A stretch of DNA of 64,000 nucleotides from Streptomyces sp. NBC_00483 (GTDB lineage: Bacteria > Actinomycetota > Actinomycetes > Streptomycetales > Streptomycetaceae), in assembly GCF_036013745.1 (NCBI RefSeq), contig NZ_CP107880.1, forward strand, positions 310,001 through 374,000. The letters are read 5' to 3'. The notes below the pieces were generated by a model. It was not told the origin of the DNA. It made no database searches and worked only from the letters and a program-made list of their open reading frames with translations. Shown piece by piece: positions 1 to 64,000 of the stretch; position 1 is the first letter of the stretch, and the number at the start of each line of letters is the position of its first letter. The translations under genes were made by a program, and so were the position numbers.

Positions 1-2
1 GC

Positions 3-836
3 TCCACCCCACTCCTGGTGTACCTGCCCAGCTACCTGACCGCGGTCAACAGCCAGTCCACGATGCACGCGGGCATAGACCTGATGATGCTCACCGTTCC
101 CACGGTCGTCTTCCCCCTGGTCACCGGCTACTTGCTGCGCTGGATCCCCATGCGCCACATGGTCACCGCATCGATCGCGTTCATCGCCGCCGGCATTGCA
201 TGGCTGACCATCCTGCACCCCGGCATCAGCAACTGGGCAGCGCTGGGGCCCTATGCGCTGGTGGGCATCGGAGTCGGTGTCTCCTTCGGTGTCATGGACG
301 GCGCCGCCGTCTCCAGCGTCGAGCCGGAGCGAGCGGGCATGGCGGCCGGCATGTTCAACACCATGCGCCTGGCCGGCGAGGCCATCTCCATCGCCGTCGT
401 GGGAAGCCTGCTCGTCACCTTCACCCGCGCGCAGCTGGACGGAAAACTCGACACGTTCCCCGGCCCCTACGGCCACCAACCGGAAGCCCTCGCTAACGCC
501 CTGAACCAGGGCCAGTTGGACAGCCCGGCGAGCACCGTCCCGGAGTCCTCGCGCGCTGCCTTCCGGCAGATCGCCGCCGACGGCTTCACCGACGGACTGC
601 ACAACGCACTGTGGGTGATGGCGGCGTTCGTCGCGACCGCCACCGTCCTGGTGGCCGCCGTCAACGCCCGTCACCACGCACGACAGAAACCGGCGGCCAC
701 GGCGGCCAAGAAGACAACGCCGGACCTCGCTCCCGCGGACGTCATCGAGGCCGGCACCGTGGAGGACCACCACCTGATCGTGGAAGTCCCAGAAACCGCC
801 TCTACTGTGCAAGGCCCCCGCGCCCACGGCGAGTGA
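3..836 (+). CDS. MFS drug-efflux transporter, C-terminal part (5' end outside window)
   Basis: An open frame enters from the left edge and ends at TGA 836, giving about 277 residues of a longer protein. It contains several hydrophobic segments, the basic inter-helix loop LLRWIPMRHMV, and the stretch ERAGMAAGMFNTMRLAGEA that is typical of the distal helices of 14-TM DHA2-type exporters. A last helix (about residues 200-220) is followed by a polar cytoplasmic tail. The substrate cannot be told from this part. The GTG at 18 is not a credible start because the frame stays open upstream of it. Confidence 0.8.
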   Translation, partial: STPLLVYLPSYLTAVNSQSTMHAGIDLMMLTVPTVVFPLVTGYLLRWIPMRHMVTASIAFIAAGIAWLTILHPGISNWAALGPYALVGIGVGVSFGVMDGAAVSSVEPERAGMAAGMFNTMRLAGEAISIAVVGSLLVTFTRAQLDGKLDTFPGPYGHQPEALANALNQGQLDSPASTVPESSRAAFRQIAADGFTDGLHNALWVMAAFVATATVLVAAVNARHHARQKPAATAAKKTTPDLAPADVIEAGTVEDHHLIVEVPETASTVQGPRAHGE

Positions 837-1149
837 AGCAACGACTGCCCACAGCCTCGCCGGCATGCGACGCACGCGTCCGACTCCCGCAAGGGGAGCT
901 GCCCTGTCCGTCCGCAACCGGCGAGCAAGGGTCTGAGGACCGACTTCCCTCAAATCGCGAGCCGCACAAGCACGGAGCAGGGCCCCGCCCGATGAATCTC
1001 AGCTCGTTCTTTAGCCTTCGAGGCTGGCGCGCTCGATGAGGCTTTCGGGTCGCCTGCTCGTCTTCCCGACGTCAGAAGCTGTGTCACCTCCTCGCCGTGA
1101 GTAGCTCTGAATGGCCAGGAGGTCTGTAAGAGACCGAAATCCCAGAAGC
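837..1149. other. Non-coding stretch, nothing recognised
   Basis: About 310 bp between the MFS stop and the terminator. I find no reading frame with convincing codon use, RNA gene or repeat here. Confidence 0.5.
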
Positions 1150-1191
1150 GTGGTCCGCTCGACCCCAGGGCGGGAGGGTCGAGCGGACCAC
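1150..1191. terminator. Strong hairpin, likely bidirectional terminator
   Basis: A perfect 16-bp inverted repeat (1150-1165 with 1176-1191, arm GTGGTCCGCTCGACCC) with a 10-nt loop. It ends 9 bp before the stop codon of the reverse-strand aldo/keto reductase and so sits at the 3' end of that gene. No U-tract is seen, as is usual in Streptomyces. Confidence 0.75.
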
Positions 1192-1200
1192 GTCTGCCAA

Positions 1201-2113
1201 TCAGGCCTGCAGCACACGATCGATCTCGGTGAGCTCGCCCGCCGACAGTGGTCCGAACTCCATCGCCCCGGCGTTCTCCTCCGCCTGGGCAACCGTCCGG
1301 AATCCGGGGATCGGTACCGTGCGCGGACTGCGCGCCCACAACCAAGCCAGCGCCCCCTGAGCGAGAGTACGGCCGCGACTCGTGAGGACGGACCGCGCCG
1401 CCTCCACACGCGCCAACCACTCCGGATCGACGCCGCCACCCACCGCGAACCCCGGCAGCCAGGCGGGCGGAGCGCTGCGGATGTCCGTGGTCGCGAGCGT
1501 GTTGCCCGGCGTGAACTTTCCCGTCAGCAGGCCCATCGCGAGCGGGCTGCGGTTGATGCTCGCGAGGTCGAACTCCTCGCACAGGGCGAGCATTTCGGGC
1601 GCATCCTGCAAGACGTTGCAGCGGTGCTGCACGGCCGCGCAGTGGGGGCCCGCGGCGAAGACGGCCGCGCGCTCCGGGTCATCGGTGCTCCATGCGTACG
1701 CACGGATCAGCCCCTCCCCTACGAGGCCCTCGCAGGCGTCCCGCAGCAGCGCGGCCCGCTCGGGGTCAGCGTCCGACAGATGCAGCTGGTACAGATCCAC
1801 GTAATCGGTACCCAGCCGGGCCAGCGACGCGGTCAACGCCTGCCGCACGTACGCCGGTGAGTCGTCGCCGCCCGTGCGGACCCTGCTCTCCTCGTCGAAG
1901 AGGTTGCCCCACTTGGTGGCCACGACGACGTCCGCCCGTCGCTTGCCCAGCGCCCGCCCCAGCACGCGCTCGCTGTGCCCGGTCCCGTACGCGTCGGCGG
2001 TGTCGAAGAAGGTCACGCCGAGATCCAGCGCACGGCGCACGGCACGCACGGACTCCTCATCATCGACCTCGCCCCAGCCGAGCGGCTCCCCGCCAAGCCC
2101 CTGCCAGGGCCCG
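1201..2113 (-). pseudogene. Aldo/keto reductase, 5'-truncated
   Basis: The reverse-strand frame carries a convincing aldo/keto reductase from GPWQGLGGEPLGWGEVDDEE to the C-terminus. It has the tetrad residues: Asp and Tyr in FDTADAYG, Lys in VATKWGN, His in LYQLH. The NADPH-binding end (SPRTVPIPGFRT) is present. The first β-strand of the barrel, roughly the first 20-25 residues normally preceding GGPWQG, is missing. The frame stays open upstream but turns into unrelated sequence at about 2113. No start codon with a ribosome-binding site precedes the conserved part. I read it as a gene that lost its 5' end in a rearrangement, close to the truncated phosphotransferase next door. A functional short form with an unusual N-terminus is possible but less likely. 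Confidence 0.7.
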
Positions 2114-2184
2114 CGAACGCTAGGAGTTGAAGTGCACGCGAAGGCAACCCCACACACAGCCGACTCGACGGTAGCGTGATCGAC

Positions 2185-2402
2185 ATGACGGGTGAGGGCG
2201 AGACAGCAGAAGGCGAATCCTTGGTCGGCGGCATGGTGAACGCGGGCGCGGTCTTCCGTCACGGTGCCCTGGTGGAACGCCCGGCGCCGTCGACCGCGCG
2301 CGCCCTCCATGCCCATCTCCTCGCGCTCGAAGAGCACGGGTTCGACGCGGCTCCACGTCCGGTCAGTCTCGCTGCGAACGGCCGCGAACAGCTAACCTTC
2401 CC
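2185..2402 (+). pseudogene. Aminoglycoside-phosphotransferase-family protein, N-terminal fragment
   Basis: Starts MTGEGETAEGE and continues into VNAGAVFRHGALVERPAPS and HGFDAAPRPVSLAANGREQL. This matches the N-terminal lobe of small APH-family kinases (a VVRVGDTVRRP...APRP...DGRE pattern). The family normally runs to about 250 residues with an HxDxxxxN catalytic loop; here homology stops at about residue 72 and the frame closes at 2442. A TAGCGT box seven bases before GTG/ATG suggests a leaderless promoter that survives. The 3' end was probably lost to the IS-derived DNA that follows. Confidence 0.55.
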
Positions 2403-2573
2403 CCGGGCAAAGTCGCTCTACCACCGTTTCCGCGCTGGGTGATGACCGAGAGTGCGCTTAGTGGCTGTTGTCGTTCCGAACCTGAGGGCGGTGTTTTGGC
2501 TGGTCAGGCATAGGGGTGGTGGTGTTGTGGGAGTGGTGGCCTGTCGTGCTCATCGCCCCTGGGGAGGTCTCGG

Positions 2574-3077
2574 ATGCCGTCGGTCGTGGGGTTGCTGGAA
2601 CAGCGTGAGCTTGCTGCGCGTCGTCGGGTGGACGAGCTGCGGGAAGACGTCGACCGCGTGCAGGCCGAGTTGGCGGTGGCCGGACGGGACTGGAAGGAGT
2701 GGGCCATTGCCCGGTCACGGGTGGGCGAGGTGCTGGACCCGTCCGAAGAGGCCGACGATTCCGAGCAGGCCGAGGTGACTTCGCCGGCGGCGGCGAAGTC
2801 GCAGGTGCCGGTCTGGCGCGAGGGCCTGGGCTGGCCGGTGCTGTCGGTGGACTACCAGCGCATCCTGCAGGTCCTCGCGGACCGGTGCCGTCTCCATCAA
2901 GGTCCGTTGACCTGCCAGGAGATGGCCGCCTTGTTCAGCCTGGATGCGGCGCCGGCGAAGGTGGAGGCACTGCGCTCGAAAGCGAAGCGTCTGGTGGCAC
3001 GGGGCTGGCTGGCCGAGCGGCAGCCGGGCCGGTTCACCCTCGCCGCGGGGGTTGCCGGGCCAGACGGCGGGTCATGA
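2574..3077 (+). CDS. IS-associated small helical protein of unknown function
   Basis: 167 residues. The N-terminal half (about 1-50) is a charged coiled coil (LLEQRELAARRRVDELREDV). The C-terminal half (about 95-150) looks like a winged-helix or MarR-like HTH (GPLTCQEMAALFSLDAAPAKVEALRSKAKRLVARGWL). I recall small proteins of this kind as passengers beside IS5-type transposases in Streptomyces, and here it overlaps tail-to-tail a transposase remnant on the other strand. Function is unknown; a role in transposition or its control is inference. A preceding GGGGAGGTCTCGG supports the ATG at 2574. Confidence 0.6.
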   Translation: MPSVVGLLEQRELAARRRVDELREDVDRVQAELAVAGRDWKEWAIARSRVGEVLDPSEEADDSEQAEVTSPAAAKSQVPVWREGLGWPVLSVDYQRILQVLADRCRLHQGPLTCQEMAALFSLDAAPAKVEALRSKAKRLVARGWLAERQPGRFTLAAGVAGPDGGS

Positions 3078-3282
3078 GCATCGTCATCGACCAGTAGATC
3101 ATCGCCTCGGCACTGGTAGTGGAGCGTTCGAAGTCGCGGACCAGGCGGCGGCTTCGCATCAGGTGGGCGAAGAACCGCTCGACGATCCACCGCTTGGGCA
3201 GCACCACGAAGCCCCGTAGGTTGTCCATGCGTCCGACGATCGCCAGGACGAAACCGAGCACGGTCAGGCAGTACTCGATCAA
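3034..3282 (-). pseudogene. IS5-family transposase, C-terminal remnant
   Basis: About 80 residues, with RMDNLRGFVVLPKRWIVERF followed by FAHLMRSRRLVRDFERSTTS and then AEAMIYWSMTMLMTRRLAR. This is the conserved DDE C-terminal block (RWxVER...W/F...RRLxRDYE) of IS5-like transposases, including the catalytic Glu in WIVERF. The two upstream catalytic Asp regions are absent, so the element cannot transpose by itself. Confidence 0.75.
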
Positions 3283-3401
3283 GGACTACATAGGCAAGGC
3301 CGGAAGCTTCTCTCGCGTGGCCCGCTATCGCACTTGACCAAGGACGACTCACCCGGCACTTCGGATGTGCCAGAATCTCATCTACGGGGTCGAGAACAGC
3401 G

Positions 3402-3986
3402 TCAGATGACTCGTCGTGGGGTGGGCGGCTTTTCCTGGTTGAGGTGAGCGCGAGCGGCAGCCGTGAACTCGTCGATCACCTCGAGCATGAGCAGCCGCGG
3501 ACGGGGTCCAGGGGGCAGCTCCAGCCCTCTGTTCAGACGTTCGAGGAAGTTGGGCCCCACTGGTTCTCGCCCCGCGTTACGGGCATGGTCCTTCGCTCTT
3601 TGTGCAAGTTCGGAGATCTCTCTTGGGCCCTCAAGATCTATGACAGCGGCCGCGGAACGGACCGGCTCGAGAGGGACAGCAGCTCGGATCTGTGATGCTC
3701 GCCGGTAAACCCGTTCACGACTGGCATCATCCTCCTCCTCGAACAGGCCCGGTCCGACCTGACGCCAGGCAACGTCCTGGCAGGCCCCGATCTCGGTTTG
3801 GTCTGCGTAGTCCCGGATTGCGGAGGGGAACCCAGCGTAGGCATCTCGTTGGTGTTGCCGGCGTACCGCATCGACAGCTCCGCGGTAGGCGCTGCGACCC
3901 TGGACGCGACCTGCCGCGTAAGCGGCGCCAGCGGCCAGCAGAGCAACGGGAGTTGGGATGATTGCGGCGAGCACGGCAGCGTCCAT
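3402..3986 (-). CDS. Hypothetical protein with one N-terminal membrane segment
   Basis: 194 residues from ATG 3986, chosen because AGGGAG lies 8 bp upstream. Residues about 2-22 (DAAVLAAIIPTPVALLAAGA) form a hydrophobic segment followed by a charged, helical, soluble region. This suggests a single-pass membrane protein with the bulk in the cytoplasm. I recall similar proteins in many Streptomyces genomes but no function. No partner is seen nearby. Confidence 0.65.
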   Translation of the reverse strand: MDAAVLAAIIPTPVALLAAGAAYAAGRVQGRSAYRGAVDAVRRQHQRDAYAGFPSAIRDYADQTEIGACQDVAWRQVGPGLFEEEDDASRERVYRRASQIRAAVPLEPVRSAAAVIDLEGPREISELAQRAKDHARNAGREPVGPNFLERLNRGLELPPGPRPRLLMLEVIDEFTAAARAHLNQEKPPTPRRVI

Positions 3987-4974
3987 GAGGTGCTCCCTTG
4001 CCACACCTCACACGCGGATAAACCGATATGGCCAACGGCAGCTCTATCTGAGCATGACGGATAGATGGGCCGTGGCCGTGTCACCGGGCCGGAAGAGGGC
4101 GAATGCCTCGCCGACTTCTTACTCCTCGCCGACTGAAGGCCGTCATGGCTTCGGGAGCGAATCTCGGCCCCACCTACCGACGAGCACCGGCCCCACCGCC
4201 GTTTCGCGGGAGGCGGTTCCAGCGAGTTCTGGCTCCACCCGGCGACCAGGCCAGCCAGCTCCCAGCGCTCGTATGACAGGTTGCGGGAATCCCCGTCGCG
4301 CGGGTTCATGTTTCCCTACGTCCTCCCCTGGGAGCGGGCGATCCCGTCCAGGGGGTGAAAGCCCCAGAGCCGGGCCGAGTTGGGAGGAGCCAGAACATCC
4401 CCCCGTATTACCGTGAAACAACCCCAAACCCCCCGCTAGCCTAACGGTCTCGGCAAGGGTAAGACCGCCACCACTCTGCAGCAGGGTTCGGGCAATGACG
4501 ACCTTGCCCTCCACCACCTCGGAGGAGGGCAACCACCTTGGCCAAGCACTGGCGGCTGGCACCACCACCGCGGGCAAGCCCTACCTCGTCATCGGCGTCC
4601 CGAGAACCAGGGCGACATCGTGGACGCAGGCGCCGGCCACCACCTGCGCGGCGACAACGTCGAGGTCCTCAACCTGCCTACACCCCCGAACAAGCCGCAA
4701 CGACAGGCTAGTTGACGCGATCAGGCGTTACGAAAGATCGAGGTGAAGGCCCGTCGGGTAGCAGCATCGGAGCTCGACGGCTCTGGTGCACGTTCCGATG
4801 AAACTGTCAGTGGTACCAGTCATAATCACCGGCGCGCATCGTTCGTCGGTCATCGCTCGCTCGGGATGGCATGCATCGGAAGTGCCGAATGGGAGCGCCT
4901 TGATCGACGGCGCCGTCGCCGTCGCGGAGGATGTCCGGAGCGCCAGTACGACGGCGAGTTCCTGTGCGGTGCGA
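3987..4974. other. Almost 1 kb without a supportable gene
   Basis: No frame here shows sustained codon bias or recognised homology. A weak trace of a degenerate ParA-like P-loop around 4440-4490 was considered and not accepted. Confidence 0.5.
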
Positions 4975-5006
4975 GGGCGGCGCCTCGGACGTGCGGGGCG
5001 CCGCCC
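4975..5006. terminator. Hairpin terminator after the carboxylesterase
   Basis: Perfect 10-bp arms GGGCGGCGCC (4975-4984) and GGCGCCGCCC (4997-5006) with a 12-nt loop, just beyond the stop of the reverse-strand esterase. Confidence 0.7.
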
Positions 5007-5013
5007 GTGAACG

Positions 5014-6528
5014 TCACATCGGGTCGCCCAGCGGCCACCAGGTGCCGGGGGTCCAGTCGTGGTCCGCCCACAACCGGCCGTAGAGCGGGTTCCCGGCATC
5101 CGGCACGATCCGGGAAGGCACGTCCAACAGGAGGGTGGCACGGTCGGTGCGGTCGTACGCGGGCCAGTCGGGCAGTTGCCGGGAGGAAGGTGGGTCGCCA
5201 AGGCCGAAGGTGGCGAACGCCTCTCGAAATCCCTGTGCCACCGCGGCCGTCGCCGGATCGGCGAACTGGGCGAGGCCGAACGCGTACGCCATGTCCGAGC
5301 CGTGGGTGTACCAGTCCTGTTCAGGTGCTCCGGGTGTCGGGGCGTGGAAGCGGTAGTGCCAGACGGGCGCGTGCCGCGCCTGGGCGTCGAGCAGCCGTAG
5401 CGTGGGAGCCCCGTAGCGCTCGTCGGACATGAAGGCGCCCAGCCATCGGTCCCGACCGCCGTCCGGGTACTGCGCGGCATACGTGTCGAACGCCTGCTGA
5501 TCCCGGCCCGGGAACACGTCTCGCAGTACCGCTTCGGCCTGGCCCAGGGCGCTGGGCTCGTTCGCGGTGTACGTGCCGCTCTCGTTGTCGGCGACGCCCG
5601 CGACCAGCGGAATTCCTGCCGCCCGACCCGCGGCGAGTGCCTGTGTGGGCCGCAGCGGCAGGACGGGGTCACCCACGGTGGGGCGCCAGATCCAGGTGGC
5701 CCGCAGGCCCTCACCGAGTGCGTACTGCGCCTCGGTGATTTCCTTGGTCGGGGCGTCCCGGATTCGTCGGAGGTCTCCTCCGGGCAGGTCGAGCTGCTCA
5801 ATGAACCGTCGGGCCAAGGCGGTTGTGGCCTGCGGGGAGGCCGTGTGGTCGCCGCCGGAGTGGCTGATGCCCCGCCGGAACAGGCCCTCGGCGGCCGGGG
5901 AGGCCATCAGGTTGATGACACTCTTGCCGCCCGCCGAAACTCCCTGGACGGTGACGTTGTCCGGATCGCCGCCGAAGGCCGCTATGTTCTCCCGCACCCA
6001 GCGCAGTGCGGCGATCTGGTCCAGCAGAGCACAGTTGGCCGCGTCCGCGAAGCCGGCACCGAGCAGGCCGCCCAGGTTGAGGAACCCGAGAGCACCGAGA
6101 CGGTAGTTGAGGGTGACCATGACGACACCGTTGCGGACGACGGACGCGCAGTCGCCGACGAACCCGGCCCCGGAGCCGAGATGGAAGCCTCCGCCGTGGA
6201 TCCAGACCCGCACCGGAAGCGGTTCCTCGGCGTCGGCCGGGGCGGACACGTTGAGGTAGAGGCAGTCCTCGGAGGTGGGCAGGTCGTCGTCGGTGAACGG
6301 GGCGCCGAACGGCCCCGGCGGCAGTTCGACCGCCGCCTGTGGGGCTCGTCCGCCCCACTGGGAGGCGTCGCGGACCCCGCTCCACGGCTCCTCGGCGCGC
6401 GGCGCGGCCCAGCGCAGCGGTCCGACCGGCGGACGCGCGTAGGGGATGCCGCGCCAGGCGCGGATGTCGTCGTACTCGATGCCGCGGACGGCGCCGGACC
6501 TGGTCTGCACGACTGTCGTGACGGTCAT
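5014..6528 (-). CDS. Type B carboxylesterase/lipase
   Basis: 504 residues; ATG 6528 was chosen because GAAAGAAG lies just upstream. It is an α/β-hydrolase of the carboxylesterase type B family. It shows the N-terminal RGIPYARPPVGPLRW signature, the EDCLYLNV motif, the oxyanion-hole HGGGF, the nucleophile elbow GVSAGG (Ser about residue 196), an acid region NESG and the His in YTHGSD. No signal peptide is seen, so it is probably cytoplasmic. It lies downstream of the Lrp regulator on the same strand (about 60 bp gap) and may be co-transcribed. With the divergent transporter and amidohydrolase it may serve uptake and hydrolysis of an ester or amide substrate; that is inference. Confidence 0.85.
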   Translation of the reverse strand: MTVTTVVQTRSGAVRGIEYDDIRAWRGIPYARPPVGPLRWAAPRAEEPWSGVRDASQWGGRAPQAAVELPPGPFGAPFTDDDLPTSEDCLYLNVSAPADAEEPLPVRVWIHGGGFHLGSGAGFVGDCASVVRNGVVMVTLNYRLGALGFLNLGGLLGAGFADAANCALLDQIAALRWVRENIAAFGGDPDNVTVQGVSAGGKSVINLMASPAAEGLFRRGISHSGGDHTASPQATTALARRFIEQLDLPGGDLRRIRDAPTKEITEAQYALGEGLRATWIWRPTVGDPVLPLRPTQALAAGRAAGIPLVAGVADNESGTYTANEPSALGQAEAVLRDVFPGRDQQAFDTYAAQYPDGGRDRWLGAFMSDERYGAPTLRLLDAQARHAPVWHYRFHAPTPGAPEQDWYTHGSDMAYAFGLAQFADPATAAVAQGFREAFATFGLGDPPSSRQLPDWPAYDRTDRATLLLDVPSRIVPDAGNPLYGRLWADHDWTPGTWWPLGDPM

Positions 6529-6590
6529 GGGCTTCTTTCGGTCGGGAGTTCGCACGGGGGTTCATACGGGGAGTTCGTACGGGAGTGGCC

Positions 6591-7640
6591 TCAGAGGCGG
6601 AGGTCGGCCCCGGTCGGCAGGCAGGTCTGCCTGCTCCACAGGTCCGCGACGACGGTCGACCGGGCGCGGCCCTGGCTGTCGAGCAGCCGGGCGCTGTGCT
6701 TGACCGGGCGGAGTGTCACCGCGCGGTCCATCACCGTGAGTTCCGGCGCCCGATGGGCGATCTCCGCCTCCAGATGGCCGAGTTCGTGCAGCGAGGGGAG
6801 CCAGGCGACGCAGATCACGTTGCTGGAGCCTGCCACCGCGACCGCGAGGCGGGTCCGCGGAAGGCGGGAGAGGGCCTGACCGGCAGCCGCCAGATGCTGG
6901 GGCGAAGTGGCCGCCCACAGCGTCACGGTCACCGGTAGGCCGACCGCGGCTCGGGACACCTCGCAGCGCAGTTGCACGGTCCGGGTGGCGAGCAGGCGGC
7001 GCAGCCGCCGGGCGGCCGTGGTGATGCCGACGCCGAGCAGTTTGGAGAGTTCGGTCGCGCTCACCCGCCCGTCCCGGCTGAGTTCCATCATGATGTGGCG
7101 GTCCAACTCGTCGCGCAGGCTCGGGGGTTCCGCCGAATGCGCGGTGTCCGCGCCCAACTCCCGCTGGGCCGCCGCATCCAGCGCGCCGAGCCGCCAGCCG
7201 GCGCCGTCGGTGAAGCCGTCGGTGAAGATGCTCGTCCGGGTCGCCCGGACGCCCGGCAGCAGCCGCAGCCGACCGGAGATGTAGCCGGCCAGCGCGGCCA
7301 GGTCGGGAGCGCTGACGGTGAGCAGCAGGTCCCGGCCGCCCGCCGTCTCCTCGACGGTAAAGGCCTCCGGGTCCTGCGCGATCGCGGCCGCGACCTCCTG
7401 TGTCCGGGCGGCGTCGCAGTCGATCTCCACCAGGGCGCCGGCCAGTTGGTCCAGTGCCCCCGACGGATAGCCGGTGACCCAGCCCAGGCCCTCGTCGGCC
7501 AGCCGTCGCCAGCGCCGGGTCGCGGTGGCCGCGTCGGTGCCGAGCGCCTTGCCCACCGCCGCCCACGGGGCGCGCGGGCTGACCTGAAGGGCGTTCAAGA
7601 GGGCGAGGTCCGTTTCGTCCAGGTCGGCAGAGACCGGCAA
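6591..7640 (-). CDS. Lrp/AsnC-family regulator with two fused modules
   Basis: 349 residues, about twice the usual 150 of an Lrp/AsnC protein. The first module has an HTH (LDETDLALLNALQVSPRAPW) and a RAM-like region. The second starts near residue 185 with another HTH (LDRHIMMELSRDGRVSATEL then SKLLGVGITTAARRLRRLL) and ends in a RAM-like ligand domain. Double-length Lrp proteins are common in actinomycetes. The gene is divergent from the MFS/amidohydrolase pair across 104 bp, so it is the likely regulator of that pair, probably responding to an amino acid or its derivative. Confidence 0.85.
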   Translation of the reverse strand: MPVSADLDETDLALLNALQVSPRAPWAAVGKALGTDAATATRRWRRLADEGLGWVTGYPSGALDQLAGALVEIDCDAARTQEVAAAIAQDPEAFTVEETAGGRDLLLTVSAPDLAALAGYISGRLRLLPGVRATRTSIFTDGFTDGAGWRLGALDAAAQRELGADTAHSAEPPSLRDELDRHIMMELSRDGRVSATELSKLLGVGITTAARRLRRLLATRTVQLRCEVSRAAVGLPVTVTLWAATSPQHLAAAGQALSRLPRTRLAVAVAGSSNVICVAWLPSLHELGHLEAEIAHRAPELTVMDRAVTLRPVKHSARLLDSQGRARSTVVADLWSRQTCLPTGADLRL

Positions 7641-7744
7641 CTGAGGCTCCTAAATAGCAAGATCCCGCGGAATTGAGGCGATGGAACAGCGGATTGCTAG
7701 CTTCTGTCAATCTCGACGACCGAAGTTCGCGATCGGAGTCCGTC
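7641..7744. promoter_or_regulatory. Divergent control region, Lrp regulator / MFS operon
   Basis: 104 bp between the two start codons. It contains AT-richer stretches (TAAATAGCAAGATCC, AATTGAGGCGATGG, ATTGCTAGCTTCTG) in otherwise GC-rich DNA, as expected for back-to-back promoters. No operator could be assigned with confidence. Confidence 0.5.
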
Positions 7745-9229
7745 ATGTCCCGTACCGGGTCCAGTTCCGTCAGCGCTCCTCCATCCGCCCCATCCGCTCC
7801 GGGCGCCGCGGGTTCACTCCGGGTGGTGGGCCTCCTCGTCCTCATCGAACTCGTCAGCGGCATCGTGCAGGGAATGATGGGCACCCTCACGCCAGCCATC
7901 GGCGCCCACTTCCAGGTCAGTGCCTCCGCGCTGACCTGGGCGAACACCGTCTTCTTCGTCAGCGCGGCGATCTGGGTCCCGCTGCTCAGCCGACTCGGCG
8001 ACATCCACGGTCACCGCAAACTGCTGCGCGTCGCCCTCTCACTCTTCGCGGTGGGTGCCATCGTGATCGCCGCCGCGCCGAACTTCTCCGTACTGCTCGT
8101 CGGCCGCGTGCTGGAGGCGGGACTGCTGGCGCTGCTCCCTCTCGACATGGCGCTGGTACGCGACCGGGTCGAGGCGGGCCGGGCGCGCGCCGGCATCGGT
8201 CTCCTGATCGGCGTGCTGACCGGCGGCGTCTCGCTGGGGCTTGTGCTCGGATCAGTGCTGTCCAGCGCGTTGGGTTCGCTGACGGCGGTGCTGTGGGTGC
8301 CCGCCGTGGCGACCGTCCTGTGTCTGGTGGTCCCGTTCTTCCTGATCCCGGAGTCCGTGCGGCGGGCCCAGGCGCGCATCGACTGGACGGGCACGGCCGG
8401 GCTGTGCCTCTTTCTGGTCACTCTGCTGCTCGGTGTCGGCGAGGGCCCTTCGTGGGGTTGGGGCTCCGCGCTCACCATCGGCATGCTGGTGCTGTCCGCC
8501 GTGCTGCTGATCGGCTTCGTCGTGGTCGAGCGGGGCACCGCGGAGCCGGCGGTCGACGTCCGGCGACTCGGCCGACCGCGGATGCTGGTGCTCTTCCTCG
8601 CCGCCTGGCTGGTCGGCGGCGCCTCTTTCGGCTCGCAGACGGCGCTGGCCACCTTCCTGTCCGCGCAGCCCGACCGGTTCGGGTACGGACTCGGAATCGG
8701 CACCACCTCGCTGGGCTGGTTCATGCTGCCCATGGGCCTGGCCGCGGTGGTCGGCGCCTCGGTGGTCAACCGGGCCGGAACCGTGGTCGGCCACCGCGCC
8801 TCGCTGTGCGTCTCGCTCGCGGTCATGGGGCTCGGCTTCGGCGGAATGGCGATGTGGCACGCGAGCCGGGGCGAGTTCATGGCCCTGTCTATCGTGATGG
8901 GCTTCGGTAACGGGGCCGCGATCGCCGCGCTTCCGGCGGCCATCCTCGAGCGCTCCACCGAGACCGAGAGCGGCATCAATGCCGGCCTCTACAACACGCT
9001 GCGGACGGTGGGCGGTTCGGTCACCGGCGCGATATTCGGCGCGGTGCTCTCCTCGCTCCTCATCCCGCACACCTCCGTTCCCCGGGCCGCCGCGTACACC
9101 ACCGTCCTGTGGCTCGCCGCCGCGGCCTGCGGACTCGCCGCGCTGCTCACCCTGGCCGCCCGCCGGGTCACCACGGCCGCCGCGGACCAGCCCGCCACCG
9201 CCGCCCCCGAGTCACTGACCACCGCCTGA
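7745..9229 (+). CDS. MFS transporter (DHA2-like)
   Basis: 494 residues from ATG 7745, preceded by a serine/proline-rich cytoplasmic head. About 14 hydrophobic helices follow. Recognisable parts are TLTPAIGAHFQVSASALTWA in helix 1-2 and the motif A-like loop RLGDIHGHRKLL. Near the C-terminus is SGINAGLYNTLRTVGGSV, the counterpart of motif C in this family. It lies 59 bp upstream of the amidohydrolase and is divergent from the Lrp regulator. It probably moves the substrate or product of that enzyme across the membrane, but direction cannot be told. Confidence 0.85.
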   Translation: MSRTGSSSVSAPPSAPSAPGAAGSLRVVGLLVLIELVSGIVQGMMGTLTPAIGAHFQVSASALTWANTVFFVSAAIWVPLLSRLGDIHGHRKLLRVALSLFAVGAIVIAAAPNFSVLLVGRVLEAGLLALLPLDMALVRDRVEAGRARAGIGLLIGVLTGGVSLGLVLGSVLSSALGSLTAVLWVPAVATVLCLVVPFFLIPESVRRAQARIDWTGTAGLCLFLVTLLLGVGEGPSWGWGSALTIGMLVLSAVLLIGFVVVERGTAEPAVDVRRLGRPRMLVLFLAAWLVGGASFGSQTALATFLSAQPDRFGYGLGIGTTSLGWFMLPMGLAAVVGASVVNRAGTVVGHRASLCVSLAVMGLGFGGMAMWHASRGEFMALSIVMGFGNGAAIAALPAAILERSTETESGINAGLYNTLRTVGGSVTGAIFGAVLSSLLIPHTSVPRAAAYTTVLWLAAAACGLAALLTLAARRVTTAAADQPATAAPESLTTA

Positions 9230-9288
9230 GCCCAGGCCGACCGAAACACCGACACCGTAAAGACGAGCACAGACGAGAAGGACGCACC

Positions 9289-10662
9289 ATGACCACCACC
9301 ACTCCGCCCCGGACCGCCCCCGACGCCGAACTGGCCGCCCGGCTCAAGGAGTTGGCCTGCGCCGAGATCGACCGGCAGGCCGAGCGGATCGTCGCGGTGA
9401 GCGACGACATCATGCGCCACCCCGAGACCGGCTACCGCGAGACCCGCACCGCCGACGTCGTCGCCGAGCAATTCCGCGCCATGGGCCTGGAGCCGGCCAC
9501 CGGCCTCGCACGGACCGGTGTCAAGGCCCGGATGCACGGTCGCACGTCCGGCCCGACCGCCGCGGTACTCGGCGAACTCGACGGGCTGCTGATACCGGGC
9601 CACCCGCACGGCGATCCAGAGACCGACGCGGCCCACGCGTGCGGGCACAACGCACAGATCGCCTCGATGATCGGCGCCGGCCTCGGACTGCAGGCGGTGA
9701 TGGACCAACTGGACGGAGACGTGGTGCTGTTCGCCGTTCCGGCCGAGGAGTGCGTCGAGGTGCAGTGGCGCCTGGACCTGGTCGACACGGGCGAGATCCA
9801 CCACACCGCAGGCAAGGCCGAACTGATCCGACGCGGCGAGTTCGAGGACGTCGACATGGCGCTACTGACCCACGCCGCCGCCTCCTCGCCCGCGCTGGGC
9901 GTCGGCGGGGACGGCAACGGCTCGCTGGTCAAGCGCGTCCGCTTCACCGGGAAGTCCGCACACGCCGGCAGCACTCCCTGGATGGGGGTCAGCTCCTACA
10001 AGGCGGCCACCGTCGCCATCTCGGCGATCGACGCACACCGGGAGTTCTTCAAGGACGAGGACAACGTCCGGGTCCACCACCTGATCACCCGGTCCGGCGA
10101 CTCCGTGAGCGCGATCCCCGCCCGCACCGAGATGGAGATGCTGATCCGCGCCCGGTCCATCGAGGCGATGCGGGACGCCTCCGAGCGCGTCGACCGGGCG
10201 CTGCGCGCCGGCGCCCTGGCGATGGGCGCCGACGTGGAGATCACCACCGCGGTCGCCTTCCTGCCGTTCAGCAGCGACGCGCCGCTCGCCGAGCTGGCGT
10301 ACGCCAACGGATGCGAGCTGGTCGGCGAGGACGAGTGCAAGTCCGTCAGCGGCAACTTCGGCGGCTCGACCGACATGGGTGACCTCGGCCATGTGATGCC
10401 GGTGGTCCAGCCGTTCTCCGCCTGTGGCACCGACGGCGCCCCGCACGGCCCCGAGTACTTCACCTCCGACCACCACGCCGCCGCGGTACTCCCCGCCAAG
10501 ATGATGGCCATGACCGTTGTCGACCTCCTCGTCGACGGTGCCGCGCAGGCCCACCGCGTCATCGAGGAGAGCGGCCCGAAGCTGGACCGCGAGGCCTTCG
10601 TCGCGCTCCACGACTCCCTCAGCGGTACCCGGCGGCACGCCGCTCCCACCGGCAAGGACTGA
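9289..10662 (+). CDS. M20-family metallo-amidohydrolase (AbgB/IAA-amino-acid hydrolase-like)
   Basis: 457 residues; ATG 9289 follows GAGAAGG. Members cut the amide bond of N-acylated amino acids or aminobenzoyl-glutamate using two metal ions. Visible motifs are HACGHNAQIA (metal ligands), PAEECVEV (the general base Glu pair), the dimerisation-domain stretch FTGKSAHAG, and C-terminal DMGDLGHVMPVVQP and APHGPEYF. No signal peptide is seen. Its pairing with an MFS transporter and an Lrp regulator fits import and hydrolysis of an amino-acid conjugate, which is inference from context. Confidence 0.85.
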   Translation: MTTTTPPRTAPDAELAARLKELACAEIDRQAERIVAVSDDIMRHPETGYRETRTADVVAEQFRAMGLEPATGLARTGVKARMHGRTSGPTAAVLGELDGLLIPGHPHGDPETDAAHACGHNAQIASMIGAGLGLQAVMDQLDGDVVLFAVPAEECVEVQWRLDLVDTGEIHHTAGKAELIRRGEFEDVDMALLTHAAASSPALGVGGDGNGSLVKRVRFTGKSAHAGSTPWMGVSSYKAATVAISAIDAHREFFKDEDNVRVHHLITRSGDSVSAIPARTEMEMLIRARSIEAMRDASERVDRALRAGALAMGADVEITTAVAFLPFSSDAPLAELAYANGCELVGEDECKSVSGNFGGSTDMGDLGHVMPVVQPFSACGTDGAPHGPEYFTSDHHAAAVLPAKMMAMTVVDLLVDGAAQAHRVIEESGPKLDREAFVALHDSLSGTRRHAAPTGKD

Positions 10663-11127
10663 CCGGGACCGGGGGCGATCCGGAACATCCCGGCAGGCTC
10701 GCCCACCCCTGGGGAGAATCGACTGCGTAGGACCGCACGACCCTGAAAACCCCAGGGAGACACTTGAGCGCAGGTCAGGCCACCAGGACGATACAAAAGA
10801 CCTGGTCAGTGGGCTGCGGTAGACGACTTCATGACGGATCCTGCCGCGCTTCTTGTCGCAGTCGAGGATCTCCAGTCTGGTCCGGTTCGCCTGGATCGTT
10901 GGGCCGACGAGCAACGGCTGAACTTCGCTTCCATGTCCCGTCCTTGACACCTGTGGCCCAATGAGCCGCCGCAGGATGTCCCCCACTAGTGTCCGACGCC
11001 CTGATCTCGCCCAGCAAGATCCGGACCAGGTGCGGGCCAACTCCGCCAGCCGCCGACCGCTCTTGACCGTATGCGCAGTTCAGAGCCCCTTGAGGTCGCG
11101 TACCACCAGCAGACTAAGAACCTCCTT
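10663..11127. other. Intergenic stretch, no supportable gene
   Basis: 465 bp with broken frames only. A 38-codon open frame MTDPAALLVAVEDLQ... ending RP* at about 10949 has reasonable codon use but no recognised family, and I do not call it. Confidence 0.4.
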
Positions 11128-11190
11128 GGTGAGCTACTCGGCGCAGAAGCTCGGGTTCTTCTAGAGGGCACAAGAAGGGCGCCTGACCTG
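11128..11190. repeat. Dispersed repeat, copy A (second copy at 47899)
   Basis: About 63 bp closely matching 47899-47958. It begins GGTGAGCTACTCGGCGCAGA, passes through a CGGGTTCTTC segment and ends AAGGGCGCCTGACC. Differences are a few substitutions and one 1-bp indel. Both copies lie beside broken genes, so an IS or MITE end is the likely origin. Confidence 0.6.
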
Positions 11191-11211
11191 GGCTTGTCCA
11201 TGTCAGGCGCC
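11178..11211. repeat. Inverted repeat at the edge of the IS remnant
   Basis: Perfect 10-bp arms GGCGCCTGAC (11178-11187) and GTCAGGCGCC (11202-11211) with a 14-nt spacer, extended by AAGGGCGCC...GGGCGCCCTT outside. It could be an element terminus or a terminator. Confidence 0.5.
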
Positions 11212-11288
11212 TACCATGGGCGCCCTTCGCTTAAGCGGCGCGCTGCTTACACAACCCTGCCTGTACCCATCCCGCCAACCCGCTGCAA

Positions 11289-11515
11289 ATGTGGGCGCGT
11301 GGCGGAACCCGGCAACGGACTCTCACCGCTCTGCTCGCGGCCGACGCCGCCGGCGATCTGGACTGGGGCGTCGCCGTCGACGCCACGATCGTGCGCGCTC
11401 ATCAACAGGCCGCCGGGGCCCGGCAAAAGGGGTCCCGGCCCGCGAGCCGGACCATCCTGCGCTCGGACGGTCCCGCGGCGGACCGACCACGAAGATCTAC
11501 TGTCGCCCCGGTCTT
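11289..11515 (+). pseudogene. IS5-family (IS427-like) transposase, internal fragment in two frames
   Basis: One frame reads GTRQRTLTALLAADAAGDLD then WGVAVDATIVRAHQQAAGAR, containing the first catalytic Asp of the DDE domain (VDATIVRAHQ). At CGGCAAAAGGGG (about 11421) the match shifts to another frame and continues PDHPALGRSRGGPTTKI, the next conserved block. IS427-type elements commonly use programmed frameshifting at runs of this kind, so the shift may be original. Homology stops near 11515, so the fragment lacks both ends. Confidence 0.7.
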
Positions 11516-11686
11516 GGACCGTCCGCGAGCGCCCAGGCCAACCGGTTGCCCCAGAACCACCCCCGTTTGTTCGCACCGCACAGACCGGACCAGACCGGAC
11601 CGGAGCACAGCGGGCTGAGACGAGCGTTTCAGTCGTCTGCAAGTCCGGCGTGGCATCGTCCTTACGTCGGCCGCGGAGGCCGGCGA

Positions 11687-11777
11687 GGAGAGATACCCAT
11701 AGCGGCCCAATGGGGGCCGGAACCCGTTTCCGGTCAGGGGTGCCAAGCCCCGCGCAGGTTCGAATCCTGCTCTCTCC
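11687..11777 (+). tRNA. Type II serine-like tRNA with a non-standard anticodon arm
   Basis: 91 nt that fold as a cloverleaf. The acceptor stem GGAGAGA/TCTCTCC is 7 of 7 bp. The D stem is CCCA/TGGG with a GG-containing loop. The long variable arm has stem GGGG/CCCC and a 7-nt loop. The T stem GCAGG/CCTGC is 5 of 5 bp with loop TTCGAAT. The discriminator base 11778 is G, as in tRNA-Ser (Leu has A). CCA is not encoded. The anticodon arm (11716-11734) is 19 nt instead of 17: GCCGG/CCGGT encloses AACCCGTTT, or, with one extra pair, the 7-nt loop ACCCGTT. That loop would give anticodon CCG with C at 33 and T at 37, against the universal U33 and purine 37. Decoding is therefore doubtful. It lies 55 bp before the kinase gene at the edge of the azoxy cluster. 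A role as a serine donor is inference. Confidence 0.7.
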
Positions 11778-11832
11778 GCTCAGCGCGGCGGCGGCCGATC
11801 CGATGCAGACGATGCGGACAAGGAAGCAGCGC

Positions 11833-12792
11833 ATGAGCCACTGGGCACGCAATGCGGTGATCGTGGCGAACGAACGGGCGGGGGGCGCCGTTTCGGTCCC
11901 GGTCGCGGATGTCGCTGAGGCGTGTCAGAGGCTCGTCGGAGAGGTCGGCGTGGTGCGGACCGCGTACCCCGGGCACGCCCGGACACTGGCCGCGAAGGCC
12001 GTACGGGACGGTGTGGACGCCGTGGTCGCGGTCGGCGGCGACGGCACCGTCGGCGAAGTGGCGGGCGGCATCGTGACAGCCGGGGAGGGCACGGAGGTCG
12101 TGGCGGCCCGGCCGGGGCTCGTCGGCCCGGCCCTGTTCTGCGTTCCGGCCGGCACCGGCAACTCTTTCTACAAAGAGGTCTGGCACGACCGGCCGTGGCG
12201 CGAGGCGCTCGCCGCCGCCTTCACGGGAGCGCGTCCGCGGCTTCGGCGGCTGGACCTGGCGCGCGTGGCGCAGACGCGGGACATCGTGCTGCTGGGCGCC
12301 TGCTCCGGTCTCGTCGCCGAGGCGCTGGAGACGGCGGCCGGGCTCACCAGGATCAGCGGTCGGGCCCGCTACCAGCAAGCGGTGGCCGCGACCCTGCGCG
12401 ACTTCGCGCCGCACCCGGCCAGGGTCGTGGTGGACGGCGAGGTGGTCCATGACGGCAGCGTGGTCCTCGCGGCCGTCGGTGGCGGCCGCTACCGGGGCGG
12501 CGGATTCCTCCTGCTGCCCCACTCCGTTCTGGACGACGCTCTGCTCGACGTCTGTGTGGTGACCGGCGATCTCGATCCTCTGGAGCTGCCCGGTCTCACC
12601 CGGGAGGGACGGCATCTCGAACGGCCCGAGGTGCTGTACCGGCGCGGTCGCCGCGTCGAGATCGAACGCACCGACGGCGCCCCCCTCACCTTCGAGTGGG
12701 ACGGCGAGGTCAAGCGCGGGCGCACGCGCTACGCGCTCGACATCCTTCCCGCGGCGCTGCCGGTGCTGGCCCCGACCGCCGAGTCCGTATGA
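11833..12792 (+). CDS. Diacylglycerol-kinase-like lipid/alcohol kinase (VlmJ-like role)
   Basis: 319 residues; ATG 11833 is preceded by AAGGAAG. It has the DAGK catalytic fold: VVAVGGDGTVGEVAGG (GGDGT at about 68-72), PAGTGNSF (about 105-112), and a C-terminal β-sandwich with VVDGEVVHDG and FEWDGEV. In valanimycin biosynthesis a DAGK-like enzyme, VlmJ, phosphorylates the serine-derived hydroxyl of the azoxy intermediate so that an MmgE/PrpD protein can eliminate phosphate. An MmgE/PrpD gene is present at the other end of this cluster. A house-keeping lipid kinase is the alternative. The open frame extends far upstream through the tRNA, but the conserved protein starts here. Confidence 0.8.
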   Translation: MSHWARNAVIVANERAGGAVSVPVADVAEACQRLVGEVGVVRTAYPGHARTLAAKAVRDGVDAVVAVGGDGTVGEVAGGIVTAGEGTEVVAARPGLVGPALFCVPAGTGNSFYKEVWHDRPWREALAAAFTGARPRLRRLDLARVAQTRDIVLLGACSGLVAEALETAAGLTRISGRARYQQAVAATLRDFAPHPARVVVDGEVVHDGSVVLAAVGGGRYRGGGFLLLPHSVLDDALLDVCVVTGDLDPLELPGLTREGRHLERPEVLYRRGRRVEIERTDGAPLTFEWDGEVKRGRTRYALDILPAALPVLAPTAESV

Positions 12793-12845
12793 CCGCAGGC
12801 CGGCCGCGGGTCGACAACCATCCGTACCACGCAAGGGACTTGCTC

Positions 12846-13964
12846 ATGAGTGATAGCGCCCATATCCCGAACACCGACACCGGCGCCGCCTGGTCGTTTC
12901 CGATGCAGGGGCGAAACACCTTCACCTGGGAGTACGACACGGATCGAGAGCGGCTGCTGAGCCTCTATCAGAAGGGCAAGGACAAGCAGTGGGACAGCAC
13001 GAAGCGGATCGACTGGTCCCTGGACGTGGACCCCTGTGATGTCCTCGGCACTCCGGAGAACGCCCTCGCGCTGTACGGCTCCCGGCAGTACTCCCGCCTG
13101 AACGGGCGGGAGAAGCAGGAGCTGCGAAGGCACATGGCAGCCTGGGAGTTCAGTCAGTTCCTGCACGGGGAGCAGGGCGCCATGATCTGCTCCGCCCGGA
13201 TCGTCGAGTCGGTGCCGGACATCGACTCCAAGTTCTATGCCGCGACCCAGGTCATGGACGAGGCGCGGCACGCGGAGCTGTTCACGCGCTTTGTGCGCGA
13301 CAAGATCGGCATGAGCTATCCGATCAGCCCGCATCTGAAGTCCCTGCTGGGCGAGGCTTTGAACGACTCCCGCTGGGACATGCCGTATCTGGGAATGCAG
13401 GTGCTCATCGAGGGCCTGGCCCTCGCGGCCTTCGGCATCCTGCGCGACCGTACGGACAAGCCGCTGCCCAAGCAGATTCTCTCCTACATCATGCAGGACG
13501 AGGCCCGGCACGTGGCCTTCGGGCGCATCGCGCTGCGGGACTACTACAAGGAGCTGACCAGCAAGGAGATCGCGGAACGCGAGGACTTCATCGTCGAGGG
13601 CTGCTATCTGATGCGCGATCGGCTGCGGATGCAGGAGGTGTGGGAGACGCTCGGCTTCGACATGAAGGAATGCATGGAGTACATGAACCGGGGCCCGCGC
13701 ATGCGTGCCTTCCGGTCACGGCTCTTCACCCGGATCGTGCCCTGCGTCAAGGACATCGGGCTGTGGGGGCCCAGGGTCCAGCAGGCATACGCGGACATGG
13801 GCGTGCTGGACATGGCGGACCGCGACCTGCTGAAGCTCATGGCGGCGGACGAGGCCCAGGCGGAGGCGCTGGACGCGGAGCGACACGAGCTCAAGGCGCG
13901 GCAGGGCGAGGTCCACCGCGCGATTGCGGAGGGGCGGCTCACCGCCGCCGGCGACGACGGCTGA
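12846..13964 (+). CDS. Ferritin-like diiron oxygenase (first of two)
   Basis: 372 residues from ATG 12846. The four-helix diiron ligand set is complete: Glu109 (HGEQGA), Glu139/His142 (MDEARH), Glu189 (LIEGLAL) and Glu219/His222 (QDEARH). This ExxH...ExxH arrangement is that of ferritin-like oxygenases such as the N-oxygenating family. In valanimycin the non-heme diiron enzyme VlmB oxidises the hydrazine to the azoxy group, and one of the two diiron proteins here is the candidate for that step. It is co-directional with the kinase, 53 bp downstream. It could instead hydroxylate or desaturate the chain. Confidence 0.8.
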   Translation: MSDSAHIPNTDTGAAWSFPMQGRNTFTWEYDTDRERLLSLYQKGKDKQWDSTKRIDWSLDVDPCDVLGTPENALALYGSRQYSRLNGREKQELRRHMAAWEFSQFLHGEQGAMICSARIVESVPDIDSKFYAATQVMDEARHAELFTRFVRDKIGMSYPISPHLKSLLGEALNDSRWDMPYLGMQVLIEGLALAAFGILRDRTDKPLPKQILSYIMQDEARHVAFGRIALRDYYKELTSKEIAEREDFIVEGCYLMRDRLRMQEVWETLGFDMKECMEYMNRGPRMRAFRSRLFTRIVPCVKDIGLWGPRVQQAYADMGVLDMADRDLLKLMAADEAQAEALDAERHELKARQGEVHRAIAEGRLTAAGDDG

Positions 13965-13972
13965 ACGGCCCC

Positions 13973-14039
13973 GCTGCCGACCCAGCAGGCTGCGCCGGAC
14001 CCGGTCAAGGGGTCCGGCGCAGCCTGCTGGGCCGGCAGC
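13973..14039. terminator. Long hairpin terminator between converging operons
   Basis: A long stem with arms CCCAGCAGGCTGCGCCGGAC and its complement around a short GGTCAAG loop, extended by GCTGCCG/CGGCAGC. It lies exactly between the + strand diiron gene and the - strand KASII gene. Confidence 0.85.
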
Positions 14040-14047
14040 GGCATTCA

Positions 14048-15295
14048 TCAGGGGCGGGTCAGCAGCACCACGGCGTTCTGGCCGCCGAAGCCGAAGGAAT
14101 TGCTGACGGCGACCTCCACGTCGGCAGGGCGGGCCTCCTTGGCGACAACGTCCAGATCGATCCGAGGGTCCTGGCTGTCCAGGTTCGCGGTCGGCGGGAT
14201 CAGTTGCTGCTCCATGGTGAGGGCGGCGACGGCCACTTCGACGGCTCCGGAAGCCCCCAGCGAGTGGCCCGTCACGCCCTTGACCGAGGTCACCGCGGGC
14301 CGGCCCCCGAGGACCCGGCGGATCAGCCGGGCCTCCATCAGGTCGTTCAGGGGTGTCGCGGTGCCATGAGCGTTGACATGGTCCACCGCGTGCGGGGCCA
14401 CTCCCGCGTCCTTCAGGGCCGCGCGCAGAGCCAACTCCGCGCCGGCGCCCCGGGGTTCCGGCGCGGTGGCGTTGTAGGCATCCGCCGAGGCCCCGTATCC
14501 GCTGATGTGGGCGCGGATGCGCGCTCCGCGGGCCCGGGCGCTCTCCGGGCGCTCGAGGACCAGGACGGCGGCGCCCTCGGCCGGCACGAAGCCGTCGCGG
14601 TCGACGTCGAACGGGCGGGAGGCCGCCGTGGGGTCGTCGCGGCGCCCGGACAGCGCGCCCATCTGCTGAAAGCCCGAGATGATGGAGGGCACGAGACACG
14701 CCTCGGTGCCGCCCGTGAGCACCACGTCGCAGTGCCCGCCACGCAGCAGTTCGCGCGCCGCGCCCACGGCGGTGGCGCCCGACGCGCAGGCGGTGGCCGT
14801 CACGAAGTTGGGCCCGCGGGCACCGATCTCCATGGCGATATGGCCCGCCGGCATGTTGATCGCGAGCATGGGGATCAGCATGGCGGACACCTTCCCCGGC
14901 CCCTGATCCAGCAGCACGCCGTGCTGCTTCTCCCAGGTCCCGGCGCCGCCGATGCCGCTGCCCAGCACCACGCCCACCCGCGCGCCCGCGTCGCCCTCCC
15001 AGTCCGCCGGACGGAGGCCCGCGTCCGCGAGAGCTTCGGCCGCGGCGGCGACCGCGAACTGGCTGCTGCGGTCCAGGCGCCACGCCTTGCGTGCGCCGAT
15101 CACGGCGGCCGGATCGAAGTCGGGTATCCAGCAGCCGATGTCGGCGGGGATTCCCGCGAGCGCGGGCACCCGCCCCGCGGCGGTGCCGGACGCGGCCTTG
15201 ATGCGGTCCCAGGACGCGGCGGTGTCGAGGCCGGCGGCGGTCACCATGCCGATGCCCGTGACCGCCGCGTCGTACCCGCCGGCGGCCGCGGTCAT
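14048..15295 (-). CDS. fabF-like: 3-Oxoacyl-ACP synthase II (KAS II)
   Basis: 415 residues; ATG 15295 overlaps the ACP stop as ATGA. The thiolase fold of chain-elongating ketosynthases carries the complete Cys-His-His triad: Cys170 in TATACASGAT, His in NAHGTATPLND and His in GVTGHSLGASG, with the C-terminal NSFGFGGQNAVV. It would elongate an acyl chain on the neighbouring ACP with malonyl-ACP. No ketoreductase, dehydratase or enoyl reductase is encoded in the cluster, so those steps presumably come from primary fatty acid synthesis. It is last gene of the reverse operon running from 24459 down to 14048. Confidence 0.9.
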   Translation of the reverse strand: MTAAAGGYDAAVTGIGMVTAAGLDTAASWDRIKAASGTAAGRVPALAGIPADIGCWIPDFDPAAVIGARKAWRLDRSSQFAVAAAAEALADAGLRPADWEGDAGARVGVVLGSGIGGAGTWEKQHGVLLDQGPGKVSAMLIPMLAINMPAGHIAMEIGARGPNFVTATACASGATAVGAARELLRGGHCDVVLTGGTEACLVPSIISGFQQMGALSGRRDDPTAASRPFDVDRDGFVPAEGAAVLVLERPESARARGARIRAHISGYGASADAYNATAPEPRGAGAELALRAALKDAGVAPHAVDHVNAHGTATPLNDLMEARLIRRVLGGRPAVTSVKGVTGHSLGASGAVEVAVAALTMEQQLIPPTANLDSQDPRIDLDVVAKEARPADVEVAVSNSFGFGGQNAVVLLTRP

Positions 15296-15540
15296 CGGAC
15301 CGCCACCAGCTTGGAGTCGAGTGTCCCCGCCGCCTCCGTCATGGTGCTCGTCGCGTGCAGCTCGTCTTCGGTGAGGGTGATGCCGAATTCCTCCTGCGCG
15401 GCGAGGGTCAGCTCCACGAGGGCCAGTGAGTCCAGCTCCAGATCCGCGAAGGTGCTCTCCGGTGAGACCTCGTCGGCCTCGACGCCGAAGCCCTTGGTCA
15501 GCAGGCCCACGAAGCGGTCGTAAGTGGTGGTGGCGGTCAT
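15292..15540 (-). CDS. Acyl carrier protein
   Basis: 82 residues, acidic and helical, with the phosphopantetheine site LELDSLALVEL (Ser38). It carries the growing chain for KASIII and KASII on either side of it. The ribosome-binding site AAGGAG lies 6 bp before the ATG and is formed by the end of a 9-bp tandem repeat. Its stop overlaps the KASII start. Confidence 0.9.
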   Translation of the reverse strand: MTATTTYDRFVGLLTKGFGVEADEVSPESTFADLELDSLALVELTLAAQEEFGITLTEDELHATSTMTEAAGTLDSKLVAVR

Positions 15541-15550
15541 GTCGTTCTCC

Positions 15551-15577
15551 TTGATGAGCTTGATGAGCTTGATGAGT
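15551..15577 (-). repeat. Three 9-bp tandem repeats abutting the ACP ribosome-binding site
   Basis: On the coding strand CTCATCAAG occurs three times (first copy diverged at its first base); the last copy runs into GAGAAC to make the AAGGAG site of the ACP gene. Changes in copy number would not alter a reading frame but could alter spacing from the KASIII stop. Confidence 0.7.
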
Positions 15578-15591
15578 GGGTGCGGATGTGC

Positions 15592-16629
15592 TCAAGCGGG
15601 GGTGAGGGCCGGCCAACGGAGGGTGCAGGCGCCCCAGGTGAGGCCGCCACCGAAGGCCGTGAGTACGGTGCGGTGACCGGGGGCCAGCGTGCCGGTGGCC
15701 ACGGCGTGCGCGAGGGCCAGTGGGATGGAGGCGGCCGCGGTGTTGCCGACCTGGTCGAGATGGACCGGGCAGCGGTGCCGCGGGAGCCGCATCCGGTCCG
15801 CCACCGCGTGCAGGATCCGTAGGTTGGCCTGGTGCGCGACGAGCCGGTCGATGTCGTCCGTGGTCCAGCCGGCCCGACGCGCCGCGGTCAGCGCGGCATC
15901 GGCCATGCGCTCCACGGCGCTGCGGAAGACGGCCTTGCCCGCCATCCGGAAGTACGGGTCCGCGGGACCACCCGTGCCGGTGTCCGCACCGGACGTACCC
16001 GACGTACCGAACGTGTGCAGCGGCTCGCGGGAGCCTCCCGAGCGGACGGTGATGAGCTCGCTGCCCGTGCCGTCACTTCCGAGCACCGCCGTGCCGAGCG
16101 CACCGGGCTCCGTCGCGCCACCGGACCGCAGCACCACCGCTCCGGCGCCGTCGCCGAAGATGGCACGCGTGGAGCGGTCGGCGGGGTCGAGGATGCGGGA
16201 GTACGTATCCGCGCCGATGACCAGCACGCTGCCCACCGTTCCCGCGGCGATCAGCCCGGCACCGGTGGCCAGGGCGTACAGGAATCCGGTGCAGACCGCG
16301 CCCACGTCGAAGGCGGCCACGGTGCCGAGGCCCAGCCGGGCCGCCACCAGCGGGGCGGTGGCCGGGCAAGGGTGGTCCGGGGTGGTGGTGGCAAGGACCA
16401 CCCCGTCCACGGCATCGCGGCCCGCGGATTTCAGCGCCCGCCGGCCCGCCTCCACCGCGAGATCGGAGGTGGCGACGGTCGGGGCGGCGACGAAGCGGGT
16501 CCCGATCCCGGTACGGCTGCGGATCCAGTCGTCGGACGTGTCCAGTTCCCTGGCCAGGTCGTCGTTGGTGACCGCCTGGGGCGGAAGCCAGGTGCCGAGG
16601 CCGCACAGCACCGCCGCCGCGGCGTTCAC
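15592..16629 (-). CDS. fabH-like: 3-Oxoacyl-ACP synthase III (KAS III)
   Basis: 345 residues; GTG 16629 overlaps the desaturase stop (GTGA). The FabH family is shown by Cys113 in DVGAVCTGFLYAL, the His in AHQANLRIL and the Asn in VGNTAAAS, completing the Cys-His-Asn triad, plus SRTGIGTR near the N-terminus. It would start chain building from an acyl-CoA. A dedicated KASIII suggests that the cluster chooses its own starter unit. Confidence 0.9.
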   Translation of the reverse strand: MNAAAAVLCGLGTWLPPQAVTNDDLARELDTSDDWIRSRTGIGTRFVAAPTVATSDLAVEAGRRALKSAGRDAVDGVVLATTTPDHPCPATAPLVAARLGLGTVAAFDVGAVCTGFLYALATGAGLIAAGTVGSVLVIGADTYSRILDPADRSTRAIFGDGAGAVVLRSGGATEPGALGTAVLGSDGTGSELITVRSGGSREPLHTFGTSGTSGADTGTGGPADPYFRMAGKAVFRSAVERMADAALTAARRAGWTTDDIDRLVAHQANLRILHAVADRMRLPRHRCPVHLDQVGNTAAASIPLALAHAVATGTLAPGHRTVLTAFGGGLTWGACTLRWPALTPA

Positions 16630-17705
16630 CGAGCTTCCCGGGGCGACGAGGCGCGGTCGGGACCGGCCGCGGCCCGGCTGACCGTACCGAGGTGGTCGGC
16701 GACCATGAGGTAGGAGCGCAGCAGCCGCTCCTCGGCGTACGGCAGGCCGCCACGCACCAGGTAGTCCTTCACCAGCGGCTGGGCGCGGCGCAGATTCCTG
16801 CGCGGCATGGACGGGAACAGGTGGTGCTCGATCTGGTAGTTGAGCCCGCCGTAGAAGAAGTCCGTGATCCGGTGGGGTGCCAGATTGCGCGAGGTGATCA
16901 CCTGCCGGGTGAGCCAGTCGAGTTCCTCCTCCGTACCGTCGCGTACGGGCTGGCCCTTGTGGTTGGGGGCGAAGAGCAGGCCCATGTAGAAGCCGAAGAG
17001 CGCCTGGTGGACGACGATGAAGGCCACGGCGAGGACCGCCGGGAGGACCATGAGGACCGCGGTCAGATAGGCCGCCAGATGGAGTGTCAGCAGGGCCAGG
17101 TCGAGGGCGACATGACGCTTCAGTGCGCCCTTGCGTGCCGCCACGTACCCGGAGGCGTGCAGGCGCAGTCCTTCCATGAGGATGAGCACGTAGAACATCC
17201 ACGCCTGGTGCCGCACGATGTACCGGCCGACGGCTCCGGTGCGTTTTGCGCTGTCCTTGGCGTCGAAGATCACCTGTCGGCGGAGGATGTCCGGGTCCAG
17301 CGAGAGGTGGTTGGGGTAGTTGTGGTGCTTGGTGTGGTGGGCGACCCACCAGCCGAAGCTCACGCCGGTGAGCAGATTGCCGTGGGTGTACCCGATCACC
17401 TCGCCGGCCCGCCGGGTCCGGAAGATCTGGCGGTGTCCCGCGTCGTGCCCGATGAGGTCGGTCTGGCCCCAGCACGCCGCGAGGAAGGCCGCCACGGCCA
17501 GTTGCCACCAGCTGTCGCCGAGCAACGCGAAGCAGGTCCAGCCGGCGGCGAGGAGCAACAGGTTCGCGGTGATCTTTAAGGCGTAGTAGCCGGGTTGGGA
17601 GTCCAGGAGGCCGGCTTCCCGCACCAGGCGGGTGATCTCCGGCATGTTCGGGGTGCCTTCCGGCGCCGCGGCCAGGGGGCGGGGGGTGCCGTCCAGGGAG
17701 CTCAT
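16626..17705 (-). CDS. Membrane fatty acyl desaturase
   Basis: 359 residues with four or so membrane helices. The three histidine boxes of non-heme diiron desaturases are present: HDAGH (87-91), HHTKHH (123-128) and QIEHH (about 311-315). It would place a cis double bond in the alkyl chain; alkenyl azoxy compounds are known from Streptomyces. Its ATG overlaps the stop of the upstream diiron gene (ATGA). Leu43 is encoded by the rare codon TTA (17577-17579), implying dependence on the bldA tRNA. Confidence 0.88.
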   Translation of the reverse strand: MSSLDGTPRPLAAAPEGTPNMPEITRLVREAGLLDSQPGYYALKITANLLLLAAGWTCFALLGDSWWQLAVAAFLAACWGQTDLIGHDAGHRQIFRTRRAGEVIGYTHGNLLTGVSFGWWVAHHTKHHNYPNHLSLDPDILRRQVIFDAKDSAKRTGAVGRYIVRHQAWMFYVLILMEGLRLHASGYVAARKGALKRHVALDLALLTLHLAAYLTAVLMVLPAVLAVAFIVVHQALFGFYMGLLFAPNHKGQPVRDGTEEELDWLTRQVITSRNLAPHRITDFFYGGLNYQIEHHLFPSMPRRNLRRAQPLVKDYLVRGGLPYAEERLLRSYLMVADHLGTVSRAAAGPDRASSPREAR

Positions 17706-18772
17706 ATCGCCTCCTGGAGACCCATGTGGGCCAGCCGCGTCCGCTGCAGGTGCGCGGCCCATGCGTGGGCGGTTTCGAGGCGTTCGCGCGCGGTGGTGTC
17801 CGCCAGGCGGCGGCCGGGCCAGATCTCGTAGTCGCCCAGGAGGTCGGCGTGCCGCTCGATGCCCTGCTGGAAGAGCTCCTCGCGGCGCGCCAGCATCTCG
17901 GTGGTCGGCAGCTTGTCCCACAGGGCGTAGCCCTCCTGGATCAACTCCAGGAGCCGCGCCTTGTCGTGCGGGTGTGCGCGGAGGTGGTCGCGGACGATGG
18001 TGCTGCCGACCGTGAGATGCCTGATCTCGTCGATGCCTGCGCCCCGCTCGATGTCGGCTGCCGCCGGGTCGAAGATCCGCCACTTGCGCTCGCTGAGCTC
18101 GGCGGCCGGCGCCAGCACGCCCTCGACCAGGACCGTCAGGACCAGTACGCCGCCGATGAAGTCGCGCTCGTCGCGCAGTACACGCAGCCCGAAGTCCTCC
18201 AGGGGGGCGAGGATCTGCTCCTCGTCGGCGGCCGCGAGGCGGGCCACGGTGGCCCGCAGCTCCGCACGGGACACGCCGAGGTCGAGCAGGTGGCTGCGGA
18301 AGACCATGGCGTGCCGGGCCTCGTCGAGCAGCTGGGTGGCGTAGAACTCCATGCTGTCGGTGTCGGGCGCGAGCGCCGTCAGATAGCCGATGGCCCGGGT
18401 GGCCTTCTCCTCTGCGATGGAGCGGTAGGCGAGCTCCTGGGTGAGTGCGCTGTTGAGCGGTCCTGCCGCACTGACCGCGGCCAGTGGCCGTACGTTCGCG
18501 TCGTGGCCCGAGACGTTGCCGCGCAAGGTGCCGTGCGGCACGGCGCTGAGCCAGTACCGCAAGTTGCAGACGGCCGGGGTGAGTTCGAGGCGTTCCGCGC
18601 CGTCCAGGAGCGAGGGAGCCGTGTTCCAGTCGGCCTCGGAGGGGATGGCCGCCGGTACGGTCCCCGGTGCCGGTGCCGGTGCCGTGGTCGGTGGCGTGGT
18701 CGGTGTCGTGGTCGGTGGCGTGGTCGGTGTCGTGGTCGGTGGCGTGGTCGGTGTCGTGGTCGGTGGCGTCAT
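17702..18772 (-). CDS. Ferritin-like diiron oxygenase (second) with a Thr/Pro-repeat head
   Basis: 356 residues; ATG 18772 overlaps the flavin reductase stop. Residues 1-36 are a low-complexity TTTPTTPP repeat. The diiron core follows, with ligands Glu121 or Glu122, Glu151/His154 (LDEARH), Glu217 (VLVEGVL) and Glu249/His252 (IDEIRH). It is only distantly like the diiron protein at 12846, so the pair probably catalyse different steps, one of them the VlmB-type four-electron oxidation to azoxy. It sits directly between the desaturase and the flavin reductase in a tightly coupled run. Confidence 0.8.
   Translation of the reverse strand: MTPPTTTPTTPPTTTPTTPPTTTPTTPPTTAPAPAPGTVPAAIPSEADWNTAPSLLDGAERLELTPAVCNLRYWLSAVPHGTLRGNVSGHDANVRPLAAVSAAGPLNSALTQELAYRSIAEEKATRAIGYLTALAPDTDSMEFYATQLLDEARHAMVFRSHLLDLGVSRAELRATVARLAAADEEQILAPLEDFGLRVLRDERDFIGGVLVLTVLVEGVLAPAAELSERKWRIFDPAAADIERGAGIDEIRHLTVGSTIVRDHLRAHPHDKARLLELIQEGYALWDKLPTTEMLARREELFQQGIERHADLLGDYEIWPGRRLADTTARERLETAHAWAAHLQRTRLAHMGLQEAI
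18684..18769. repeat. 24-bp tandem repeat inside the diiron gene
   Basis: 3.6 copies of GTGGTCGGTGGCGTGGTCGG+TGTC. The unit is in frame and encodes TTTPTTPP on the reverse strand. Copy number could vary without breaking the frame. Confidence 0.85.
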
Positions 18773-19353
18773 GAGGAATCCCTTTCGGTCTGTCGCGGGA
18801 CAGGGGTGGAGGTTCCGGGGGCGGAGGGGGCTACGGGGCCGGGGTGCAGGTCGTAGGCGAAGTTGACGAGCGGGGTGGCTCCGGTGTGGACCGCCGATAC
18901 GACCTGGGCGACCACCAGTTCGTGGTCGCTGAGCGGGATGGTGAGCTTCGGCCGGCACTCCAGCCACGCCACCGCTCCGCTGAGCCGGGGCACGTCGTCG
19001 CCCGGGTCGCCGAGCCAGGCGTCCGGCGGCAGTTGGCCCAGGCCGCGGGGCCGGCCGCGGCGGGCGAAGTGCCGGGCGAGGGGCTCCTGCGTCGCCGCCA
19101 GCGCATTGGCGACGAATACCGGGCTGTTGGCCAGGGCGCGCAGTCCCCGGCTGCCGCGGCGCAGCGCCACACAGGCCATCGGGGGGTCGCCGGGGACGGT
19201 GCTGAACGTGCTGACCGTGACCCCCTCGGCCGCCTCCCCCACCCCGCAGATGAGGACCGTCACGCCGGTGACGAAGTGGCGCATCGCGGTGAGGACGGCG
19301 GTGTCGCCGGCCGCGCGGGCCGTCGCGGAGGAGCGTCGGGTGGCTACGGCCAT
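18769..19353 (-). CDS. Flavin reductase (VlmR-like role)
   Basis: 194 residues of the flavin-reductase-like FMN-binding split-barrel family. It shows MRHFVTGVTVLI at the N-terminus, VTVSTFSTVPGDPPMACVAL, the FVANALAATQE stretch, and a HELVVAQVVSAVHTG segment. It would supply reduced flavin to the ACAD-type monooxygenase at 21662, as VlmR does for the N-hydroxylase VlmH in valanimycin. Its start overlaps the membrane-protein gene by 10 bp and its stop overlaps the diiron ATG. Confidence 0.85.
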   Translation of the reverse strand: MAVATRRSSATARAAGDTAVLTAMRHFVTGVTVLICGVGEAAEGVTVSTFSTVPGDPPMACVALRRGSRGLRALANSPVFVANALAATQEPLARHFARRGRPRGLGQLPPDAWLGDPGDDVPRLSGAVAWLECRPKLTIPLSDHELVVAQVVSAVHTGATPLVNFAYDLHPGPVAPSAPGTSTPVPRQTERDSS

Positions 19354-19838
19354 GGCAGCGGGCCCTGGCTCGTGGCGTCGCTGCCGGTGGCCACCGCGTC
19401 CGCCGCCGCGAACTCGCTGCGGAAGCGGCGGTACGCCTGGTGCGTGACGGGCTCGAAGCGCAGAGCGAACGGCTTGAGGTAGTTGCCGCACAGCGCCCTG
19501 TCGCCGCACAGATGGATGGGCAGCGCGAGCAGCGCCCACTCGAAGCCCCACAGCCAGATCCACCCCAGCGCCAGCAGCCCCTGCGTGACCATGGAGTGCA
19601 TGAGGTTGTAGGCGACGTAGTAGCCCTTGCCGACCCGGCCCTCGCGGCGCCGGTACCGGATGGCTCCTGGGAGGTATCCGATCAGATCGATATAGGCGAA
19701 GAGCACCAGGGCCGGCAGCCATCGCACCTGATCGAGGTGGACGAAGAACAAGACCGTGGCGACGACAAGCCCGAGCCCGTACTCCGCCCGTATCAGCCGC
19801 GCGGTCACCGGCGTCATGAACAGGTTCTTGGTGTCCAT
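19344..19838 (-). CDS. Small integral membrane protein (VlmO-like candidate)
   Basis: 164 residues with about four hydrophobic helices (YGLGLVVATVLFFVHLDQV; WLPALVLFAYIDLIGYLPG; NLMHSMVTQGLLALGWIWLW; ALLALPIHL) and a conserved-looking HLCGDRALCGNYLKPFALRF tail. In valanimycin the membrane protein VlmO rearranges the O-seryl hydroxylamine to an N-N bonded hydrazine. A membrane protein in the middle of an otherwise matching gene set is the natural candidate for that step here. I assign this by context and topology only, since I cannot compare the sequences. Confidence 0.6.
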   Translation of the reverse strand: MDTKNLFMTPVTARLIRAEYGLGLVVATVLFFVHLDQVRWLPALVLFAYIDLIGYLPGAIRYRRREGRVGKGYYVAYNLMHSMVTQGLLALGWIWLWGFEWALLALPIHLCGDRALCGNYLKPFALRFEPVTHQAYRRFRSEFAAADAVATGSDATSQGPLPWP

Positions 19839-20356
19839 CAGCCGGCCTGCCACGACTGGGCGGGAGCAAGCGACGCGGCCGGAGCGCCGCCCACGGTGCG
19901 GGCCAGCGCCCGGTCGCCGAGCACCGCGCCCGAGGGGAACAGGCCGAGCACCACCTGGGCGATGGTCTCCTTGAAGACCCGCTCGGCCACCGGCTCCAGG
20001 ATGCCCGCCAGGCTGGGGATGCCGAAGTCGAAGGCCGCGCGGAAGGCGACCCGTACCTCGCTGCCCTCTGCGGCGACCCGCCACGTGCCTTCGAACACCT
20101 CGAAGTCACCGTCGAGTTGGGTGAAGGTGATGGTGAGCGTCGGCCGGTCGAAGTGGTCGGACTCGGTCCAGCGCAGGATGCCGTTGCGGAAGTACACCTC
20201 CCAGGCGCTGGTCTCCTCCGTCTCGCTGAGGTCGTGGACGGTGACCGACAGGACCACCGGGGTGAGTTCGGGATAGCGGGCGAATTCCGCGACCCGGTCG
20301 TACACCGCTTCCGCGGCGATACCGGGGACGCCGATGGTCACATCAACGCTGCGCAT
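19838..20356 (-). CDS. SRPBCC/START-fold protein (cyclase-like)
   Basis: 172 residues; ATG 20356, stop overlapping the next start as TGATG. The pattern MRSVDVTIGVPGIAAEAVYD, RVAEFARYPELTP and TWRVAAEGSEVRVAFRAAFD is that of polyketide cyclase/CoQ-binding SRPBCC proteins, which bind hydrophobic ligands in a deep cavity. There is no aromatic polyketide machinery here, so ligand binding, thioester hydrolysis or presentation of the lipid intermediate are likelier roles than cyclisation. Confidence 0.75.
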   Translation of the reverse strand: MRSVDVTIGVPGIAAEAVYDRVAEFARYPELTPVVLSVTVHDLSETEETSAWEVYFRNGILRWTESDHFDRPTLTITFTQLDGDFEVFEGTWRVAAEGSEVRVAFRAAFDFGIPSLAGILEPVAERVFKETIAQVVLGLFPSGAVLGDRALARTVGGAPAASLAPAQSWQAG

Positions 20357-21653
20357 GGGCGACGCCACCTTCGTGAGTCTGGATGTCGGGGACATAGCGG
20401 GCTGCCTGCACGCGGCAGGCACGTTCGAACGCCGCGAGGAGGAACTGCACCTCCGACGGGCCGAGGACGGCGGGCGGGGTGAAGCGCAGCACCAGGTGGG
20501 AGTTGAGCGAATGGTTCGCCACCACGCCCTGCCGGATCAGCTCGACCAGCAGGTCGCCGGCCGGACCCGGCTCGGCGAACTCGACGCCGATGAGCAGCCC
20601 CCGGCCGCGCACCTCCCGTACGAGATCGCCGAAGCACTCCCGCGCGATCCGGTCGATCCCGGCCAGGAGTACGCGGCCCAGCTCGCGGGCGCGGGTCACC
20701 AGGTCCTCCTCTTCGATGGCCCGCAGCGCGCCACGCACGGCGGCCATCGCCAGCGGCATGCCGGAGAAGGTGGAGGTGTGCAGATACGGGTCCCGGTCGA
20801 AGGCGCCGAACACGTCCGCCGCCGCGATGACCGCAGAGACAGGCATGATGCCGCCGCCAAGACCCTTGCCGGCCAGCAGCAGGTCCGGGGTGAGCCCTTC
20901 CTCGTCCGCTCCCCACCAGGAGCCGAGACGGCCGAGTCCGGTCTGGATCTCGTCCAGGACGAAGAGCGCGTCATGGGCGCGGCACAGCTCCTGGACCGTG
21001 CGCAGATAGCCGGGTGGCGGCAGCACCACGCCCGCCTCGCCCTGGACCGGCTCGATCACCACGCAGGCGCGGCCGGATGCCGCATCGAGCCGCTCGGCCA
21101 GCGCTTCGGCGTCGCCGTACGGTACATGGCAGGTGCCGGGGAGCAGGGGGCGGAACGGGTCCTTGAACAGGTCCTTGCCGGTGAGGCTGAGCGCGCCCAT
21201 GGTCTTGCCGTGGTAGCCGCCGTGCGTGGCGATGAGCCGGTCCTTGCCCCGGGTGCGGGCGATCTTGATGGCGGTCTCCACGGCCTCCGCGCCGGAGCAC
21301 GCGAAGTGCACCCGGTCGAGACCCGCCGGCGCCTTGGCCACCAGCGCGTCGGCGGCCAGCGCCGCCTGGGGTTCGAGAAGGACGCGGGTGGCCACCGGGT
21401 TGCGGTGCAGCTGCTCGGTGACATGGGCTACGACGACGGGGTGCCGGGCGCCCATCAGGAGGACGCCGTAGCCGCCGCAGTTGAGCAGCCGCCGTCCGGT
21501 CGCGGTGGTCACCCAGGCGCCCTGCGACTCCATCTCCAGCTCGCCGCCGAGGAGTTCGCCGAGGGTGGCGCGGCCCTTGCTCAGGCGGGTCCGGTACAGC
21601 CGGCCGATCTCTTCGCGGCCCGGCGGCTGCGCGGGCGTGACGGTCGTGGTCAT
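20343..21653 (-). CDS. Class III aminotransferase (PLP)
   Basis: 436 residues from ATG 21653 (AGGAG four bases upstream); ATG 21665, overlapping the preceding stop, would add four residues. Fold-type I class III motifs are CSGAEAVETAIKIAR, the Asp in FVLDEIQTGLGR and the PLP lysine in LLLAGKGLGGGIMP (about residue 270). It is most like ornithine/acetylornithine-type ω-aminotransferases. In this cluster it would convert a fatty aldehyde to the primary amine that is then N-hydroxylated, replacing the valine decarboxylase used for isobutylamine in valanimycin. That role is inference. Confidence 0.85.
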   Translation of the reverse strand: MTTTVTPAQPPGREEIGRLYRTRLSKGRATLGELLGGELEMESQGAWVTTATGRRLLNCGGYGVLLMGARHPVVVAHVTEQLHRNPVATRVLLEPQAALAADALVAKAPAGLDRVHFACSGAEAVETAIKIARTRGKDRLIATHGGYHGKTMGALSLTGKDLFKDPFRPLLPGTCHVPYGDAEALAERLDAASGRACVVIEPVQGEAGVVLPPPGYLRTVQELCRAHDALFVLDEIQTGLGRLGSWWGADEEGLTPDLLLAGKGLGGGIMPVSAVIAAADVFGAFDRDPYLHTSTFSGMPLAMAAVRGALRAIEEEDLVTRARELGRVLLAGIDRIARECFGDLVREVRGRGLLIGVEFAEPGPAGDLLVELIRQGVVANHSLNSHLVLRFTPPAVLGPSEVQFLLAAFERACRVQAARYVPDIQTHEGGVAHAQR

Positions 21654-21661
21654 GGCGCTCC

Positions 21662-22798
21662 TCATGCCAGTCGTAGTGGATGGCCGGCGGCGTGCTCGAG
21701 CCAGGGGTCGGCGAAGCTGGAGCGGGACGGCGGGTGGAAGGACAGGCCGTGCGAGGCGGCCGCCAGGGTGGCGATGTCGGGCGAGCCGATGAAGGCCATC
21801 CCGCCGAGCAGCTCCACGGCGCGGGCCACGACCTCACGGATCAGGTCCTGCGCGGCGTAGCGCGCGACCAGGGCCCGGGCGAGTCCCTCGTCGCCCACCG
21901 CCTTGTCCTCGATCATGCGGGCGGTGCCCTCGGTGAGCAGCGTCGCCGTCTCGCAGCGGGTGAGCAGCTCGGCCCGTTCGGTGTTCGTGCCGCGGCCGCT
22001 GGTCAGGACGCGTTCGACCAGGGCGCCGGCCATTCCGGCGTAAGAGGCGGTGATGAGCAGTTCGAACCAGATGAGGCCGATGGTCTGGAGCTCGTCCAGC
22101 TCGCCCGCCGCGCCGGTCTCGGTGCGCATCAACTGCTGCTCGTCGACGAAGACTTCGTGCAACCGCACCTCGTCGCTCTCCGCGCCGGCCAGTGCCCAGC
22201 TCGACCAGAACGGCTCCACGGTCAGCCCCTCCGCCTGCCGCGGTACGAGCACCACCGCCAAGTCGCTGGTGCCGTCCGCGTTCGGCAGCGCGGCGCTCGC
22301 GGTGAGCAGGTCCATGGAGCGGGAGAGGCTGCAGGGCTTCTTCGACCCGCTGATGCGGTAGCCCTTTCCGTCCGGCCGTGCCAGGACCGTGGGGCTGAGG
22401 ATGCCTCGGCCGGGGCGTCCCTCGGCGAATCCCGAGGCGACCAGGAGCCTTTGTTCGACGATCCCTTCCAGCAGCGCCCACTCGACGCCGTCGCTCTGCG
22501 GGCTGTCGGCGAGCGCGAACAGGGTGGCCACGGAGAAGTGGTGCATGGTGGTGGCCACCGCGAGGGACGGGGCGACGGCGGCCAGCGCCCTGGTGACGTC
22601 CACGGCCTGCAGCGGCGTGGCGCCGCTTCCCGAGTAGGTCCGGGGAATGACGAGACCTGGACCGCCGTGCGCGCGAAAGAGGCCGATGGCCGGGCTGCCC
22701 GGCCGCTCCAGATCGGTCAGCGGAATTTCGTCGAGTGCGGCCAGCAGGCCGGGCAGGAACTCCTCGCAGGTGCGGCGAGCGGTGTTCATCGAGCGCAT
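21662..22798 (-). CDS. ACAD-fold flavoprotein, probable amine N-hydroxylase (VlmH-like role)
   Basis: 378 residues; ATG 22798 has AAGGAG 8 bp upstream (ATG 22789, overlapping the ALDH stop, is an alternative). It is an acyl-CoA dehydrogenase-fold protein: a helical N-terminal domain, a β-domain around SGFAEGRPGRGILSPTV and KGYRISGSKKPCSLS, and a helical C-terminus with VELLGGMAFIGSPDI. The SGxK start of the β-domain and the partner flavin reductase point to the two-component monooxygenase branch (DszC/VlmH) rather than a true dehydrogenase. The likely reaction is O2-dependent oxidation of the alkylamine to a hydroxylamine. Confidence 0.75.
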   Translation of the reverse strand: MRSMNTARRTCEEFLPGLLAALDEIPLTDLERPGSPAIGLFRAHGGPGLVIPRTYSGSGATPLQAVDVTRALAAVAPSLAVATTMHHFSVATLFALADSPQSDGVEWALLEGIVEQRLLVASGFAEGRPGRGILSPTVLARPDGKGYRISGSKKPCSLSRSMDLLTASAALPNADGTSDLAVVLVPRQAEGLTVEPFWSSWALAGAESDEVRLHEVFVDEQQLMRTETGAAGELDELQTIGLIWFELLITASYAGMAGALVERVLTSGRGTNTERAELLTRCETATLLTEGTARMIEDKAVGDEGLARALVARYAAQDLIREVVARAVELLGGMAFIGSPDIATLAAASHGLSFHPPSRSSFADPWLEHAAGHPLRLA

Positions 22799-24459
22799 GG
22801 CGTCGTCTCCTTGTGGGCATCCGGCTGCGAGCGGCTGCCGTTGCCGAGGCGCTCGTCGATCAGGTTCTGCCAGGCGCCGAAGACCGCGTCCCGGGGCCGA
22901 GAACCCGGGCTGATGCTCACGCCCTGGAGGTGCGAGGTCCGCAGGATCGGGTAGTTGGCCTCGCCAAAGACGCCTCCGGTCAGCCCGGTGCCGCCGTGTG
23001 TGGGCATATACGGCAGGAAGCCGATGTGCGAGTCGTTCACCTTGAACAGGCCGCCGGTGTGGACGCGGGCGATGAACTCGTCGATGACGGCCGGGTCCTT
23101 GGCCCACAGCGAGTTGCGCAAGCCGTAGCGGTTGGAGTTCACGAATCCGATGAAGGTGGCCATCAACTCGGTGTCCGGCGCGGAGTCGGCGACGATCACG
23201 GGAAGCAGCGGAAAGAACGTCTCGTGCCGCACGGCGTGGAGCTCGCGTGCACCTTCGACGCCGCGCACCAGAATCACGGTCGGCTCCAGGAAAATGCCGC
23301 CCGGGTCGCGGACTTCGTCGAGCTGCATCGGGTGGCCGCCGCAGACCACCTTGGCGCCCTTGTCGCGGGCGTCCTTCAAGCAGCTGAAGAACTTCTCGTT
23401 GCGCAGCACCGGCGTCAGCAGCACGTCGGGTTCCCATGGGTAGCCCGGCCGGATGTGGCCGATCTGCCGTACCAGGGACGCCACGAGCGCGTCCGCGACA
23501 TCGGGGTGCACCAGCACCTGGTTGGGAATCATGCACAGCTGCCCGGAGCCGTAGAAGCTCTCGGTGAGGGCCTCGGCCGCGAGGTCGATGTCGGCGTCTT
23601 TCCATACGGTGACGACGTCGTTGCCCGCCAGTTCCAGGATCGGCTTCTTACCCGCGGCGATGCAGCGTGCCTCGAACTTCAACCCCGCGTCGCTGCTGCC
23701 GAAATAGATGATGTCGTTCACCGCGGGATGCGCCAGCCAGCAGCTCAGCATCGGCGCCGGATCGCCGCAGACGACGTTCAGCGTGCCCGGCGGAGCGCCG
23801 CACTCCGCGAGGACGGGGGCCACGATCTCCTGCATGACGTACATGACGCCCAGCGGCGCGCTGCGCGGGGCCCGCACCACCAGCGCATTGCCGGCCATCA
23901 GCGCCGTCACGCCGAGAAGGGCGCTGGACAGGGGCGCGTTCTGCGGGGGGTTGAGACAGACCACACCGTCGGGCTGCCGACGCACCTGGAGGCGACGCTC
24001 GCCTCGATGGAACTCCTGCAGCATCTGGGACCGGTAGAAACTCACCGACTCCGGGCCGAAGCACTCCAGCATGCCGGAGACCTGCCACCGCGCCAGTGCC
24101 AGGGGGTGCCCTTCCTCGACCAGGACGGCGGCGATGTCCTCGGCGTGGTCGGCGAGGCGGGCGTGCAGCATGCGGCCCACGGTCTCCATGCGGATGTGCG
24201 GCGAAACGGCGCTCCAGGCGGGGGCGGCCGCGGCCGCGGCTTCGACGGCGCGCTGGACCGTGGCGCGATCGGCCTTCGCGACGCGTCCGACGACGGTCGA
24301 CGGGAGGTCGTGCGGTGGAATGCGACCCTGTTCCAGTTTCCGTTTGAGTGCCAGGCTCGCGAAGACGTCGTCCAGCAAGGAATCGGCGCTGAGTACGTAG
24401 ACCCATTCCTCGCTGGGCAGGTGTTGCCCGTTTACGTAGGACGAATAGTTTCGGTACAT
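22786..24459 (-). CDS. Aldehyde dehydrogenase-family enzyme
   Basis: 557 residues, longer than the usual 480-500. ALDH motifs are NPPQNAPLSSALLGVTALMA in the cofactor fold, the Glu in ILELAGND and the catalytic Cys in YGSGQLCMIPNQ. A C-terminal THGGTGLTGG follows. No ribosome-binding site clearly fixes the start; ATG 24459 begins the conserved part. First gene of the long reverse operon. Direction in vivo is open. It may reduce an activated fatty acid to the aldehyde needed by the aminotransferase, as CoA-acylating ALDH relatives do, or simply oxidise aldehydes. Confidence 0.8.
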   Translation of the reverse strand: MYRNYSSYVNGQHLPSEEWVYVLSADSLLDDVFASLALKRKLEQGRIPPHDLPSTVVGRVAKADRATVQRAVEAAAAAAPAWSAVSPHIRMETVGRMLHARLADHAEDIAAVLVEEGHPLALARWQVSGMLECFGPESVSFYRSQMLQEFHRGERRLQVRRQPDGVVCLNPPQNAPLSSALLGVTALMAGNALVVRAPRSAPLGVMYVMQEIVAPVLAECGAPPGTLNVVCGDPAPMLSCWLAHPAVNDIIYFGSSDAGLKFEARCIAAGKKPILELAGNDVVTVWKDADIDLAAEALTESFYGSGQLCMIPNQVLVHPDVADALVASLVRQIGHIRPGYPWEPDVLLTPVLRNEKFFSCLKDARDKGAKVVCGGHPMQLDEVRDPGGIFLEPTVILVRGVEGARELHAVRHETFFPLLPVIVADSAPDTELMATFIGFVNSNRYGLRNSLWAKDPAVIDEFIARVHTGGLFKVNDSHIGFLPYMPTHGGTGLTGGVFGEANYPILRTSHLQGVSISPGSRPRDAVFGAWQNLIDERLGNGSRSQPDAHKETTPCAR

Positions 24460-24589
24460 GCTGGCGAGCATGGCAAGGGTCACTGAAATCCAGCTGAGAA
24501 TCCACTGAGACCGCGACGTCAGCCAACTCCGGTGACCTTCGGATAAGTTGACCCAAAATAGCGTCCGCCTGATGGAGGGTGTGCGACAA
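24460..24589. promoter_or_regulatory. Divergent promoter region, lipid/N-oxidation operon and tRNA-dependent transferase
   Basis: 130 bp between the two start codons, visibly AT-richer than the flanks (AAGTTGACCCAAAATAGCG around 24544-24562). It is the only break in an otherwise dense block and the best place for SARP binding; no repeats could be assigned with confidence. Confidence 0.5.
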
Positions 24590-25609
24590 ATGAGCCGACT
24601 GCCGAACATATTGCAAGAGCGCGCAGAGGACCCCGAGACGACGGAGCTGGCGCTGACTGCCGTTCAGAAGTACGCGGACAACCCCAGCGCATTTCTGGCA
24701 ATGAACGTCGGCAACAAGATGTTCATCGGCGACGGAGGCACACTCGTCGCCTACCGGGAGGCGGGGCGCTTCTTCGTCCAGTTCGGCGGCGTATTCGGGC
24801 CTCCGGGGCAACAGGCGGCGGCACTCCAGGATTTCAAGGAATATGCGCGTGCGCGAAAACGCCTGATCGTCAGTATTCAACTGCAGCGCGCCGACGCTGC
24901 ATTATATGCGGCTGCGGGGTTCGTCCTCAATCAGGTGGGGGCCTCCTACGCGGTCCGGCTGCCCGAATTCACGCTGCGCGGCACACGGTTCATGAAGCTG
25001 CGTAACAAGATCTCGCGGGCCAGGCGTGACGGACTTGACGTCCAGGAGGTCTCGTTCGCGGAACACCAGGACAGTGTCGAGCGGATCGACGAGGCGTGGC
25101 TGCGCGGGAAGGGCAGGCACGTCAAGGAGATCGAGTTCCTGGTCGGGGAGACCGGCGGGCCGGTGCAGCGGCATCGGCGGTTGTTCCTGGGGACGCTCGA
25201 CGGCAGGCCGCTGGCCTATATTTCCTACGCTCCCGCGTTCGGATCCCGCCCCGGCTGGCTGCACGATCTCAGCCGGCGTCTGCCGGAATCCGGGCCCGGG
25301 GTGATGGAGGCCATCAACGCCACCGCCCTGGAGACGTTCACGCGTGAGCACGCCGAGTGGCTGCACTTCGGGTTCACGCCCTTCACCGGCCTGGACGCGG
25401 CGCATGAACTGACGCCGAGCAGCGCCCTGACGGGAAAGCTCCTGCGATTCCTCGCGGAAAAGGGGGAGCACGTCTACCCGGCTGCCAGTCAGCTCGCGTA
25501 CAAGAGCAAGTGGGGTCCGCAGTTGGTACTGCCCGAGTATCTGGCCTTCGAGGGTGGCGCCAGTCTGCGCGCCGTATGGTGCATCCTCCGGCTGACCAAG
25601 TCCATCTGA
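24590..25609 (+). CDS. MprF/DUF2156-type aminoacyl-tRNA-dependent transferase (VlmA-like role)
   Basis: 339 residues from ATG 24590 (GGAGGG about 10 bp upstream). The tandem GNAT-like fold of the MprF C-terminal domain shows in VAYREAGRFFVQFGGVFGPP, KLRNKISRARRDGLDVQEV, LGTLDGRPLAYISYAPAFGS, GWLHDLSRRLPESGPGVMEA and the ending YKSKWGPQLVLPEYLAFEGG. Such enzymes take an amino acid from charged tRNA. In valanimycin, VlmA moves serine from seryl-tRNA to a hydroxylamine; I place it in this family from memory. No membrane helices are present, so it acts on a soluble acceptor, not on lipids in situ. Leu105 is a TTA codon (24902-24904). The odd tRNA at 11687 is a possible co-substrate. Confidence 0.75.
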   Translation: MSRLPNILQERAEDPETTELALTAVQKYADNPSAFLAMNVGNKMFIGDGGTLVAYREAGRFFVQFGGVFGPPGQQAAALQDFKEYARARKRLIVSIQLQRADAALYAAAGFVLNQVGASYAVRLPEFTLRGTRFMKLRNKISRARRDGLDVQEVSFAEHQDSVERIDEAWLRGKGRHVKEIEFLVGETGGPVQRHRRLFLGTLDGRPLAYISYAPAFGSRPGWLHDLSRRLPESGPGVMEAINATALETFTREHAEWLHFGFTPFTGLDAAHELTPSSALTGKLLRFLAEKGEHVYPAASQLAYKSKWGPQLVLPEYLAFEGGASLRAVWCILRLTKSI

Positions 25610-25635
25610 GTCACTGTCACATCCGAGCTCGCCCC

Positions 25636-26406
25636 TCAAGCACCGCGCAGCAGAGCCCCCTCCTGATGAAGGATCTGCCTGAACCTCCGTCGCATTCCCG
25701 GGCCCGGCTCGATCCCCAGTTCCGCGTCCAGGTTGTGCTGGACCCTGCGGTAGGCACTGAGGGCGTCCGCCTGCCTGCCGGAGTGGTACAGGGCAGTCAT
25801 GAGCTGTTCGCAGAAGCGCTCGCGCAAGGGGTGCTGGGTCAGCAACTGCTCGAGTTCCGGGATCACTTGCCAGTACCTGCCGAGCCTCAGGTGCGCCTCG
25901 ACGAACAACTCCCGGCCCATCAACCTGGTTTCCTCGAGCCGGGTATATGCGATGCGGCAGATCAAGCCGTCCCCTGTATCGATAAGGGCCGGCCCCCGCC
26001 ATTCGGAGAACGCATCGGCGAGCAGCTTGATGGCGAGTTCGCAATCTGCGTTCAGGCGTCGACCGGCCGCCTCCACGGCATGCGAGAAGCGCAACGCGTC
26101 GACGTCCGCCGGGTCGACATCGAGTAGATATCCGGAGCGGGTCGTACGGATGACATGACGGGCTTTTTGCTTGCCGGTCTGTTCGGTGAGGACACGGCGC
26201 AACCGTGCGACATGTGATTGCAGGGAGTTGTCCGCGGTTTTCGGAGGTTGATCTCCCCAGAGTTCGTCAAGCAGATCAAGTGCCGGTACCGGCGTGCCAG
26301 GTGTGAGAGCCAGTGCCGCCATAATCGTTCTGAGCTTCTCTCCCGGCAGCTGGATGGGAATGTCTTCCTCGATCACATGGAGCGGCCCAAGTAGCCTTAC
26401 CTGCAT
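25636..26406 (-). CDS. SARP-family pathway activator
   Basis: 256 residues from ATG 26406, a typical small SARP. It has a winged-helix OmpR-like N-terminal domain (MQVRLLGPLHV, GEKLRTIMAALALTPGTPV, TADNSLQSHVARLRRVL). A bacterial transcriptional activation domain follows, to about residue 250 (CELAIKLLADAFSEWRGPAL; LREHRFCEQ-like ...LRERFCEQLMTALYHSGRQA). SARPs bind direct heptamer repeats before biosynthetic operons and recruit RNA polymerase. The valanimycin cluster also uses a SARP (VlmI). The longer upstream frame lacks homology and is not included. The gene converges on the transferase with a 26-bp gap. Confidence 0.88.
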   Translation of the reverse strand: MQVRLLGPLHVIEEDIPIQLPGEKLRTIMAALALTPGTPVPALDLLDELWGDQPPKTADNSLQSHVARLRRVLTEQTGKQKARHVIRTTRSGYLLDVDPADVDALRFSHAVEAAGRRLNADCELAIKLLADAFSEWRGPALIDTGDGLICRIAYTRLEETRLMGRELFVEAHLRLGRYWQVIPELEQLLTQHPLRERFCEQLMTALYHSGRQADALSAYRRVQHNLDAELGIEPGPGMRRRFRQILHQEGALLRGA

Positions 26407-26571
26407 GCGAACCCCCGGTTTTTTGCCACGTGAGAAGTGACTGACGTGTGTTCTCGACCATACTTCGTAGTGCGGGCGCACCCGGATTGGTATGGGACAC
26501 ACTTCGGTTCGGTCCGATAGGGCTGCGGTCGGGCCGGTGGGTTCGAATACTGGGCTTGAACTCATGAAGCC
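26407..26571. promoter_or_regulatory. SARP upstream region
   Basis: 165 bp between the SGNH-like stop and the SARP start. It is AT-richer (CCCCGGTTTTTTGCCACG, ACTTCGTAGTGCGG) and probably holds the SARP promoter on the reverse strand. Confidence 0.4.
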
Positions 26572-27198
26572 TCAGTAACGGGCGTTTCGGGTCGCGTCGA
26601 GGTGGTCCGCCAGGCGGTGGATGACCGCGGCGGCCACACTCCGGCCGCCGGCCGTGGCGGCCCGCGTCGGTACGTCGACGTACAGCGCGCCGTGCCGCAG
26701 AGCGAGGTCGCGGGTGCGCTCCGCCAGGATCCGCCGCCGTCGCCGCGGTCCGCTCCGCTGCTCCTCGGCCGACGTGGCGGACAGGCCCGGTCCGTACGGT
26801 CCGAGGGTGAGCACATCGGCCCCGGAGCTCCGGAGCGGGCCCACGATCCTGCTCAACTCCGCCTCGACGGCGTCGATGTCGAAGGGCTCGCGCGCTGCCT
26901 CCCGGCCGCTGGCGACGACCGCGGCCAGGTCTCCTCGGAACGCCAGCGCACGGGCCAGTTGGCCGGCCCGGACCTGGGCCGTCGAGGGTTCGTGCCGACC
27001 CAGGTTGAGATAGGCGAGGTCCGGCCGGACCGACCTCAGCGCCTCGGCCACATGGTCCGCCCAGTGCGGGTCGCCGCAACCGCGGGCGGGCCCGGGGCCC
27101 TCGGCGCCGCCGTCGCCCAGCACGATGAAGCGCCGCCAGGGCATGCGGGCGAGGGAGGCCGACTTGCAGTACTGCGGGTCGTGGTCGGAGACCGTCAC
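26572..27198 (-). CDS. SGNH-hydrolase-like protein lacking the catalytic residues
   Basis: 208 residues; ATG 27198 overlaps the MFS stop (ATGA). It aligns along its length with the intact SGNH protein at 32726: FIVLGDGGAEG against VIVGDSVARG, and LAYLNLGRHEPSTAQVRAGQ against LEHLNLGRRELVTAQVRETQ. The nucleophile Ser is Gly30, the GGND block is replaced by VASGRE, and no DxxH is seen near the C-terminus. It should be a pseudoenzyme, perhaps a binding or regulatory partner of the intact paralogue. Coding bias is normal, so it is not obviously decaying. Confidence 0.7.
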   Translation of the reverse strand: MTVSDHDPQYCKSASLARMPWRRFIVLGDGGAEGPGPARGCGDPHWADHVAEALRSVRPDLAYLNLGRHEPSTAQVRAGQLARALAFRGDLAAVVASGREAAREPFDIDAVEAELSRIVGPLRSSGADVLTLGPYGPGLSATSAEEQRSGPRRRRRILAERTRDLALRHGALYVDVPTRAATAGGRSVAAAVIHRLADHLDATRNARY

Positions 27199-28652
27199 GG
27201 CTGTGGTTCCTTGCCACCGACGGCATCAACTTCGAGCGCGGACGCGGCAGTTCGCACGGCATGCGGCGCGGGGCGGCCGCGGCGCCGGGCGAGGCCAAGG
27301 CCCAGCAGACCCGCGACGGCAGCCGCGGCACAGCAGAAGAGCACCACATGTCGGTACGGGGCAGGGTCGGACGAGGTCGCCACGGGCAGGATGGCGGCCA
27401 CCGCCGCGATGCCCAGGGCGCCACCGATCTGCCGTACCGCCAGGTTGAGTCCGGTGGCACCGGCGAAGTCCGCCGGCTCCACGGACAGTGCCGCCACGCT
27501 GGACACCCCGGTGCTGACGGCGCCGATGCCGGCTCCGGCCAGCAGGCCGACCGGGATCCACATGCTCCACAGGGCGGGCTGCGAGGAGAGCGTCAGGCCC
27601 AGCCACAGTCCGGCCGCCACCAGCGTCAGCGCGCCGCAGAACACCACCAGGTGCGGGCGGCTTCGGCTCAGGGAGCGTCCCACCATCGCCGCGACCCCCG
27701 CGGACAGCAGCGCCCCCGGCGTCATCGACAGACCGGCCGAGATCCACGGGTAGTGCCAGACGTTCACCAACAAGAGCGCCCCGACCAGGAGCCAGGCGTA
27801 CAGCGCCGCGCCGAAGAACAGAGAGACGAGGTTGGCCAGCGCGAACGGCCTGCTGCGCCACAGCCTGGTCTGCAGGGCGGGCCGCGGGTGTCGCCTGGCG
27901 CGCAGCAGGGCCCATGCCGACAGGACGAGGCCCCCGACGAGGGAGCCCAGCGTGCGCGGGTCGTCCCAGTGCCACTCCCGCCCCTGGGTGACACCGAGCA
28001 CGAGGAGCCCGGTGCCGGCCGTGAGAAACAGCGTGCCGAACAGGTCGGGAAGCCGCTGCCCGCTGCGTGCCGGTGCGCGAACCGCCCTGATCCCCGCGAG
28101 CAGGGCGAGGCCCAGGGGGACGTTGACGAGGAACACCGAGCGCCAGCCGGCCGTGTCGATGAGGATGCCGCCGAGGCTGGGCCCCGCCGCGGCCGCGGCG
28201 GAGGCCGCGGCGCTCCACAGCCCGATCGCCGCCCCTCGGCGCCACGGGGCCACATCGGCGAGGAGCACGGCGAGGGAGGCCGGGATCATGGCCGCCGCCC
28301 CCAGTCCCTGCAGCCCCCGTGCGACAAGGAGCGCCGGCAGAGCGGGGGCCGCGGCACACAGCAGCGAGGCGAAGGTGAACAGGCCCATGCCGCAGACGTA
28401 CAGACGGCGCCGCCCCAGCACGTCGGCGAGGCGTCCCGCGGGGGCGAGGCACGCGGCGAACACGATGGCGTACAACGAGATGACCCAGGTCAGGTCGGTC
28501 ACCGAGGCGCCGGGAAAGCTGCTGTGCAGGTCCGTCATCGCGAGGTTGACCACGGTGGCGTCCAGGATCGACAGGAAGATCGCGCCCGCCGCGAGCGTCA
28601 CCACGACCGGGTAACTCGGCTGCCGGGCAGCCGAATCCGGGTTCCGGCTCAT
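27195..28652 (-). CDS. MFS exporter (DHA2, 14 helices)
   Basis: 485 residues from ATG 28652 (GGAGTGGAG upstream). It shows SILDATVVNLAMTDL in helix 1, the motif A-like loop GRLADVLGRRRLY, GLQGLGAAAMIPASLAVLL and motif C (GPSLGGILIDTAGWRSVFLV). These are typical of Streptomyces antibiotic exporters, and the position between SARP and tailoring genes supports product export and self-resistance (the role of VlmF in valanimycin). The start overlaps the HAD stop and the stop overlaps the SGNH-like start. Confidence 0.88.
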   Translation of the reverse strand: MSRNPDSAARQPSYPVVVTLAAGAIFLSILDATVVNLAMTDLHSSFPGASVTDLTWVISLYAIVFAACLAPAGRLADVLGRRRLYVCGMGLFTFASLLCAAAPALPALLVARGLQGLGAAAMIPASLAVLLADVAPWRRGAAIGLWSAAASAAAAAGPSLGGILIDTAGWRSVFLVNVPLGLALLAGIRAVRAPARSGQRLPDLFGTLFLTAGTGLLVLGVTQGREWHWDDPRTLGSLVGGLVLSAWALLRARRHPRPALQTRLWRSRPFALANLVSLFFGAALYAWLLVGALLLVNVWHYPWISAGLSMTPGALLSAGVAAMVGRSLSRSRPHLVVFCGALTLVAAGLWLGLTLSSQPALWSMWIPVGLLAGAGIGAVSTGVSSVAALSVEPADFAGATGLNLAVRQIGGALGIAAVAAILPVATSSDPAPYRHVVLFCCAAAAVAGLLGLGLARRRGRPAPHAVRTAASALEVDAVGGKEPQP

Positions 28653-29470
28653 GCGTCTCCACTCCTTCGTCGTACGTCCCTCGATGTACGTCCCTCGATC
28701 GACGGCCGCTGTTCGCCCCAATCTCGCAAGCTCCGGGGGCCGGCGCTGGCAGGAATTCGCCGCCACCCGTACTCCTTGGCACACCGGGCCAGAAGCGGAT
28801 CCGCGCCCACCACCACCGGATGGCCCACGGCACGCAGCATCGCCAGGTCGGAGGCATGGTCGCCGTAGGCATGACAGCGGTCCGCACGGACCCCGCGCGC
28901 ACGGAGCAGGGCGCGCACCGCGGCGGCCTTCTCCTCGCCGAGCATCGCGAGGTCAAGACCCCCGGTCAGGACGCCCCCGATCGACTCGGGTCGGGCGCAG
29001 AACACCTCGTCGGCGCCGAGCCACTCCGCGAGGGGATCCAGGCAGGGCGCGAAGGACCCCGAGACGAGGACGACCGTCTCACCGCGGCGCCGGTGCTCCC
29101 GCAACGCCGCCACGGTGGCGGTCAGGAACAGGCCGCCGGCGCGGGTTTCCTCGGCGAACCAGGCACGGCCCTGGGCGGCGAGCTCCCGGGCATCGCAGCC
29201 CGCGTAGAGGCGGTAGTACGCGCGCGTCAGCTCGGGCCGGGACGCACCGCGCGCCGCGAGGGTCCGCAAGCCGCGCACCGCCTCGTCGAGGGCGGGGCGC
29301 GACCGTCCGGCGACCCGCAAGTGGTGGCGCAGGAAGCGGGACATGCTGTTGACCGAGATCAGCGTCTCGTCGACGTCGAAGAACGCGACGGCGGGCGGAG
29401 CCGAGGACATGGACGGGGACGAGGATGGGGACGGGGACGGGGACGGGTGCGCGTCCGGGGGCGCGGTCAT
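28649..29470 (-). CDS. HAD-IB (SerB-like) phosphatase
   Basis: 273 residues from ATG 29470; ATG 29410 is an alternative that removes a Pro/Ser-rich head (PSPSPSPSSSPS). HAD motifs: I, AFFDVDETLIS (nucleophile Asp32, Asp34); II, VLVSGSF; III, Lys in GEEKAAAV; IV, YGDHASDLAML. HAD-IB enzymes remove phosphate from small molecules such as phosphoserine. In a cluster that also has a DAGK-like kinase it may clear a phosphorylated intermediate or supply free serine; both are guesses. Confidence 0.82.
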   Translation of the reverse strand: MTAPPDAHPSPSPSPSSSPSMSSAPPAVAFFDVDETLISVNSMSRFLRHHLRVAGRSRPALDEAVRGLRTLAARGASRPELTRAYYRLYAGCDARELAAQGRAWFAEETRAGGLFLTATVAALREHRRRGETVVLVSGSFAPCLDPLAEWLGADEVFCARPESIGGVLTGGLDLAMLGEEKAAAVRALLRARGVRADRCHAYGDHASDLAMLRAVGHPVVVGADPLLARCAKEYGWRRIPASAGPRSLRDWGEQRPSIEGRTSRDVRRRSGDA

Positions 29471-29477
29471 CGCGTGA

Positions 29478-30725
29478 TCAATCCCAGGCCACGGGCATTT
29501 CTTCCACACCCCCGAGGAGCGCGAAGTCCTTCCAGCGCAGCTGCTGGGCCGGCACCGCCAGCCGCAGCCGCGGGAACCGCTCGAACAGGGCGCGCAGGCC
29601 GACGGAGAGTTCGAGGCGGGCGAGACCTGCGCCGATGCAGAAGTGCGGGCCCTGCCCGAAGGCCATCTGGGTGCGCTTCTCGCGCTCGATGATGCAGCGG
29701 TCGGGCTCCGGGTAGACCTCGGGGTCCCGGCTGGCGACGCCGACCGAGGCGAGCACCGCCGAGCCCTCGGGGATGACCGTGCCGCCCAGCTTCACGTCGC
29801 TCGTCGTGATCCGGATGGCGGTCCCGCCGCCGGGGACGTTGAGCCGCGCCAGCTCTTCCACGGCGTGCGGGTAGAGCGCGGGATCCGCGCGCAGCAGCGC
29901 GAGTTGGTCGGGATTGCCGAGCAGGGTCGCCGTCCCGGCGCAGAACACGGTCACCGTGGTGTCATGCCCCGCGAGCAGCAGCAGCGCGCCAAGGCTGACG
30001 ATCTCTTGCTCGGACGGCTCGCCCTCCTCGTCGAGGATGTGCACCAGGGCGCTGATCAGATCGTCGCCGGGTTCCTCGCGCCGGTGGCCGATCAGCCGGG
30101 CGAAGTAGGCCCGCATGTCGTCGTTGGCCCGCTGGATCTCCTCGGGCGGGTACTTGGTGAGCGACATGAACCGGTCGCACCAGGCCCCGAACTTGTCGTA
30201 GTCCTCGAACGGGACGCCGAGGATGCGGCAGATGACGCGCAGCGCGAGCGGGCGGGCGTACAACTCGAGGAGGTCGCCCGCGGGCGGGCCGGCCTCCATG
30301 GCGTCGAGCAGCTCCGCGGTGACCTCCTCCACGTACGGCCGCATCCGCCGCACGCGCTGCGGGCTGAAGGCCCGGTTGGCGAGTTTGCGGATCCGGGTGT
30401 GCCGCGGGGGATCCATGGTGATCATGCTGTCCGGGTCGGGCTCGACCACCTGCGCGCGGGCGGCGCCGGGGCGGAACAGCGCCTCCCTGCTGAACCGAGG
30501 GTCCGACAGCGCGGTCCGTACGTCCTGATGGCGGGCCACGAACCAGGCGGGGTCGCCGGTCGCAAGGGTGATCGGGCACACCGGCTCCTCGCGCAGCGCC
30601 TGTAAGTATGCGTCGGGCGGCACGAGGGGGTCGGTCCGCTTCGTGGGATAGGCGAACCTGGGTATGGGGCGGGAAGTTGTGTGGTCGTCAGGTACGTAAT
30701 CGTCGTTAGGCGCGTGGTCGCACAT
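29478..30725 (-). CDS. Cytochrome P450
   Basis: 415 residues; ATG 30725 follows AAGGGGGAA. P450 signatures are the I-helix LLLLAGHDTTVTVF, the ExxR in EELARL, and the haem loop FGQGPHFCIGAGLARLE with the Cys ligand about residue 357. It is a soluble bacterial class I enzyme that depends on ferredoxin partners, none of which are encoded nearby. It probably hydroxylates or desaturates the alkyl chain. Leu41 is a TTA codon (30603-30605), tying its translation to bldA. Confidence 0.92.
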   Translation of the reverse strand: MCDHAPNDDYVPDDHTTSRPIPRFAYPTKRTDPLVPPDAYLQALREEPVCPITLATGDPAWFVARHQDVRTALSDPRFSREALFRPGAARAQVVEPDPDSMITMDPPRHTRIRKLANRAFSPQRVRRMRPYVEEVTAELLDAMEAGPPAGDLLELYARPLALRVICRILGVPFEDYDKFGAWCDRFMSLTKYPPEEIQRANDDMRAYFARLIGHRREEPGDDLISALVHILDEEGEPSEQEIVSLGALLLLAGHDTTVTVFCAGTATLLGNPDQLALLRADPALYPHAVEELARLNVPGGGTAIRITTSDVKLGGTVIPEGSAVLASVGVASRDPEVYPEPDRCIIEREKRTQMAFGQGPHFCIGAGLARLELSVGLRALFERFPRLRLAVPAQQLRWKDFALLGGVEEMPVAWD

Positions 30726-30772
30726 CGTGCGATTCCCCCTTCTGGCGTTCTGGAGCTCTGGCGCTCTGGCGC

Positions 30773-32344
30773 TCAGCGGATCGAGGCCGGATTGGCTTCG
30801 GCTGTGGGCAGCGGTTCGGACAGTGTTCTGGTCACTAGCGCGTCGACCTGGCGTGCGGTCAGCGAGGCGAGCCGGTCCAGGCCATTGATCACCTCGGTGG
30901 AGGTTCCGGACGACGCGAGCTTGGACCGGACCAGTTCACGGTGGACGTGCCTCGTCTCGGGGCCGGCCGCCCCTTTCGGCCGCCCGCACGAGGCGGTGAG
31001 CACCCGGCCGTCGCGCAGGGTGATCCGCAGCCGGGCGCCCACCGCCTTGTCGGCCTTCTGGAAGGTGGTGCTCGGCGGTCCCGCGATGTCGGCGGTGGCC
31101 GTGATGCCCTCCCCCATGACCGCCACGAGCCACCGTCTGCCGTTCTCTCCCGCCTGCCGCAGCGCCTCGCCCAACGGGGCGGTCCCGCGGAGCACTTCGC
31201 GGCTCAGCCCGGGGTCGTACTCCAGCCGCACCCGGTCCGCGAGGGACCAGCGCAGACGGTCCGCGGTCGCCGGCTCCGCGAGGTCCGCCGGTACGACGGC
31301 GCCGGTGGTGAGGGCGGTTGCCACGTTGTAGGCGACGGAGACGTTGAGCGCCATGATCGCCGACCGGTCGCGGTCCACATACGGGGCTCCGTCCTGGTCC
31401 ATGGCGATGGTCAGCCGGGCCGCCGAGACCACGATCTCCTCGATGTCGTGGAGGTCTTCCCGGGAGAGCCGGGCGTGCAGCTGGGAGGCGCAGTCGACGG
31501 CCGCGTCCACGTACGCCCCCGCCGGATTGAGCTTGAAGGTGAGCGTCTCGGTGTGCCAGCGCGTGCCGAGTCCGGCCGTGACCGCCTCCGGCGACGGCAC
31601 GTCCGAGAACTTGGCGAGCAGGCCGCCAGGGTGCTCCAGGATGTCCTCCGCGCCCCGCAGCCCCGCGGCCGCCGCGTCGCAGGCATCCAGCGCGGTCCGC
31701 ACCGGCGTCGCCGCCGAGAGAACCTTCGCCTCACTGCCGAGCAGCGCTCTGCGCAGCGGCCATGGCGGCATCGCGAGGGCCAGGCCCCAGGCGTTGGTCC
31801 ACATCCCGGCCGGGGCCCGGGCGCCGTGCAGGCGGGCCGCCACGGCACCTACGAGCTGGGTGTACGAGGTCCCCTGCCCCCGCAGCGGACCCAACGCGCA
31901 GGCGGCGGTGACCCGGGCGGCGCACTCGTTCGCGGCGACGACCGCCGTGAGCAGGGTCCGCCCGTTGAGCCGTTGCACCCGCCGGAAGGCCAGCGGGACG
32001 CCGACGGAGGCGTGGGTGACATGGCCCGCGTACATGCTGTCCTCGTAGTAGAGGCACGAGGACAGCGCGGCCATGACCTGCGCCGCCTGGCAGGGGTCGG
32101 CCATGAGCGGGGTACCGAAGGCCCGTACCAGCTTGTGCCCCAGGGGGTGCGCCAGGCTTGCCCGCAGCACCGCGAGATGCGACATGACCTGGCTGGTGGC
32201 GTACTCCTCGATCCGCCCGGGCAGATCCGCGTGGCGCAGGCCGGCGGACCACTCGGCGAGCTGCCGGGTGAGGGAGGGTACGCCGGGCGCCTGGCCGGGG
32301 CCCTGGCCGAGGTCGGTTGTGCCCGGCGTGCCCGTCGCGGTCAC
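30773..32344 (-). CDS. MmgE/PrpD-family protein (VlmK-like dehydratase role)
   Basis: 523 residues from GTG 32344, chosen for the GGAG six bases before it. The MmgE/PrpD all-helical domain is visible: LTRQLAEWSAGLRHADLPGR, then SSCLYYEDSMYAGHVTHASV, the GHVTHAS motif typical of the family, and a C-terminal domain with LRITLRDGRVLTASCGRPKG. Family members are dehydratases or isomerases (2-methylcitrate dehydratase). In valanimycin, VlmK of this family eliminates phosphate from VlmJ's product to make the dehydroalanine-like methylene. It heads the reverse operon MmgE-P450-HAD-MFS-SGNH. Confidence 0.82.
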   Translation of the reverse strand: MTATGTPGTTDLGQGPGQAPGVPSLTRQLAEWSAGLRHADLPGRIEEYATSQVMSHLAVLRASLAHPLGHKLVRAFGTPLMADPCQAAQVMAALSSCLYYEDSMYAGHVTHASVGVPLAFRRVQRLNGRTLLTAVVAANECAARVTAACALGPLRGQGTSYTQLVGAVAARLHGARAPAGMWTNAWGLALAMPPWPLRRALLGSEAKVLSAATPVRTALDACDAAAAGLRGAEDILEHPGGLLAKFSDVPSPEAVTAGLGTRWHTETLTFKLNPAGAYVDAAVDCASQLHARLSREDLHDIEEIVVSAARLTIAMDQDGAPYVDRDRSAIMALNVSVAYNVATALTTGAVVPADLAEPATADRLRWSLADRVRLEYDPGLSREVLRGTAPLGEALRQAGENGRRWLVAVMGEGITATADIAGPPSTTFQKADKAVGARLRITLRDGRVLTASCGRPKGAAGPETRHVHRELVRSKLASSGTSTEVINGLDRLASLTARQVDALVTRTLSEPLPTAEANPASIR

Positions 32345-32725
32345 GACCGGCTCCAGGACAGGCCGCGCCGCGGATGTGTCGTGCGGGTGAGGTAGCAGGC
32401 GACCGTGTCGACGTCGTCGTGACTCAGGAAGCTGTGTCGGTCTGTCCCGGCCGTTTTGTACACACCTCGCTCCTTCCGAGAGCTGGGAACGCACCGGCGG
32501 TGCGACGGAGTGCTGTCTCATCGTTCAGGCCCCGGGTGGTAGCGCCCTGAAATTCCGCTGACACGGACAGCTCAGGCCCACTCCTGCCGGCGAGACCGAC
32601 ACTGCCTGGGACACGGCACCGCGTGATGGCGCTTTTCCGCCAGCGGGCACGGACACCGGATGCCACCGTCGATGACGTCGTCGTCGACGACGACCAGGGC
32701 ACCGGGCTCAGGAGGGGATGGGGAC
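32345..32725. promoter_or_regulatory. Divergent promoter region, MmgE/PrpD operon and SGNH gene
   Basis: About 380 bp without a credible gene; the frames inside lack coding bias. It must contain the promoters of the two divergent units. It includes GACGACGTCGTCGTCGACGACG, a GAC/GTC-rich palindromic run near 32673-32695. Confidence 0.5.
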
Positions 32726-33406
32726 GTGGAAACGATCCAGATGACGGAGAGGAACGACCCGCATGTGGTGTCATCGGCCGAGGGAGCGGCACTGCTCCGG
32801 GGCGCCCCGTGGTCCCGGCTGGTGATCGTCGGAGACAGCGTCGCCCGGGGCGTCAGCGAGTCGCGCCCCGGCTACCGCACCGGCCCCTGGTCGAGCCTGG
32901 TGATCGCCGCTCTCCGCGAAGTGCGGCCGGAACTGGAACACCTCAACCTGGGTCGGCGTGAACTGGTGACCGCGCAGGTACGCGAGACTCAGCTGAAGTC
33001 CGCGCTGGCTTTCGGACCCGACCTGGTGATCGCGCTGTGCGGGGGGAACGACGGCCTGCGCAAAACCTTCGACCCGGATGCCGCGGAGGGCGAACTCGAA
33101 GCCCTCTTCACCCCGTTGCGTACCGCCGGCACGCTGGTGACCGCCGGCTTCTTCGACATCATCGGCAACCCGTACTTCGACGCGCGATACCGGGACGTGG
33201 CCCGTGAGCGCCTGGCCGTCCTGTCGCGGAGGATCCGATCGGTGTCGCAGCGCCTGGACGCCGTCCACGTCGACCTGCACAGCCACCCGACCGAGCGCGA
33301 CGAGTCGATCTGGAGCACCGACGGCATCCACCTCAACGCCCGAGGCCAGGCCGTCCTCGGCACCGAGATCATCCGCGCCCTGGGCACCCGCCTGGGCAAC
33401 GCCTGA
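32726..33406 (+). CDS. SGNH/GDSL hydrolase, catalytically complete
   Basis: 226 residues from GTG 32726 (GGAGGGG about 9 bp upstream). SGNH blocks: I, VIVGDSVARG (Ser38); II, NLGRREL; III, LCGGNDG (Asn108); V, STDGIHLNARG (Asp199, His202). No signal peptide is seen, so it works inside the cell. It is the active paralogue of the SGNH-like protein at 26572. It may cleave an ester or thioester in the pathway. It marks the right end of the cluster. Confidence 0.85.
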   Translation: METIQMTERNDPHVVSSAEGAALLRGAPWSRLVIVGDSVARGVSESRPGYRTGPWSSLVIAALREVRPELEHLNLGRRELVTAQVRETQLKSALAFGPDLVIALCGGNDGLRKTFDPDAAEGELEALFTPLRTAGTLVTAGFFDIIGNPYFDARYRDVARERLAVLSRRIRSVSQRLDAVHVDLHSHPTERDESIWSTDGIHLNARGQAVLGTEIIRALGTRLGNA

Positions 33407-33615
33407 GCCCTGTTGACGGGCGGCGGAGTCCTGTTGGACGACGACCTGCCCATTGGGCTGCTTGACCACCGCCGCCCACAGCGTGTTCGCCGCCGGCCCG
33501 GATGAGCGCGGCGACGAGCGCGGCTGCGGTGCTGAAGTACAGCCGGAGACATTGATGCCGTCGCGGACGCTTCGAAACAGTCGGAGCGCTCACCCCGACG
33601 GCACGAACGTTTTCG

Positions 33616-33936
33616 GTGTGCGGCTCCCCCAGGATCCGTCAGCACCCCGGGGCGTCGACGTCCGACATCGTCAACCTGCTGCGGGCCGAGGCGGAGGAGG
33701 CGGGGGACGTCACCTCGATCTGCCGGCCGGCCTTCGCCCCGTACTGGGCGAAGGCCGGTGTCGGCGCGGAGGTCCTGCCCGTCCCCGCCGGACTGCCGTG
33801 CACCGGGCTGTGGGCCACGCTGTCGGAGCACTGCGCGAGAACCCCGCGGACGTCGGACCGGAAGGTCGTCCTCGCCGACTACGACCCTCGCCTGGGGTAT
33901 CTGAGCGTGTGCCGGCTCGACACGGCAGCGGCCTGA
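33616..33936 (+). CDS. Hypothetical protein or gene fragment
   Basis: Up to 106 codons from GTG 33616 with strong G/C bias at third positions, so it is or was coding. Readable parts are DIVNLLRAEAEEAGDVTSIC, VLPVPAGLPCTGLWATLSEH and VVLADYDPRLGYLSVCRLD. I do not recognise the family. No ribosome-binding site precedes the GTG, and the start region looks unrelated to the rest, so it may be the 3' end of a larger lost gene. Confidence 0.4.
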   Translation: MCGSPRIRQHPGASTSDIVNLLRAEAEEAGDVTSICRPAFAPYWAKAGVGAEVLPVPAGLPCTGLWATLSEHCARTPRTSDRKVVLADYDPRLGYLSVCRLDTAAA

Positions 33937-34056
33937 ACCGGGCGCTACCTATGGTCATTCATCGGTGAATGTCGATAGCGTCCCGCGACTTCTCCCCCCT
34001 CCTTCTCGCTCCTTCCCGCTCCTTCACGCCCAGCCGTCGCACCCCCGGAGGTCCGT

Positions 34057-35409
34057 ATGTTTTCCCTGGCCACGCAGGAAAGAAGGGGCGTGTGGCGCAC
34101 CATCTCGGGCCTCGCCGTCCCGCTGTTCGTGGCCGAGTCCCTCAATTTCGCCGTCCAGCTCGGCATCGTCGCCATCCTGGGGCGTATAGGGGGCGACGCC
34201 ATTTACGTTCGCTCCCTGTATCAGCCTGTCAGCCTCGTCGTCCTCGCCGTGACCGTGGGCTTCGCGGTCTCCAACCAGGTCGCCGCCGCGATCGGCAAGG
34301 GGGCGGGGCGTCCCCGGGACGTCATGGCGAACGCCGCCAGCCTGGCCAGGGTCTGGCTCGGGCTCGGCGCGGTCCTGTACCTGGCTCTCACGATCGCGGC
34401 TCCCCTGCTGACCGGGCTCTTCCATGTCGACGCCGAGCAGCGGGACACGTTCGTCTCCTTCCTGCGCTGGACCAGTGCCGCCAGTCTGCTGACCATCGGG
34501 GCGGAGCTCTGCGCGTCCAGCCTGCGCGGCTACGGGTACGTGCGGCACGCCACCCTGCTGGTCGTCTGGACGGCGGGCGTACGGATCGGCCTCGTGGCCG
34601 GCCTCGGGCTCGGCACCGACATCGGGATCGCGGCGGTGCCCATCGCCGAGGCGACAGCGGGTCTGACCGGTCTGGCCATGGGCCTGGTGCTGCTGCGCCG
34701 CACCGAGCTGTGGCATCCGCAGGCCGCCCTGGTGTGGCGGCGCGAAGTCTTCACCGACCTGCGCCGCATCGGCGTGCCCATCGCGATGTCGCTCCTGGTG
34801 ATCTCCGCGTACAACCTCGCGGTCATCGGCGTCCTCGGGAACTACGGCCCGGACGCCGTGGCCGGGTTCACGGTCGCGTCCACCGTGCAGAACGTCGTGC
34901 TGCTGCCGGGAATAGTACTGGGCACGGCCACGGCGATCACCATCAACCAGCAGCGCGGGTCGGGCGATTGGCAGCGCATGCGTGCGTCGATGCGCGGCGG
35001 CATCGAGGTCACCGTCATGGCCTACGTGGCGATCGCGTTGCTGGTGTGGTCGGTGCACGACCCCCTGGCGCGGCTGATCGGCGGCGACGCCGGGGTGGCC
35101 GCGGCCGCCGGCAACTACCTGGGCGCCGTGGCGCTCACCTACGCCGTCCAGGGCCCCGTCCTCACTTCACTGACCGTCATGGAGGAGACCGGCGGCGGCT
35201 TCCGGGCCATCGTGCTCAACACCATCTACTTCGGCCTGATCGTCGCGGTCAGCAGCGCGGCGGCACACGCCACCGGCAGCGCGGACGGCTTCTACGCCGC
35301 GGTGGCGTACTGCAATCTGATCGGGGTGAGCGTGCCGTTCATCGCTGTACGGCACATTCGAAAACTGTCGGCCGAGGGCAACGCCCGGGCCGCTGCCACG
35401 ACGGGCTGA
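34057..35409 (+). CDS. MATE-family efflux transporter
   Basis: 450 residues with twelve hydrophobic helices in two halves. N-terminal VPLFVAESLNFAVQLGIVAI and central RIGVPIAMSLLVISAYNLAV are the paired helix-1/helix-7 segments of MATE proteins; GTATAITINQQRGSGDWQRM matches the family's helix 8 region. These Na+/H+-driven exporters expel drugs and metabolites. It lies just outside the azoxy cluster, so export or resistance for that product is possible but unproven. Confidence 0.82.
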   Translation: MFSLATQERRGVWRTISGLAVPLFVAESLNFAVQLGIVAILGRIGGDAIYVRSLYQPVSLVVLAVTVGFAVSNQVAAAIGKGAGRPRDVMANAASLARVWLGLGAVLYLALTIAAPLLTGLFHVDAEQRDTFVSFLRWTSAASLLTIGAELCASSLRGYGYVRHATLLVVWTAGVRIGLVAGLGLGTDIGIAAVPIAEATAGLTGLAMGLVLLRRTELWHPQAALVWRREVFTDLRRIGVPIAMSLLVISAYNLAVIGVLGNYGPDAVAGFTVASTVQNVVLLPGIVLGTATAITINQQRGSGDWQRMRASMRGGIEVTVMAYVAIALLVWSVHDPLARLIGGDAGVAAAAGNYLGAVALTYAVQGPVLTSLTVMEETGGGFRAIVLNTIYFGLIVAVSSAAAHATGSADGFYAAVAYCNLIGVSVPFIAVRHIRKLSAEGNARAAATTG

Positions 35410-35431
35410 GTCTCGGCGAGGCCCGCCGGGG

Positions 35432-35977
35432 TCAGAGTTCGGACGGAGCGAGGACGATCTTGAAGGCCTCGCGGCGGTCGAACAGGTCGTAGGCGTCGGC
35501 GGCCGCGGACAGCGGCAGCCGGTGGCTGATCAACTCGGCCGGGTCAAGCCGCTTGTGACGCAGCAGCGCGAGCACCGGCTCGCGGACGTCGATCGGGTCG
35601 CCCACGACGAAGCGCACCGTCAGCTCCCGGGCGAAGGCCGTGCCCGCGGGGAAGGCGGCTTCGGCATGGTGCACGCCGACCGCGGCGACGGTGGCCCGAG
35701 GAGCCGCGGCACCGACGGCGGTGGACAGGGCAGTGGGCGACCCCACAGCCTCGATCACGGAATGCGCTCCCCACCCTCGCGTCAACTCGGCTACCGTGTC
35801 GGCGAGTTGCTCCGGGGCGACGATCCGTCCGGCACCGGTGAAGCCTTCGCGCCGCCCGGCGTCGCTGTCGGCGAGGACGACTTCGGCGGCCCCCGCGAGC
35901 CGGGCGCAGGCGGCCGCGAGCACGCCGACCGGGCCCGCCCCGACCACCGCGACGACGTCGCCGGGCCGCACCCGCGC
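35432..35977 (-). pseudogene. Zinc-type alcohol dehydrogenase, C-terminal half only
   Basis: From about 35977 the reverse frame reads ARVRPGDVVAVVGAGPVGVL and AAEVVLADSDAGRREGF, the NAD-binding Rossmann domain, and runs to the C-terminus FKIVLAPSEL. The zinc-binding N-terminal domain is missing, replaced by the truncated LysE gene. It cannot make an active enzyme. Confidence 0.75.
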
Positions 35978-36183
35978 GCCAGGACGAGGAAGGCGATCCA
36001 CCGCAAGGGCTCGGAGAACGGCTGGATCACCGTGGCCACTGCCGCTCCTCCCACGACAGCGGTCACCGCGTAGAACGCATCCGCCGTCGTGGCTCCGATC
36101 GCTGCCGCGGCTCCGACCCGGAAGGAGGTCCGGGCCGTCAGATTGATCATCAGTACGGCCACGGCTCCCACCGGGATCGCCAG
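35977..36183 (-). pseudogene. LysE/RhtB-type exporter fragment
   Basis: LAIPVGAVAVLMINLTARTS, FRVGAAAAIGATTADAFYAV and VIQPFSEPLRWIAFLVLA are the first helices of a LysE-family amino-acid exporter. Both the first few residues and everything after about residue 75 are missing. The 3' break coincides with the start of ADH homology at 35977. Confidence 0.7.
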
Positions 36184-36190
36184 GCCACAT

Positions 36191-36618
36191 GATCGATCCC
36201 CGGCTGCAGGCGTTGCGCGTTCTGCGTGCAGCCCGACCACCATGCACTGGCCGACCGTGAAACCGTACGTCTGCCGGATACCGCCCAGGAGACCTGGATC
36301 CAGGCCGGGGACCCCAGGGACCAACACCCGGTCCTCCTGCATGCCGCAGCCGCCGCGGGGTTCACCCCGCGAGTGACACACAGCGCGATCGACTGGACTG
36401 CCGTGGCCGCCCTTGTCGCCCACGGCCACGGAATTTGTCTCGTCCCCCGACAGGCACCGCTCCCTCAGGGACTGCCCCTCCGACGCGTGCCCTTGGCAGG
36501 CCCGACGACCCCCGTCCGTCGGCTCCTGGCCTGCGTCCGGCCCGGTAGCAGGAAACAGATCGCCATCGCGCGCGGCCTTGACGCGCTCCAGGACGCTGCC
36601 CTGAGGGCTGCCCCGTAA
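36191..36618 (+). pseudogene. LysR-family regulator with a large internal deletion
   Basis: ATG 36191 begins MIDPRLQALRVLRA, the usual start of ArgP/LysR-type HTH domains. Directly afterwards, in another frame, comes DHHALADRETVRLPDTAQET to ICLVPRQAPLPQGLPLRRVP, the second half of the ligand-binding domain. Some 150 residues between are missing. The original pair was evidently a LysR regulator divergent from the LysE exporter it controlled. Confidence 0.75.
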
Positions 36619-36834
36619 CGGGTGCGGTGCCGTCTCAAGACCACTGATGAACTGACCCTCGTGGAGCCGTGGTCGGCGCCGAGAACGATTCTCGACGGCG
36701 CCTGAACCCGAGGCATTACATAGAGTTCGCAAAGAAGCGACTCAGCTGCGGAATCCGACCCCTGCCGACTGGCACAAGTCCAGTAGCGTCACCTCCGCAT
36801 TCGACCATGCATGCGGACGTCGGGGGAGACAGTC

Positions 36835-37545
36835 ATGGGTAATCTGCTGTTCAACGTGACCACGGCAGCGCTCATGGTGCTGATGTTCAAGGCGGGACTG
36901 GCACTGCTCGGCCCGGATTCGATCCCGCAGCGGCGCCTGCCCTGGGCCGCCATCGCGGTGTTCGCGGTGGCGCTCGCCGGTGTGGTGACCCAGCTCTGCT
37001 GGGCGGGGGCCATGGACGCCTTCGACGCGGATCCGGGCAAGTCCGGCTGGTGGCGCGTGGTCACGTCTGTGTTCATGCAGAACGGCGGCTTCCTGGGCGG
37101 GGCTTGGAACATCGCGACCCTCGCCGTGGTCGCTGCCCTCGCACAGTGGTTCTGGGGCGGGCCCTTGATGATCGGCCTGTTCGTGGCCGGGATCCTCCTT
37201 CCGCAGCACATCGACTCGCTGTTCATGGAAGCGAGCCGCAGCACCGATCCCCGTAACTTCGCGGGCAGTTCGGGAGCCACCTACTTCCTCGCGGCGACCC
37301 TGGCCGCCGGTCTGCTGCTGCGCGCCAAGGACCGCAAGGACCGGCTGCTCGCTGTTGCGGCACCCGTGCTCGGGCTGGTGATGTGGTTCGCCCAGGAGAA
37401 CGGACACGGACTGGTCGTGGTGTACGGGTTCGCACTGGGCGCCCTGGTGTGGGGAGTTGGGCACCGGATGATCCAACCCGACCTCGATTCGCGGAAGACG
37501 CCGCGCCTCACCATGGGTTCCCTGGCGGCGACGATCCGACGCTAG
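36835..37545 (+). CDS. Rhomboid-like membrane protein
   Basis: 236 residues; ATG 36835 follows GGGGGAG. Six or so membrane helices with GWWRVVTSVFMQNGGFLGGA (compare the WWR(L/V)xTxxFxH/xxG helix-2 entry of rhomboids), FAGSSGATYFLAATLAAGLL (a GxSG nucleophile motif) and a His in ENGHGLVVVYGFALG in a later helix. This suggests an intramembrane serine protease fold, although the usual HxxxN of helix 2 is not clear. It may be an inactive relative. Confidence 0.55.
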   Translation: MGNLLFNVTTAALMVLMFKAGLALLGPDSIPQRRLPWAAIAVFAVALAGVVTQLCWAGAMDAFDADPGKSGWWRVVTSVFMQNGGFLGGAWNIATLAVVAALAQWFWGGPLMIGLFVAGILLPQHIDSLFMEASRSTDPRNFAGSSGATYFLAATLAAGLLLRAKDRKDRLLAVAAPVLGLVMWFAQENGHGLVVVYGFALGALVWGVGHRMIQPDLDSRKTPRLTMGSLAATIRR

Positions 37546-37625
37546 CCCGACGGGACGCCGGCCGGGTGCGACCTGTGCCCGCCGCCACGAACCGCTTCCT
37601 GTTGCCCGATGAACGAAGGACTCAA

Positions 37626-38228
37626 GTGAATCCGCCCCTTGCCCGGACGGGCCCCGGCACGTCCACGAGCAGCGTTGCCCGTGCAGTGACCGACATCCTG
37701 CAGCCGCGCAACGTACTCGTGGCCGGCATGCTCGGGATCGGAGCGGTCGCGGGTGGCCTCGCCGGCATGGCATGGGGACTTCTCGGCGCGCTCTGTGCGG
37801 GAGTGGTGCCCGCCGCCTATATCGAGTTCGAACGGAAACGCGGAACATGGGGCGACCGCCATGTGGTGGACCGCAAGAAGCGGGCGCCCATTTTCCTCGT
37901 GATTCTGGCGTCCGTCGGGACCGGCGCGCTCCTGATGACGCTGGGGCAGGCGCCGTCGGACGTCATCAGGGCCATGGTCGGGTTGTGGCTGATGACCGTT
38001 GTCCTGTTGAGCGTCAACACCGTCTGGAAGATCTCCGTCGACTCGGCGGTCGCATCGGCCGTGGTCGCCCTGCTCGCCGTCGTGCACAGCCCTTGGTGGC
38101 TGGCGGGGTACGCCGTGACGGTGTTGGTGTGCTGGTCCCGAGTGGCTCTGCGCTATCACACGGCGTTGCAGACTGTGGCAGGTGCGGCCCTGGGTGCGCT
38201 GACCACGGCCGCGTGGATCGGAGCCTGA
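37626..38228 (+). CDS. PAP2-superfamily-like membrane protein
   Basis: 200 residues from GTG 37626 (GAAGGA upstream). Five helices. VNTVWKISVDSAVASAVVAL and SRVALRYHTALQTVAGAALG correspond to the PSGH and SRxxxxxHxxxD segments of PAP2 phosphatases. The first His is Asp (SVDSAVA) and the last Asp is Gln (HTALQ). The fold is recognisable but catalysis is uncertain. It follows the rhomboid-like gene by 80 bp and may be co-transcribed. Confidence 0.6.
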   Translation: MNPPLARTGPGTSTSSVARAVTDILQPRNVLVAGMLGIGAVAGGLAGMAWGLLGALCAGVVPAAYIEFERKRGTWGDRHVVDRKKRAPIFLVILASVGTGALLMTLGQAPSDVIRAMVGLWLMTVVLLSVNTVWKISVDSAVASAVVALLAVVHSPWWLAGYAVTVLVCWSRVALRYHTALQTVAGAALGALTTAAWIGA

Positions 38229-38323
38229 CCCGCTTCCGGGGGCGCGGCCTGCGTCCGGAGCGGTCCGGCGCGCGTCCCGTCCCGCTCCCCCACAGTTTGG
38301 TACCTTTCACTGGACACACAAAT

Positions 38324-38337
38324 CGATCGGATGTTCG
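38324..38337. promoter_or_regulatory. LexA (SOS) box upstream of recA
   Basis: CGATCGGATGTTCG differs at one base from the actinobacterial LexA consensus CGAAC-N4-GTTCG. It lies 94 bp before the recA start codon, as expected for a damage-inducible recA. Confidence 0.75.
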
Positions 38338-38430
38338 TTTACTGGGATCTCCGAGACGTCCGGTGTCGGCAGTAGGCGCTCACGTCTTCCGACGTGCGGC
38401 GTGCCACACAATCGGACCGGGTGAAAGCTC

Positions 38431-39507
38431 ATGGCGGGAACCGACCACGAAAAGGCGCTGGACACCGCGCTCGCACAGATCGAGCGGAAATACGGCAGGG
38501 GTGCGGTCATGCGCCTCGGCGAGCGGCCCAATGAGCCCATCGAGGTGATCCCTACCGGATCGACCGCGCTGGACGTGGCGCTCGGTGTGGGCGGTCTGCC
38601 GCGTGGCCGTGTGGTGGAGGTGTACGGGCCGGAGTCCTCCGGCAAGACGACCCTGACCCTGCACGCCGTGGCCAACGCGCAGAAGGCCGGCGGCCAAGTG
38701 GCCTTCATCGACGCCGAGCACGCGCTCGACCCCGAGTACGCCAAGAAGCTCGGCGTCGACACCGACAACCTCATCCTGTCCCAGCCGGACAACGGTGAAC
38801 AGGCTCTCGAGATCGTCGACATCCTGATCCGCTCCGGCGCGATCGACCTGATCGTGATCGACTCCGTCGCGGCCCTGGTGCCACGCGCCGAGATCGAGGG
38901 CGAGATGGGCGACTCCCACATGGGCCTGCAGGCCCGTCTGATGAGCCAGGCCCTCCGAAAGATCACCAGCGCGCTCAGCCAGACGAGGACGACGGTCATC
39001 TTCATCAACCAGCTGCGCGAGAAGATCGGCGTGATGTTCGGCTCGCCCGAGACCACGACCGGTGGTCGCGCGCTGAAGTTCTACGCCTCGGTGCGGCTCG
39101 ACATCCGTCGTATCGAGACCCTGAAGGACGGCACGGACGCGGTCGGCAACCGCACCCGCGTCAAGGTCGTCAAGAACAAGGTCGCGCCGCCCTTCAAGCA
39201 GGCCGAGTTCGACATCCTCTACGGGCAGGGCATCTCCCGCGAGGGCGGCCTGATCGACATGGGCGTGGATCACGGCTTCGTCCGCAAGGCCGGCGCCTGG
39301 TACACGTACGAGGGCGACCAGCTCGGCCAGGGCAAGGAGAACGCCCGCAACTTCCTGAAGGACAACCCCGATCTCGCCGGCGAGATCGAGAAGAAGATCC
39401 TCGAGAAGCTCGGAATCGGGGTACCGGCGAAGGCCGCAGTCGCCGAGGGCACGGGCGCCGTTCCGGTCCCTGATGCCGCACGGACCTCGGCGGGAAACCC
39501 CGCCTGA
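38431..39507 (+). CDS. recA: RecA recombinase
   Basis: 358 residues. RecA forms filaments on single-stranded DNA, drives strand exchange and triggers LexA self-cleavage. Visible are the Walker [10 protein letters not shown] (about 66-74), Walker [11 protein letters not shown], loop L1 around [20 protein letters not shown] and loop L2 [18 protein letters not shown]. The C-terminus is short ([20 protein letters not shown]...), without the long Ala/Lys-rich tail I recall for the main Streptomyces RecA. No recX follows; the next gene is on the other strand. It may be a second recA copy. Confidence 0.95.
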
Positions 39508-39590
39508 CAGGCAAGAGCGCGGCCCGGCCGGGGCCTCGACGACCGCGTCAGGATCCGATATCCGGTGTGTCCGGGCAGGCAGGCCTCAGG

Positions 39591-39869
39591 TCACCTGCGG
39601 CGTTCGCGGTCCCGTCGGTCCTGGCGCAGTTTGCGGCCTCGGCGCTGGCGCCGGTATCGGCGGTCCCAGCGGTCCTCGCGGTCCCGGTGGTCCCGGTACT
39701 CCCCGTAGCCCTCGTACCGGGAATCGTTCCGACGGCCCCAACTCACGTCGCTGTCCCGGCCGTAGTGGACGTACGCGATGACCAGAACGACCGCGGCCAC
39801 CCACCACAGAGAGTTGAGGAAGCCGAGCCCGAACAGGACCACGAGGAGGACGAGCAGCAGGACCAACAT
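39591..39869 (-). CDS. Small membrane protein with an Arg/Asp-rich tail
   Basis: 92 residues from ATG 39869 (GGGAGG 6 bp upstream). Residues 1-35 are hydrophobic (MLVLLLVLLVVLFGLGFLNS then LWWVAAVVLVIAYV), probably two short helices. Residues 45-92 are extremely charged (RDHRDREDRWDRRYRRQRRG). Resembles the small hydrophobic proteins common in Streptomyces; function unknown. Confidence 0.7.
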   Translation of the reverse strand: MLVLLLVLLVVLFGLGFLNSLWWVAAVVLVIAYVHYGRDSDVSWGRRNDSRYEGYGEYRDHRDREDRWDRRYRRQRRGRKLRQDRRDRERRR

Positions 39870-40255
39870 GGTGGGCCTCCCGGGCGTGGAAATTCGGGTC
39901 ATCGCTGCCGGGGACCGGGGCCTCACTCAACAGCGTAGCCCCGCCCGCGGGTTGCGGATACGGCGTGCCGTCACCACGTATCCGTACGACGTAGATGGCC
40001 ACTTGACACCTGGTCAGGGAATGTGGAGCGGGCTAGCGTACGTCGTGCCGCCCCAGCCCCCGGCAGCACCGAACAGCTCTCGCGCCCTCGCTCTGGGGGC
40101 GCACCGTGCGCATCGCTGCCGGAACCCGCCGCGTCACGAGCGTGGCCGTTCCCGTTGCCCGCACTCACCGGGTGATCCCGGCACGGCCTCGATGCGCTCC
40201 AAGCGGGCACCGTTGCGCTGCCCGCCGCATGCACGCATCTGACCAGGCGGTACGC
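39870..40255. other. Intergenic region, no gene seen
   Basis: About 390 bp that probably holds the promoter of the reverse-strand small membrane gene and of the + strand group beginning at 40256. It includes a TTGACA hexamer near 40002. Nothing else was identified. Confidence 0.4.
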
Positions 40256-40465
40256 ATGATGTACACGCTGATCGTTCCAGCCGTGACCCCCTTTGTCCTG
40301 CTCGCCACCGTCATGGGCCTGTCCTGGTGGGAGGACCGCGTCCTGCCGTCGGCCGAACCTGCGGAACCTCCCGTTGAGCCTCCGATTGCCCCTGCGGCCC
40401 CGGCTTCACTCCCCCGGCCCGCCGGCCTCAACAAGCCGTTGACAGGGGAAGTTGCCAGGCGTTGA
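40256..40465 (+). CDS. Small single-pass membrane protein
   Basis: 69 residues from tandem ATGs at 40256/40259. One membrane helix (LIVPAVTPFVLLATVMGLSW), then WEDRVLPSAEP and a Pro/Ala-rich cytoplasmic tail. I recall close relatives as short unnamed proteins in other Streptomyces. Function unknown. Confidence 0.6.
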   Translation: MMYTLIVPAVTPFVLLATVMGLSWWEDRVLPSAEPAEPPVEPPIAPAAPASLPRPAGLNKPLTGEVARR

Positions 40466-40584
40466 CTGACAGCACGGCGTAGGGCCATGCCACTCCGGAT
40501 CCACCGGGCGACGCATTCCACCTCCCCCGCTTCGCCCGGACCCCGCGGAAACACGGACCACTCCCGCGATCTGGAGGCCCGGCG

Positions 40585-40764
40585 ATGTTATGGATCCTTC
40601 TCCTTCTGCTGATCCTGGTGGTCTTTGGGTTCGGCTTCATGATGCAGATCCTGTGGTACGTCGCGGTGGTACTTCTGGTCGTCTGGCTCGTCGGCCTCCT
40701 GATGCGCGGGCGTGGGCACAGCGGTGACCGACGCCGGTTCGGCCGCGGCCGCAGCCGCGTCTGA
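40585..40764 (+). CDS. 59-residue hydrophobic protein
   Basis: ATG 40585 preceded by CTGGAGG; stop 40762-40764. Two consecutive hydrophobic segments (MLWILLLLLILVVFGFGF; ILWYVAVVLLVVWLVGLLM) and a basic tail RGRGHSGDRRRFGRGRSRV. Its layout resembles the lmo0937/hydrophobic small-protein group and the protein at 39591 (hydrophobic hairpin plus Arg-rich tail). Probably a membrane stress protein; function unknown. Confidence 0.65.
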   Translation: MLWILLLLLILVVFGFGFMMQILWYVAVVLLVVWLVGLLMRGRGHSGDRRRFGRGRSRV

Positions 40765-40889
40765 TCCGTCCCAACACCCCGCCCTGCCCGCCGAATCGGC
40801 GGACGGGAGACGCCTTCCGACGCTGACCGACAGGGATTGTTGGGCATGCAGCAGAGCGGCCAACGGATCAAGAGCCAAAGAGGGCAGCC

Positions 40890-41510
40890 ATGTCCACCTT
40901 CGTAGTCATCGCCGTACTCGTCATCGCGGCGGCAGCCCTGGTCGTCATCGGGCACGGCCGAGCCCGCGGCGGCGGACGCGGCCTGAAGCATCGTTTCGGA
41001 CCCGAGTACGACCGCTCCGTCGCCCTCCACGACGGCTACGTCCCCGCGGCCGAGCGGGAGCTCGCCGAGCGGGTGAAGCAATACGGCCCCCTCAAGGCGA
41101 AGCCGCTGGCACCTGAGGCACGCGAGCGCTACCAAGCTCAATGGGCGGAAATTCAGTCACAGTTCGTCGAGTCGCCGCAGACGGCTGCCACCAAGGCCGA
41201 CGCGCTGCTGTCGCACCTGGCCGAGGAGCGGGGCTTCCCTGGCGGTGAGCAGTTCGAGGAGCAGATGGCTGCGCTCTCCGTCCATCACGCCCACTGTGCC
41301 CACGGCTACCGCAGCATGCACACAGCAGCCCGCAGCCGGGCCGGCACCGAGGAAATACGCGAAGCCATGCTCGAAGCCCGCAGCCTCTTCGAGGCCCTGG
41401 TCTCCGAACAGCCGACGGACCCGCCCCGGAGCCGTCCGCAATCTCCCGACCGCGGCCACGCGCCGTGGGCACAGGGCCGGCGCCAGGCGAAGGGAAGCGG
41501 CACAGGATGA
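40890..41510 (+). CDS. Membrane-anchored hypothetical protein
   Basis: 206 residues. Residues 3-22 form an N-terminal anchor (FVVIAVLVIAAAALVVIG). The soluble part has RFGPEYDRSVALHDGYVPAA, ERYQAQWAEIQSQFVESPQT and AATKADALLSHLAEERGFPG. The W..IQ..FVxSPxxAxxxAD pattern recurs in the following protein (LNTFVDSPHRAVEEADSVFA), so the two share an ancestor module. The stop overlaps the next start (ATGA). Common in Streptomyces with unknown function; possibly envelope stress. Confidence 0.7.
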   Translation: MSTFVVIAVLVIAAAALVVIGHGRARGGGRGLKHRFGPEYDRSVALHDGYVPAAERELAERVKQYGPLKAKPLAPEARERYQAQWAEIQSQFVESPQTAATKADALLSHLAEERGFPGGEQFEEQMAALSVHHAHCAHGYRSMHTAARSRAGTEEIREAMLEARSLFEALVSEQPTDPPRSRPQSPDRGHAPWAQGRRQAKGSGTG

Positions 41511-41932
41511 TGTACGACCAGGAACGCGCACGACAGCCCCAGAGCAAGAGCCCGGATCCCGCGAAGCGATACGCCCCGCAACCGCCCCGAACCGAACCGG
41601 CTCACGCACCCCATGAGCCGCCCACCAGCGCCGACGACCTCACCACGCCCGGCACCCCCGACCCCGCACTGCTTCCTCGGGACCAACGGGACGAGCTCGC
41701 CATGCGGCTCCGGCAGGCCCTCAACACCTTCGTGGACAGCCCGCACCGGGCGGTGGAAGAGGCCGACAGCGTCTTCGCCGAAGCCATCACGCACCTGACC
41801 GAAACCCTCGCGGAGCGGCGCCGCGTCCTACGCGCAGGCTGGCAGGACCAGGACACCGAGGCGCAAACAGAGGAACTACGGCTCGCACTACGGCAGTACA
41901 GGAAGATCACCGAGCTATTGCTGCGCATGTAG
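41507..41932 (+). CDS. Hypothetical protein, helical, partner of the preceding gene
   Basis: 141 residues from ATG 41507, translationally coupled to the gene before it. The first 50 residues are Pro-rich and probably disordered. The rest is helical with LRQALNTFVDSPHRAVEEAD and a C-terminal coiled-coil-like EELRLALRQYRKITELLL. No membrane segment. Shares the FVDSP...AD motif with its neighbour. Confidence 0.7.
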   Translation: MMYDQERARQPQSKSPDPAKRYAPQPPRTEPAHAPHEPPTSADDLTTPGTPDPALLPRDQRDELAMRLRQALNTFVDSPHRAVEEADSVFAEAITHLTETLAERRRVLRAGWQDQDTEAQTEELRLALRQYRKITELLLRM

Positions 41933-42038
41933 CGCCCGCCGGCCAGAGCGCGGAACCCGCTCGACTGCGCTGCCGTCTCCCTGCGCCGCGGCGCGAGCCC
42001 CCCTGTCGTTCGCGAAGTTCAGCCGTGTGGCGTGCCTG

Positions 42039-42938
42039 CTACCGGTTGGCCGCGAGGAAGTCCTCCAAGATCTCGACGAACCGCGCCGGCTGCTCCTCGG
42101 CCGGGTAATGGCCGCAGTCGTCGAGAACGACCTCCGTGACGTCGCCGGCCGCCAGCCGCATCGTCTGGGCGGCATTCGCACCGCTCCACAGCGCGCCGCC
42201 GAGAGCGAGCACCGGCAGCGTCAGCCGGGTCTTGCTGCGTTGCTCGTTCTGCGCGATCGTCTCGTCCAGCGCTCGGTAGTACGCGAAGCTCGCCCGCAGC
42301 GCGCGAGGATCCGCGGCGATCGCGTCGACGTAGACATCGACGGCGTACGCGGGGATCGCGGTCGGCGTGGCGGCCTTGGTGGCGAACTGCCAGCCGAAGA
42401 AGAGCCGCTCCCGCCCCCGGACCAGTTCCTCGTTGAGGCCGGTGAGCCGATTGAAGCCGAACTGCCAGAGCCTCAGGTTGGCCGCGTCCGGGCCGAAGAA
42501 CGGCGGGGACGGCGTGAGGCCGGGGATCACTGCTTCGAGGATGGCGAGCCGGCCCACCCGCTCGGGGTGATCGGCGGCGAGGGCGTATCCGGTCCACGTA
42601 CCGATGTCGTGGCCGACCACGTCGAACCGGTCGTGCCCGAGCGCGGCCATCAACGCGACCAGATCGGCGGCCAGCGTGCCCGCGTCGTACCCGTCGTCGG
42701 GCTTGTCGGAGAGCCCGGCCCCGCGCGAGTCGACAGCGACGACGGTGTGCCGGCGGGCGAGCGCGGGCATCACCTCCCGCCAGGCGTACCAGGTCTGGGG
42801 CCACCCGCCGACCAGCAGCAGCGCCGGGCCGTCCCCACCGGTGACCGCGTGCAGCCGCAGCCCGTTCACCTCCACGAGCCGGCTGGTGAAGACGTCGAGG
42901 AATCCGTCAGGCAGTCGCAGCGAACCTAAGGTCGTCAT
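42039..42938 (-). CDS. α/β-Hydrolase, epoxide-hydrolase-like
   Basis: 299 residues from ATG 42938. Motifs are GGWPQTWYAWRE (oxyanion region HGxP variant), SRGAGLSDKP, the nucleophile elbow VGHDIGTWTG with Asp rather than Ser (typical of epoxide hydrolases and haloalkane dehalogenases), and the C-terminal DDCGHYPAEEQP His. It is divergent from a TetR gene across a 57-bp region that contains a palindromic operator. Confidence 0.85.
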   Translation of the reverse strand: MTTLGSLRLPDGFLDVFTSRLVEVNGLRLHAVTGGDGPALLLVGGWPQTWYAWREVMPALARRHTVVAVDSRGAGLSDKPDDGYDAGTLAADLVALMAALGHDRFDVVGHDIGTWTGYALAADHPERVGRLAILEAVIPGLTPSPPFFGPDAANLRLWQFGFNRLTGLNEELVRGRERLFFGWQFATKAATPTAIPAYAVDVYVDAIAADPRALRASFAYYRALDETIAQNEQRSKTRLTLPVLALGGALWSGANAAQTMRLAAGDVTEVVLDDCGHYPAEEQPARFVEILEDFLAANR

Positions 42939-42953
42939 GCCGGCGACCCTACC

Positions 42954-42979
42954 CATCTTTGAACGATCGGTACAAGATG
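42954..42979. promoter_or_regulatory. Palindromic TetR operator
   Basis: CATCTT and AAGATG arms around a central ACGATCGGT-type palindrome: CATCTTnnAnCGATCGnTnnAAGATG over 26 bp, centred between the divergent hydrolase and TetR starts. The symmetry and position fit an auto-regulatory TetR operator. Confidence 0.7.
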
Positions 42980-42995
42980 TGTAGGCTGACGAACC

Positions 42996-43604
42996 ATGGC
43001 AGGCCGCAAACAATTCGACGTGGACGAGGCGCTACGACGCGCGATGCACGTCTTCTGGCGCTGGGGCTATTCAGAGGCCTCGATCGATCGCCTGACCGAG
43101 GGCACGGGCCTGGGCCGGGGCTCGCTCTACGGCACCTTCGGCGACAAGAGCGCCCTCTTCCGGAAAAGCCTTCAACGGTACGGGCAGACGTACCACCCGC
43201 TGTACGAGCAGGCACTGTCCGGCCCCCACCCGAACCCGAGCGCCGTTGTGGCCGCCTACCTGCGGGTCACCCTGAACCGCATCGCCGACCAGGCGGTCCC
43301 TGACGGCTGCCTGCTCACGGTGTCGGCAACGCAGCTCCCGGCCCTCGACGCGGAGGGCCGGGCGATGGTCCGCGCCATGATCGACGGTTTGCGGGCGATG
43401 CTGGAGCAGGCGTTGCTGGCGGCGGGGGCCGGCGAGCAGGAGGCGGCAGAGCTGGCGTTGTGCACGCTGGCGACGAACAAGTCCCTGGCGGTGCTGAGCC
43501 GCGCCGGTTTCTCGGGCGAAGACCTGGCAACCGTCGCGGCGGCCGCGGCCAAGAATGCCAAGGCTCTGCCGAATCGACCGGCCGATCCGTCGGGGCCGCG
43601 ATAG
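42996..43604 (+). CDS. TetR-family repressor
   Basis: 202 residues. N-terminal HTH: KQFDVDEALRRAMHVFWRWG, YSEASIDRLTEGTGLGRGSL and YGTFGDKSALFRKSLQRY. A helical ligand-binding domain of the AcrR/TetR_C_16-like kind follows, with PDGCLLTVSATQLPALDAEG. It probably represses the divergent epoxide-hydrolase-like gene and itself through the 26-bp palindrome. Confidence 0.88.
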   Translation: MAGRKQFDVDEALRRAMHVFWRWGYSEASIDRLTEGTGLGRGSLYGTFGDKSALFRKSLQRYGQTYHPLYEQALSGPHPNPSAVVAAYLRVTLNRIADQAVPDGCLLTVSATQLPALDAEGRAMVRAMIDGLRAMLEQALLAAGAGEQEAAELALCTLATNKSLAVLSRAGFSGEDLATVAAAAAKNAKALPNRPADPSGPR

Positions 43605-43748
43605 GCAGGAACGGCTCCGTCGCCGATGGACCTGCAGAGACCTTGGGGCAGCCGGCAGCCCGGCAGGAAGTGCCTCGGCACAGCCTTCATGGGGGCCGCA
43701 GGAAGTCGCATGTCCACGTCTCCGGTATCACCCCTCGCGACGGGTCGA

Positions 43749-44105
43749 TCAGTCCTGCGCCACGTTCGCCGCGGCCACATTCTCGATCACGCGGCCGAGT
43801 TTGGTCTGGGCCCGGGTCAGGTCCTGGATGCGTGCGGCGATGCGGTCGCGTTCGACGATGAGCTGGTCGAGCATGGCGGGGGTCGCGACGCCGGTGCTCA
43901 CGCACGGCAGGAGTTCGACGACGGTACGGCTGGAGAGGCCGGCCGCGAAGAGGTCCCGGATGAGCTGGACCCGCTCCAGGGCTTCGTCGGGATAGTCACG
44001 CTGCCCACCAGCCGTCCGCGCCGATTCCAGGAGCCGCTGCTCCTCGTAGTAGCGCAGGGCCCGCACGCTGACCCCCGACCGCCTGGCGAGCTGTCCGATG
44101 CGCAT
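43749..44105 (-). CDS. MerR-family regulator
   Basis: 118 residues. Winged HTH MRIGQLARRSGVSVRALRYY EEQ RLL with the family signature RALRYYE, then a dimerisation helix (LIVERDRIAARIQDLTRAQT). The short C-terminus lacks metal-binding cysteines, so the signal is likely organic or redox. It is divergent from a quinone-oxidoreductase gene with two identical-type operators between them. Confidence 0.88.
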   Translation of the reverse strand: MRIGQLARRSGVSVRALRYYEEQRLLESARTAGGQRDYPDEALERVQLIRDLFAAGLSSRTVVELLPCVSTGVATPAMLDQLIVERDRIAARIQDLTRAQTKLGRVIENVAAANVAQD

Positions 44106-44132
44106 GACGCAGGTCGCCCCCTTCCCGCTCGT

Positions 44133-44152
44133 ACCTCACGTTGACGTCAGGT
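44133..44152. promoter_or_regulatory. MerR operator 1
   Basis: ACCTCACGTTGACGTCAGGT, which fits the palindrome ACCTnACGTnnACGTnAGGT and lies just before the merR start. Confidence 0.75.
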
Positions 44153-44242
44153 CAAGGCTAGCAATACCGGCTCCGGGGGCACTGATGCAGGCACTACGCC
44201 CGACTCTGCCCCCTCTACAGCCGGGCGGCAGTTTCGGGTTGC

Positions 44243-44262
44243 ACCTCACGTCAACGTCAGGT
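44243..44262. promoter_or_regulatory. MerR operator 2
   Basis: ACCTCACGTCAACGTCAGGT, the same palindrome. It fills the 19-bp spacer between TTGCAC and CTAGAG upstream of the oxidoreductase gene, the geometry of MerR-activated promoters. Confidence 0.75.
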
Positions 44263-44324
44263 TCTAGAGTGGCGAACGCCGGACGAACACGTCGTTCCGG
44301 CCCGTCAAAGTGAGGCAGACCATC

Positions 44325-45233
44325 ATGCGCGCAGCCCGGTTCCACGCATACGGCGGAGCGGAGATCCTGGTGATCGAGCAGGCCCCCGATCCCCACCCCG
44401 GACCCGGTGAGATTCGCGTCCGCGTCGCGGCGGCCGGCGTCAATCCCATCGACTGGAAGCTGCGCTCCGGCGCCCTGCACCAGATCTTCCCCCTGGATCT
44501 GCCCGGCATTCCCGGGCGCGACGCCGCCGGTGTGGTCGACGAAATCGGTGACGGGGTGCAGGGGGTGAGCATCGGCGACCGGGTCTTCGGGCTGGGCGGT
44601 GTCACCGGCGCGACCGCGGAGCTGCTCATCCTTTCGGCCTGGGCGCACACCCCCGCCACGTGGAACGACGAGCAGGCCGCGGGCGCCGGTCTCGCGTCCG
44701 TGACCGCGATGGGTGGCTTGAACGCGCTCGGCTCCCTCGCGGGGCGCACCCTCCTCGTCGAGGGCGCCGCCGGAGGCGTGGGCAGCGCGGCGGTCGAGAT
44801 CGCGGTAGCGCAGGGTGCTGCCACCGTGATCGGGACAGCCAGCGAACGCAACCACGAGTTCCTCACCTCTCTCGGCGCCGTTCCCACCACCTACGGCCCC
44901 GGCCTCGCACAGCGCCTCACCACCCTCGCTCCGCACGGTGTCGACCTCGTGCTCGACACCGCGGCCTCCGGCTCCCTGGACGACCTCGTCGTGATCGCGG
45001 GCGACCCGAAGCGCGTCGCGACGGTCGCCGACCAGGCGGGCGGGCAGCGCCTGGGCACGCATGTGGCCCACGCGGTGAACGACTCCACTCTTCTGTCCGC
45101 GGCGGCGGAACTGGGCGGGCAGGGCCGCTACACACCCCGTATCGAACAGGCCTACCCCCTGGAGCGGATCGCCGACGCCCACGCGCACGCCGAGCGCGGA
45201 CGCACCCGAGGAAAGATCGTGATCCGCATCTGA
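44325..45233 (+). CDS. NADPH:quinone oxidoreductase-like (zinc-free MDR)
   Basis: 302 residues. N-terminal GroES-like domain with AAGVNPIDWKLRSGALHQIF and PGIPGRDAAGVVDEIGDGV; Rossmann domain with LLVEGAAGGVGSAAVEIA. No zinc ligands are present, as in quinone oxidoreductases/enoyl reductases. Likely induced through the MerR operator in its promoter to detoxify electrophiles or quinones. Confidence 0.87.
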   Translation: MRAARFHAYGGAEILVIEQAPDPHPGPGEIRVRVAAAGVNPIDWKLRSGALHQIFPLDLPGIPGRDAAGVVDEIGDGVQGVSIGDRVFGLGGVTGATAELLILSAWAHTPATWNDEQAAGAGLASVTAMGGLNALGSLAGRTLLVEGAAGGVGSAAVEIAVAQGAATVIGTASERNHEFLTSLGAVPTTYGPGLAQRLTTLAPHGVDLVLDTAASGSLDDLVVIAGDPKRVATVADQAGGQRLGTHVAHAVNDSTLLSAAAELGGQGRYTPRIEQAYPLERIADAHAHAERGRTRGKIVIRI

Positions 45234-45268
45234 ACAGGGCCGTCAGCATCTGCATCCGAACAGGGCCG

Positions 45269-46060
45269 TCAGCCCGGCTTGACCGCCAGCGTCGCGAAAT
45301 AGTTCGACATGTATTGAGCCGATGCGTTGGATTGGTGCGGCGCTTCCGCGAAGCCGGTGAGGACGAACCCCGCGGCGAGTTGTCCGCCGATCTGGTCGGT
45401 GAGGGTGTGGCTGTATTCAAGAGGGGCGTCCGCGCCGAACTTCGTGGCGCGTTCCTCGGCGGAGTACTGCGTGACGTCGCTGTAGGGCAGTTTGTGCACG
45501 ACGAACAGCTCGCCGCGCTCGTCGAGCGCCTCGTGGTCGAACAAGTACGCATCAGGGTTGAGGAAGCCCACGAGCAGGGTTCCGCCCGGCCGCAGGACGC
45601 GGAAGCACTCACGCCACACCGGCGCCACGTCCGGTACGAACAGGTTGGAGACCGGATGGAACACGACGTCGAATGTCGCGTCGCCGAAGGCGTTGAGGTC
45701 ACGCATGTCGCCCAGGACTGTGCGCAGTTCGAGTCCGTCGCGCGCCGCCACCATCCGGTCCTGGCCGAGCTGGCGGGGTGAGTTGTCGAATACGGTGACC
45801 CGCGCTCCTGCGGCGGCGAGGATCGGACCTTGCTGACCGCCGCCGGAGGCCAGGCACAACACGTCCTTGCCGGTCAGGTCCGTCGGCAGCCAGGAGCGGT
45901 CCACCGGCTCGCGCCCGATGAGAACAATCGACCAGTCGCCCGTGCGGGCGCGCTCGACATCCTCGGCACTCACCGGCCTCGACCACTCGTTGCCCTCTTC
46001 GACACACTTGTCCCAGGCTGCCCGATTGTGGGCAACGGGGTCGACATCCATGTCCTGCAC
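45269..46060 (-). CDS. SAM-dependent methyltransferase, class I
   Basis: 263 residues from GTG 46060 (GGGGGAG six bases upstream; a TTG and an in-frame ATG are alternatives). Motif I is VLCLASGGGQQGPILAAAG, followed by VTVFDNSPRQLGQDRMVA (acidic residue for the SAM ribose) and FRVLRPGGTLLVGFLNPD. It resembles UbiE/Methyltransf_11 enzymes. Substrate unknown; nothing nearby suggests one. Confidence 0.85.
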   Translation of the reverse strand: MQDMDVDPVAHNRAAWDKCVEEGNEWSRPVSAEDVERARTGDWSIVLIGREPVDRSWLPTDLTGKDVLCLASGGGQQGPILAAAGARVTVFDNSPRQLGQDRMVAARDGLELRTVLGDMRDLNAFGDATFDVVFHPVSNLFVPDVAPVWRECFRVLRPGGTLLVGFLNPDAYLFDHEALDERGELFVVHKLPYSDVTQYSAEERATKFGADAPLEYSHTLTDQIGGQLAAGFVLTGFAEAPHQSNASAQYMSNYFATLAVKPG

Positions 46061-46200
46061 GTTCAACTCCCCCTACAGCCAAGCGAACACCTGCGGCACT
46101 GACAATTCGGTGCCGCCGGCCAACACGATCGCAGGGTGCGGGCTCAACGCGCCGGTGTTGCGGAGCATCTGCTGGAGCGACGAGGTGCGCAACAGCAACC

Positions 46201-47091
46201 TCAGCCCGTCGTCCAGTGACGGAGCTTCTCGGGGTTGCGCACGACCCAGATGCGCTTGATCTTCTCGTCTGTGACCTCGAACGCGAACACCGTCACGATG
46301 ACGCCGTTCTGTTCGGCCACCACACCGGGCGTGCCATTGACCGTGCGTTCCAGGAACGTCATGTCGTCGGACCTGCGGCGGGCGATTTCGATCCAGGCGT
46401 GCGCGATCTGCTCGCCGCCTTCGATGGGGTCCAGGAAGGTGGTGGCGAGGCCGCCGCCGTCGCCGACCGCCACGGCGTCGGGGTCGAGCAGGCCGATCAG
46501 GGTGTCGATGTCCTTGGCCTCCCACGCCTGCTTGAAGTCCCGGATGATGCCGGCCTGTTGGGTCGCCGTGGTCGCGGAAGGCTGTGCGGCCCTGATCCGG
46601 CGGCGGGCGGAGGAGGCCAGCTGTCGGCAGGCCGCCGGGGTGCGGCCGACGATCTCGGCCACTTCCGCGAAGGAGTAGCGGAAGACGTCGTGCAGGATGA
46701 ACGCGACGCGTTCGGCCGGGGTCATCGCTTCAAGTACGACCAGGAAGGCCAGGTTGATCGACTCGTCCAGGGTGATCCGGTCGGCCGGGTCGGCGGCCGC
46801 GCCGCTGTCGGTGTGCCCGGGGAGCGGCTCGGGGAGCCATTCGCCCACGTAGGTCTCGCGCCTGGCTCGGGCCGAGTCGAGCACGTTGAGACAGATGCGA
46901 CTGGCGACGGTCGTCAGCCAGGCGCCGGGCGACTCGATGGCGGCCTGCTGCCGCGGCGACATGGCGTACCAGCGGGTGCAGGTCTCTTGCACGGCGTCCT
47001 CGGCCTCGGCGAGGGAGCCAAGGAGACGATAGGCAAGATTGAGCAACTGGCGCCGCTCGCTCAAGATCGCGTCGAGTCCTGGGGTGGTCAT
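46201..47091 (-). CDS. sigJ-like: ECF sigma factor, ECF41/SigJ type
   Basis: 296 residues from ATG 47091 (GGGAG upstream). σ2 (LAYRLLGSLAEAEDAVQETC), σ4 (ERVAFILHDVFRYSFAEVAE) and a SnoaL-like C-terminal domain (FKQAWEAKDIDTLIGLLDPD ... GVIVTVFAFEVTDEKIKRIW) make the ECF41 layout, where the fused domain replaces a separate anti-sigma factor. The divergent partner is a flavin oxidoreductase, as is usual for ECF41 loci, and is its probable target. Confidence 0.9.
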   Translation of the reverse strand: MTTPGLDAILSERRQLLNLAYRLLGSLAEAEDAVQETCTRWYAMSPRQQAAIESPGAWLTTVASRICLNVLDSARARRETYVGEWLPEPLPGHTDSGAAADPADRITLDESINLAFLVVLEAMTPAERVAFILHDVFRYSFAEVAEIVGRTPAACRQLASSARRRIRAAQPSATTATQQAGIIRDFKQAWEAKDIDTLIGLLDPDAVAVGDGGGLATTFLDPIEGGEQIAHAWIEIARRRSDDMTFLERTVNGTPGVVAEQNGVIVTVFAFEVTDEKIKRIWVVRNPEKLRHWTTG

Positions 47092-47145
47092 CGTGACGGC
47101 TCCCTCGGTCGTGTCTGCCTTCACCTGAACGACAAGACAGCGCGC

Positions 47146-47180
47146 CGGAATGTGAGGCCGCGGTGTCACCTCACATTCCG
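47146..47180. promoter_or_regulatory. 12-bp inverted repeat between sigJ and the oxidoreductase
   Basis: Perfect arms CGGAATGTGAGG and CCTCACATTCCG with an 11-nt spacer that contains TGTCA, part of the ECF41 -35 type sequence (TGTCACA). It is placed to control one or both divergent genes. Confidence 0.6.
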
Positions 47181-47261
47181 CGGGGCTGTGCTGTCGAACT
47201 GTCCGGACGAACTCGCGAGCCAGACGGCCACGTTGTCGCGGCAGCACCCCAGGGAGACACT

Positions 47262-47903
47262 ATGAGCCTGTTCCGGCTTGACGCCAGCATCCTTCCCGGC
47301 ACCTCGGCCGGCGCCGAACTGGCCGACATCGTGGAAGCGGAGTGGACCGCAGCCCACCCGGACGAGCCGGTGGTGCGCCGCCACCTGGGCACCGATCCGC
47401 TGCCCGCCGGCGCCTGGGTGCAGGCCCACACCGGCGCTCTGACACCTGAGCCCGACCGCACGCCCGCCCAACGTGACGCCCGCCTGCTCGCCGAGTCGCT
47501 CGTCGCGGAACTGGAGGCCGCCGAGGCGGTGGTGCTGGCCGTTCCGCTGTACAACTTCGGCGTCTCGCAGCACTTCAAGACCTGGGTCGACCTGGTCATC
47601 TCCGGGGCGCCCCTGGCCTGCCCGGTACTCAAGGACAAGCCGACCGTCCTGGCCACAGTGCGCGGTGGCGGCTACGCCCCCGGCACTCCGCGCGAGGGCT
47701 GGGACCACTCCACCCCGTACCTCAGGCGCATCCTCGCCGACGTGTGGCAGGCCGACCTCACCGTCGTGGAACGCGAGCTCACCATCGCCGCCTCCCCCGG
47801 TATGGAACCCCTCGGAGACCTCGCCGCGGACCTCCACGCCAAAGCCCTGAACGCCGCTGGAGAAGCCGGCCGCGACATCGCCACCACGAGCACCTTCCGG
47901 TGA
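47262..47903 (+). CDS. Flavodoxin-fold NAD(P)H oxidoreductase (azoreductase-like)
   Basis: 213 residues from ATG 47262. It belongs to the NQO/AzoR type: start FRLDASILPGTSAGAELADI, the FMN-contact stretch VVLAVPLYNFGVSQHFKTWV and RGGGYAPGTPREGWDHSTPY. FMN-dependent two-electron reduction of quinones or azo compounds is typical. Predicted SigJ target. Its 3' end runs directly into the dispersed repeat at 47899. Confidence 0.82.
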   Translation: MSLFRLDASILPGTSAGAELADIVEAEWTAAHPDEPVVRRHLGTDPLPAGAWVQAHTGALTPEPDRTPAQRDARLLAESLVAELEAAEAVVLAVPLYNFGVSQHFKTWVDLVISGAPLACPVLKDKPTVLATVRGGGYAPGTPREGWDHSTPYLRRILADVWQADLTVVERELTIAASPGMEPLGDLAADLHAKALNAAGEAGRDIATTSTFR

Positions 47904-47958
47904 GCTGCTCGGCGCAGAAGCCGGGCTTCTTCCAGGGGACTTGGAAGGGCGCCTGACC
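47899..47958. repeat. Dispersed repeat, copy B
   Basis: About 60 bp matching copy A at 11128 (GGTGAGCTGCTCGGCGCAGA to AAGGGCGCCTGACC). It overlaps the last codon of the oxidoreductase and directly precedes the broken GlxA gene, so it probably marks the site where a mobile element cut that gene. Confidence 0.6.
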
Positions 47959-47994
47959 CGCTGCCTCTACGTCGTGAAGAAGTCGGTCAGCGCG

Positions 47995-48648
47995 CGGCCG
48001 ATCCGGTCGATCTGCACGGGGGCCTTCGTCCTCGCCCGGGCCGGACTGCTCGACGGCCGCCGCGCCGCCACCCACTGGCGCGAATCCGCCCGGCTCGCCG
48101 CCGCCTTCCCCGAGGTGCAGGTGGACCACGACGTGCTCTTCGTGGACCACGGCGACGTAGCGACCAGCGCGGGGACCGACGCGGGAATCGACCTGTGCCT
48201 GCACCTCGTGCGGTCCGATCACGGCGCGGCCTACGCCACCGAGGTCGCCCGGAACATGGTCCTGCCGCCGCACCGGGAGGGCAGCCAACTCCAGTACGCA
48301 GCAGGGCCCGCACCGGCCAAGGCGGACGAGTCCCTGGCGCCACTGTTGGAGTGGGCCGCCTCCCGGCTCGACACCCGACTCACCCTCGACCGCCTCGCCG
48401 AACACGCCGGGCTGTCCAGCCGGACCCCCGCCCGACGGTTCACGGAACAGCTCGGTACCAGCCCCGGACACTGGCTGCTCGGCCAACGCATCGACGCGGC
48501 ACGGGCGTTGCTTGAGCAGACCGACCTGCCCGTCGAAGCCGTCGCCACCCGTGTCGGACTCACCTCGGCGGTCAACCTGCGCCGTCACTTCCGAGCGCAA
48601 CTGGGCACCACGCCCGGCGCCTACCGACGCACCTTCAGGCAGACCTGA
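47995..48648 (+). pseudogene. GlxA-type AraC regulator, 5'-truncated
   Basis: Homology begins at IRSICTGAFVLARAGLLDGR RAATHW, the middle of the DJ-1/PfpI-like domain, and continues through two AraC HTH motifs (LTLDRLAEHAGLSSRTPARR; LPVEAVATRVGLTSAVNLRR) to LGTTPGAYRRTF. The first about 100 residues of the 310-330-residue family are missing. The frame stays open a little upstream into the repeat, so a short fusion might be made, but it lacks half the sensor domain. Confidence 0.75.
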
Positions 48649-48846
48649 CGGTGGGGCACCCCTGCCACAACCTCTGGGAGGCGCATCCATGCACGCCCTG
48701 ATCAGAGGAGAGCCGTCGGCCGCCGTCCTTCTGTGAGTTGCGGCCATTTCCGATCGCTTTCCCCTTCGTCGTCACGCCGTGTGGCACGAGCCGTCAGACT
48801 GTCCGCCATTTCCTGGTGACGGGTGGGCAAGGGCCGAGGGGACGAT

Positions 48847-50958
48847 GTGACCACGCGGAAGCAGCACACGGGGAATCTGCCCGCGGCGACGCCGGAGCTG
48901 ATCGGGCGGCGGCCCGAACTGACGGAGATCCGACGGCTGTTCACGGATGCGCGCCTGGTGACCCTGACGGGGGTCGGTGGGGTGGGCAAGACGCGGCTGG
49001 CGCTGCAGTCCGCGCACGAGGCGCAGCCGGCCTACCGGGACGGCGCGTGGTGGGTGGAGCTGTCCCCCGTGCGATACGGATCCGTGCTGGCGCTCGCCAT
49101 CGCCGAGGAGTTGCCGCTGGCGGATCAGACGACACGTCCGATGATCGATGTGCTGGTCGACTATCTGGCCGAACGCGAGATGCTGCTGGTACTGGACACT
49201 TGCGAGCATCTGGTGGGTCCCTGCGCGCTTGCGGTCGAGGCATTGCTACGCGGGGCGCCTGCGCTGCGGGTTCTGGTCACGAGCCGCCGCCCGCTGGGCA
49301 TGGTCCAGGAGCAGACGTTGACCGTCGCGCCGCTGGCCGTGCCGGAGAGCGACAAGGATGTGGCCGGGGCGGCGACGGACGCGGCCGTCCTGCTGGCTGC
49401 CCGCGCGGCCGAAGTGGCGCCCGGTTTCGCCGTCACCGATGCCAACCGGCCGGACCTGGTACGGCTGTGCCGGCGCCTGGACGGCCTGCCGCTCGCCATC
49501 GAGCTGGCGGCCGCACGACTGCGCGAACTGTCCCTGGCGGAACTGACCGAACGCCTGGAGGACCGTTACGCGGTGCTGAGCAGCGCCGAGAAGGTGGCGC
49601 GCGACGCCGCCCCGCCGTGGCACCAGGCGCTGCGCACCGCGATCGGCTGGAGTCACGAACTGTGCACCCCGGCGGAGCGACTGCTGTGGGCACGCCTTTC
49701 CGTCTTCGCGGGCGGCTTCGACGCCGAGTCGGCCCGGCAGGTGTGTGCCGACGCGCATCTGCCGGGCACCAAGATCCAGGTCCTCCTGGACGCGCTCATC
49801 GACAAGTCCATCCTGAATTGGCAGCCGTCCGGGAGCACCGAGCGATACCGGATGCTCGACACCATCCGTGAGTACGGTGCCTGGTGGCTGGAGGCCATCG
49901 GCGAGCGCGACGACGGTCGCCGCCGCCACGTCGGCCACTACACGTCGCTGATCCGCCACTTCGCCGACCGCTTTCTCACCTCCGAACAGGTGCCGTTGTA
50001 CTGGGGACTTGTCCCCGATCGGGAGAATCTCCGCGCCGCCCTCGGCCATGCCCTCGACGACGGCGGCAACGAGGCCGTGGCGGTGACAGCGGCGATGTGG
50101 GCGTACTGGGTGTGTGCCGGGCAGCCCCGCGAGGCGGGCCACTGGATGGACCTGGCCCTCGAGCACGCCTCCCGGCCGTCGGTCGACCGGTTCACGACAC
50201 TGGTGTGGAGCTGCACCTTCGCGACGTACCGGGGCGAGCACACGGCGGCACTGCGGTTCGCGGATGCGGCGCAAGAGGACGCCGACCGGCTCGCCGACCG
50301 GCGACTTGGCGGATACGCCGCCATGAGCCGCGGGATTGCGCTGGCCTACTCCGGCGAACCCGGCTCGGGCCTGGATCTGCTGCATCGGGCGACGGAGATC
50401 TTCCGCGAGGTCGACGACGCCTCCGGCACATGTCTGGCTGCCATCCGCCGTGGGATCGCCCATACGATGGGCGGCAACCCCGGCGCCGCGCTCGCCGACT
50501 TCGACGAAGCACTCGACCTGTTCGGCGAAGGCAGTGAGGAGAGCTACTTCACGGCGTTCATCCTCACCGCCAGCGGCATCGCCCACATTCTCTTCGGGGA
50601 CACCACCGCTGCCGACCGGGCGGGGCGCCGGGCCCTTGAACTTCAGTACGCGCGCGACGACTTGCTCGGCCAGGCGGCCTCGCTCAGCGTGTTGGCATGG
50701 GTCGCCGCCCAGGACGGACGACACCCCCGCTCGGCCTGGCTGTTCGGCGCGGTGTGCGCGGTGGAGGAGCTGGCGGGCTCGGCCCCGTTCGTCGGCAACC
50801 CGAAACTGGGAGCATTGCACGCCCAGTTCCATGCCGCTGCGCGGCAGGCACTCGGCGACCAGCGCTACGAGGCGCTGCACCGCCAGGGCGCTGAGCAACC
50901 GCGGCCGGCCGCGGTGCACTTCGCTCTGAGCAACCACGACGCGCCTCCCGCACCCTGA
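48847..50958 (+). CDS. NB-ARC/AAA-type ATPase with TPR repeats (regulator without an output domain)
   Basis: 703 residues from GTG 48847 (GAGGGG upstream). P-loop TLTGVGGVGKTRLALQS (about 43-59), Walker B LLVLDTCEHLVGP, RLCRRLDGLPLAIELAAARL (the GLPLA motif of STAND ATPases), followed by helical repeats to the end. Relatives in Streptomyces usually have a SARP domain before or a LuxR HTH after this core. Neither is present here; the protein stops at ALSNHDAPPAP. It may signal by protein contact, or be a truncated regulator. Confidence 0.85.
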   Translation: MTTRKQHTGNLPAATPELIGRRPELTEIRRLFTDARLVTLTGVGGVGKTRLALQSAHEAQPAYRDGAWWVELSPVRYGSVLALAIAEELPLADQTTRPMIDVLVDYLAEREMLLVLDTCEHLVGPCALAVEALLRGAPALRVLVTSRRPLGMVQEQTLTVAPLAVPESDKDVAGAATDAAVLLAARAAEVAPGFAVTDANRPDLVRLCRRLDGLPLAIELAAARLRELSLAELTERLEDRYAVLSSAEKVARDAAPPWHQALRTAIGWSHELCTPAERLLWARLSVFAGGFDAESARQVCADAHLPGTKIQVLLDALIDKSILNWQPSGSTERYRMLDTIREYGAWWLEAIGERDDGRRRHVGHYTSLIRHFADRFLTSEQVPLYWGLVPDRENLRAALGHALDDGGNEAVAVTAAMWAYWVCAGQPREAGHWMDLALEHASRPSVDRFTTLVWSCTFATYRGEHTAALRFADAAQEDADRLADRRLGGYAAMSRGIALAYSGEPGSGLDLLHRATEIFREVDDASGTCLAAIRRGIAHTMGGNPGAALADFDEALDLFGEGSEESYFTAFILTASGIAHILFGDTTAADRAGRRALELQYARDDLLGQAASLSVLAWVAAQDGRHPRSAWLFGAVCAVEELAGSAPFVGNPKLGALHAQFHAAARQALGDQRYEALHRQGAEQPRPAAVHFALSNHDAPPAP

Positions 50959-51143
50959 CGGAACGGTCGGTCCGCTTCGAGGTACTCGACCGCCGCGAAC
51001 GACCACGCTGAGCAATCACCTGCGCATGCAGACCCGCCGGACGCGGGCCGCTCTTCTGTGCGTCTTGTGTTGATCCATTACCCCGTCAGCCGATGTTCGT
51101 TGGGCTTGGTGACCGTTGCCCTACTACGAGGAGTCACCTGCTC

Positions 51144-52049
51144 ATGCCTGAGGAATTCGTACGTCGGATGCACTTCAAAGGGTTCGACTATGACTGCCGC
51201 ATCGTCGAGAACCCCGCTCCTCGGACAGAGCCCATCGTGCTGCTGGGCGGTTCCTTCCAGGACATGTACGCCTTCCGGCGGTTGGAGAAGCCCTGGACGG
51301 AGGTCGCGACGGTCATCACCGTCGACCTCCCGGGGTCGGGCAAGGCCGACGACCTGCCGGCGGAGTACGGCTTCGACTTCCTCGCCGAGGTGCTGGGCGA
51401 TCTGCTCGGGCAGCTGGAGTTGGACGCCGTGAATCTGTTCGCCGCTTCGTACGGCGTTCCCATCGCGTACCGGCTGGTCCAACGGCGGCCCGAGCGCGTC
51501 AAGCGCCTGATGCTCGCCGGGGCTTCCATGGAGTACCCGGCGGAGTGCCGGACCGCGCTTCGCGCCATGGTCGACAGCCTCGCCTCCGGAGACATTTCGA
51601 GTGCCTATGGCCGGGTGACGGTCGAGGCGCTCATGGCGCACCCGGACCGTCCCGTCCGCAAGCGTGCCGTGACGGCCCGGCTGCTGGCCTGCACGATGAG
51701 CGCCATCACCGAGGCCGATGTGCCCCGGCACGTCGCCATCCTGGAGCGCGTCCTGGCCACTCCCGGCCTTCCGCCCGGTGGGATCCCCGACGTACCGGCC
51801 CTGTGCTTCACCGGTGAGTACGACGAGTTCTCCACCCCGGACCGCGTACGCGAAGTAGCCGCAACGATTCAGCAGGGGCAGTTCGCCCTGATCCGCGAGT
51901 CCGACCATCTGCCCAATCTCGAACGGGGCAAGGAGTTCTCGCGGCTCATCGCGGACTACTTCACCGACCAGCCGATCGACACGCTCGACTTTCTGACGTC
52001 GATCGAGCGTCCGGCTCTGGAAAGGGTGCCTGTCGGCGCCGCGTCGTAG
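51144..52049 (+). CDS. α/β-Hydrolase
   Basis: 301 residues from ATG 51144 (GAGGAG about 11 bp upstream). VLLGGSFQDMYAFRRLEKPW carries the oxyanion region. DLPGSGKADDLPAEYG follows. The nucleophile elbow is NLFAASYGVPIAYRL (AxSxG instead of GxSxG). Acid GEYDEFST and His in SDHLPNLE complete the triad. Similar non-standard elbows occur in biosynthetic hydrolases and 2-hydroxymuconate-type enzymes. No linked pathway is evident. Confidence 0.8.
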   Translation: MPEEFVRRMHFKGFDYDCRIVENPAPRTEPIVLLGGSFQDMYAFRRLEKPWTEVATVITVDLPGSGKADDLPAEYGFDFLAEVLGDLLGQLELDAVNLFAASYGVPIAYRLVQRRPERVKRLMLAGASMEYPAECRTALRAMVDSLASGDISSAYGRVTVEALMAHPDRPVRKRAVTARLLACTMSAITEADVPRHVAILERVLATPGLPPGGIPDVPALCFTGEYDEFSTPDRVREVAATIQQGQFALIRESDHLPNLERGKEFSRLIADYFTDQPIDTLDFLTSIERPALERVPVGAAS

Positions 52050-52142
52050 CGTGGGGCTTCGTACGGCGGCGCGGCGAGATGGGAAAGGCTTGCTGCGCCA
52101 TCTCCCTTTGTTCTCAGTGCAGTTCGGGAACGTTTGAGACGC

Positions 52143-53168
52143 TCAAGGTGTGAGGATCGCCCGGCCTCGGATGCGGCCGGCTTCCAGGTCGTCCAGCGCG
52201 TCCTGGAAGCGGTCCAGGGGGTACTTGGCGGTGTGCAGGCGGACGCGGTCCTGTGCGGCCAGGACCATCAGTTCGCACAGGTCGTTGTACGAGCCGACCA
52301 GGTTGCCGACGAAGTTGATCTCGGCGGAGATGATGTCGATCGTCGGGACGTCGATGTTCTCGCCGTAGCCGACCACGTGGTAGTCGCCGGCCGGGCGCAG
52401 CATGCCGACGCCGTCCTTGGTGGAGCCGCCCTCGCCGACGAAGTCGATGACCGCCTCCACCCCTTGCCCGCCGGTCAGTTCGCGCACCCGGTCGACGTGG
52501 CCGCCGTCGGCGACGATGCCGTGGTCGGCCCCGATGGACGTGGCCAGGGCCACCGCGTCGGGATTGCGGTCGACGACGAGGAGCTCGGCGGCGGTGAGGG
52601 CCTTGAGCACCTGTACGCCGATGTGCCCGAGCCCGCCCGCGCCGATCACCACGCAGCGGTCCCCCGGCCGCAGCCTGCGGGCCGCCTTGGCCGCCGCGTG
52701 GTACGCCGTGAGCCCCGCGTCGGCGAGCGCCGCGACGTCGGCCGGTTCGAGGGAGTCGTCGATCCGCACCACGCTGCGCGCGGAGGTCTTCAGGTACTCG
52801 GCGTAGCCACCGGCCGTATCGATGCCGGGGAATTGGTTGTTCTCGCAGTGCACGTCGTCGCCGGCCCGGCAGGCGCGGCAAAGACCGCAGGTGATCAGCG
52901 GGTGCACGATGACCTTGTCGCCCTCGGCGACGTTGGTGACGGCGCTGCCGACGGCGTGCACCCAGCCGGCGTTCTCATGGCCGATCGTGTAGGGCAGTGT
53001 CACGCCGGACTTCTGCGCCCACTGCCCCTCCAGAATGTGGATGTCGGTGCGGCACACGCCGGCGCCGCCGATCCTGACGATCACGTCGAACGGGCCGGTT
53101 GCCTCGGGGGCCGGGACCTCGGCCATCTCGAGGTTCTTGCCGTAGCCCACGACCTGGACTGCCTTCAC
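52143..53168 (-). CDS. Zinc-dependent alcohol dehydrogenase
   Basis: 341 residues. Catalytic zinc ligands: Cys in AGVCRTDIHILEGQW, the GHENAG His-Glu. Structural zinc cysteines lie in CGLCRACRAGDDVHCENNQF. The NAD fold is CVVIGAGGLGHIGVQVLKAL. It is last in the reverse operon SDR-amidohydrolase-DUF59-ADH and overlaps the DUF59 stop by 4 bp. Operons of this make-up accompany propane/ketone monooxygenases, where the ADH oxidises secondary alcohols; here no monooxygenase is present. Confidence 0.88.
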   Translation of the reverse strand: MKAVQVVGYGKNLEMAEVPAPEATGPFDVIVRIGGAGVCRTDIHILEGQWAQKSGVTLPYTIGHENAGWVHAVGSAVTNVAEGDKVIVHPLITCGLCRACRAGDDVHCENNQFPGIDTAGGYAEYLKTSARSVVRIDDSLEPADVAALADAGLTAYHAAAKAARRLRPGDRCVVIGAGGLGHIGVQVLKALTAAELLVVDRNPDAVALATSIGADHGIVADGGHVDRVRELTGGQGVEAVIDFVGEGGSTKDGVGMLRPAGDYHVVGYGENIDVPTIDIISAEINFVGNLVGSYNDLCELMVLAAQDRVRLHTAKYPLDRFQDALDDLEAGRIRGRAILTP

Positions 53169-53884
53169 GAGACGTTCTCCTTCGATTGGTCGTCCGTGGC
53201 TTGCGGATAGCGGGTGCGCAGCAGCCCCCGGCAGAAGTGCGCGTTGCCGTCGATCGACACCCGGACCGCGCGGGCAAAGCGCAGCCGGAGCGGGATCTCG
53301 CCCGGCGGGACGCGTCGCCCCTCCTCGTCCACCAGTACCGGGTCGGACGGTGCCACGCCAAGGCCGAGCGCCTCCCGACGCCGCAGCAGCGCACCGGATG
53401 TCGGCGCCTCGGGGAGGTCCCCGAGGACCACGTCGTGCAGGTCCTCCTCGGTGAGGTCGGGGTTCTCGCGGAGCAGGCGCGTCAACGCCCGCTCCATCGC
53501 GGCGACATGGGCCTTGCGGCGGAATGTCAGCCGGAGCGCTTCGAGATCCTTCTCCGCCTCGGCGCCGAACGTGCCGCGGTAGCCCGCGTCCTCGGCGAGC
53601 CCGCCGTTGATCAGATCCGAGTCGTGGTGGTCGTCGAGCAGCACGACGACGTCCCGCGTCCAGGGCAGTGCCGTCAGCGCGTCCTTGGAGTCCGAGGCCA
53701 TCAGGTACGCGAAGTTGGGCGAGCAGAACGAGGTGGGGAGCCTGAGGCGGACGGTGAGCGCCCCGTCGGGGGTCAGTGTCACGGAGCGTACGAAGCCCAG
53801 GTCGGTGATCGGCTCGTCCAGCTCCGGGTCGAGGACCGTGTCCAGCGCGGCGCGGGCGGAGCGTTCCCGTGCGTCGACGGTCAT
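53165..53884 (-). CDS. DUF59/MIP18-type metal-sulfur assembly protein
   Basis: 239 residues. N-terminal DUF59 domain: LDTVLDPELDEPITDLGFVR, VRLRLPTSFCSPNFAYLMA (the Cys of the PTxxCP-like site). The C-terminal half is longer than in PaaD/SufT and unrelated to known domains I can name. It sits between the ADH and amidohydrolase genes, as in diiron alkane/ketone monooxygenase operons, where it is thought to aid metal-centre assembly. Confidence 0.75.
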   Translation of the reverse strand: MTVDARERSARAALDTVLDPELDEPITDLGFVRSVTLTPDGALTVRLRLPTSFCSPNFAYLMASDSKDALTALPWTRDVVVLLDDHHDSDLINGGLAEDAGYRGTFGAEAEKDLEALRLTFRRKAHVAAMERALTRLLRENPDLTEEDLHDVVLGDLPEAPTSGALLRRREALGLGVAPSDPVLVDEEGRRVPPGEIPLRLRFARAVRVSIDGNAHFCRGLLRTRYPQATDDQSKENVS

Positions 53885-53885
53885 G

Positions 53886-54887
53886 TCAGGCCACCGCCGG
53901 TTCGGTGACGCCCAGTCCGGCCGGGACCTCGATGTCGTACATGGCCGCCGCGTTCAGCCCGAGGATCTTCTTCTTCTGCGCCAACGTGATCGGCGCGTAT
54001 TCGGGCGTCATGTCCTCGGGGATCTGGAAGTCGACGAACCGCTCGATGAGCCAACGGGGCGTCCAGAGCGCGTAGTCGCTGGAGAACTGGATGCGGTCCT
54101 CGTCCAGCCAGTAGAGCAGTTCGCCGATGATCTGCGCGAAGTACCGGGGCCTGGTGTGGATGAAGGGGATCGCTACGGCGAGGCCGGCGTGCACGTTGGG
54201 TTCCTGCGTGGCGATCCAGCAGAAGTCCTCGAGGCGGGGCAGTCCGCAGTGCTCGACGACGAAGTTCATCTCGGGGAACTGCGTGGCCACCTTGTCGACG
54301 TCCGCCACGTCGAAGGCGTCCCGGTCGAGCGGACGGATCGTCGGCCCCTTGTGGACGTGCACGTTGTTGATGCCGAGTTCCTGGCACACCTCGAGATAGC
54401 GGTACGTCCACGGATCGTCGAGCTTGTATCCGCGGCTGTCCCCCTTCCACTCGGCGGTGTACAGCTTCACGCCCTTGAGCTGGAACCGCTCGGCGTCGCG
54501 CCGCAGTTGGTCGAGCCCCTTCTGCTCGTACCGGGGGTCCCAGGAGTGGTTGTACGTCAGCTTGTCGGGGTGCTTCTGGGTGAGCGCGAAGGCTTCCTCC
54601 GTCTGCCCGAAGCCGCCTCGGTAGAACGCTCCCAGGCGCGCGGGCTGGAAGATGGCGTGGTCGACGTACCCGTCGACGAAGAGGTCCTTCATCAGGCGCT
54701 CGCCGCCGTAGTAGAGGTACTCCTCGTACGTCCAGAGTTCCGATTCCGGGCTCAGGTTGCGGTGGTAGTCGTAGAAGCAGTCGATGAACTGCTTGCCGTG
54801 GATGTTGAGTTGGTTCTCGGGGCGCGCGTCCCAGAGCGCGATGTGCGCGTCGACGATGAAGTAGTTCTCGCCGTCCTTGGAATACAT
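53886..54887 (-). CDS. Amidohydrolase-2 family metal-dependent hydrolase
   Basis: 333 residues from ATG 54887. TIM-barrel metal sites: VDAHIALWD (DxH variant of HxH), NVHVHKGPTI, FVVEHCGLPR and FSSDYALWTP (terminal Asp). The same protein type accompanies propane monooxygenase genes in other actinomycetes, where its function is not settled. One base separates it from DUF59, indicating tight coupling. Confidence 0.8.
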   Translation of the reverse strand: MYSKDGENYFIVDAHIALWDARPENQLNIHGKQFIDCFYDYHRNLSPESELWTYEEYLYYGGERLMKDLFVDGYVDHAIFQPARLGAFYRGGFGQTEEAFALTQKHPDKLTYNHSWDPRYEQKGLDQLRRDAERFQLKGVKLYTAEWKGDSRGYKLDDPWTYRYLEVCQELGINNVHVHKGPTIRPLDRDAFDVADVDKVATQFPEMNFVVEHCGLPRLEDFCWIATQEPNVHAGLAVAIPFIHTRPRYFAQIIGELLYWLDEDRIQFSSDYALWTPRWLIERFVDFQIPEDMTPEYAPITLAQKKKILGLNAAAMYDIEVPAGLGVTEPAVA

Positions 54888-54933
54888 CTGTCCTCCTCGG
54901 GTCCTCGGGTCGGGTTCCTCGGGTCGGGCCCTC

Positions 54934-54960
54934 GGTTCCTTGGTTCCTTGGTTCCTTGGT
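54934..54960. repeat. 8-bp tandem repeat between amidohydrolase and SDR genes
   Basis: GGTTCCTT occurs three times plus GGT, preceded by two copies of CTCGGGTCGGG. It fills the 78-bp intergenic gap within the operon. Confidence 0.8.
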
Positions 54961-54965
54961 GCGCG

Positions 54966-55769
54966 TCAGGAGAACTGGATGCCGCCGTCGATCATGACGG
55001 ACTGTCCTGTCATGTAGTCCGAGTCCCGCGAGGCCAGGTACGAGACGAAGGACGCGACGTCCGAGGGCTCCTCGACGCGGCCGAGCGCGATCGCCTCCGC
55101 GTACTTCTTGATGGCCCGGCCCTTCTGCAGGCCCTCCTCCTGCGCGAGACGCTCGTCGATCAGGTCCCACATGTCGGTGCCGACGATGCCCGGGCAGTAC
55201 GCGTTGACGGTGATGCCGTGCTGCGCCCACTCCATGGCGGCGGCCTGGGTCAGTCCGCGTACGCCCCACTTCGACGCCGAGTAGGTGCCGAGCAGCGCGA
55301 ACGGGCGGTACGCGACGATCGAGGCGGCGCCGATGATCTTTCCGCCGCCGCCCTGGGCGATCATCTGCCGTGCGGCGGCCTGGTAGGAGAGGAAGACGCC
55401 GCGCAGGTTCACGGCCATGATCTGCTCGAACTCGTCGAGCCCGGTGTCGAGGAGCGGAGTGACCCTGGCGATACCGGCGTTGGCGACGTAGACGTCGACC
55501 CTGCCGAAGCGGGCGGCGACCTCCTCGACGAGCGCGTCGGTCTGTTCCTTGCTGGACACGTCGGCGTGCACGGCGAGGGAACGGCGGCCGGTCTTCTCGA
55601 TGCCGGCGGCCACCTCGTTCAGTTCCTCGCTCATGCCGGGGAGGTCGGCGACGGCGACATCGAGTCCGTCCGCGGCCAGCCGCTCCGCGATGCTGCGGCC
55701 GATGCCGCGGGCGGCGCCGGTGACGATCGCGGTACGGGGTGCGTTGTCGGCGGAGGTCGCGGAAGTCAT
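54966..55769 (-). CDS. Short-chain dehydrogenase/reductase (diacetyl/acetoin reductase-like)
   Basis: 267 residues; ATG 55769 follows AGGAG. Cofactor motif VTGAARGIGRSIAERLA, NAG at VANAGIARV, catalytic Ser-Tyr-Lys in GAASIVAYRPFALLGTYSAS KWG, and C-terminal MTGQSVMIDGGIQFS. It is most like BudC-type 2,3-butanediol/acetoin dehydrogenases. It heads the operon divergent from an AcoR-type regulator, which fits catabolism of acetoin, a diol or a related alcohol. Confidence 0.88.
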   Translation of the reverse strand: MTSATSADNAPRTAIVTGAARGIGRSIAERLAADGLDVAVADLPGMSEELNEVAAGIEKTGRRSLAVHADVSSKEQTDALVEEVAARFGRVDVYVANAGIARVTPLLDTGLDEFEQIMAVNLRGVFLSYQAAARQMIAQGGGGKIIGAASIVAYRPFALLGTYSASKWGVRGLTQAAAMEWAQHGITVNAYCPGIVGTDMWDLIDERLAQEEGLQKGRAIKKYAEAIALGRVEEPSDVASFVSYLASRDSDYMTGQSVMIDGGIQFS

Positions 55770-55988
55770 AGGAGGCTCCTGTGCTCGACGGCGGGCGACC
55801 GCACCGGTTGTGCGGCGCCGACCATCAGCGTGGGGGCCGGGGGCTCCGTCGAGTTTTTCAATGTGGAACACAACGGGCCCGGCTCCTGTAGCAGTGCACG
55901 GAAAACGCACAGGGAGTCTTGGCGAACAGCCGGTTGTCGGGTACAAACACGTTCGTAATATGGCGGAAACACGCCCATCGGAGACGCC
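55770..55988. promoter_or_regulatory. Divergent control region, catabolic operon / AcoR-type regulator
   Basis: 219 bp. It contains AT-richer tracts (GAGTTTTTCAATGTGGAACA; CGTTCGTAATATGGCGGAAA) and a short dyad TGTGGAACACA near 55862, possible sites for the regulator. Confidence 0.5.
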
Positions 55989-57791
55989 ATGCTCAGTGAC
56001 AGCACGGAGCGGGACCGGACCATCGCGCGAGCGCGCCTGCAATTCCTCACGCATGCGGAACCGCCTGCGCAGATCGTGCCCGAGGGCATCCGCAACTCCT
56101 GGCAGCGTTCCAAGTACCTGGGGGTCGGCACGGACGAGGTGGTCGTCCCCTACCAGCCCGATTACGACCGGGAGAGCCGCCTTGTCCGCGCCGCCGCGCC
56201 CGTCCTCGACCGGTTGGAACGGACGTTGGCGGGTTCGGACGCCTCGGTGATCGTGACGGACCGCAAGGGCTGGGTGCGCGACCGCCGCGTCGGAGAGAAG
56301 CGGCTCTCGACGCATCTGGACCGGGTCCATCTGGCCCCCGGCTTCAACTACGCCGAACAGTTCGTCGGCACGAACGGCATCGGGGTCGCCCTGGAGGAGC
56401 GCCGGCCCAACGTGGTCCTCGGCACCGAGCACTTCAACGAACGCCTGCAGAGCGTCTCTTGCGCGGCTGCCCCGATCCGCAACTCGGTCACCGGGCGAGT
56501 AGAGGGGGCCATGAACCTGACGTGCTGGAACGGCCCGGCGCGCACGCTCATGGCGGCCCTGGTGCAGGAGGCCGCGGGCGACATCGCGCGCGTGATGTAC
56601 GAGTTCAGCAGCTCGCACCAGCGTGCGCTCCTGGAGGCGTTCCAGCAGGTGAGCCACTACGGTGACCGACCGGTGCTCTGTCTCGGCCACGATCTCGTAC
56701 TCGCCAACTCCGCCGCCTCCGCGCGGCTCACGGGCGACGACCACCGCCTGCTGCACGAGGCCGCCGCCGAACTGGGACACGCGCCGCGCACCCGCCAGGA
56801 GGTGCAACTGACCGGCGGGGAGACCGTGTTGATGCGCTGCCGCCAGGTCGACAGCTCGGCGGGCGCGGCCGGGTACCTGCTGGAGCTGGCCTTCGCTGAC
56901 GTCCCGTCCGGCGGCCGACCCCGTTCCGGCTCCCGTACGCGGACGGAGCAGGACGCGACCCGGCCGTGGCCACTACCGGGCCTGGCCGGGACGGACCCGG
57001 CATGGAACACGGTCTCCCGTACGACGTCCCGCTGCGCCCGCGAACGGACGCCGCTCCTCCTCCACGGCGAGGCAGGAACGGGCAAGTCCGCGCTGGTCGG
57101 CGCCGCGCACGCGTTGACCGGCGCGACGTCGGCCCCCGTCGTCGTGGATGCCACGGCCACCGGGGCGACCGACACCGGAACCGACCTGCCGACCGCGCTG
57201 CGACAGGCACCCACGGGCCCGGGCCGCGCCCTGGTCCTCCGGAACGTCGACGCCGTGTCCCCCGAACAGGGACCCGCCGTCGCCCAGGCCCTGGAGGCCG
57301 CGGCGGCCCAGGGCACGTGGATCGTGGGCACGCTCCACCGGGCACAAGGCGTACCCGAGCCCCTGAGGCGCTGCTTCGTCGAAGCGGCGGCCGTTCCCGC
57401 CCTGCGACACCGCCTCGCAGACCTCCCCGCCCTGGTCGACCGTCTGCTGCTGCGCATCGGCGCGGACGTCGAGTGCGCACCGGAGGTGCTGCCGCTGCTG
57501 CGTCGGCACGACTGGCCCGGCAACATCCGGCAACTGGACGCCGCCCTGCGCGAGGCCGCGGCGGGCCGCCGCACCTACCGGATCGAACTCCGCGACCTGC
57601 CGCCGTCCCTGCACAGCGCGGGCGGCCGCTCGCTCAGCGCCTGGGAGGCGTCCGAACGCGACACCCTGGTCCAGGCCCTGCTGGCGGCGGACGGCAACAA
57701 ACTGCTGGCGGCGCAGCGGCTCGGCATCTCGCGCACAACGATCTACCGGAAGATGCGGGCCTACGGGATCACGCTTCCGGCAGGCGGCTGA
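55989..57791 (+). CDS. AcoR/MimR-type regulator without a σ54-contact loop
   Basis: 600 residues. N-terminal GAF-like sensor (SWQRSKYLGVG; VIVTDRKGWVRDRRVG; APGFNYAEQFVGTNGIGVAL). An AAA+-like domain has Walker A LLHGEAGTGKSALVGAA (about 355-370) and ALVLRNVDAVSPEQGP. A Fis HTH closes the protein (AADGNKLLAAQRLGISRTTI YRKM). The GAFTGA loop that contacts σ54 is absent. Such forms control acetoin and propane/ketone genes in actinomycetes, which lack σ54. It probably activates the divergent operon. Confidence 0.87.
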   Translation: MLSDSTERDRTIARARLQFLTHAEPPAQIVPEGIRNSWQRSKYLGVGTDEVVVPYQPDYDRESRLVRAAAPVLDRLERTLAGSDASVIVTDRKGWVRDRRVGEKRLSTHLDRVHLAPGFNYAEQFVGTNGIGVALEERRPNVVLGTEHFNERLQSVSCAAAPIRNSVTGRVEGAMNLTCWNGPARTLMAALVQEAAGDIARVMYEFSSSHQRALLEAFQQVSHYGDRPVLCLGHDLVLANSAASARLTGDDHRLLHEAAAELGHAPRTRQEVQLTGGETVLMRCRQVDSSAGAAGYLLELAFADVPSGGRPRSGSRTRTEQDATRPWPLPGLAGTDPAWNTVSRTTSRCARERTPLLLHGEAGTGKSALVGAAHALTGATSAPVVVDATATGATDTGTDLPTALRQAPTGPGRALVLRNVDAVSPEQGPAVAQALEAAAAQGTWIVGTLHRAQGVPEPLRRCFVEAAAVPALRHRLADLPALVDRLLLRIGADVECAPEVLPLLRRHDWPGNIRQLDAALREAAAGRRTYRIELRDLPPSLHSAGGRSLSAWEASERDTLVQALLAADGNKLLAAQRLGISRTTIYRKMRAYGITLPAGG

Positions 57792-57810
57792 AGCGGGCCC
57801 TGGTTGCGGG

Positions 57811-59259
57811 TCAGCCCCCGCGCCGAACCCGCGCCGCCTTCCGAGCCTCGGCGAGCTTGCGGGCCTCGTTGGTCTTGCGGGAGCCGCGGGTGCCGGAGCC
57901 GGTGGTGGAGCCTGCCCCGGAGCCGGTACCAGAGCCGGAGGTGCTCTTCGGGTTCTTGGTGCTGCCGAGGCCGCGGAACGGGGTGTTCTGGTTCTTGGGG
58001 CGCTGGGCGGGGCCGCCGTCGAGGGGCTTGCCGGAGGGGGCCTTGGCGCCGGTGATGCGGCTCAGCTCCGCCTCGCCGGACCGTACCTTGGTGACCTTCG
58101 CGGTGACGTCGGCGTCCGCCATGACCTGGCTCGTCTCGCGGCGCTGGCCCGACAGGACCAGGGACACGACGGTGCCGGAGCGGCCGGCGCGGGCCGTGCG
58201 TCCCGCGCGGTGGAGGTAGTCCTTGGGGTCGGTCGCCGGGTCCACGTTGACGATGAGGTCGAGGTCGTCGATGTGCAGGCCGCGCGCGGCGACGTTCGTC
58301 GCCACCAGGGCGGTGACCTCGCCGTTCTTGAACTGGGCCAGGGTCCGGGTGCGCTGCGGCTGCGCCTTGCCGCTGTGCAGCGCGGCCGCGGCCACTCCGC
58401 TGCCCCGCAGGTGCTTGGTGAGCTGGTCGACGCCGTGCTTGGTGTCGAGGAAGAGCAGGACGCGGCCGTCCCGTGCGGCGATCTCCGTGGCGACGGACCA
58501 CCGGTCCGGGCCGTGCACGACGAGGACGTGGTGCTCGATCGTGGAGACGGAGCTCGACGAGGGGTCCACGGAGTGCTCGGCCGGGTCGCGCAGGTAGCGC
58601 TGCACCAGCTGGTCGACGTCGGCGTCGAGGGTGGCGGAGAACAGCATCCGCTGCCCGTCGGTCCGCACCTGGTCCAGGATCTCGGTGACCTGCGGCAGGA
58701 ATCCCATGTCGCACATCTGGTCGGCCTCGTCCACAACCGTGATGCCCACCCGGCCGAGGCGGCAGCCCTTGCGCTCGATCAGGTCGTGCAGCCGGCCGGG
58801 CGTCGCGACGACGACCTCGGCGCCGTCCCGCAGCGCGGCGGACTGCCGACCGATGGACACGCCGCCCACCACGGTCGCCATCCGCAGCCGCAGCGCCTCG
58901 GCGTACGGGGTGAGCGCCTCGGTGACCTGCTGCGCCAGCTCCCGGGTGGGGACCAGCACGAGGGCGATGGGTTCCTTGGGCTGTGCGCGCCGCCCGGCGA
59001 TGCGGGCGAGCAGCCCCAGGCCGAAGGCGAGCGTCTTGCCGGATCCGGTGCGACCACGGCCGAGGACGTCCCGTCCCGCAAGCGCGTTCGGCAGCGCCGC
59101 CGCCTGGATGGGGAAGGGCTTCGTCACACCCTGCTCGTCGAGCGTGCGCAGCACCGCGGCCGGAAGACCGAGCTCCGCGAAGGACGTCACGGGAACGGGA
59201 GCGGTGCCCGGCGCCTCGTCCTGCCGCCGGTCGTCGTCGGCACGTGCTGATTCGCTCAC
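57811..59259 (-). CDS. DEAD-box RNA helicase
   Basis: 482 residues from GTG 59259 (AGGAAGG 6 bp upstream). Q-motif FAELGLPAAVLRTLDEQGVTKPFPIQ region, motif I GRGRTGSGKTLAFGL (R in place of the usual A in AxTGSGKT), PTRELA, TPGRLHDL, DEAD in VVDEADQMCDM, SATL, and C-terminal HRAGRTARAG. The tail is basic and Gly/Ser-rich (TGSGTGSGAGSTTGSGTRGS), presumably RNA-binding. Typical of the stress-linked RhlE/DeaD proteins of Streptomyces. Confidence 0.92.
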   Translation of the reverse strand: MSESARADDDRRQDEAPGTAPVPVTSFAELGLPAAVLRTLDEQGVTKPFPIQAAALPNALAGRDVLGRGRTGSGKTLAFGLGLLARIAGRRAQPKEPIALVLVPTRELAQQVTEALTPYAEALRLRMATVVGGVSIGRQSAALRDGAEVVVATPGRLHDLIERKGCRLGRVGITVVDEADQMCDMGFLPQVTEILDQVRTDGQRMLFSATLDADVDQLVQRYLRDPAEHSVDPSSSSVSTIEHHVLVVHGPDRWSVATEIAARDGRVLLFLDTKHGVDQLTKHLRGSGVAAAALHSGKAQPQRTRTLAQFKNGEVTALVATNVAARGLHIDDLDLIVNVDPATDPKDYLHRAGRTARAGRSGTVVSLVLSGQRRETSQVMADADVTAKVTKVRSGEAELSRITGAKAPSGKPLDGGPAQRPKNQNTPFRGLGSTKNPKSTSGSGTGSGAGSTTGSGTRGSRKTNEARKLAEARKAARVRRGG

Positions 59260-59506
59260 AGAGAGCCTTCCTGGCGAAGATGGGGCCGTACCGAGGAAGG
59301 CGCGGCGGGGACGCGGCGGCCGGCCGACGGCACCCGACGGGACACCGGCACAGCTGCGCTGCAAACGCTCAACGCTAGCACGGGCCACCGGGCGACCTTC
59401 ACCCGTCGCCCTGGCACCCCTCCGCTGCCCCGTTTCAACTCCGGTACCCACTTGGCGAGTTGAAGCGGTGCCACGTACACGCGCCGGATAGGGTCACCGA
59501 AGGTGG

Positions 59507-60238
59507 GTGGGACACGACGGGGGGCTCGCGTTGGATCGCCTGACAGAAGCAGGTCCGGGCCGTGGTGGCCGCGACGGGACCGTCGCCGAGCCGGCCCGGG
59601 TACTGCCCATGGCGCTGCGCGTCTGGCTCTGGCCGATCGCGTCCCTCGCCGCGCTGGTGGTCGTCGCGCTCGGAGTCCTGTACGCCGGGGACAGCGCGCC
59701 CGGCAGGGTGGACAGCTGGATCGTCGCCCCGACGGCGGACAGCGTGGGGCAGCCGTGGCGGGGCATCGCGCTGGTCATCGACTTCCTGGGTGGATTCGTG
59801 GGATCGGCGGTGCTGGTCGCGGCCGCGGTGACGGGTTGCCTGCTACTGCGGCGTCCTCGCGCGGCGGTGCTGGTCGTCGCGGGCGTCGCGCTGACCGTGG
59901 GGACGGGGACGCTGATCAAGCCCCTTGTGGGGCGCACCATCCACGGCCCGGAGAACCTGTCCTATCCGAGCGGGCACACCGCGTTCCTCACCGCGCTCGC
60001 CCTTGTGCTCGCCCTGCTCGCGGTCGGCCGACTCGGTCTCGGCGGAGCGGCGGGCACGGGGCTGGTGCTGGCGGCGGCGCTGGTCGCGGGCGCCGTCATG
60101 GGCTGGGCGCAGGTCGCCCTGAGCGCGCACTACGCGACGGATGTCCTCGGCGGCTGGTGCACCGCGCTCGCGGTGGTACCGGTGACCGCGTGGCTGGTCG
60201 ACCGGGCGGCGGACGCGACCCGGCGCGACCGCCGCTGA
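59507..60238 (+). CDS. PAP2-family membrane phosphatase
   Basis: Up to 243 residues from GTG 59507. TTG 59531, after a GGGGGG run, is another possible start. Six helices with the complete PAP2 signature: KPLVGRTIHGPENL (KxxxxxxR), YPSGHTAF (PSGH) and ALSAHYATDVLGGW (SxxxxHxxxD, lacking the usual Arg after Ser). Acts on lipid phosphates such as undecaprenyl pyrophosphate or phosphatidic acid at the membrane. Confidence 0.85.
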   Translation: MGHDGGLALDRLTEAGPGRGGRDGTVAEPARVLPMALRVWLWPIASLAALVVVALGVLYAGDSAPGRVDSWIVAPTADSVGQPWRGIALVIDFLGGFVGSAVLVAAAVTGCLLLRRPRAAVLVVAGVALTVGTGTLIKPLVGRTIHGPENLSYPSGHTAFLTALALVLALLAVGRLGLGGAAGTGLVLAAALVAGAVMGWAQVALSAHYATDVLGGWCTALAVVPVTAWLVDRAADATRRDRR

Positions 60239-60287
60239 GACATCACGTCACACCACGCCAGATCACGTCACATCACGCCACACCACT

Positions 60288-61631
60288 TCACGCCAGGGGC
60301 CGGAACACCGGCTTCACCGGCCGCCCGCCCAGCCACGGTGTGGGGTCACCCGCATCAAGTGCCTTGCGGTACACCGCACATGCCTGCGCCACCACGTCGA
60401 CCGTGCGGTCGATGTCGGCGTCGTCGAGTGCGCTGCTCACCACGAACGACGGCGCCAGCACCCCGCCCGCGAGGAGTTGGCGCAGGAACAGGGTGCGGTA
60501 CTCCTGCGAGGGCTGCCCGTACTCGTCGAGGGTGGCGAAGACGAGGTTGCTGGCCCGGCCCCGGACGACGACGTGCTCACCGACGCCCGCGCCCGACGCG
60601 GCCCCGCGCACACCGGCGGCCAGCCGCTCGCCGAGGGCGTGCAGCCGCGCGGTGATGCCCTCCTCGACGTAGGTGCTCTGCACGGCCATCGCGGCGGCCA
60701 GGGAGTGCGTTTCCGCGCCGTGCGTGGTGGACAGCAGGAACACCCGCTCGTGCGGATGACGCAGCCCGCCCCGCTCCATGAGCGCCCGGCGCCCGCCGAG
60801 CGCCGACACGGCGAACCCGTTGCCCAGCGCCTTGCCGAACGTGGAGAGGTCGGGGACCACCCCGTACAGGCCCTGGGCGCCCGCCTCGGACCAGCGGAAG
60901 CCGCTGATCATCTCGTCGAAGACGAGTACGCAGCCGTGCCGGTCGGCCAGTTCGCGCAGGCCCGCGAGGTAGCCGGGCGGGGGCTCGATGTGGCCGGCGG
61001 GTTCGAGGATCAGGCAGGCGATCTCGTCCTGGTACCGCGTCAGCAGCTCCTCCGTGGCGGCCAGGTCCCCGTAGGGGAACGACACGGTGAGCTCGGTGGT
61101 CGCCGCCGGAATGCCGGCGGGCATCGGTGTGGTGCCGATGAACCAGTCGTCGACAGAGAAGAACGGCTGGTCACCACAGATCGCCACCCGCGGGCGCCCG
61201 GTGACGGCGCGGGCGAGCCGCACCGCCGCCGTGGTGACATCTGAGCCGTTCTTCGCGAACTTCACCATCTCGGCGGTCGGCACGGTGGCGAGGAAGCGCT
61301 CCGCGGCCTCGGCCTCCACCATGGACGGCCGGACGAAGTTGCCGCCGCGGTCGATCTCCCGCCGCGCCGCCTCGTTCACGCGGGGGTGGGCGTGGCCGAG
61401 GCTGACCGACCGCAGCCCGGAGCCGTACTCGATGTAGCGGTTGCCGTCGATGTCCCACACATGGGCGCCCCGGCCGTGGCTGATGACCGGGGCCAGGTGT
61501 TCGGGGTACTGGTCGTCGCCCTTGGCGTAGGTGTGCGCACCGCCGGGGATGAGGGCGTGCAGCCGCTCGTTGGCCACCCGCGAGCGGGGCAGCTGGAACT
61601 CCTTGGTGTCTGCCGTCTCTTCGGTGGTCAC
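60288..61631 (-). CDS. Class III aminotransferase / aminomutase (GSA-AM-like)
   Basis: 447 residues. Fold-type I PLP enzyme: LIPGGAHTYAKGDDQYPEHL, KNGSDVTTAAVRLARAVTGR, FDEMISGFRWSE and the PLP Lys in STFGKALGNGFAVSALGG. It resembles glutamate-1-semialdehyde aminomutase, but in a cluster with a sugar epimerase, pyruvyl transferase and glycosyltransferase, so it is more likely a sugar or glycerol aminotransferase for a surface glycan. Convergent with the PAP2 gene; 7 bp downstream of the epimerase gene. Confidence 0.82.
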   Translation of the reverse strand: MTTEETADTKEFQLPRSRVANERLHALIPGGAHTYAKGDDQYPEHLAPVISHGRGAHVWDIDGNRYIEYGSGLRSVSLGHAHPRVNEAARREIDRGGNFVRPSMVEAEAAERFLATVPTAEMVKFAKNGSDVTTAAVRLARAVTGRPRVAICGDQPFFSVDDWFIGTTPMPAGIPAATTELTVSFPYGDLAATEELLTRYQDEIACLILEPAGHIEPPPGYLAGLRELADRHGCVLVFDEMISGFRWSEAGAQGLYGVVPDLSTFGKALGNGFAVSALGGRRALMERGGLRHPHERVFLLSTTHGAETHSLAAAMAVQSTYVEEGITARLHALGERLAAGVRGAASGAGVGEHVVVRGRASNLVFATLDEYGQPSQEYRTLFLRQLLAGGVLAPSFVVSSALDDADIDRTVDVVAQACAVYRKALDAGDPTPWLGGRPVKPVFRPLA

Positions 61632-61638
61632 GTCGGTC

Positions 61639-62190
61639 TCACCTCCCTTTGTGCTCGAGGATTTCGGCGAGGCGTGGCGCCTCCCGGTCCCGCTGGGACA
61701 TCGATGTGACCGGCAGCGGCCAGGGGATGGCGAACTCCGGGTCGTCGAAGGCGATCGTCACGTCCTCCGAGGGATCGTGCGGACGGTCGATCCGGTACGA
61801 GGTGTCGGCGGTCTCGGTCAGCGCCTGGAAGCCGTGTGCACACCCCGACGGGATGTACAGGGTCACCTGCGTGTCGCCGGACAGCTCGAAGAAGGCCCGA
61901 TTTCGGTACGTCGGCGAATCGGGCCGCAGGTCCACGACGACGTCGAAGATCTTCCCGTACGAGCAGCGCACCAGCTTGGCCTCGCCGGCGCCGGAGCGCA
62001 GGTGCAGCCCGCGCAGCACGCCCCGGACCGAGCGGGACACGCTGTCCTGGACGAAGGCGCCCGGGTCGAGGCCCACCGAGCGGAGCACGTCGACGTCGAA
62101 GGTGCGGCAGAAGAAGCCGCGCTCGTCGGCGTACGGCGTCGGCTCGAACAGGCACGCGCCGGCAATCTCCGGGACTGCGCTCACCTTCAT
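61639..62190 (-). CDS. rfbC-like: dTDP-4-dehydrorhamnose 3,5-epimerase family
   Basis: 183 residues. RmlC cupin: PTPYADERGFFCRTFDVDVL, FVQDSVSRSVRGVLRGLHLR (catalytic His in LRGLHLR), KLVRCSYGKIFDVVVDLRPD and LYIPSGCAHGFQALTETADT. Epimerises a nucleotide-linked 4-keto sugar. Start overlaps the pyruvyl transferase stop. Confidence 0.92.
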   Translation of the reverse strand: MKVSAVPEIAGACLFEPTPYADERGFFCRTFDVDVLRSVGLDPGAFVQDSVSRSVRGVLRGLHLRSGAGEAKLVRCSYGKIFDVVVDLRPDSPTYRNRAFFELSGDTQVTLYIPSGCAHGFQALTETADTSYRIDRPHDPSEDVTIAFDDPEFAIPWPLPVTSMSQRDREAPRLAEILEHKGR

Positions 62191-63413
62191 GACGTCTCCC
62201 GTGTGGTGTGGGTACGGCCCGTCGGCCGGAACAGGGCCGCGGTCAAGGCGGCGAACTGGCCCTCGACGCGGCGGGCGGCGTCCTGGTTCCGCTCGGCGAG
62301 CGTCTTCCGCACCTCCGTCGATCGCCGCTCCAGCTCCCGGAACTGCTCGAGCAGCCGGTCGGCGTCGATGCCGCGAGCCGGGTGGCAGTACGCGCCGACT
62401 CCCATCAGCTCCATGAGATCGTCGCTCTTCGTCGAATAGCTGACGGCGAGCGTCGGTGTGCCGACCTTCAGCGCGCTGACCAGGTTGTGGTAGCGGGCGG
62501 CCACCACCGTGTCGGCAGCCGCCACCTCTTTCATCAGCTCGCCCAGCGAGGCCGCCTCGGCGACGGTGACCAGCGGCGAGTCCACGGCGTCGAGGATCGC
62601 GAAGGCCACCGGCCGGTCGAGTTCGTCCCCGGTGAGCAGCCGGACCGGCCTGCCGTCCTCGACCAGGGCGCGGACGAACCGGGTCGTCCCGTCGAGGTAG
62701 CGGCGGTGGATCTCCTCGGCCCGGTCGCGCTCGTCGTTGCTGCCGTGGAAGGCCATGACGCCGACGCAGACCGTGCCCGGGGAGTCCGAAGGCGTGCTCG
62801 GCGGCGTCGGCAGCGCGAAGGTGAGGTCCGGGTAGACCCCGTCGCGCTTGGTGTCCACGCCCATCGCCTGCATGGCGTCGCGGGACACGGTGCCCCGGAA
62901 CGACCGGTATCCGGCCAGCCGGGCCGACCAGCGCACCAGGGTCCGGGTCGCCCGGTGGCCGATCTCGGAGGAGCCGACGCTGACCAGCGCGACCCGGGTA
63001 CGGAACAGCCGGCCGCCGGCGCAGAGCAGGAACAGCGAGTACGGGAGGCCCCACGGCCGCAGGGGCAGCGTGGTCTCCAGGACGCCCGTGCCCGGGACGA
63101 TCACCACGTCGTGCCGGCGCACCCAGGCAGCGGTGCGGACGACGTCGACGAGTTTGCCGAGGCCCTTCCCCGCGATCGCGCCCGCGCTGGACGCGGTCCG
63201 GTACTCGCCGCGGTACCAGTTCAGCCGCGTCGCCGGGATCCCGTACCGGCTCGCGACGACATCGGGGACACCGCACATCGCGTCCACGGTCGCGTCCGGA
63301 TGCTCGGTGCGCAGAAACCCGAGGATGGCTTCGAGCGACGCGTCGTTGCCGTGGTTGCCGGAGCCGAAGAGGCCGAACAGCCCTACGCGCACCGGGGTTT
63401 TGGCTACGGACAT
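62187..63413 (-). CDS. Polysaccharide pyruvyl transferase family protein
   Basis: 408 residues. N-terminal VGLFGLFGSGNHGNDASLEA, VVIVPGTGVLETTLPLRPWG, and C-terminal AADTVVAARYHNLVSALKVG TPTLAVSYSTKSDDLM are hallmarks of the CsaB/PssK-like pyruvyl transferase fold. It may add pyruvate ketals to a cell-surface glycan. Coupled by TGATG to the glycosyltransferase upstream and by 4 bp to the epimerase. Confidence 0.87.
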   Translation of the reverse strand: MSVAKTPVRVGLFGLFGSGNHGNDASLEAILGFLRTEHPDATVDAMCGVPDVVASRYGIPATRLNWYRGEYRTASSAGAIAGKGLGKLVDVVRTAAWVRRHDVVIVPGTGVLETTLPLRPWGLPYSLFLLCAGGRLFRTRVALVSVGSSEIGHRATRTLVRWSARLAGYRSFRGTVSRDAMQAMGVDTKRDGVYPDLTFALPTPPSTPSDSPGTVCVGVMAFHGSNDERDRAEEIHRRYLDGTTRFVRALVEDGRPVRLLTGDELDRPVAFAILDAVDSPLVTVAEAASLGELMKEVAAADTVVAARYHNLVSALKVGTPTLAVSYSTKSDDLMELMGVGAYCHPARGIDADRLLEQFRELERRSTEVRKTLAERNQDAARRVEGQFAALTAALFRPTGRTHTTRETS

Positions 63414-64000
63414 CAGGACTGCCTCTCTTCACGACCGGCGACGACTGCGTCCACGGAGACCTCGGACTGGTCCGGGTCGACCGGAGTGCGGTCCTCGACG
63501 CGCTCACCGGTGCCCGGCCGGGTCCGGTTGGACATCCACGCGGCCAAGTGGCCGTAGCACGCGCGCCGGTCGGCCGCGGACAGCGGCGCCCGCCGGATCG
63601 CCGATACGAAGCCCAGGACGTACTCGGCGAGCAGCCGTGGTGTCGGGTGCAGTGGGCCTGCCCTGCGCGGGTCCAGGTTGACGCACCGGGAGCGCTTGGA
63701 AGGGTTCGCCCGTTCGGCACGGGTGGGGTGGTCGCGGCGGAAGTACAGCAGCTCCGGCACCTGGTGGAAGGGCCCGTTCAGGGCGATCTCGGCGACGAAG
63801 GTGCGGTCCGCGTGGTGGTAGCTGTCGAGCGGCTTCACCCGGCGCAGCGCGTCGGCCCGCAGCACCCCGTAGAAGTCGTCGCCGCCGGGCTCGAACAGCA
63901 GGCTGCGGAAGCGCTCCGGTGGGCGCGGTGAGTCGGTGGCGAGCGTGTACTCGTAGGGGACCTTGATCTTGCCGTCGCCGTCGATGACCGCCTGGTCGGC
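63413..64000 (-). CDS. Glycosyltransferase family 2-like, C-terminal part (5' end outside window)
   Basis: 196 codons, open at the right edge. GGDDFYGVLRADALRRVKPL DSYHHADRTFVAEIALNGPF and LYFRRDHPTRAERANPSKRS resemble actinomycete GT2 enzymes of glycan clusters. The nucleotide-sugar binding half with DxD lies beyond the window. Confidence 0.75.
   Translation of the reverse strand, partial: ADQAVIDGDGKIKVPYEYTLATDSPRPPERFRSLLFEPGGDDFYGVLRADALRRVKPLDSYHHADRTFVAEIALNGPFHQVPELLYFRRDHPTRAERANPSKRSRCVNLDPRRAGPLHPTPRLLAEYVLGFVSAIRRAPLSAADRRACYGHLAAWMSNRTRPGTGERVEDRTPVDPDQSEVSVDAVVAGREERQS

What the first reader, a model, noticed from the sequence alone, without database searches (positions are those of the whole stretch)
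11687..11777. A serine-type tRNA with a non-decoding anticodon arm beside a seryl-transfer gene cluster
Seen: perfect acceptor (7 bp), T (5 bp), D (4 bp) and long variable (4 bp) stems and G73, the SerRS identity set. The anticodon arm is 19 nt rather than 17, the loop reads AACCCGTTT (or ACCCGTT), and U33 and purine 37 are missing. Known: SerRS reads the variable arm and discriminator and not the anticodon, so such an RNA could still be charged with serine. Inference: it is a pathway tRNA that supplies serine to the DUF2156/MprF-type transferase at 24590 without entering translation. The intact stems argue against a decaying pseudogene. I know of no described biosynthetic cluster with its own anticodon-defective tRNA-Ser.
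Basis: partly seen in the sequence, partly recalled or inferred. Interest (0 to 1): 0.95.

Follow-up and report, generated by a model that had tools for sequence, protein, structure and literature searches.

The report
An anticodon-less tRNA for azoxy biosynthesis
A Streptomyces gene cluster that resembles those for azoxy antibiotics carries a serine-type tRNA with a sealed hairpin where the anticodon should be, dozens of related clusters carry one too, and it is predicted to hand serine to antibiotic assembly instead of to the ribosome.

Summary
The 92-nt RNA at 11687-11778 (+) has an intact tRNA-Ser body (7-bp acceptor, D arm, long variable arm, T arm, G73), but its anticodon arm is a closed hairpin. 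Of 83 distinct full-length relatives, 82-83 keep each body stem whole and all 83 fold the anticodon region into a hairpin with a 3-7-nt loop. In 392 Streptomyces genomes the RNA occurs in 51 of the 82 that encode a VlmA-type (seryl-tRNA-using) transferase and in 0 of the other 310. On the VlmA tree it marks one clade (51 of 54 rows; 0 of 29 outside). 67 of 76 promoters carry SARP-type 11-bp repeats. A SerRS gene lies in the stretch around VlmA in 20 of 51 RNA-bearing loci and 0 of 32 others. All 83 have A51-U63, a weak-EF-Tu pair; nine ordinary tRNA-Ser have G51-C63. Best reading: a dedicated, SerRS-charged, ribosome-excluded serine carrier for azoxy biosynthesis. Charging and transfer are untested. 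Three loci of that VlmA clade lack it, so it is not strictly required. Searches of an open-access paper library found no description of it.

The parts
11687..11778 (+). anticodon-less tRNA-Ser-like RNA (whole, to discriminator G73)
   Evidence: model R1 86.7 bits; single copy in own genome
11687..11693 (+). acceptor stem 5' strand GGAGAGA (pairs with 11771-11777)
   Evidence: in 84 distinct copies pairs 1-6 never vary and pair 7 covaries (GC 76, AU 7, unpaired 1)
11696..11714 (+). D arm, 4 bp, with A14, G18, G19
11715..11735 (+). replacement of the anticodon arm: 8-bp hairpin (26-44 pair included) with 5-nt loop CCCGU at 11723-11727
   Evidence: 83 of 83 family members fold here as a hairpin
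11737..11751 (+). long variable arm, 5 bp
11754..11770 (+). T arm GCAGG-TTCGAAT-CCTGC with A51-U63
11616..11632 (+). possible degenerate SARP-type site upstream of the RNA (single TTTCAG; the perfect 11-bp repeat of most relatives is lacking here)
11833..12792 (+). YegS/DAGK-family kinase, VlmJ-like
   Evidence: Pfam DAGK_cat and YegS_C
12696..13964 (+). AurF-family di-iron N-oxygenase-like protein (start uncertain)
   Evidence: Pfam AurF
15592..17508 (-). ORF with ketoacyl-ACP synthase III (true start further in)
17702..18967 (-). VlmB-like protein (start uncertain)
   Evidence: 45-53% identical to genes annotated VlmB-like in six plasmid clusters (annotations)
18769..20109 (-). ORF with flavin reductase, VlmR-like (true start further in)
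20343..21665 (-). class-III aminotransferase
21662..23605 (-). ORF with acyl-CoA-dehydrogenase-like hydroxylase, VlmH-like (true start further in)
22786..24609 (-). ORF with aldehyde dehydrogenase (start uncertain, probably further in)
24483..24510 (-). three SARP-type repeats TYTCAG at 11-bp spacing, upstream of the aldehyde dehydrogenase on its strand
24590..25609 (+). VlmA-type aminoacyl-tRNA-dependent transferase (DUF2156, LPG_synthase_C)
   Evidence: Pfam LPG_synthase_C 1.7e-57
25636..26565 (-). SARP-family activator (BTAD)
30773..32521 (-). MmgE/PrpD-family protein, VlmK-like
32547..32563 (-). SARP-type repeat before the MmgE/PrpD gene

Best explanation
The window encodes a tRNA-Ser-shaped RNA with a closed hairpin in place of the anticodon loop, one of a family that, among 392 Streptomyces genomes, was found only where a VlmA-type transferase is encoded, and it is predicted to be charged with serine by SerRS and to give that serine to VlmA instead of to the ribosome. 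Shown: the structure, its conservation, the absence of a decoding loop, the co-occurrence with one VlmA clade, and the SARP-type repeats before most copies. Inferred: SerRS can charge it, because serine identity lies in the long variable arm, acceptor stem and G73 and not in the anticodon. Without an anticodon and with a weak EF-Tu pair (A51-U63) the charged RNA would escape translation. VlmA would then transfer the seryl group to a hydroxylamine made by the VlmH/VlmR-like enzymes, giving the azoxy core, which the DAGK-like and MmgE/PrpD-like proteins would phosphorylate and dehydrate as VlmJ/VlmK do. The nearly invariant acceptor stem GGAGAGR may be what VlmA reads to tell it from the cell's own Ser-tRNAs. 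The RNA would be a trans-acting carrier that secures a private serine supply for the pathway.
For: Structure: of 83 distinct full-length copies (one truncated copy dropped), G1-C72, G2-C71, A3-U70, U8 and G73 are in 83, T stem 5/5 in 83, acceptor 7/7 in 82, D stem 4/4 in 82. 83 of 83 fold the middle into exactly two hairpins, mean z -2.9 against shuffles. Body stems covary and arm stems covary in 8 close members. 2 of 83 contain a 5-bp/7-nt U33-R37 look-alike, both out of register; 4 of 4 own tRNA-Ser pass the same test. Association: RNA in 51 of 82 VlmA genomes and 0 of 310 others, p about 1e-42, genomes not independent; the two other hits are ordinary tRNA-Ser(GGA); at least one copy in every one of the 51 was found as a match and read or refolded from fetched DNA. 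43 of 51 have a copy within 40 kb of VlmA on one contig, 24 within 2 kb. 32 of 33 genomes behind the VlmA loci have it, some shared with the 392; the miss is an acidobacterial MAG. Three further clear class-level members, one in another family, also have VlmA. VlmA tree: 51 of 54 rows in one 99/99 clade, 0 of 29 outside. serS in the VlmA stretch of 20 of 51 RNA+ and 0 of 32 RNA- loci. TCAG-N7-TCAG upstream of 67 of 76 copies against 0.25 expected and of 13 of 13 further dispersed copies. A51-U63 in 83 of 83, G51-C63 in 9 of 9 ordinary tRNA-Ser. Passages: serine identity independent of the anticodon (PMC9976931); VlmA uses Ser-tRNA and how it is diverted from translation is unknown (PMC4052509).
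Against: No charging, expression or product data. Three VlmA loci inside the RNA clade (G073, G086, G337) lack the RNA. Two of them have DAGK and MmgE genes, and there SARP-type repeats stand about 65-125 bases before the DAGK match with no RNA between, so it is not strictly required. 29 other VlmA rows never have it, so VlmA enzymes as a class work without it. The window holds no SerRS gene; the genome has two elsewhere. The window copy lacks the perfect SARP repeat. Many dispersed copies in some genomes have no cluster gene beside them. A51-U63 also occurs in 4 of 41 tRNAs scanned in this genome (two Arg, Ile, Tyr), so it alone does not bar EF-Tu. The 392-genome search used Infernal's stricter filters, which can lose weak matches.
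Confidence: 0.82

Rival explanations
1. The RNA is a regulatory element: a cis-acting leader of the downstream kinase gene, or a tRNA decoy that senses serine charging and controls the cluster.
For: In the window it lies 54 nt upstream of the DAGK-like gene on the same strand, and several relatives have it just before a DAGK-like gene.
Against: In many relatives it is divergent from VlmA with repeats of its own. It occurs in tandem and in dispersed copies, and 20 of 77 downstream stretches hold strong hairpins (z below -2) that could be terminators. In four genomes the site beside VlmA has SARP-type repeats but no RNA, while intact copies lie elsewhere (in G146 the VlmA stretch is cut by a contig end), which suits a trans-acting RNA. 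Serine identity features are all kept.
Confidence: 0.08
2. It is charged and supplies an amino acid, but its partner is another enzyme of the cluster, or the amino acid is not serine.
For: VlmA enzymes outside the clade work without it. The published azodyrecin pathway is proposed to use Ala-tRNA from the cell's pool (PMC9379638, passages).
Against: G73 with a long variable arm and G1-C72/G2-C71 fit serine; serS was found in the VlmA stretch only of RNA-bearing loci; the RNA is within 2 kb of VlmA in 24 of 51 genomes.
Confidence: 0.06
3. It is a decaying tRNA-Ser pseudogene or a mobile tRNA-derived repeat with no function.
For: The anticodon is lost; some genomes have up to 11 copies, mostly dispersed; Rfam's tRNA model does not call it.
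Against: Body nearly invariant with compensatory changes, hairpins kept in 83 of 83 although their sequences diverge, SARP-type repeats in 67 of 76, none in 310 genomes without VlmA.
Confidence: 0.03

Closest known systems
Valanimycin (vlm) pathway: VlmA with SerRS VlmL and SARP VlmI (azoxy biosynthesis)
   Same: VlmA/H/R/B/J/K-like genes and a SARP; VlmA is reported to transfer serine from Ser-tRNA (passages in PMC4052509, PMC12945691, PMC9379638).
   Different: No dedicated tRNA is mentioned in the passages read; here a private anticodon-less RNA is encoded. A valanimycin-like plasmid cluster (L177) holds two copies, with serS in the same cluster.
Non-proteinogenic tRNA-Gly of Staphylococcus (FemXAB cell-wall synthesis)
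   Same: A tRNA set aside for a non-ribosomal transferase, with A51-U63 weakening EF-Tu binding (PMC4052509, passage).
   Different: Those keep an anticodon (recalled) and change G18-G19; here G18-G19 is kept in 82 of 83, the decoding loop is gone, and the gene belongs to natural-product clusters.
tRNA-Sec
   Same: Long variable arm, G73, charged by SerRS (PMC9976931, passage); sub-threshold Rfam hit.
   Different: tRNA-Sec has a 6-bp D stem (PMC7609411, passage), a longer acceptor domain and a decoding UCA anticodon (both recalled); here 4-bp D stem, 7-bp acceptor, no anticodon.
tmRNA
   Same: A charged tRNA-like RNA without an anticodon (starts of the abstracts of PMC3985003 and PMC2481249 in the listing).
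   Different: tmRNA works on the ribosome and carries an mRNA part; this RNA has a full tRNA body and no tag part.
Canonical tRNA-Ser
   Same: Cloverleaf body, variable arm, G73, serine identity pairs.
   Different: No decoding loop in register in 83 of 83; A51-U63 instead of G51-C63.

Membership tests
Canonical tRNA (Rfam RF00005) | Match over the family's gathering score | tested here: not met
   No match in the window nor in 14 loci that hold relatives, while 66 places of the genome match
Canonical tRNA-Ser | Serine identity: long variable arm, G73, G1-C72, G2-C71 | tested here: met
   83 of 83 copies; identity set from PMC9976931, passages
Canonical tRNA-Ser | 7-nt anticodon loop with U33 and purine 37 | tested here: not met
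   Absent in the window; 2 of 83 copies have a look-alike out of register; 4 of 4 own tRNA-Ser pass
Canonical tRNA-Ser | Charged by SerRS | not testable with these tools
   Inferred from identity elements only
tRNA-Sec (RF01852) | Gathering score, 6-bp D stem, UCA anticodon | tested here: not met
   33.8 bits against 47; 4-bp D stem, no anticodon
Non-translational tRNA donors (staphylococcal tRNA-Gly type) | Weak EF-Tu T-stem pair (A51-U63) | tested here: met
   83 of 83 copies, 0 of 9 ordinary tRNA-Ser; EF-Tu binding itself not tested
Non-translational tRNA donors (staphylococcal tRNA-Gly type) | Replacement of G18-G19 | tested here: not met
   GG kept in 82 of 83 copies
Non-translational tRNA donors (staphylococcal tRNA-Gly type) | Used by a non-ribosomal transferase | not testable with these tools
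   Genome association with VlmA only
Aliphatic azoxy (valanimycin-type) gene cluster | VlmA and VlmH homologues close together, with VlmB and VlmR | tested here: met
Aliphatic azoxy (valanimycin-type) gene cluster | Makes an azoxy compound | not testable with these tools
   No product data
tRNA pseudogene | Relaxed constraint on stems | tested here: not met
   Stems kept with compensatory changes

The most novel reading that the evidence does not exclude
Streptomycetes have evolved a second, private kind of seryl-tRNA: an anticodon-free aminoacyl carrier RNA, the RNA counterpart of a carrier protein, born once with a clade of VlmA transferases, switched on with the antibiotic cluster by its SARP activator and charged by a SerRS that is often in the same cluster. 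It answers how Ser-tRNA is drawn off from translation into azoxy biosynthesis.
Probability: 0.75. Interest if true: 0.97.

Novelty: categorically new. Interest (0 to 1): 0.95.

Why it matters
A tRNA-shaped gene family that cannot decode, encoded in natural-product clusters and apparently co-regulated with them, would be a class of tRNA outside translation. [quoted passage not shown] this gives a concrete and testable answer. It also gives a DNA signature for finding one clade of azoxy-type clusters, explains tRNA calls with meaningless anticodons in Streptomyces sequences, and would offer an orthogonal serine-accepting RNA for engineering.

Tried and rejected
Rejected: (1) chance or artefact: the RNA recurs with the same body in 51 of 392 genomes. 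(2) Pseudogene: stems kept with compensatory changes. (3) Ordinary tRNA-Arg as ARAGORN names it: that anticodon lies in a hairpin. (4) tRNA-Sec. (5) The ARAGORN hit in L049 (612-710) does not align with the family and was dropped; the true copy of that genome lies further out. (6) In the class search 88 of 296 genomes had a match. Four (own, G687, G549, G686) are clear members. The other 84 score 57-66 bits at about 85 nt, which overlaps the weakest family members in score; the six of them that I checked (L244-L249) are ordinary tRNA-Ser(GGA), as are the hits in G112 and G202. The other 78 were not checked one by one, and VlmA was not searched in that class set apart from those genomes. (7) A common neighbour gene for the dispersed copies: none found. 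(8) A hidden RNA in the three exceptional loci: none found. Paper searches for prior description (listings with starts of abstracts) found none; the library is open-access only, and Garg 2008 is not held.

Full report
WHAT IS THERE. No anticodon loop can form. The RNA is unique in its genome, is not called by Rfam's tRNA model and reaches 33.8 bits against tRNA-Sec (cut-off 47).

THE CLUSTER. Around it lie homologues of the valanimycin-type azoxy pathway: DAGK-like (VlmJ), AurF-like, ketosynthase III, VlmB-like, flavin reductase (VlmR), aminotransferase, acyl-CoA-dehydrogenase-like hydroxylase (VlmH), aldehyde dehydrogenase, the DUF2156/LPG_synthase_C transferase (VlmA), a SARP activator and MmgE/PrpD (VlmK). 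The assignments to vlm names rest on Pfam families and annotated plasmid clusters, not on the vlm sequences themselves. VlmA is described as using Ser-tRNA (passages in PMC9379638, PMC12945691, PMC4052509). The genome has two SerRS genes, neither in the window.

A FAMILY. Scanning a collection of one genome per species for relatives of the window's VlmA gave 34 loci. ARAGORN made tRNA calls in eight of them, most with odd anticodons. Seven align with the window RNA as one family; the eighth (L049) was a chance hit. A covariance model from these eight sequences (R1) found members in 10 of the 34 loci, which reach only 10 kb out. Searching the whole genomes behind those loci gave 32 of 33 (one locus not held, the miss an acidobacterial MAG). 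The genome's own tRNA-Ser score 41-61 bits with R1, family members in Streptomyces 62.6-112.8 (one truncated copy 54.4).

STRUCTURE ACROSS THE FAMILY. From 69 chosen sources came 93 copies, 84 distinct, one truncated copy dropped. G1-C72, G2-C71, A3-U70 and G73 are in 83 of 83, the T stem is whole in 83, acceptor and D stems in 82 each. The sequences of the anticodon and variable regions diverge widely, yet 83 of 83 fold as two hairpins; the first has 6-9 pairs (4 in two copies) and a loop of 3-7 nt. Body stems show 18 double-change cells against 1.4 in shuffles. So the shape of a blocked anticodon arm is kept while its sequence is free. The acceptor stem is nearly invariant, whereas the four ordinary tRNA-Ser of the genome differ among themselves. 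Rfam calls none of 14 further loci with members.

CO-OCCURRENCE. In the same 392 Streptomyces genomes R1 hits 53 (E <= 1e-8, stricter filters) and VlmA 82 (E <= 1e-30). Two of the 53 are ordinary tRNA-Ser(GGA); the other 51 all have VlmA. So 51 of 82 against 0 of 310; the genomes are related, so the p of about 1e-42 is only a guide. I did not read all 146 copies, but each of the 51 genomes has at least one copy in DNA that I fetched (window; matched or read). The 32 VlmA loci of the 31 RNA-less genomes show no R1 hit above 20.3 bits. A VlmA tree of 83 rows places all 51 RNA bearers in one clade of 54 (support 99/99), with 29 RNA-less rows on the other side. The label needs two changes, against 25.7 in shuffles, though near-copies also cluster. 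At class level three more genomes carry clear members, all with VlmA; one is in another family, with three tandem copies about 1 kb from a serS gene and VlmA 24.5 kb away on the same contig. In 'plasmids', 13 records have VlmA; of the 8 read, 6 of 6 Streptomyces clusters have the RNA and 0 of 2 others.

SERINE. A serS gene lies in the fetched VlmA stretch of 20 of 51 RNA+ and 0 of 32 RNA- loci; DAGK 11 of 51 and 2 of 32, MmgE 13 of 51 and 2 of 32. The stretches differ in length (3-64 kb), so these are lower bounds. Serine identity is independent of the anticodon (PMC9976931, passages).

REGULATION. 67 of 76 non-redundant upstream regions (tandem followers, duplicates and short stretches dropped) hold TCAG-N7-TCAG, against 0.25 in shuffles. 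The same repeats precede VlmH, DAGK or aldehyde dehydrogenase genes in the same clusters. SARP sites are direct heptamers, classically in 11-bp units, and VlmI sites lie before vlmJ and vlmA-vlmH (PMC10972967, passages). Binding of a SARP here is inferred. The window copy and eight others lack the perfect repeat.

AWAY FROM THE RIBOSOME. Besides having no anticodon, all 83 copies have A51-U63, named as a weak EF-Tu pair for staphylococcal non-proteinogenic tRNA-Gly (PMC4052509, passage). Nine ordinary tRNA-Ser have G51-C63. Four of 41 distinct tRNAs scanned in the own genome (two Arg, Ile, Tyr; a part of its tRNAs) also have A51-U63, so this is suggestive only.

TRANS-ACTING. Twelve of 51 genomes have four or more copies, up to 11. 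In those genomes most copies that I fetched lie far from VlmA, yet carry the same promoter type. In four of the twelve (G033, G117, G146, G302) the fetched VlmA stretch holds no copy (in G146 it is cut by a contig end), yet SARP-type repeats pointing away from VlmA remain there, read by eye. The 13 copies read from three of these genomes are intact and 13 of 13 have the repeat. This speaks against a cis-acting leader.

AGAINST. Three loci of the RNA clade have none. In two of these SARP-type repeats stand about 65-125 bases before the DAGK match with nothing tRNA-like between. No biochemistry exists. Only the open-access library was searched for prior art.

VERDICT. A dedicated, anticodon-less seryl carrier RNA of azoxy-type clusters is the best-supported reading. 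Structure, family, association and promoter repeats are shown; charging, escape from EF-Tu, SARP control and transfer by VlmA are inferred.

Noticed in passing
G365, G327, G003, G388, G033, G282 (loci L133-L148): 8 to 11 copies of the RNA per genome, mostly dispersed, with different arms but the same body and promoter type and no shared neighbour gene found; dosage or transposition is unexplained.
   Followed up: partly
L227, L229, L231, L236 (G302, G117, G146, G033): SARP-type repeats remain opposite VlmA but no RNA follows, while intact copies lie elsewhere in the genome.
   Followed up: yes
L186, L209, L212 (G073, G337, G086): VlmA loci of the RNA clade without the RNA; in L186 and L212 the SARP-type repeats stand directly before the DAGK gene.
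   Followed up: partly
29 VlmA rows outside the RNA clade: A large VlmA group has neither the RNA nor serS in the fetched stretches; it may use another aminoacyl-tRNA, perhaps alanyl as proposed for azodyrecin.
   Followed up: no
G549 (C1:3849352 and C1:6744659): One genome with two VlmA genes, one beside the RNA and a second one elsewhere, 58% identical to the window's.
   Followed up: no
G000:C1:4852844-4853164: The window's genome has a second SerRS-like gene (613-aa frame) outside the cluster.
   Followed up: no
L173, L174, L175, L176, L177: Locus-tag numbers skip exactly where the RNA lies, which suggests that NCBI annotates an RNA gene there that PLSDB's table omits.
   Followed up: no
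L174:3730-6039, L175:3753-6047: A class I tRNA-ligase-family protein is encoded in azoxy-type plasmid clusters besides serS.
   Followed up: no
G000:C1:4476252, 4469234, 5170614: 17-18-nt exact T-arm matches with no tRNA gene called around them; possibly attachment-site remnants of tRNA-targeting elements.
   Followed up: no
window 11725-11778 (-): The sub-threshold Rfam match to Plastid-psbl-rps4 on the minus strand is the antisense of the T arm and acceptor.
   Followed up: yes
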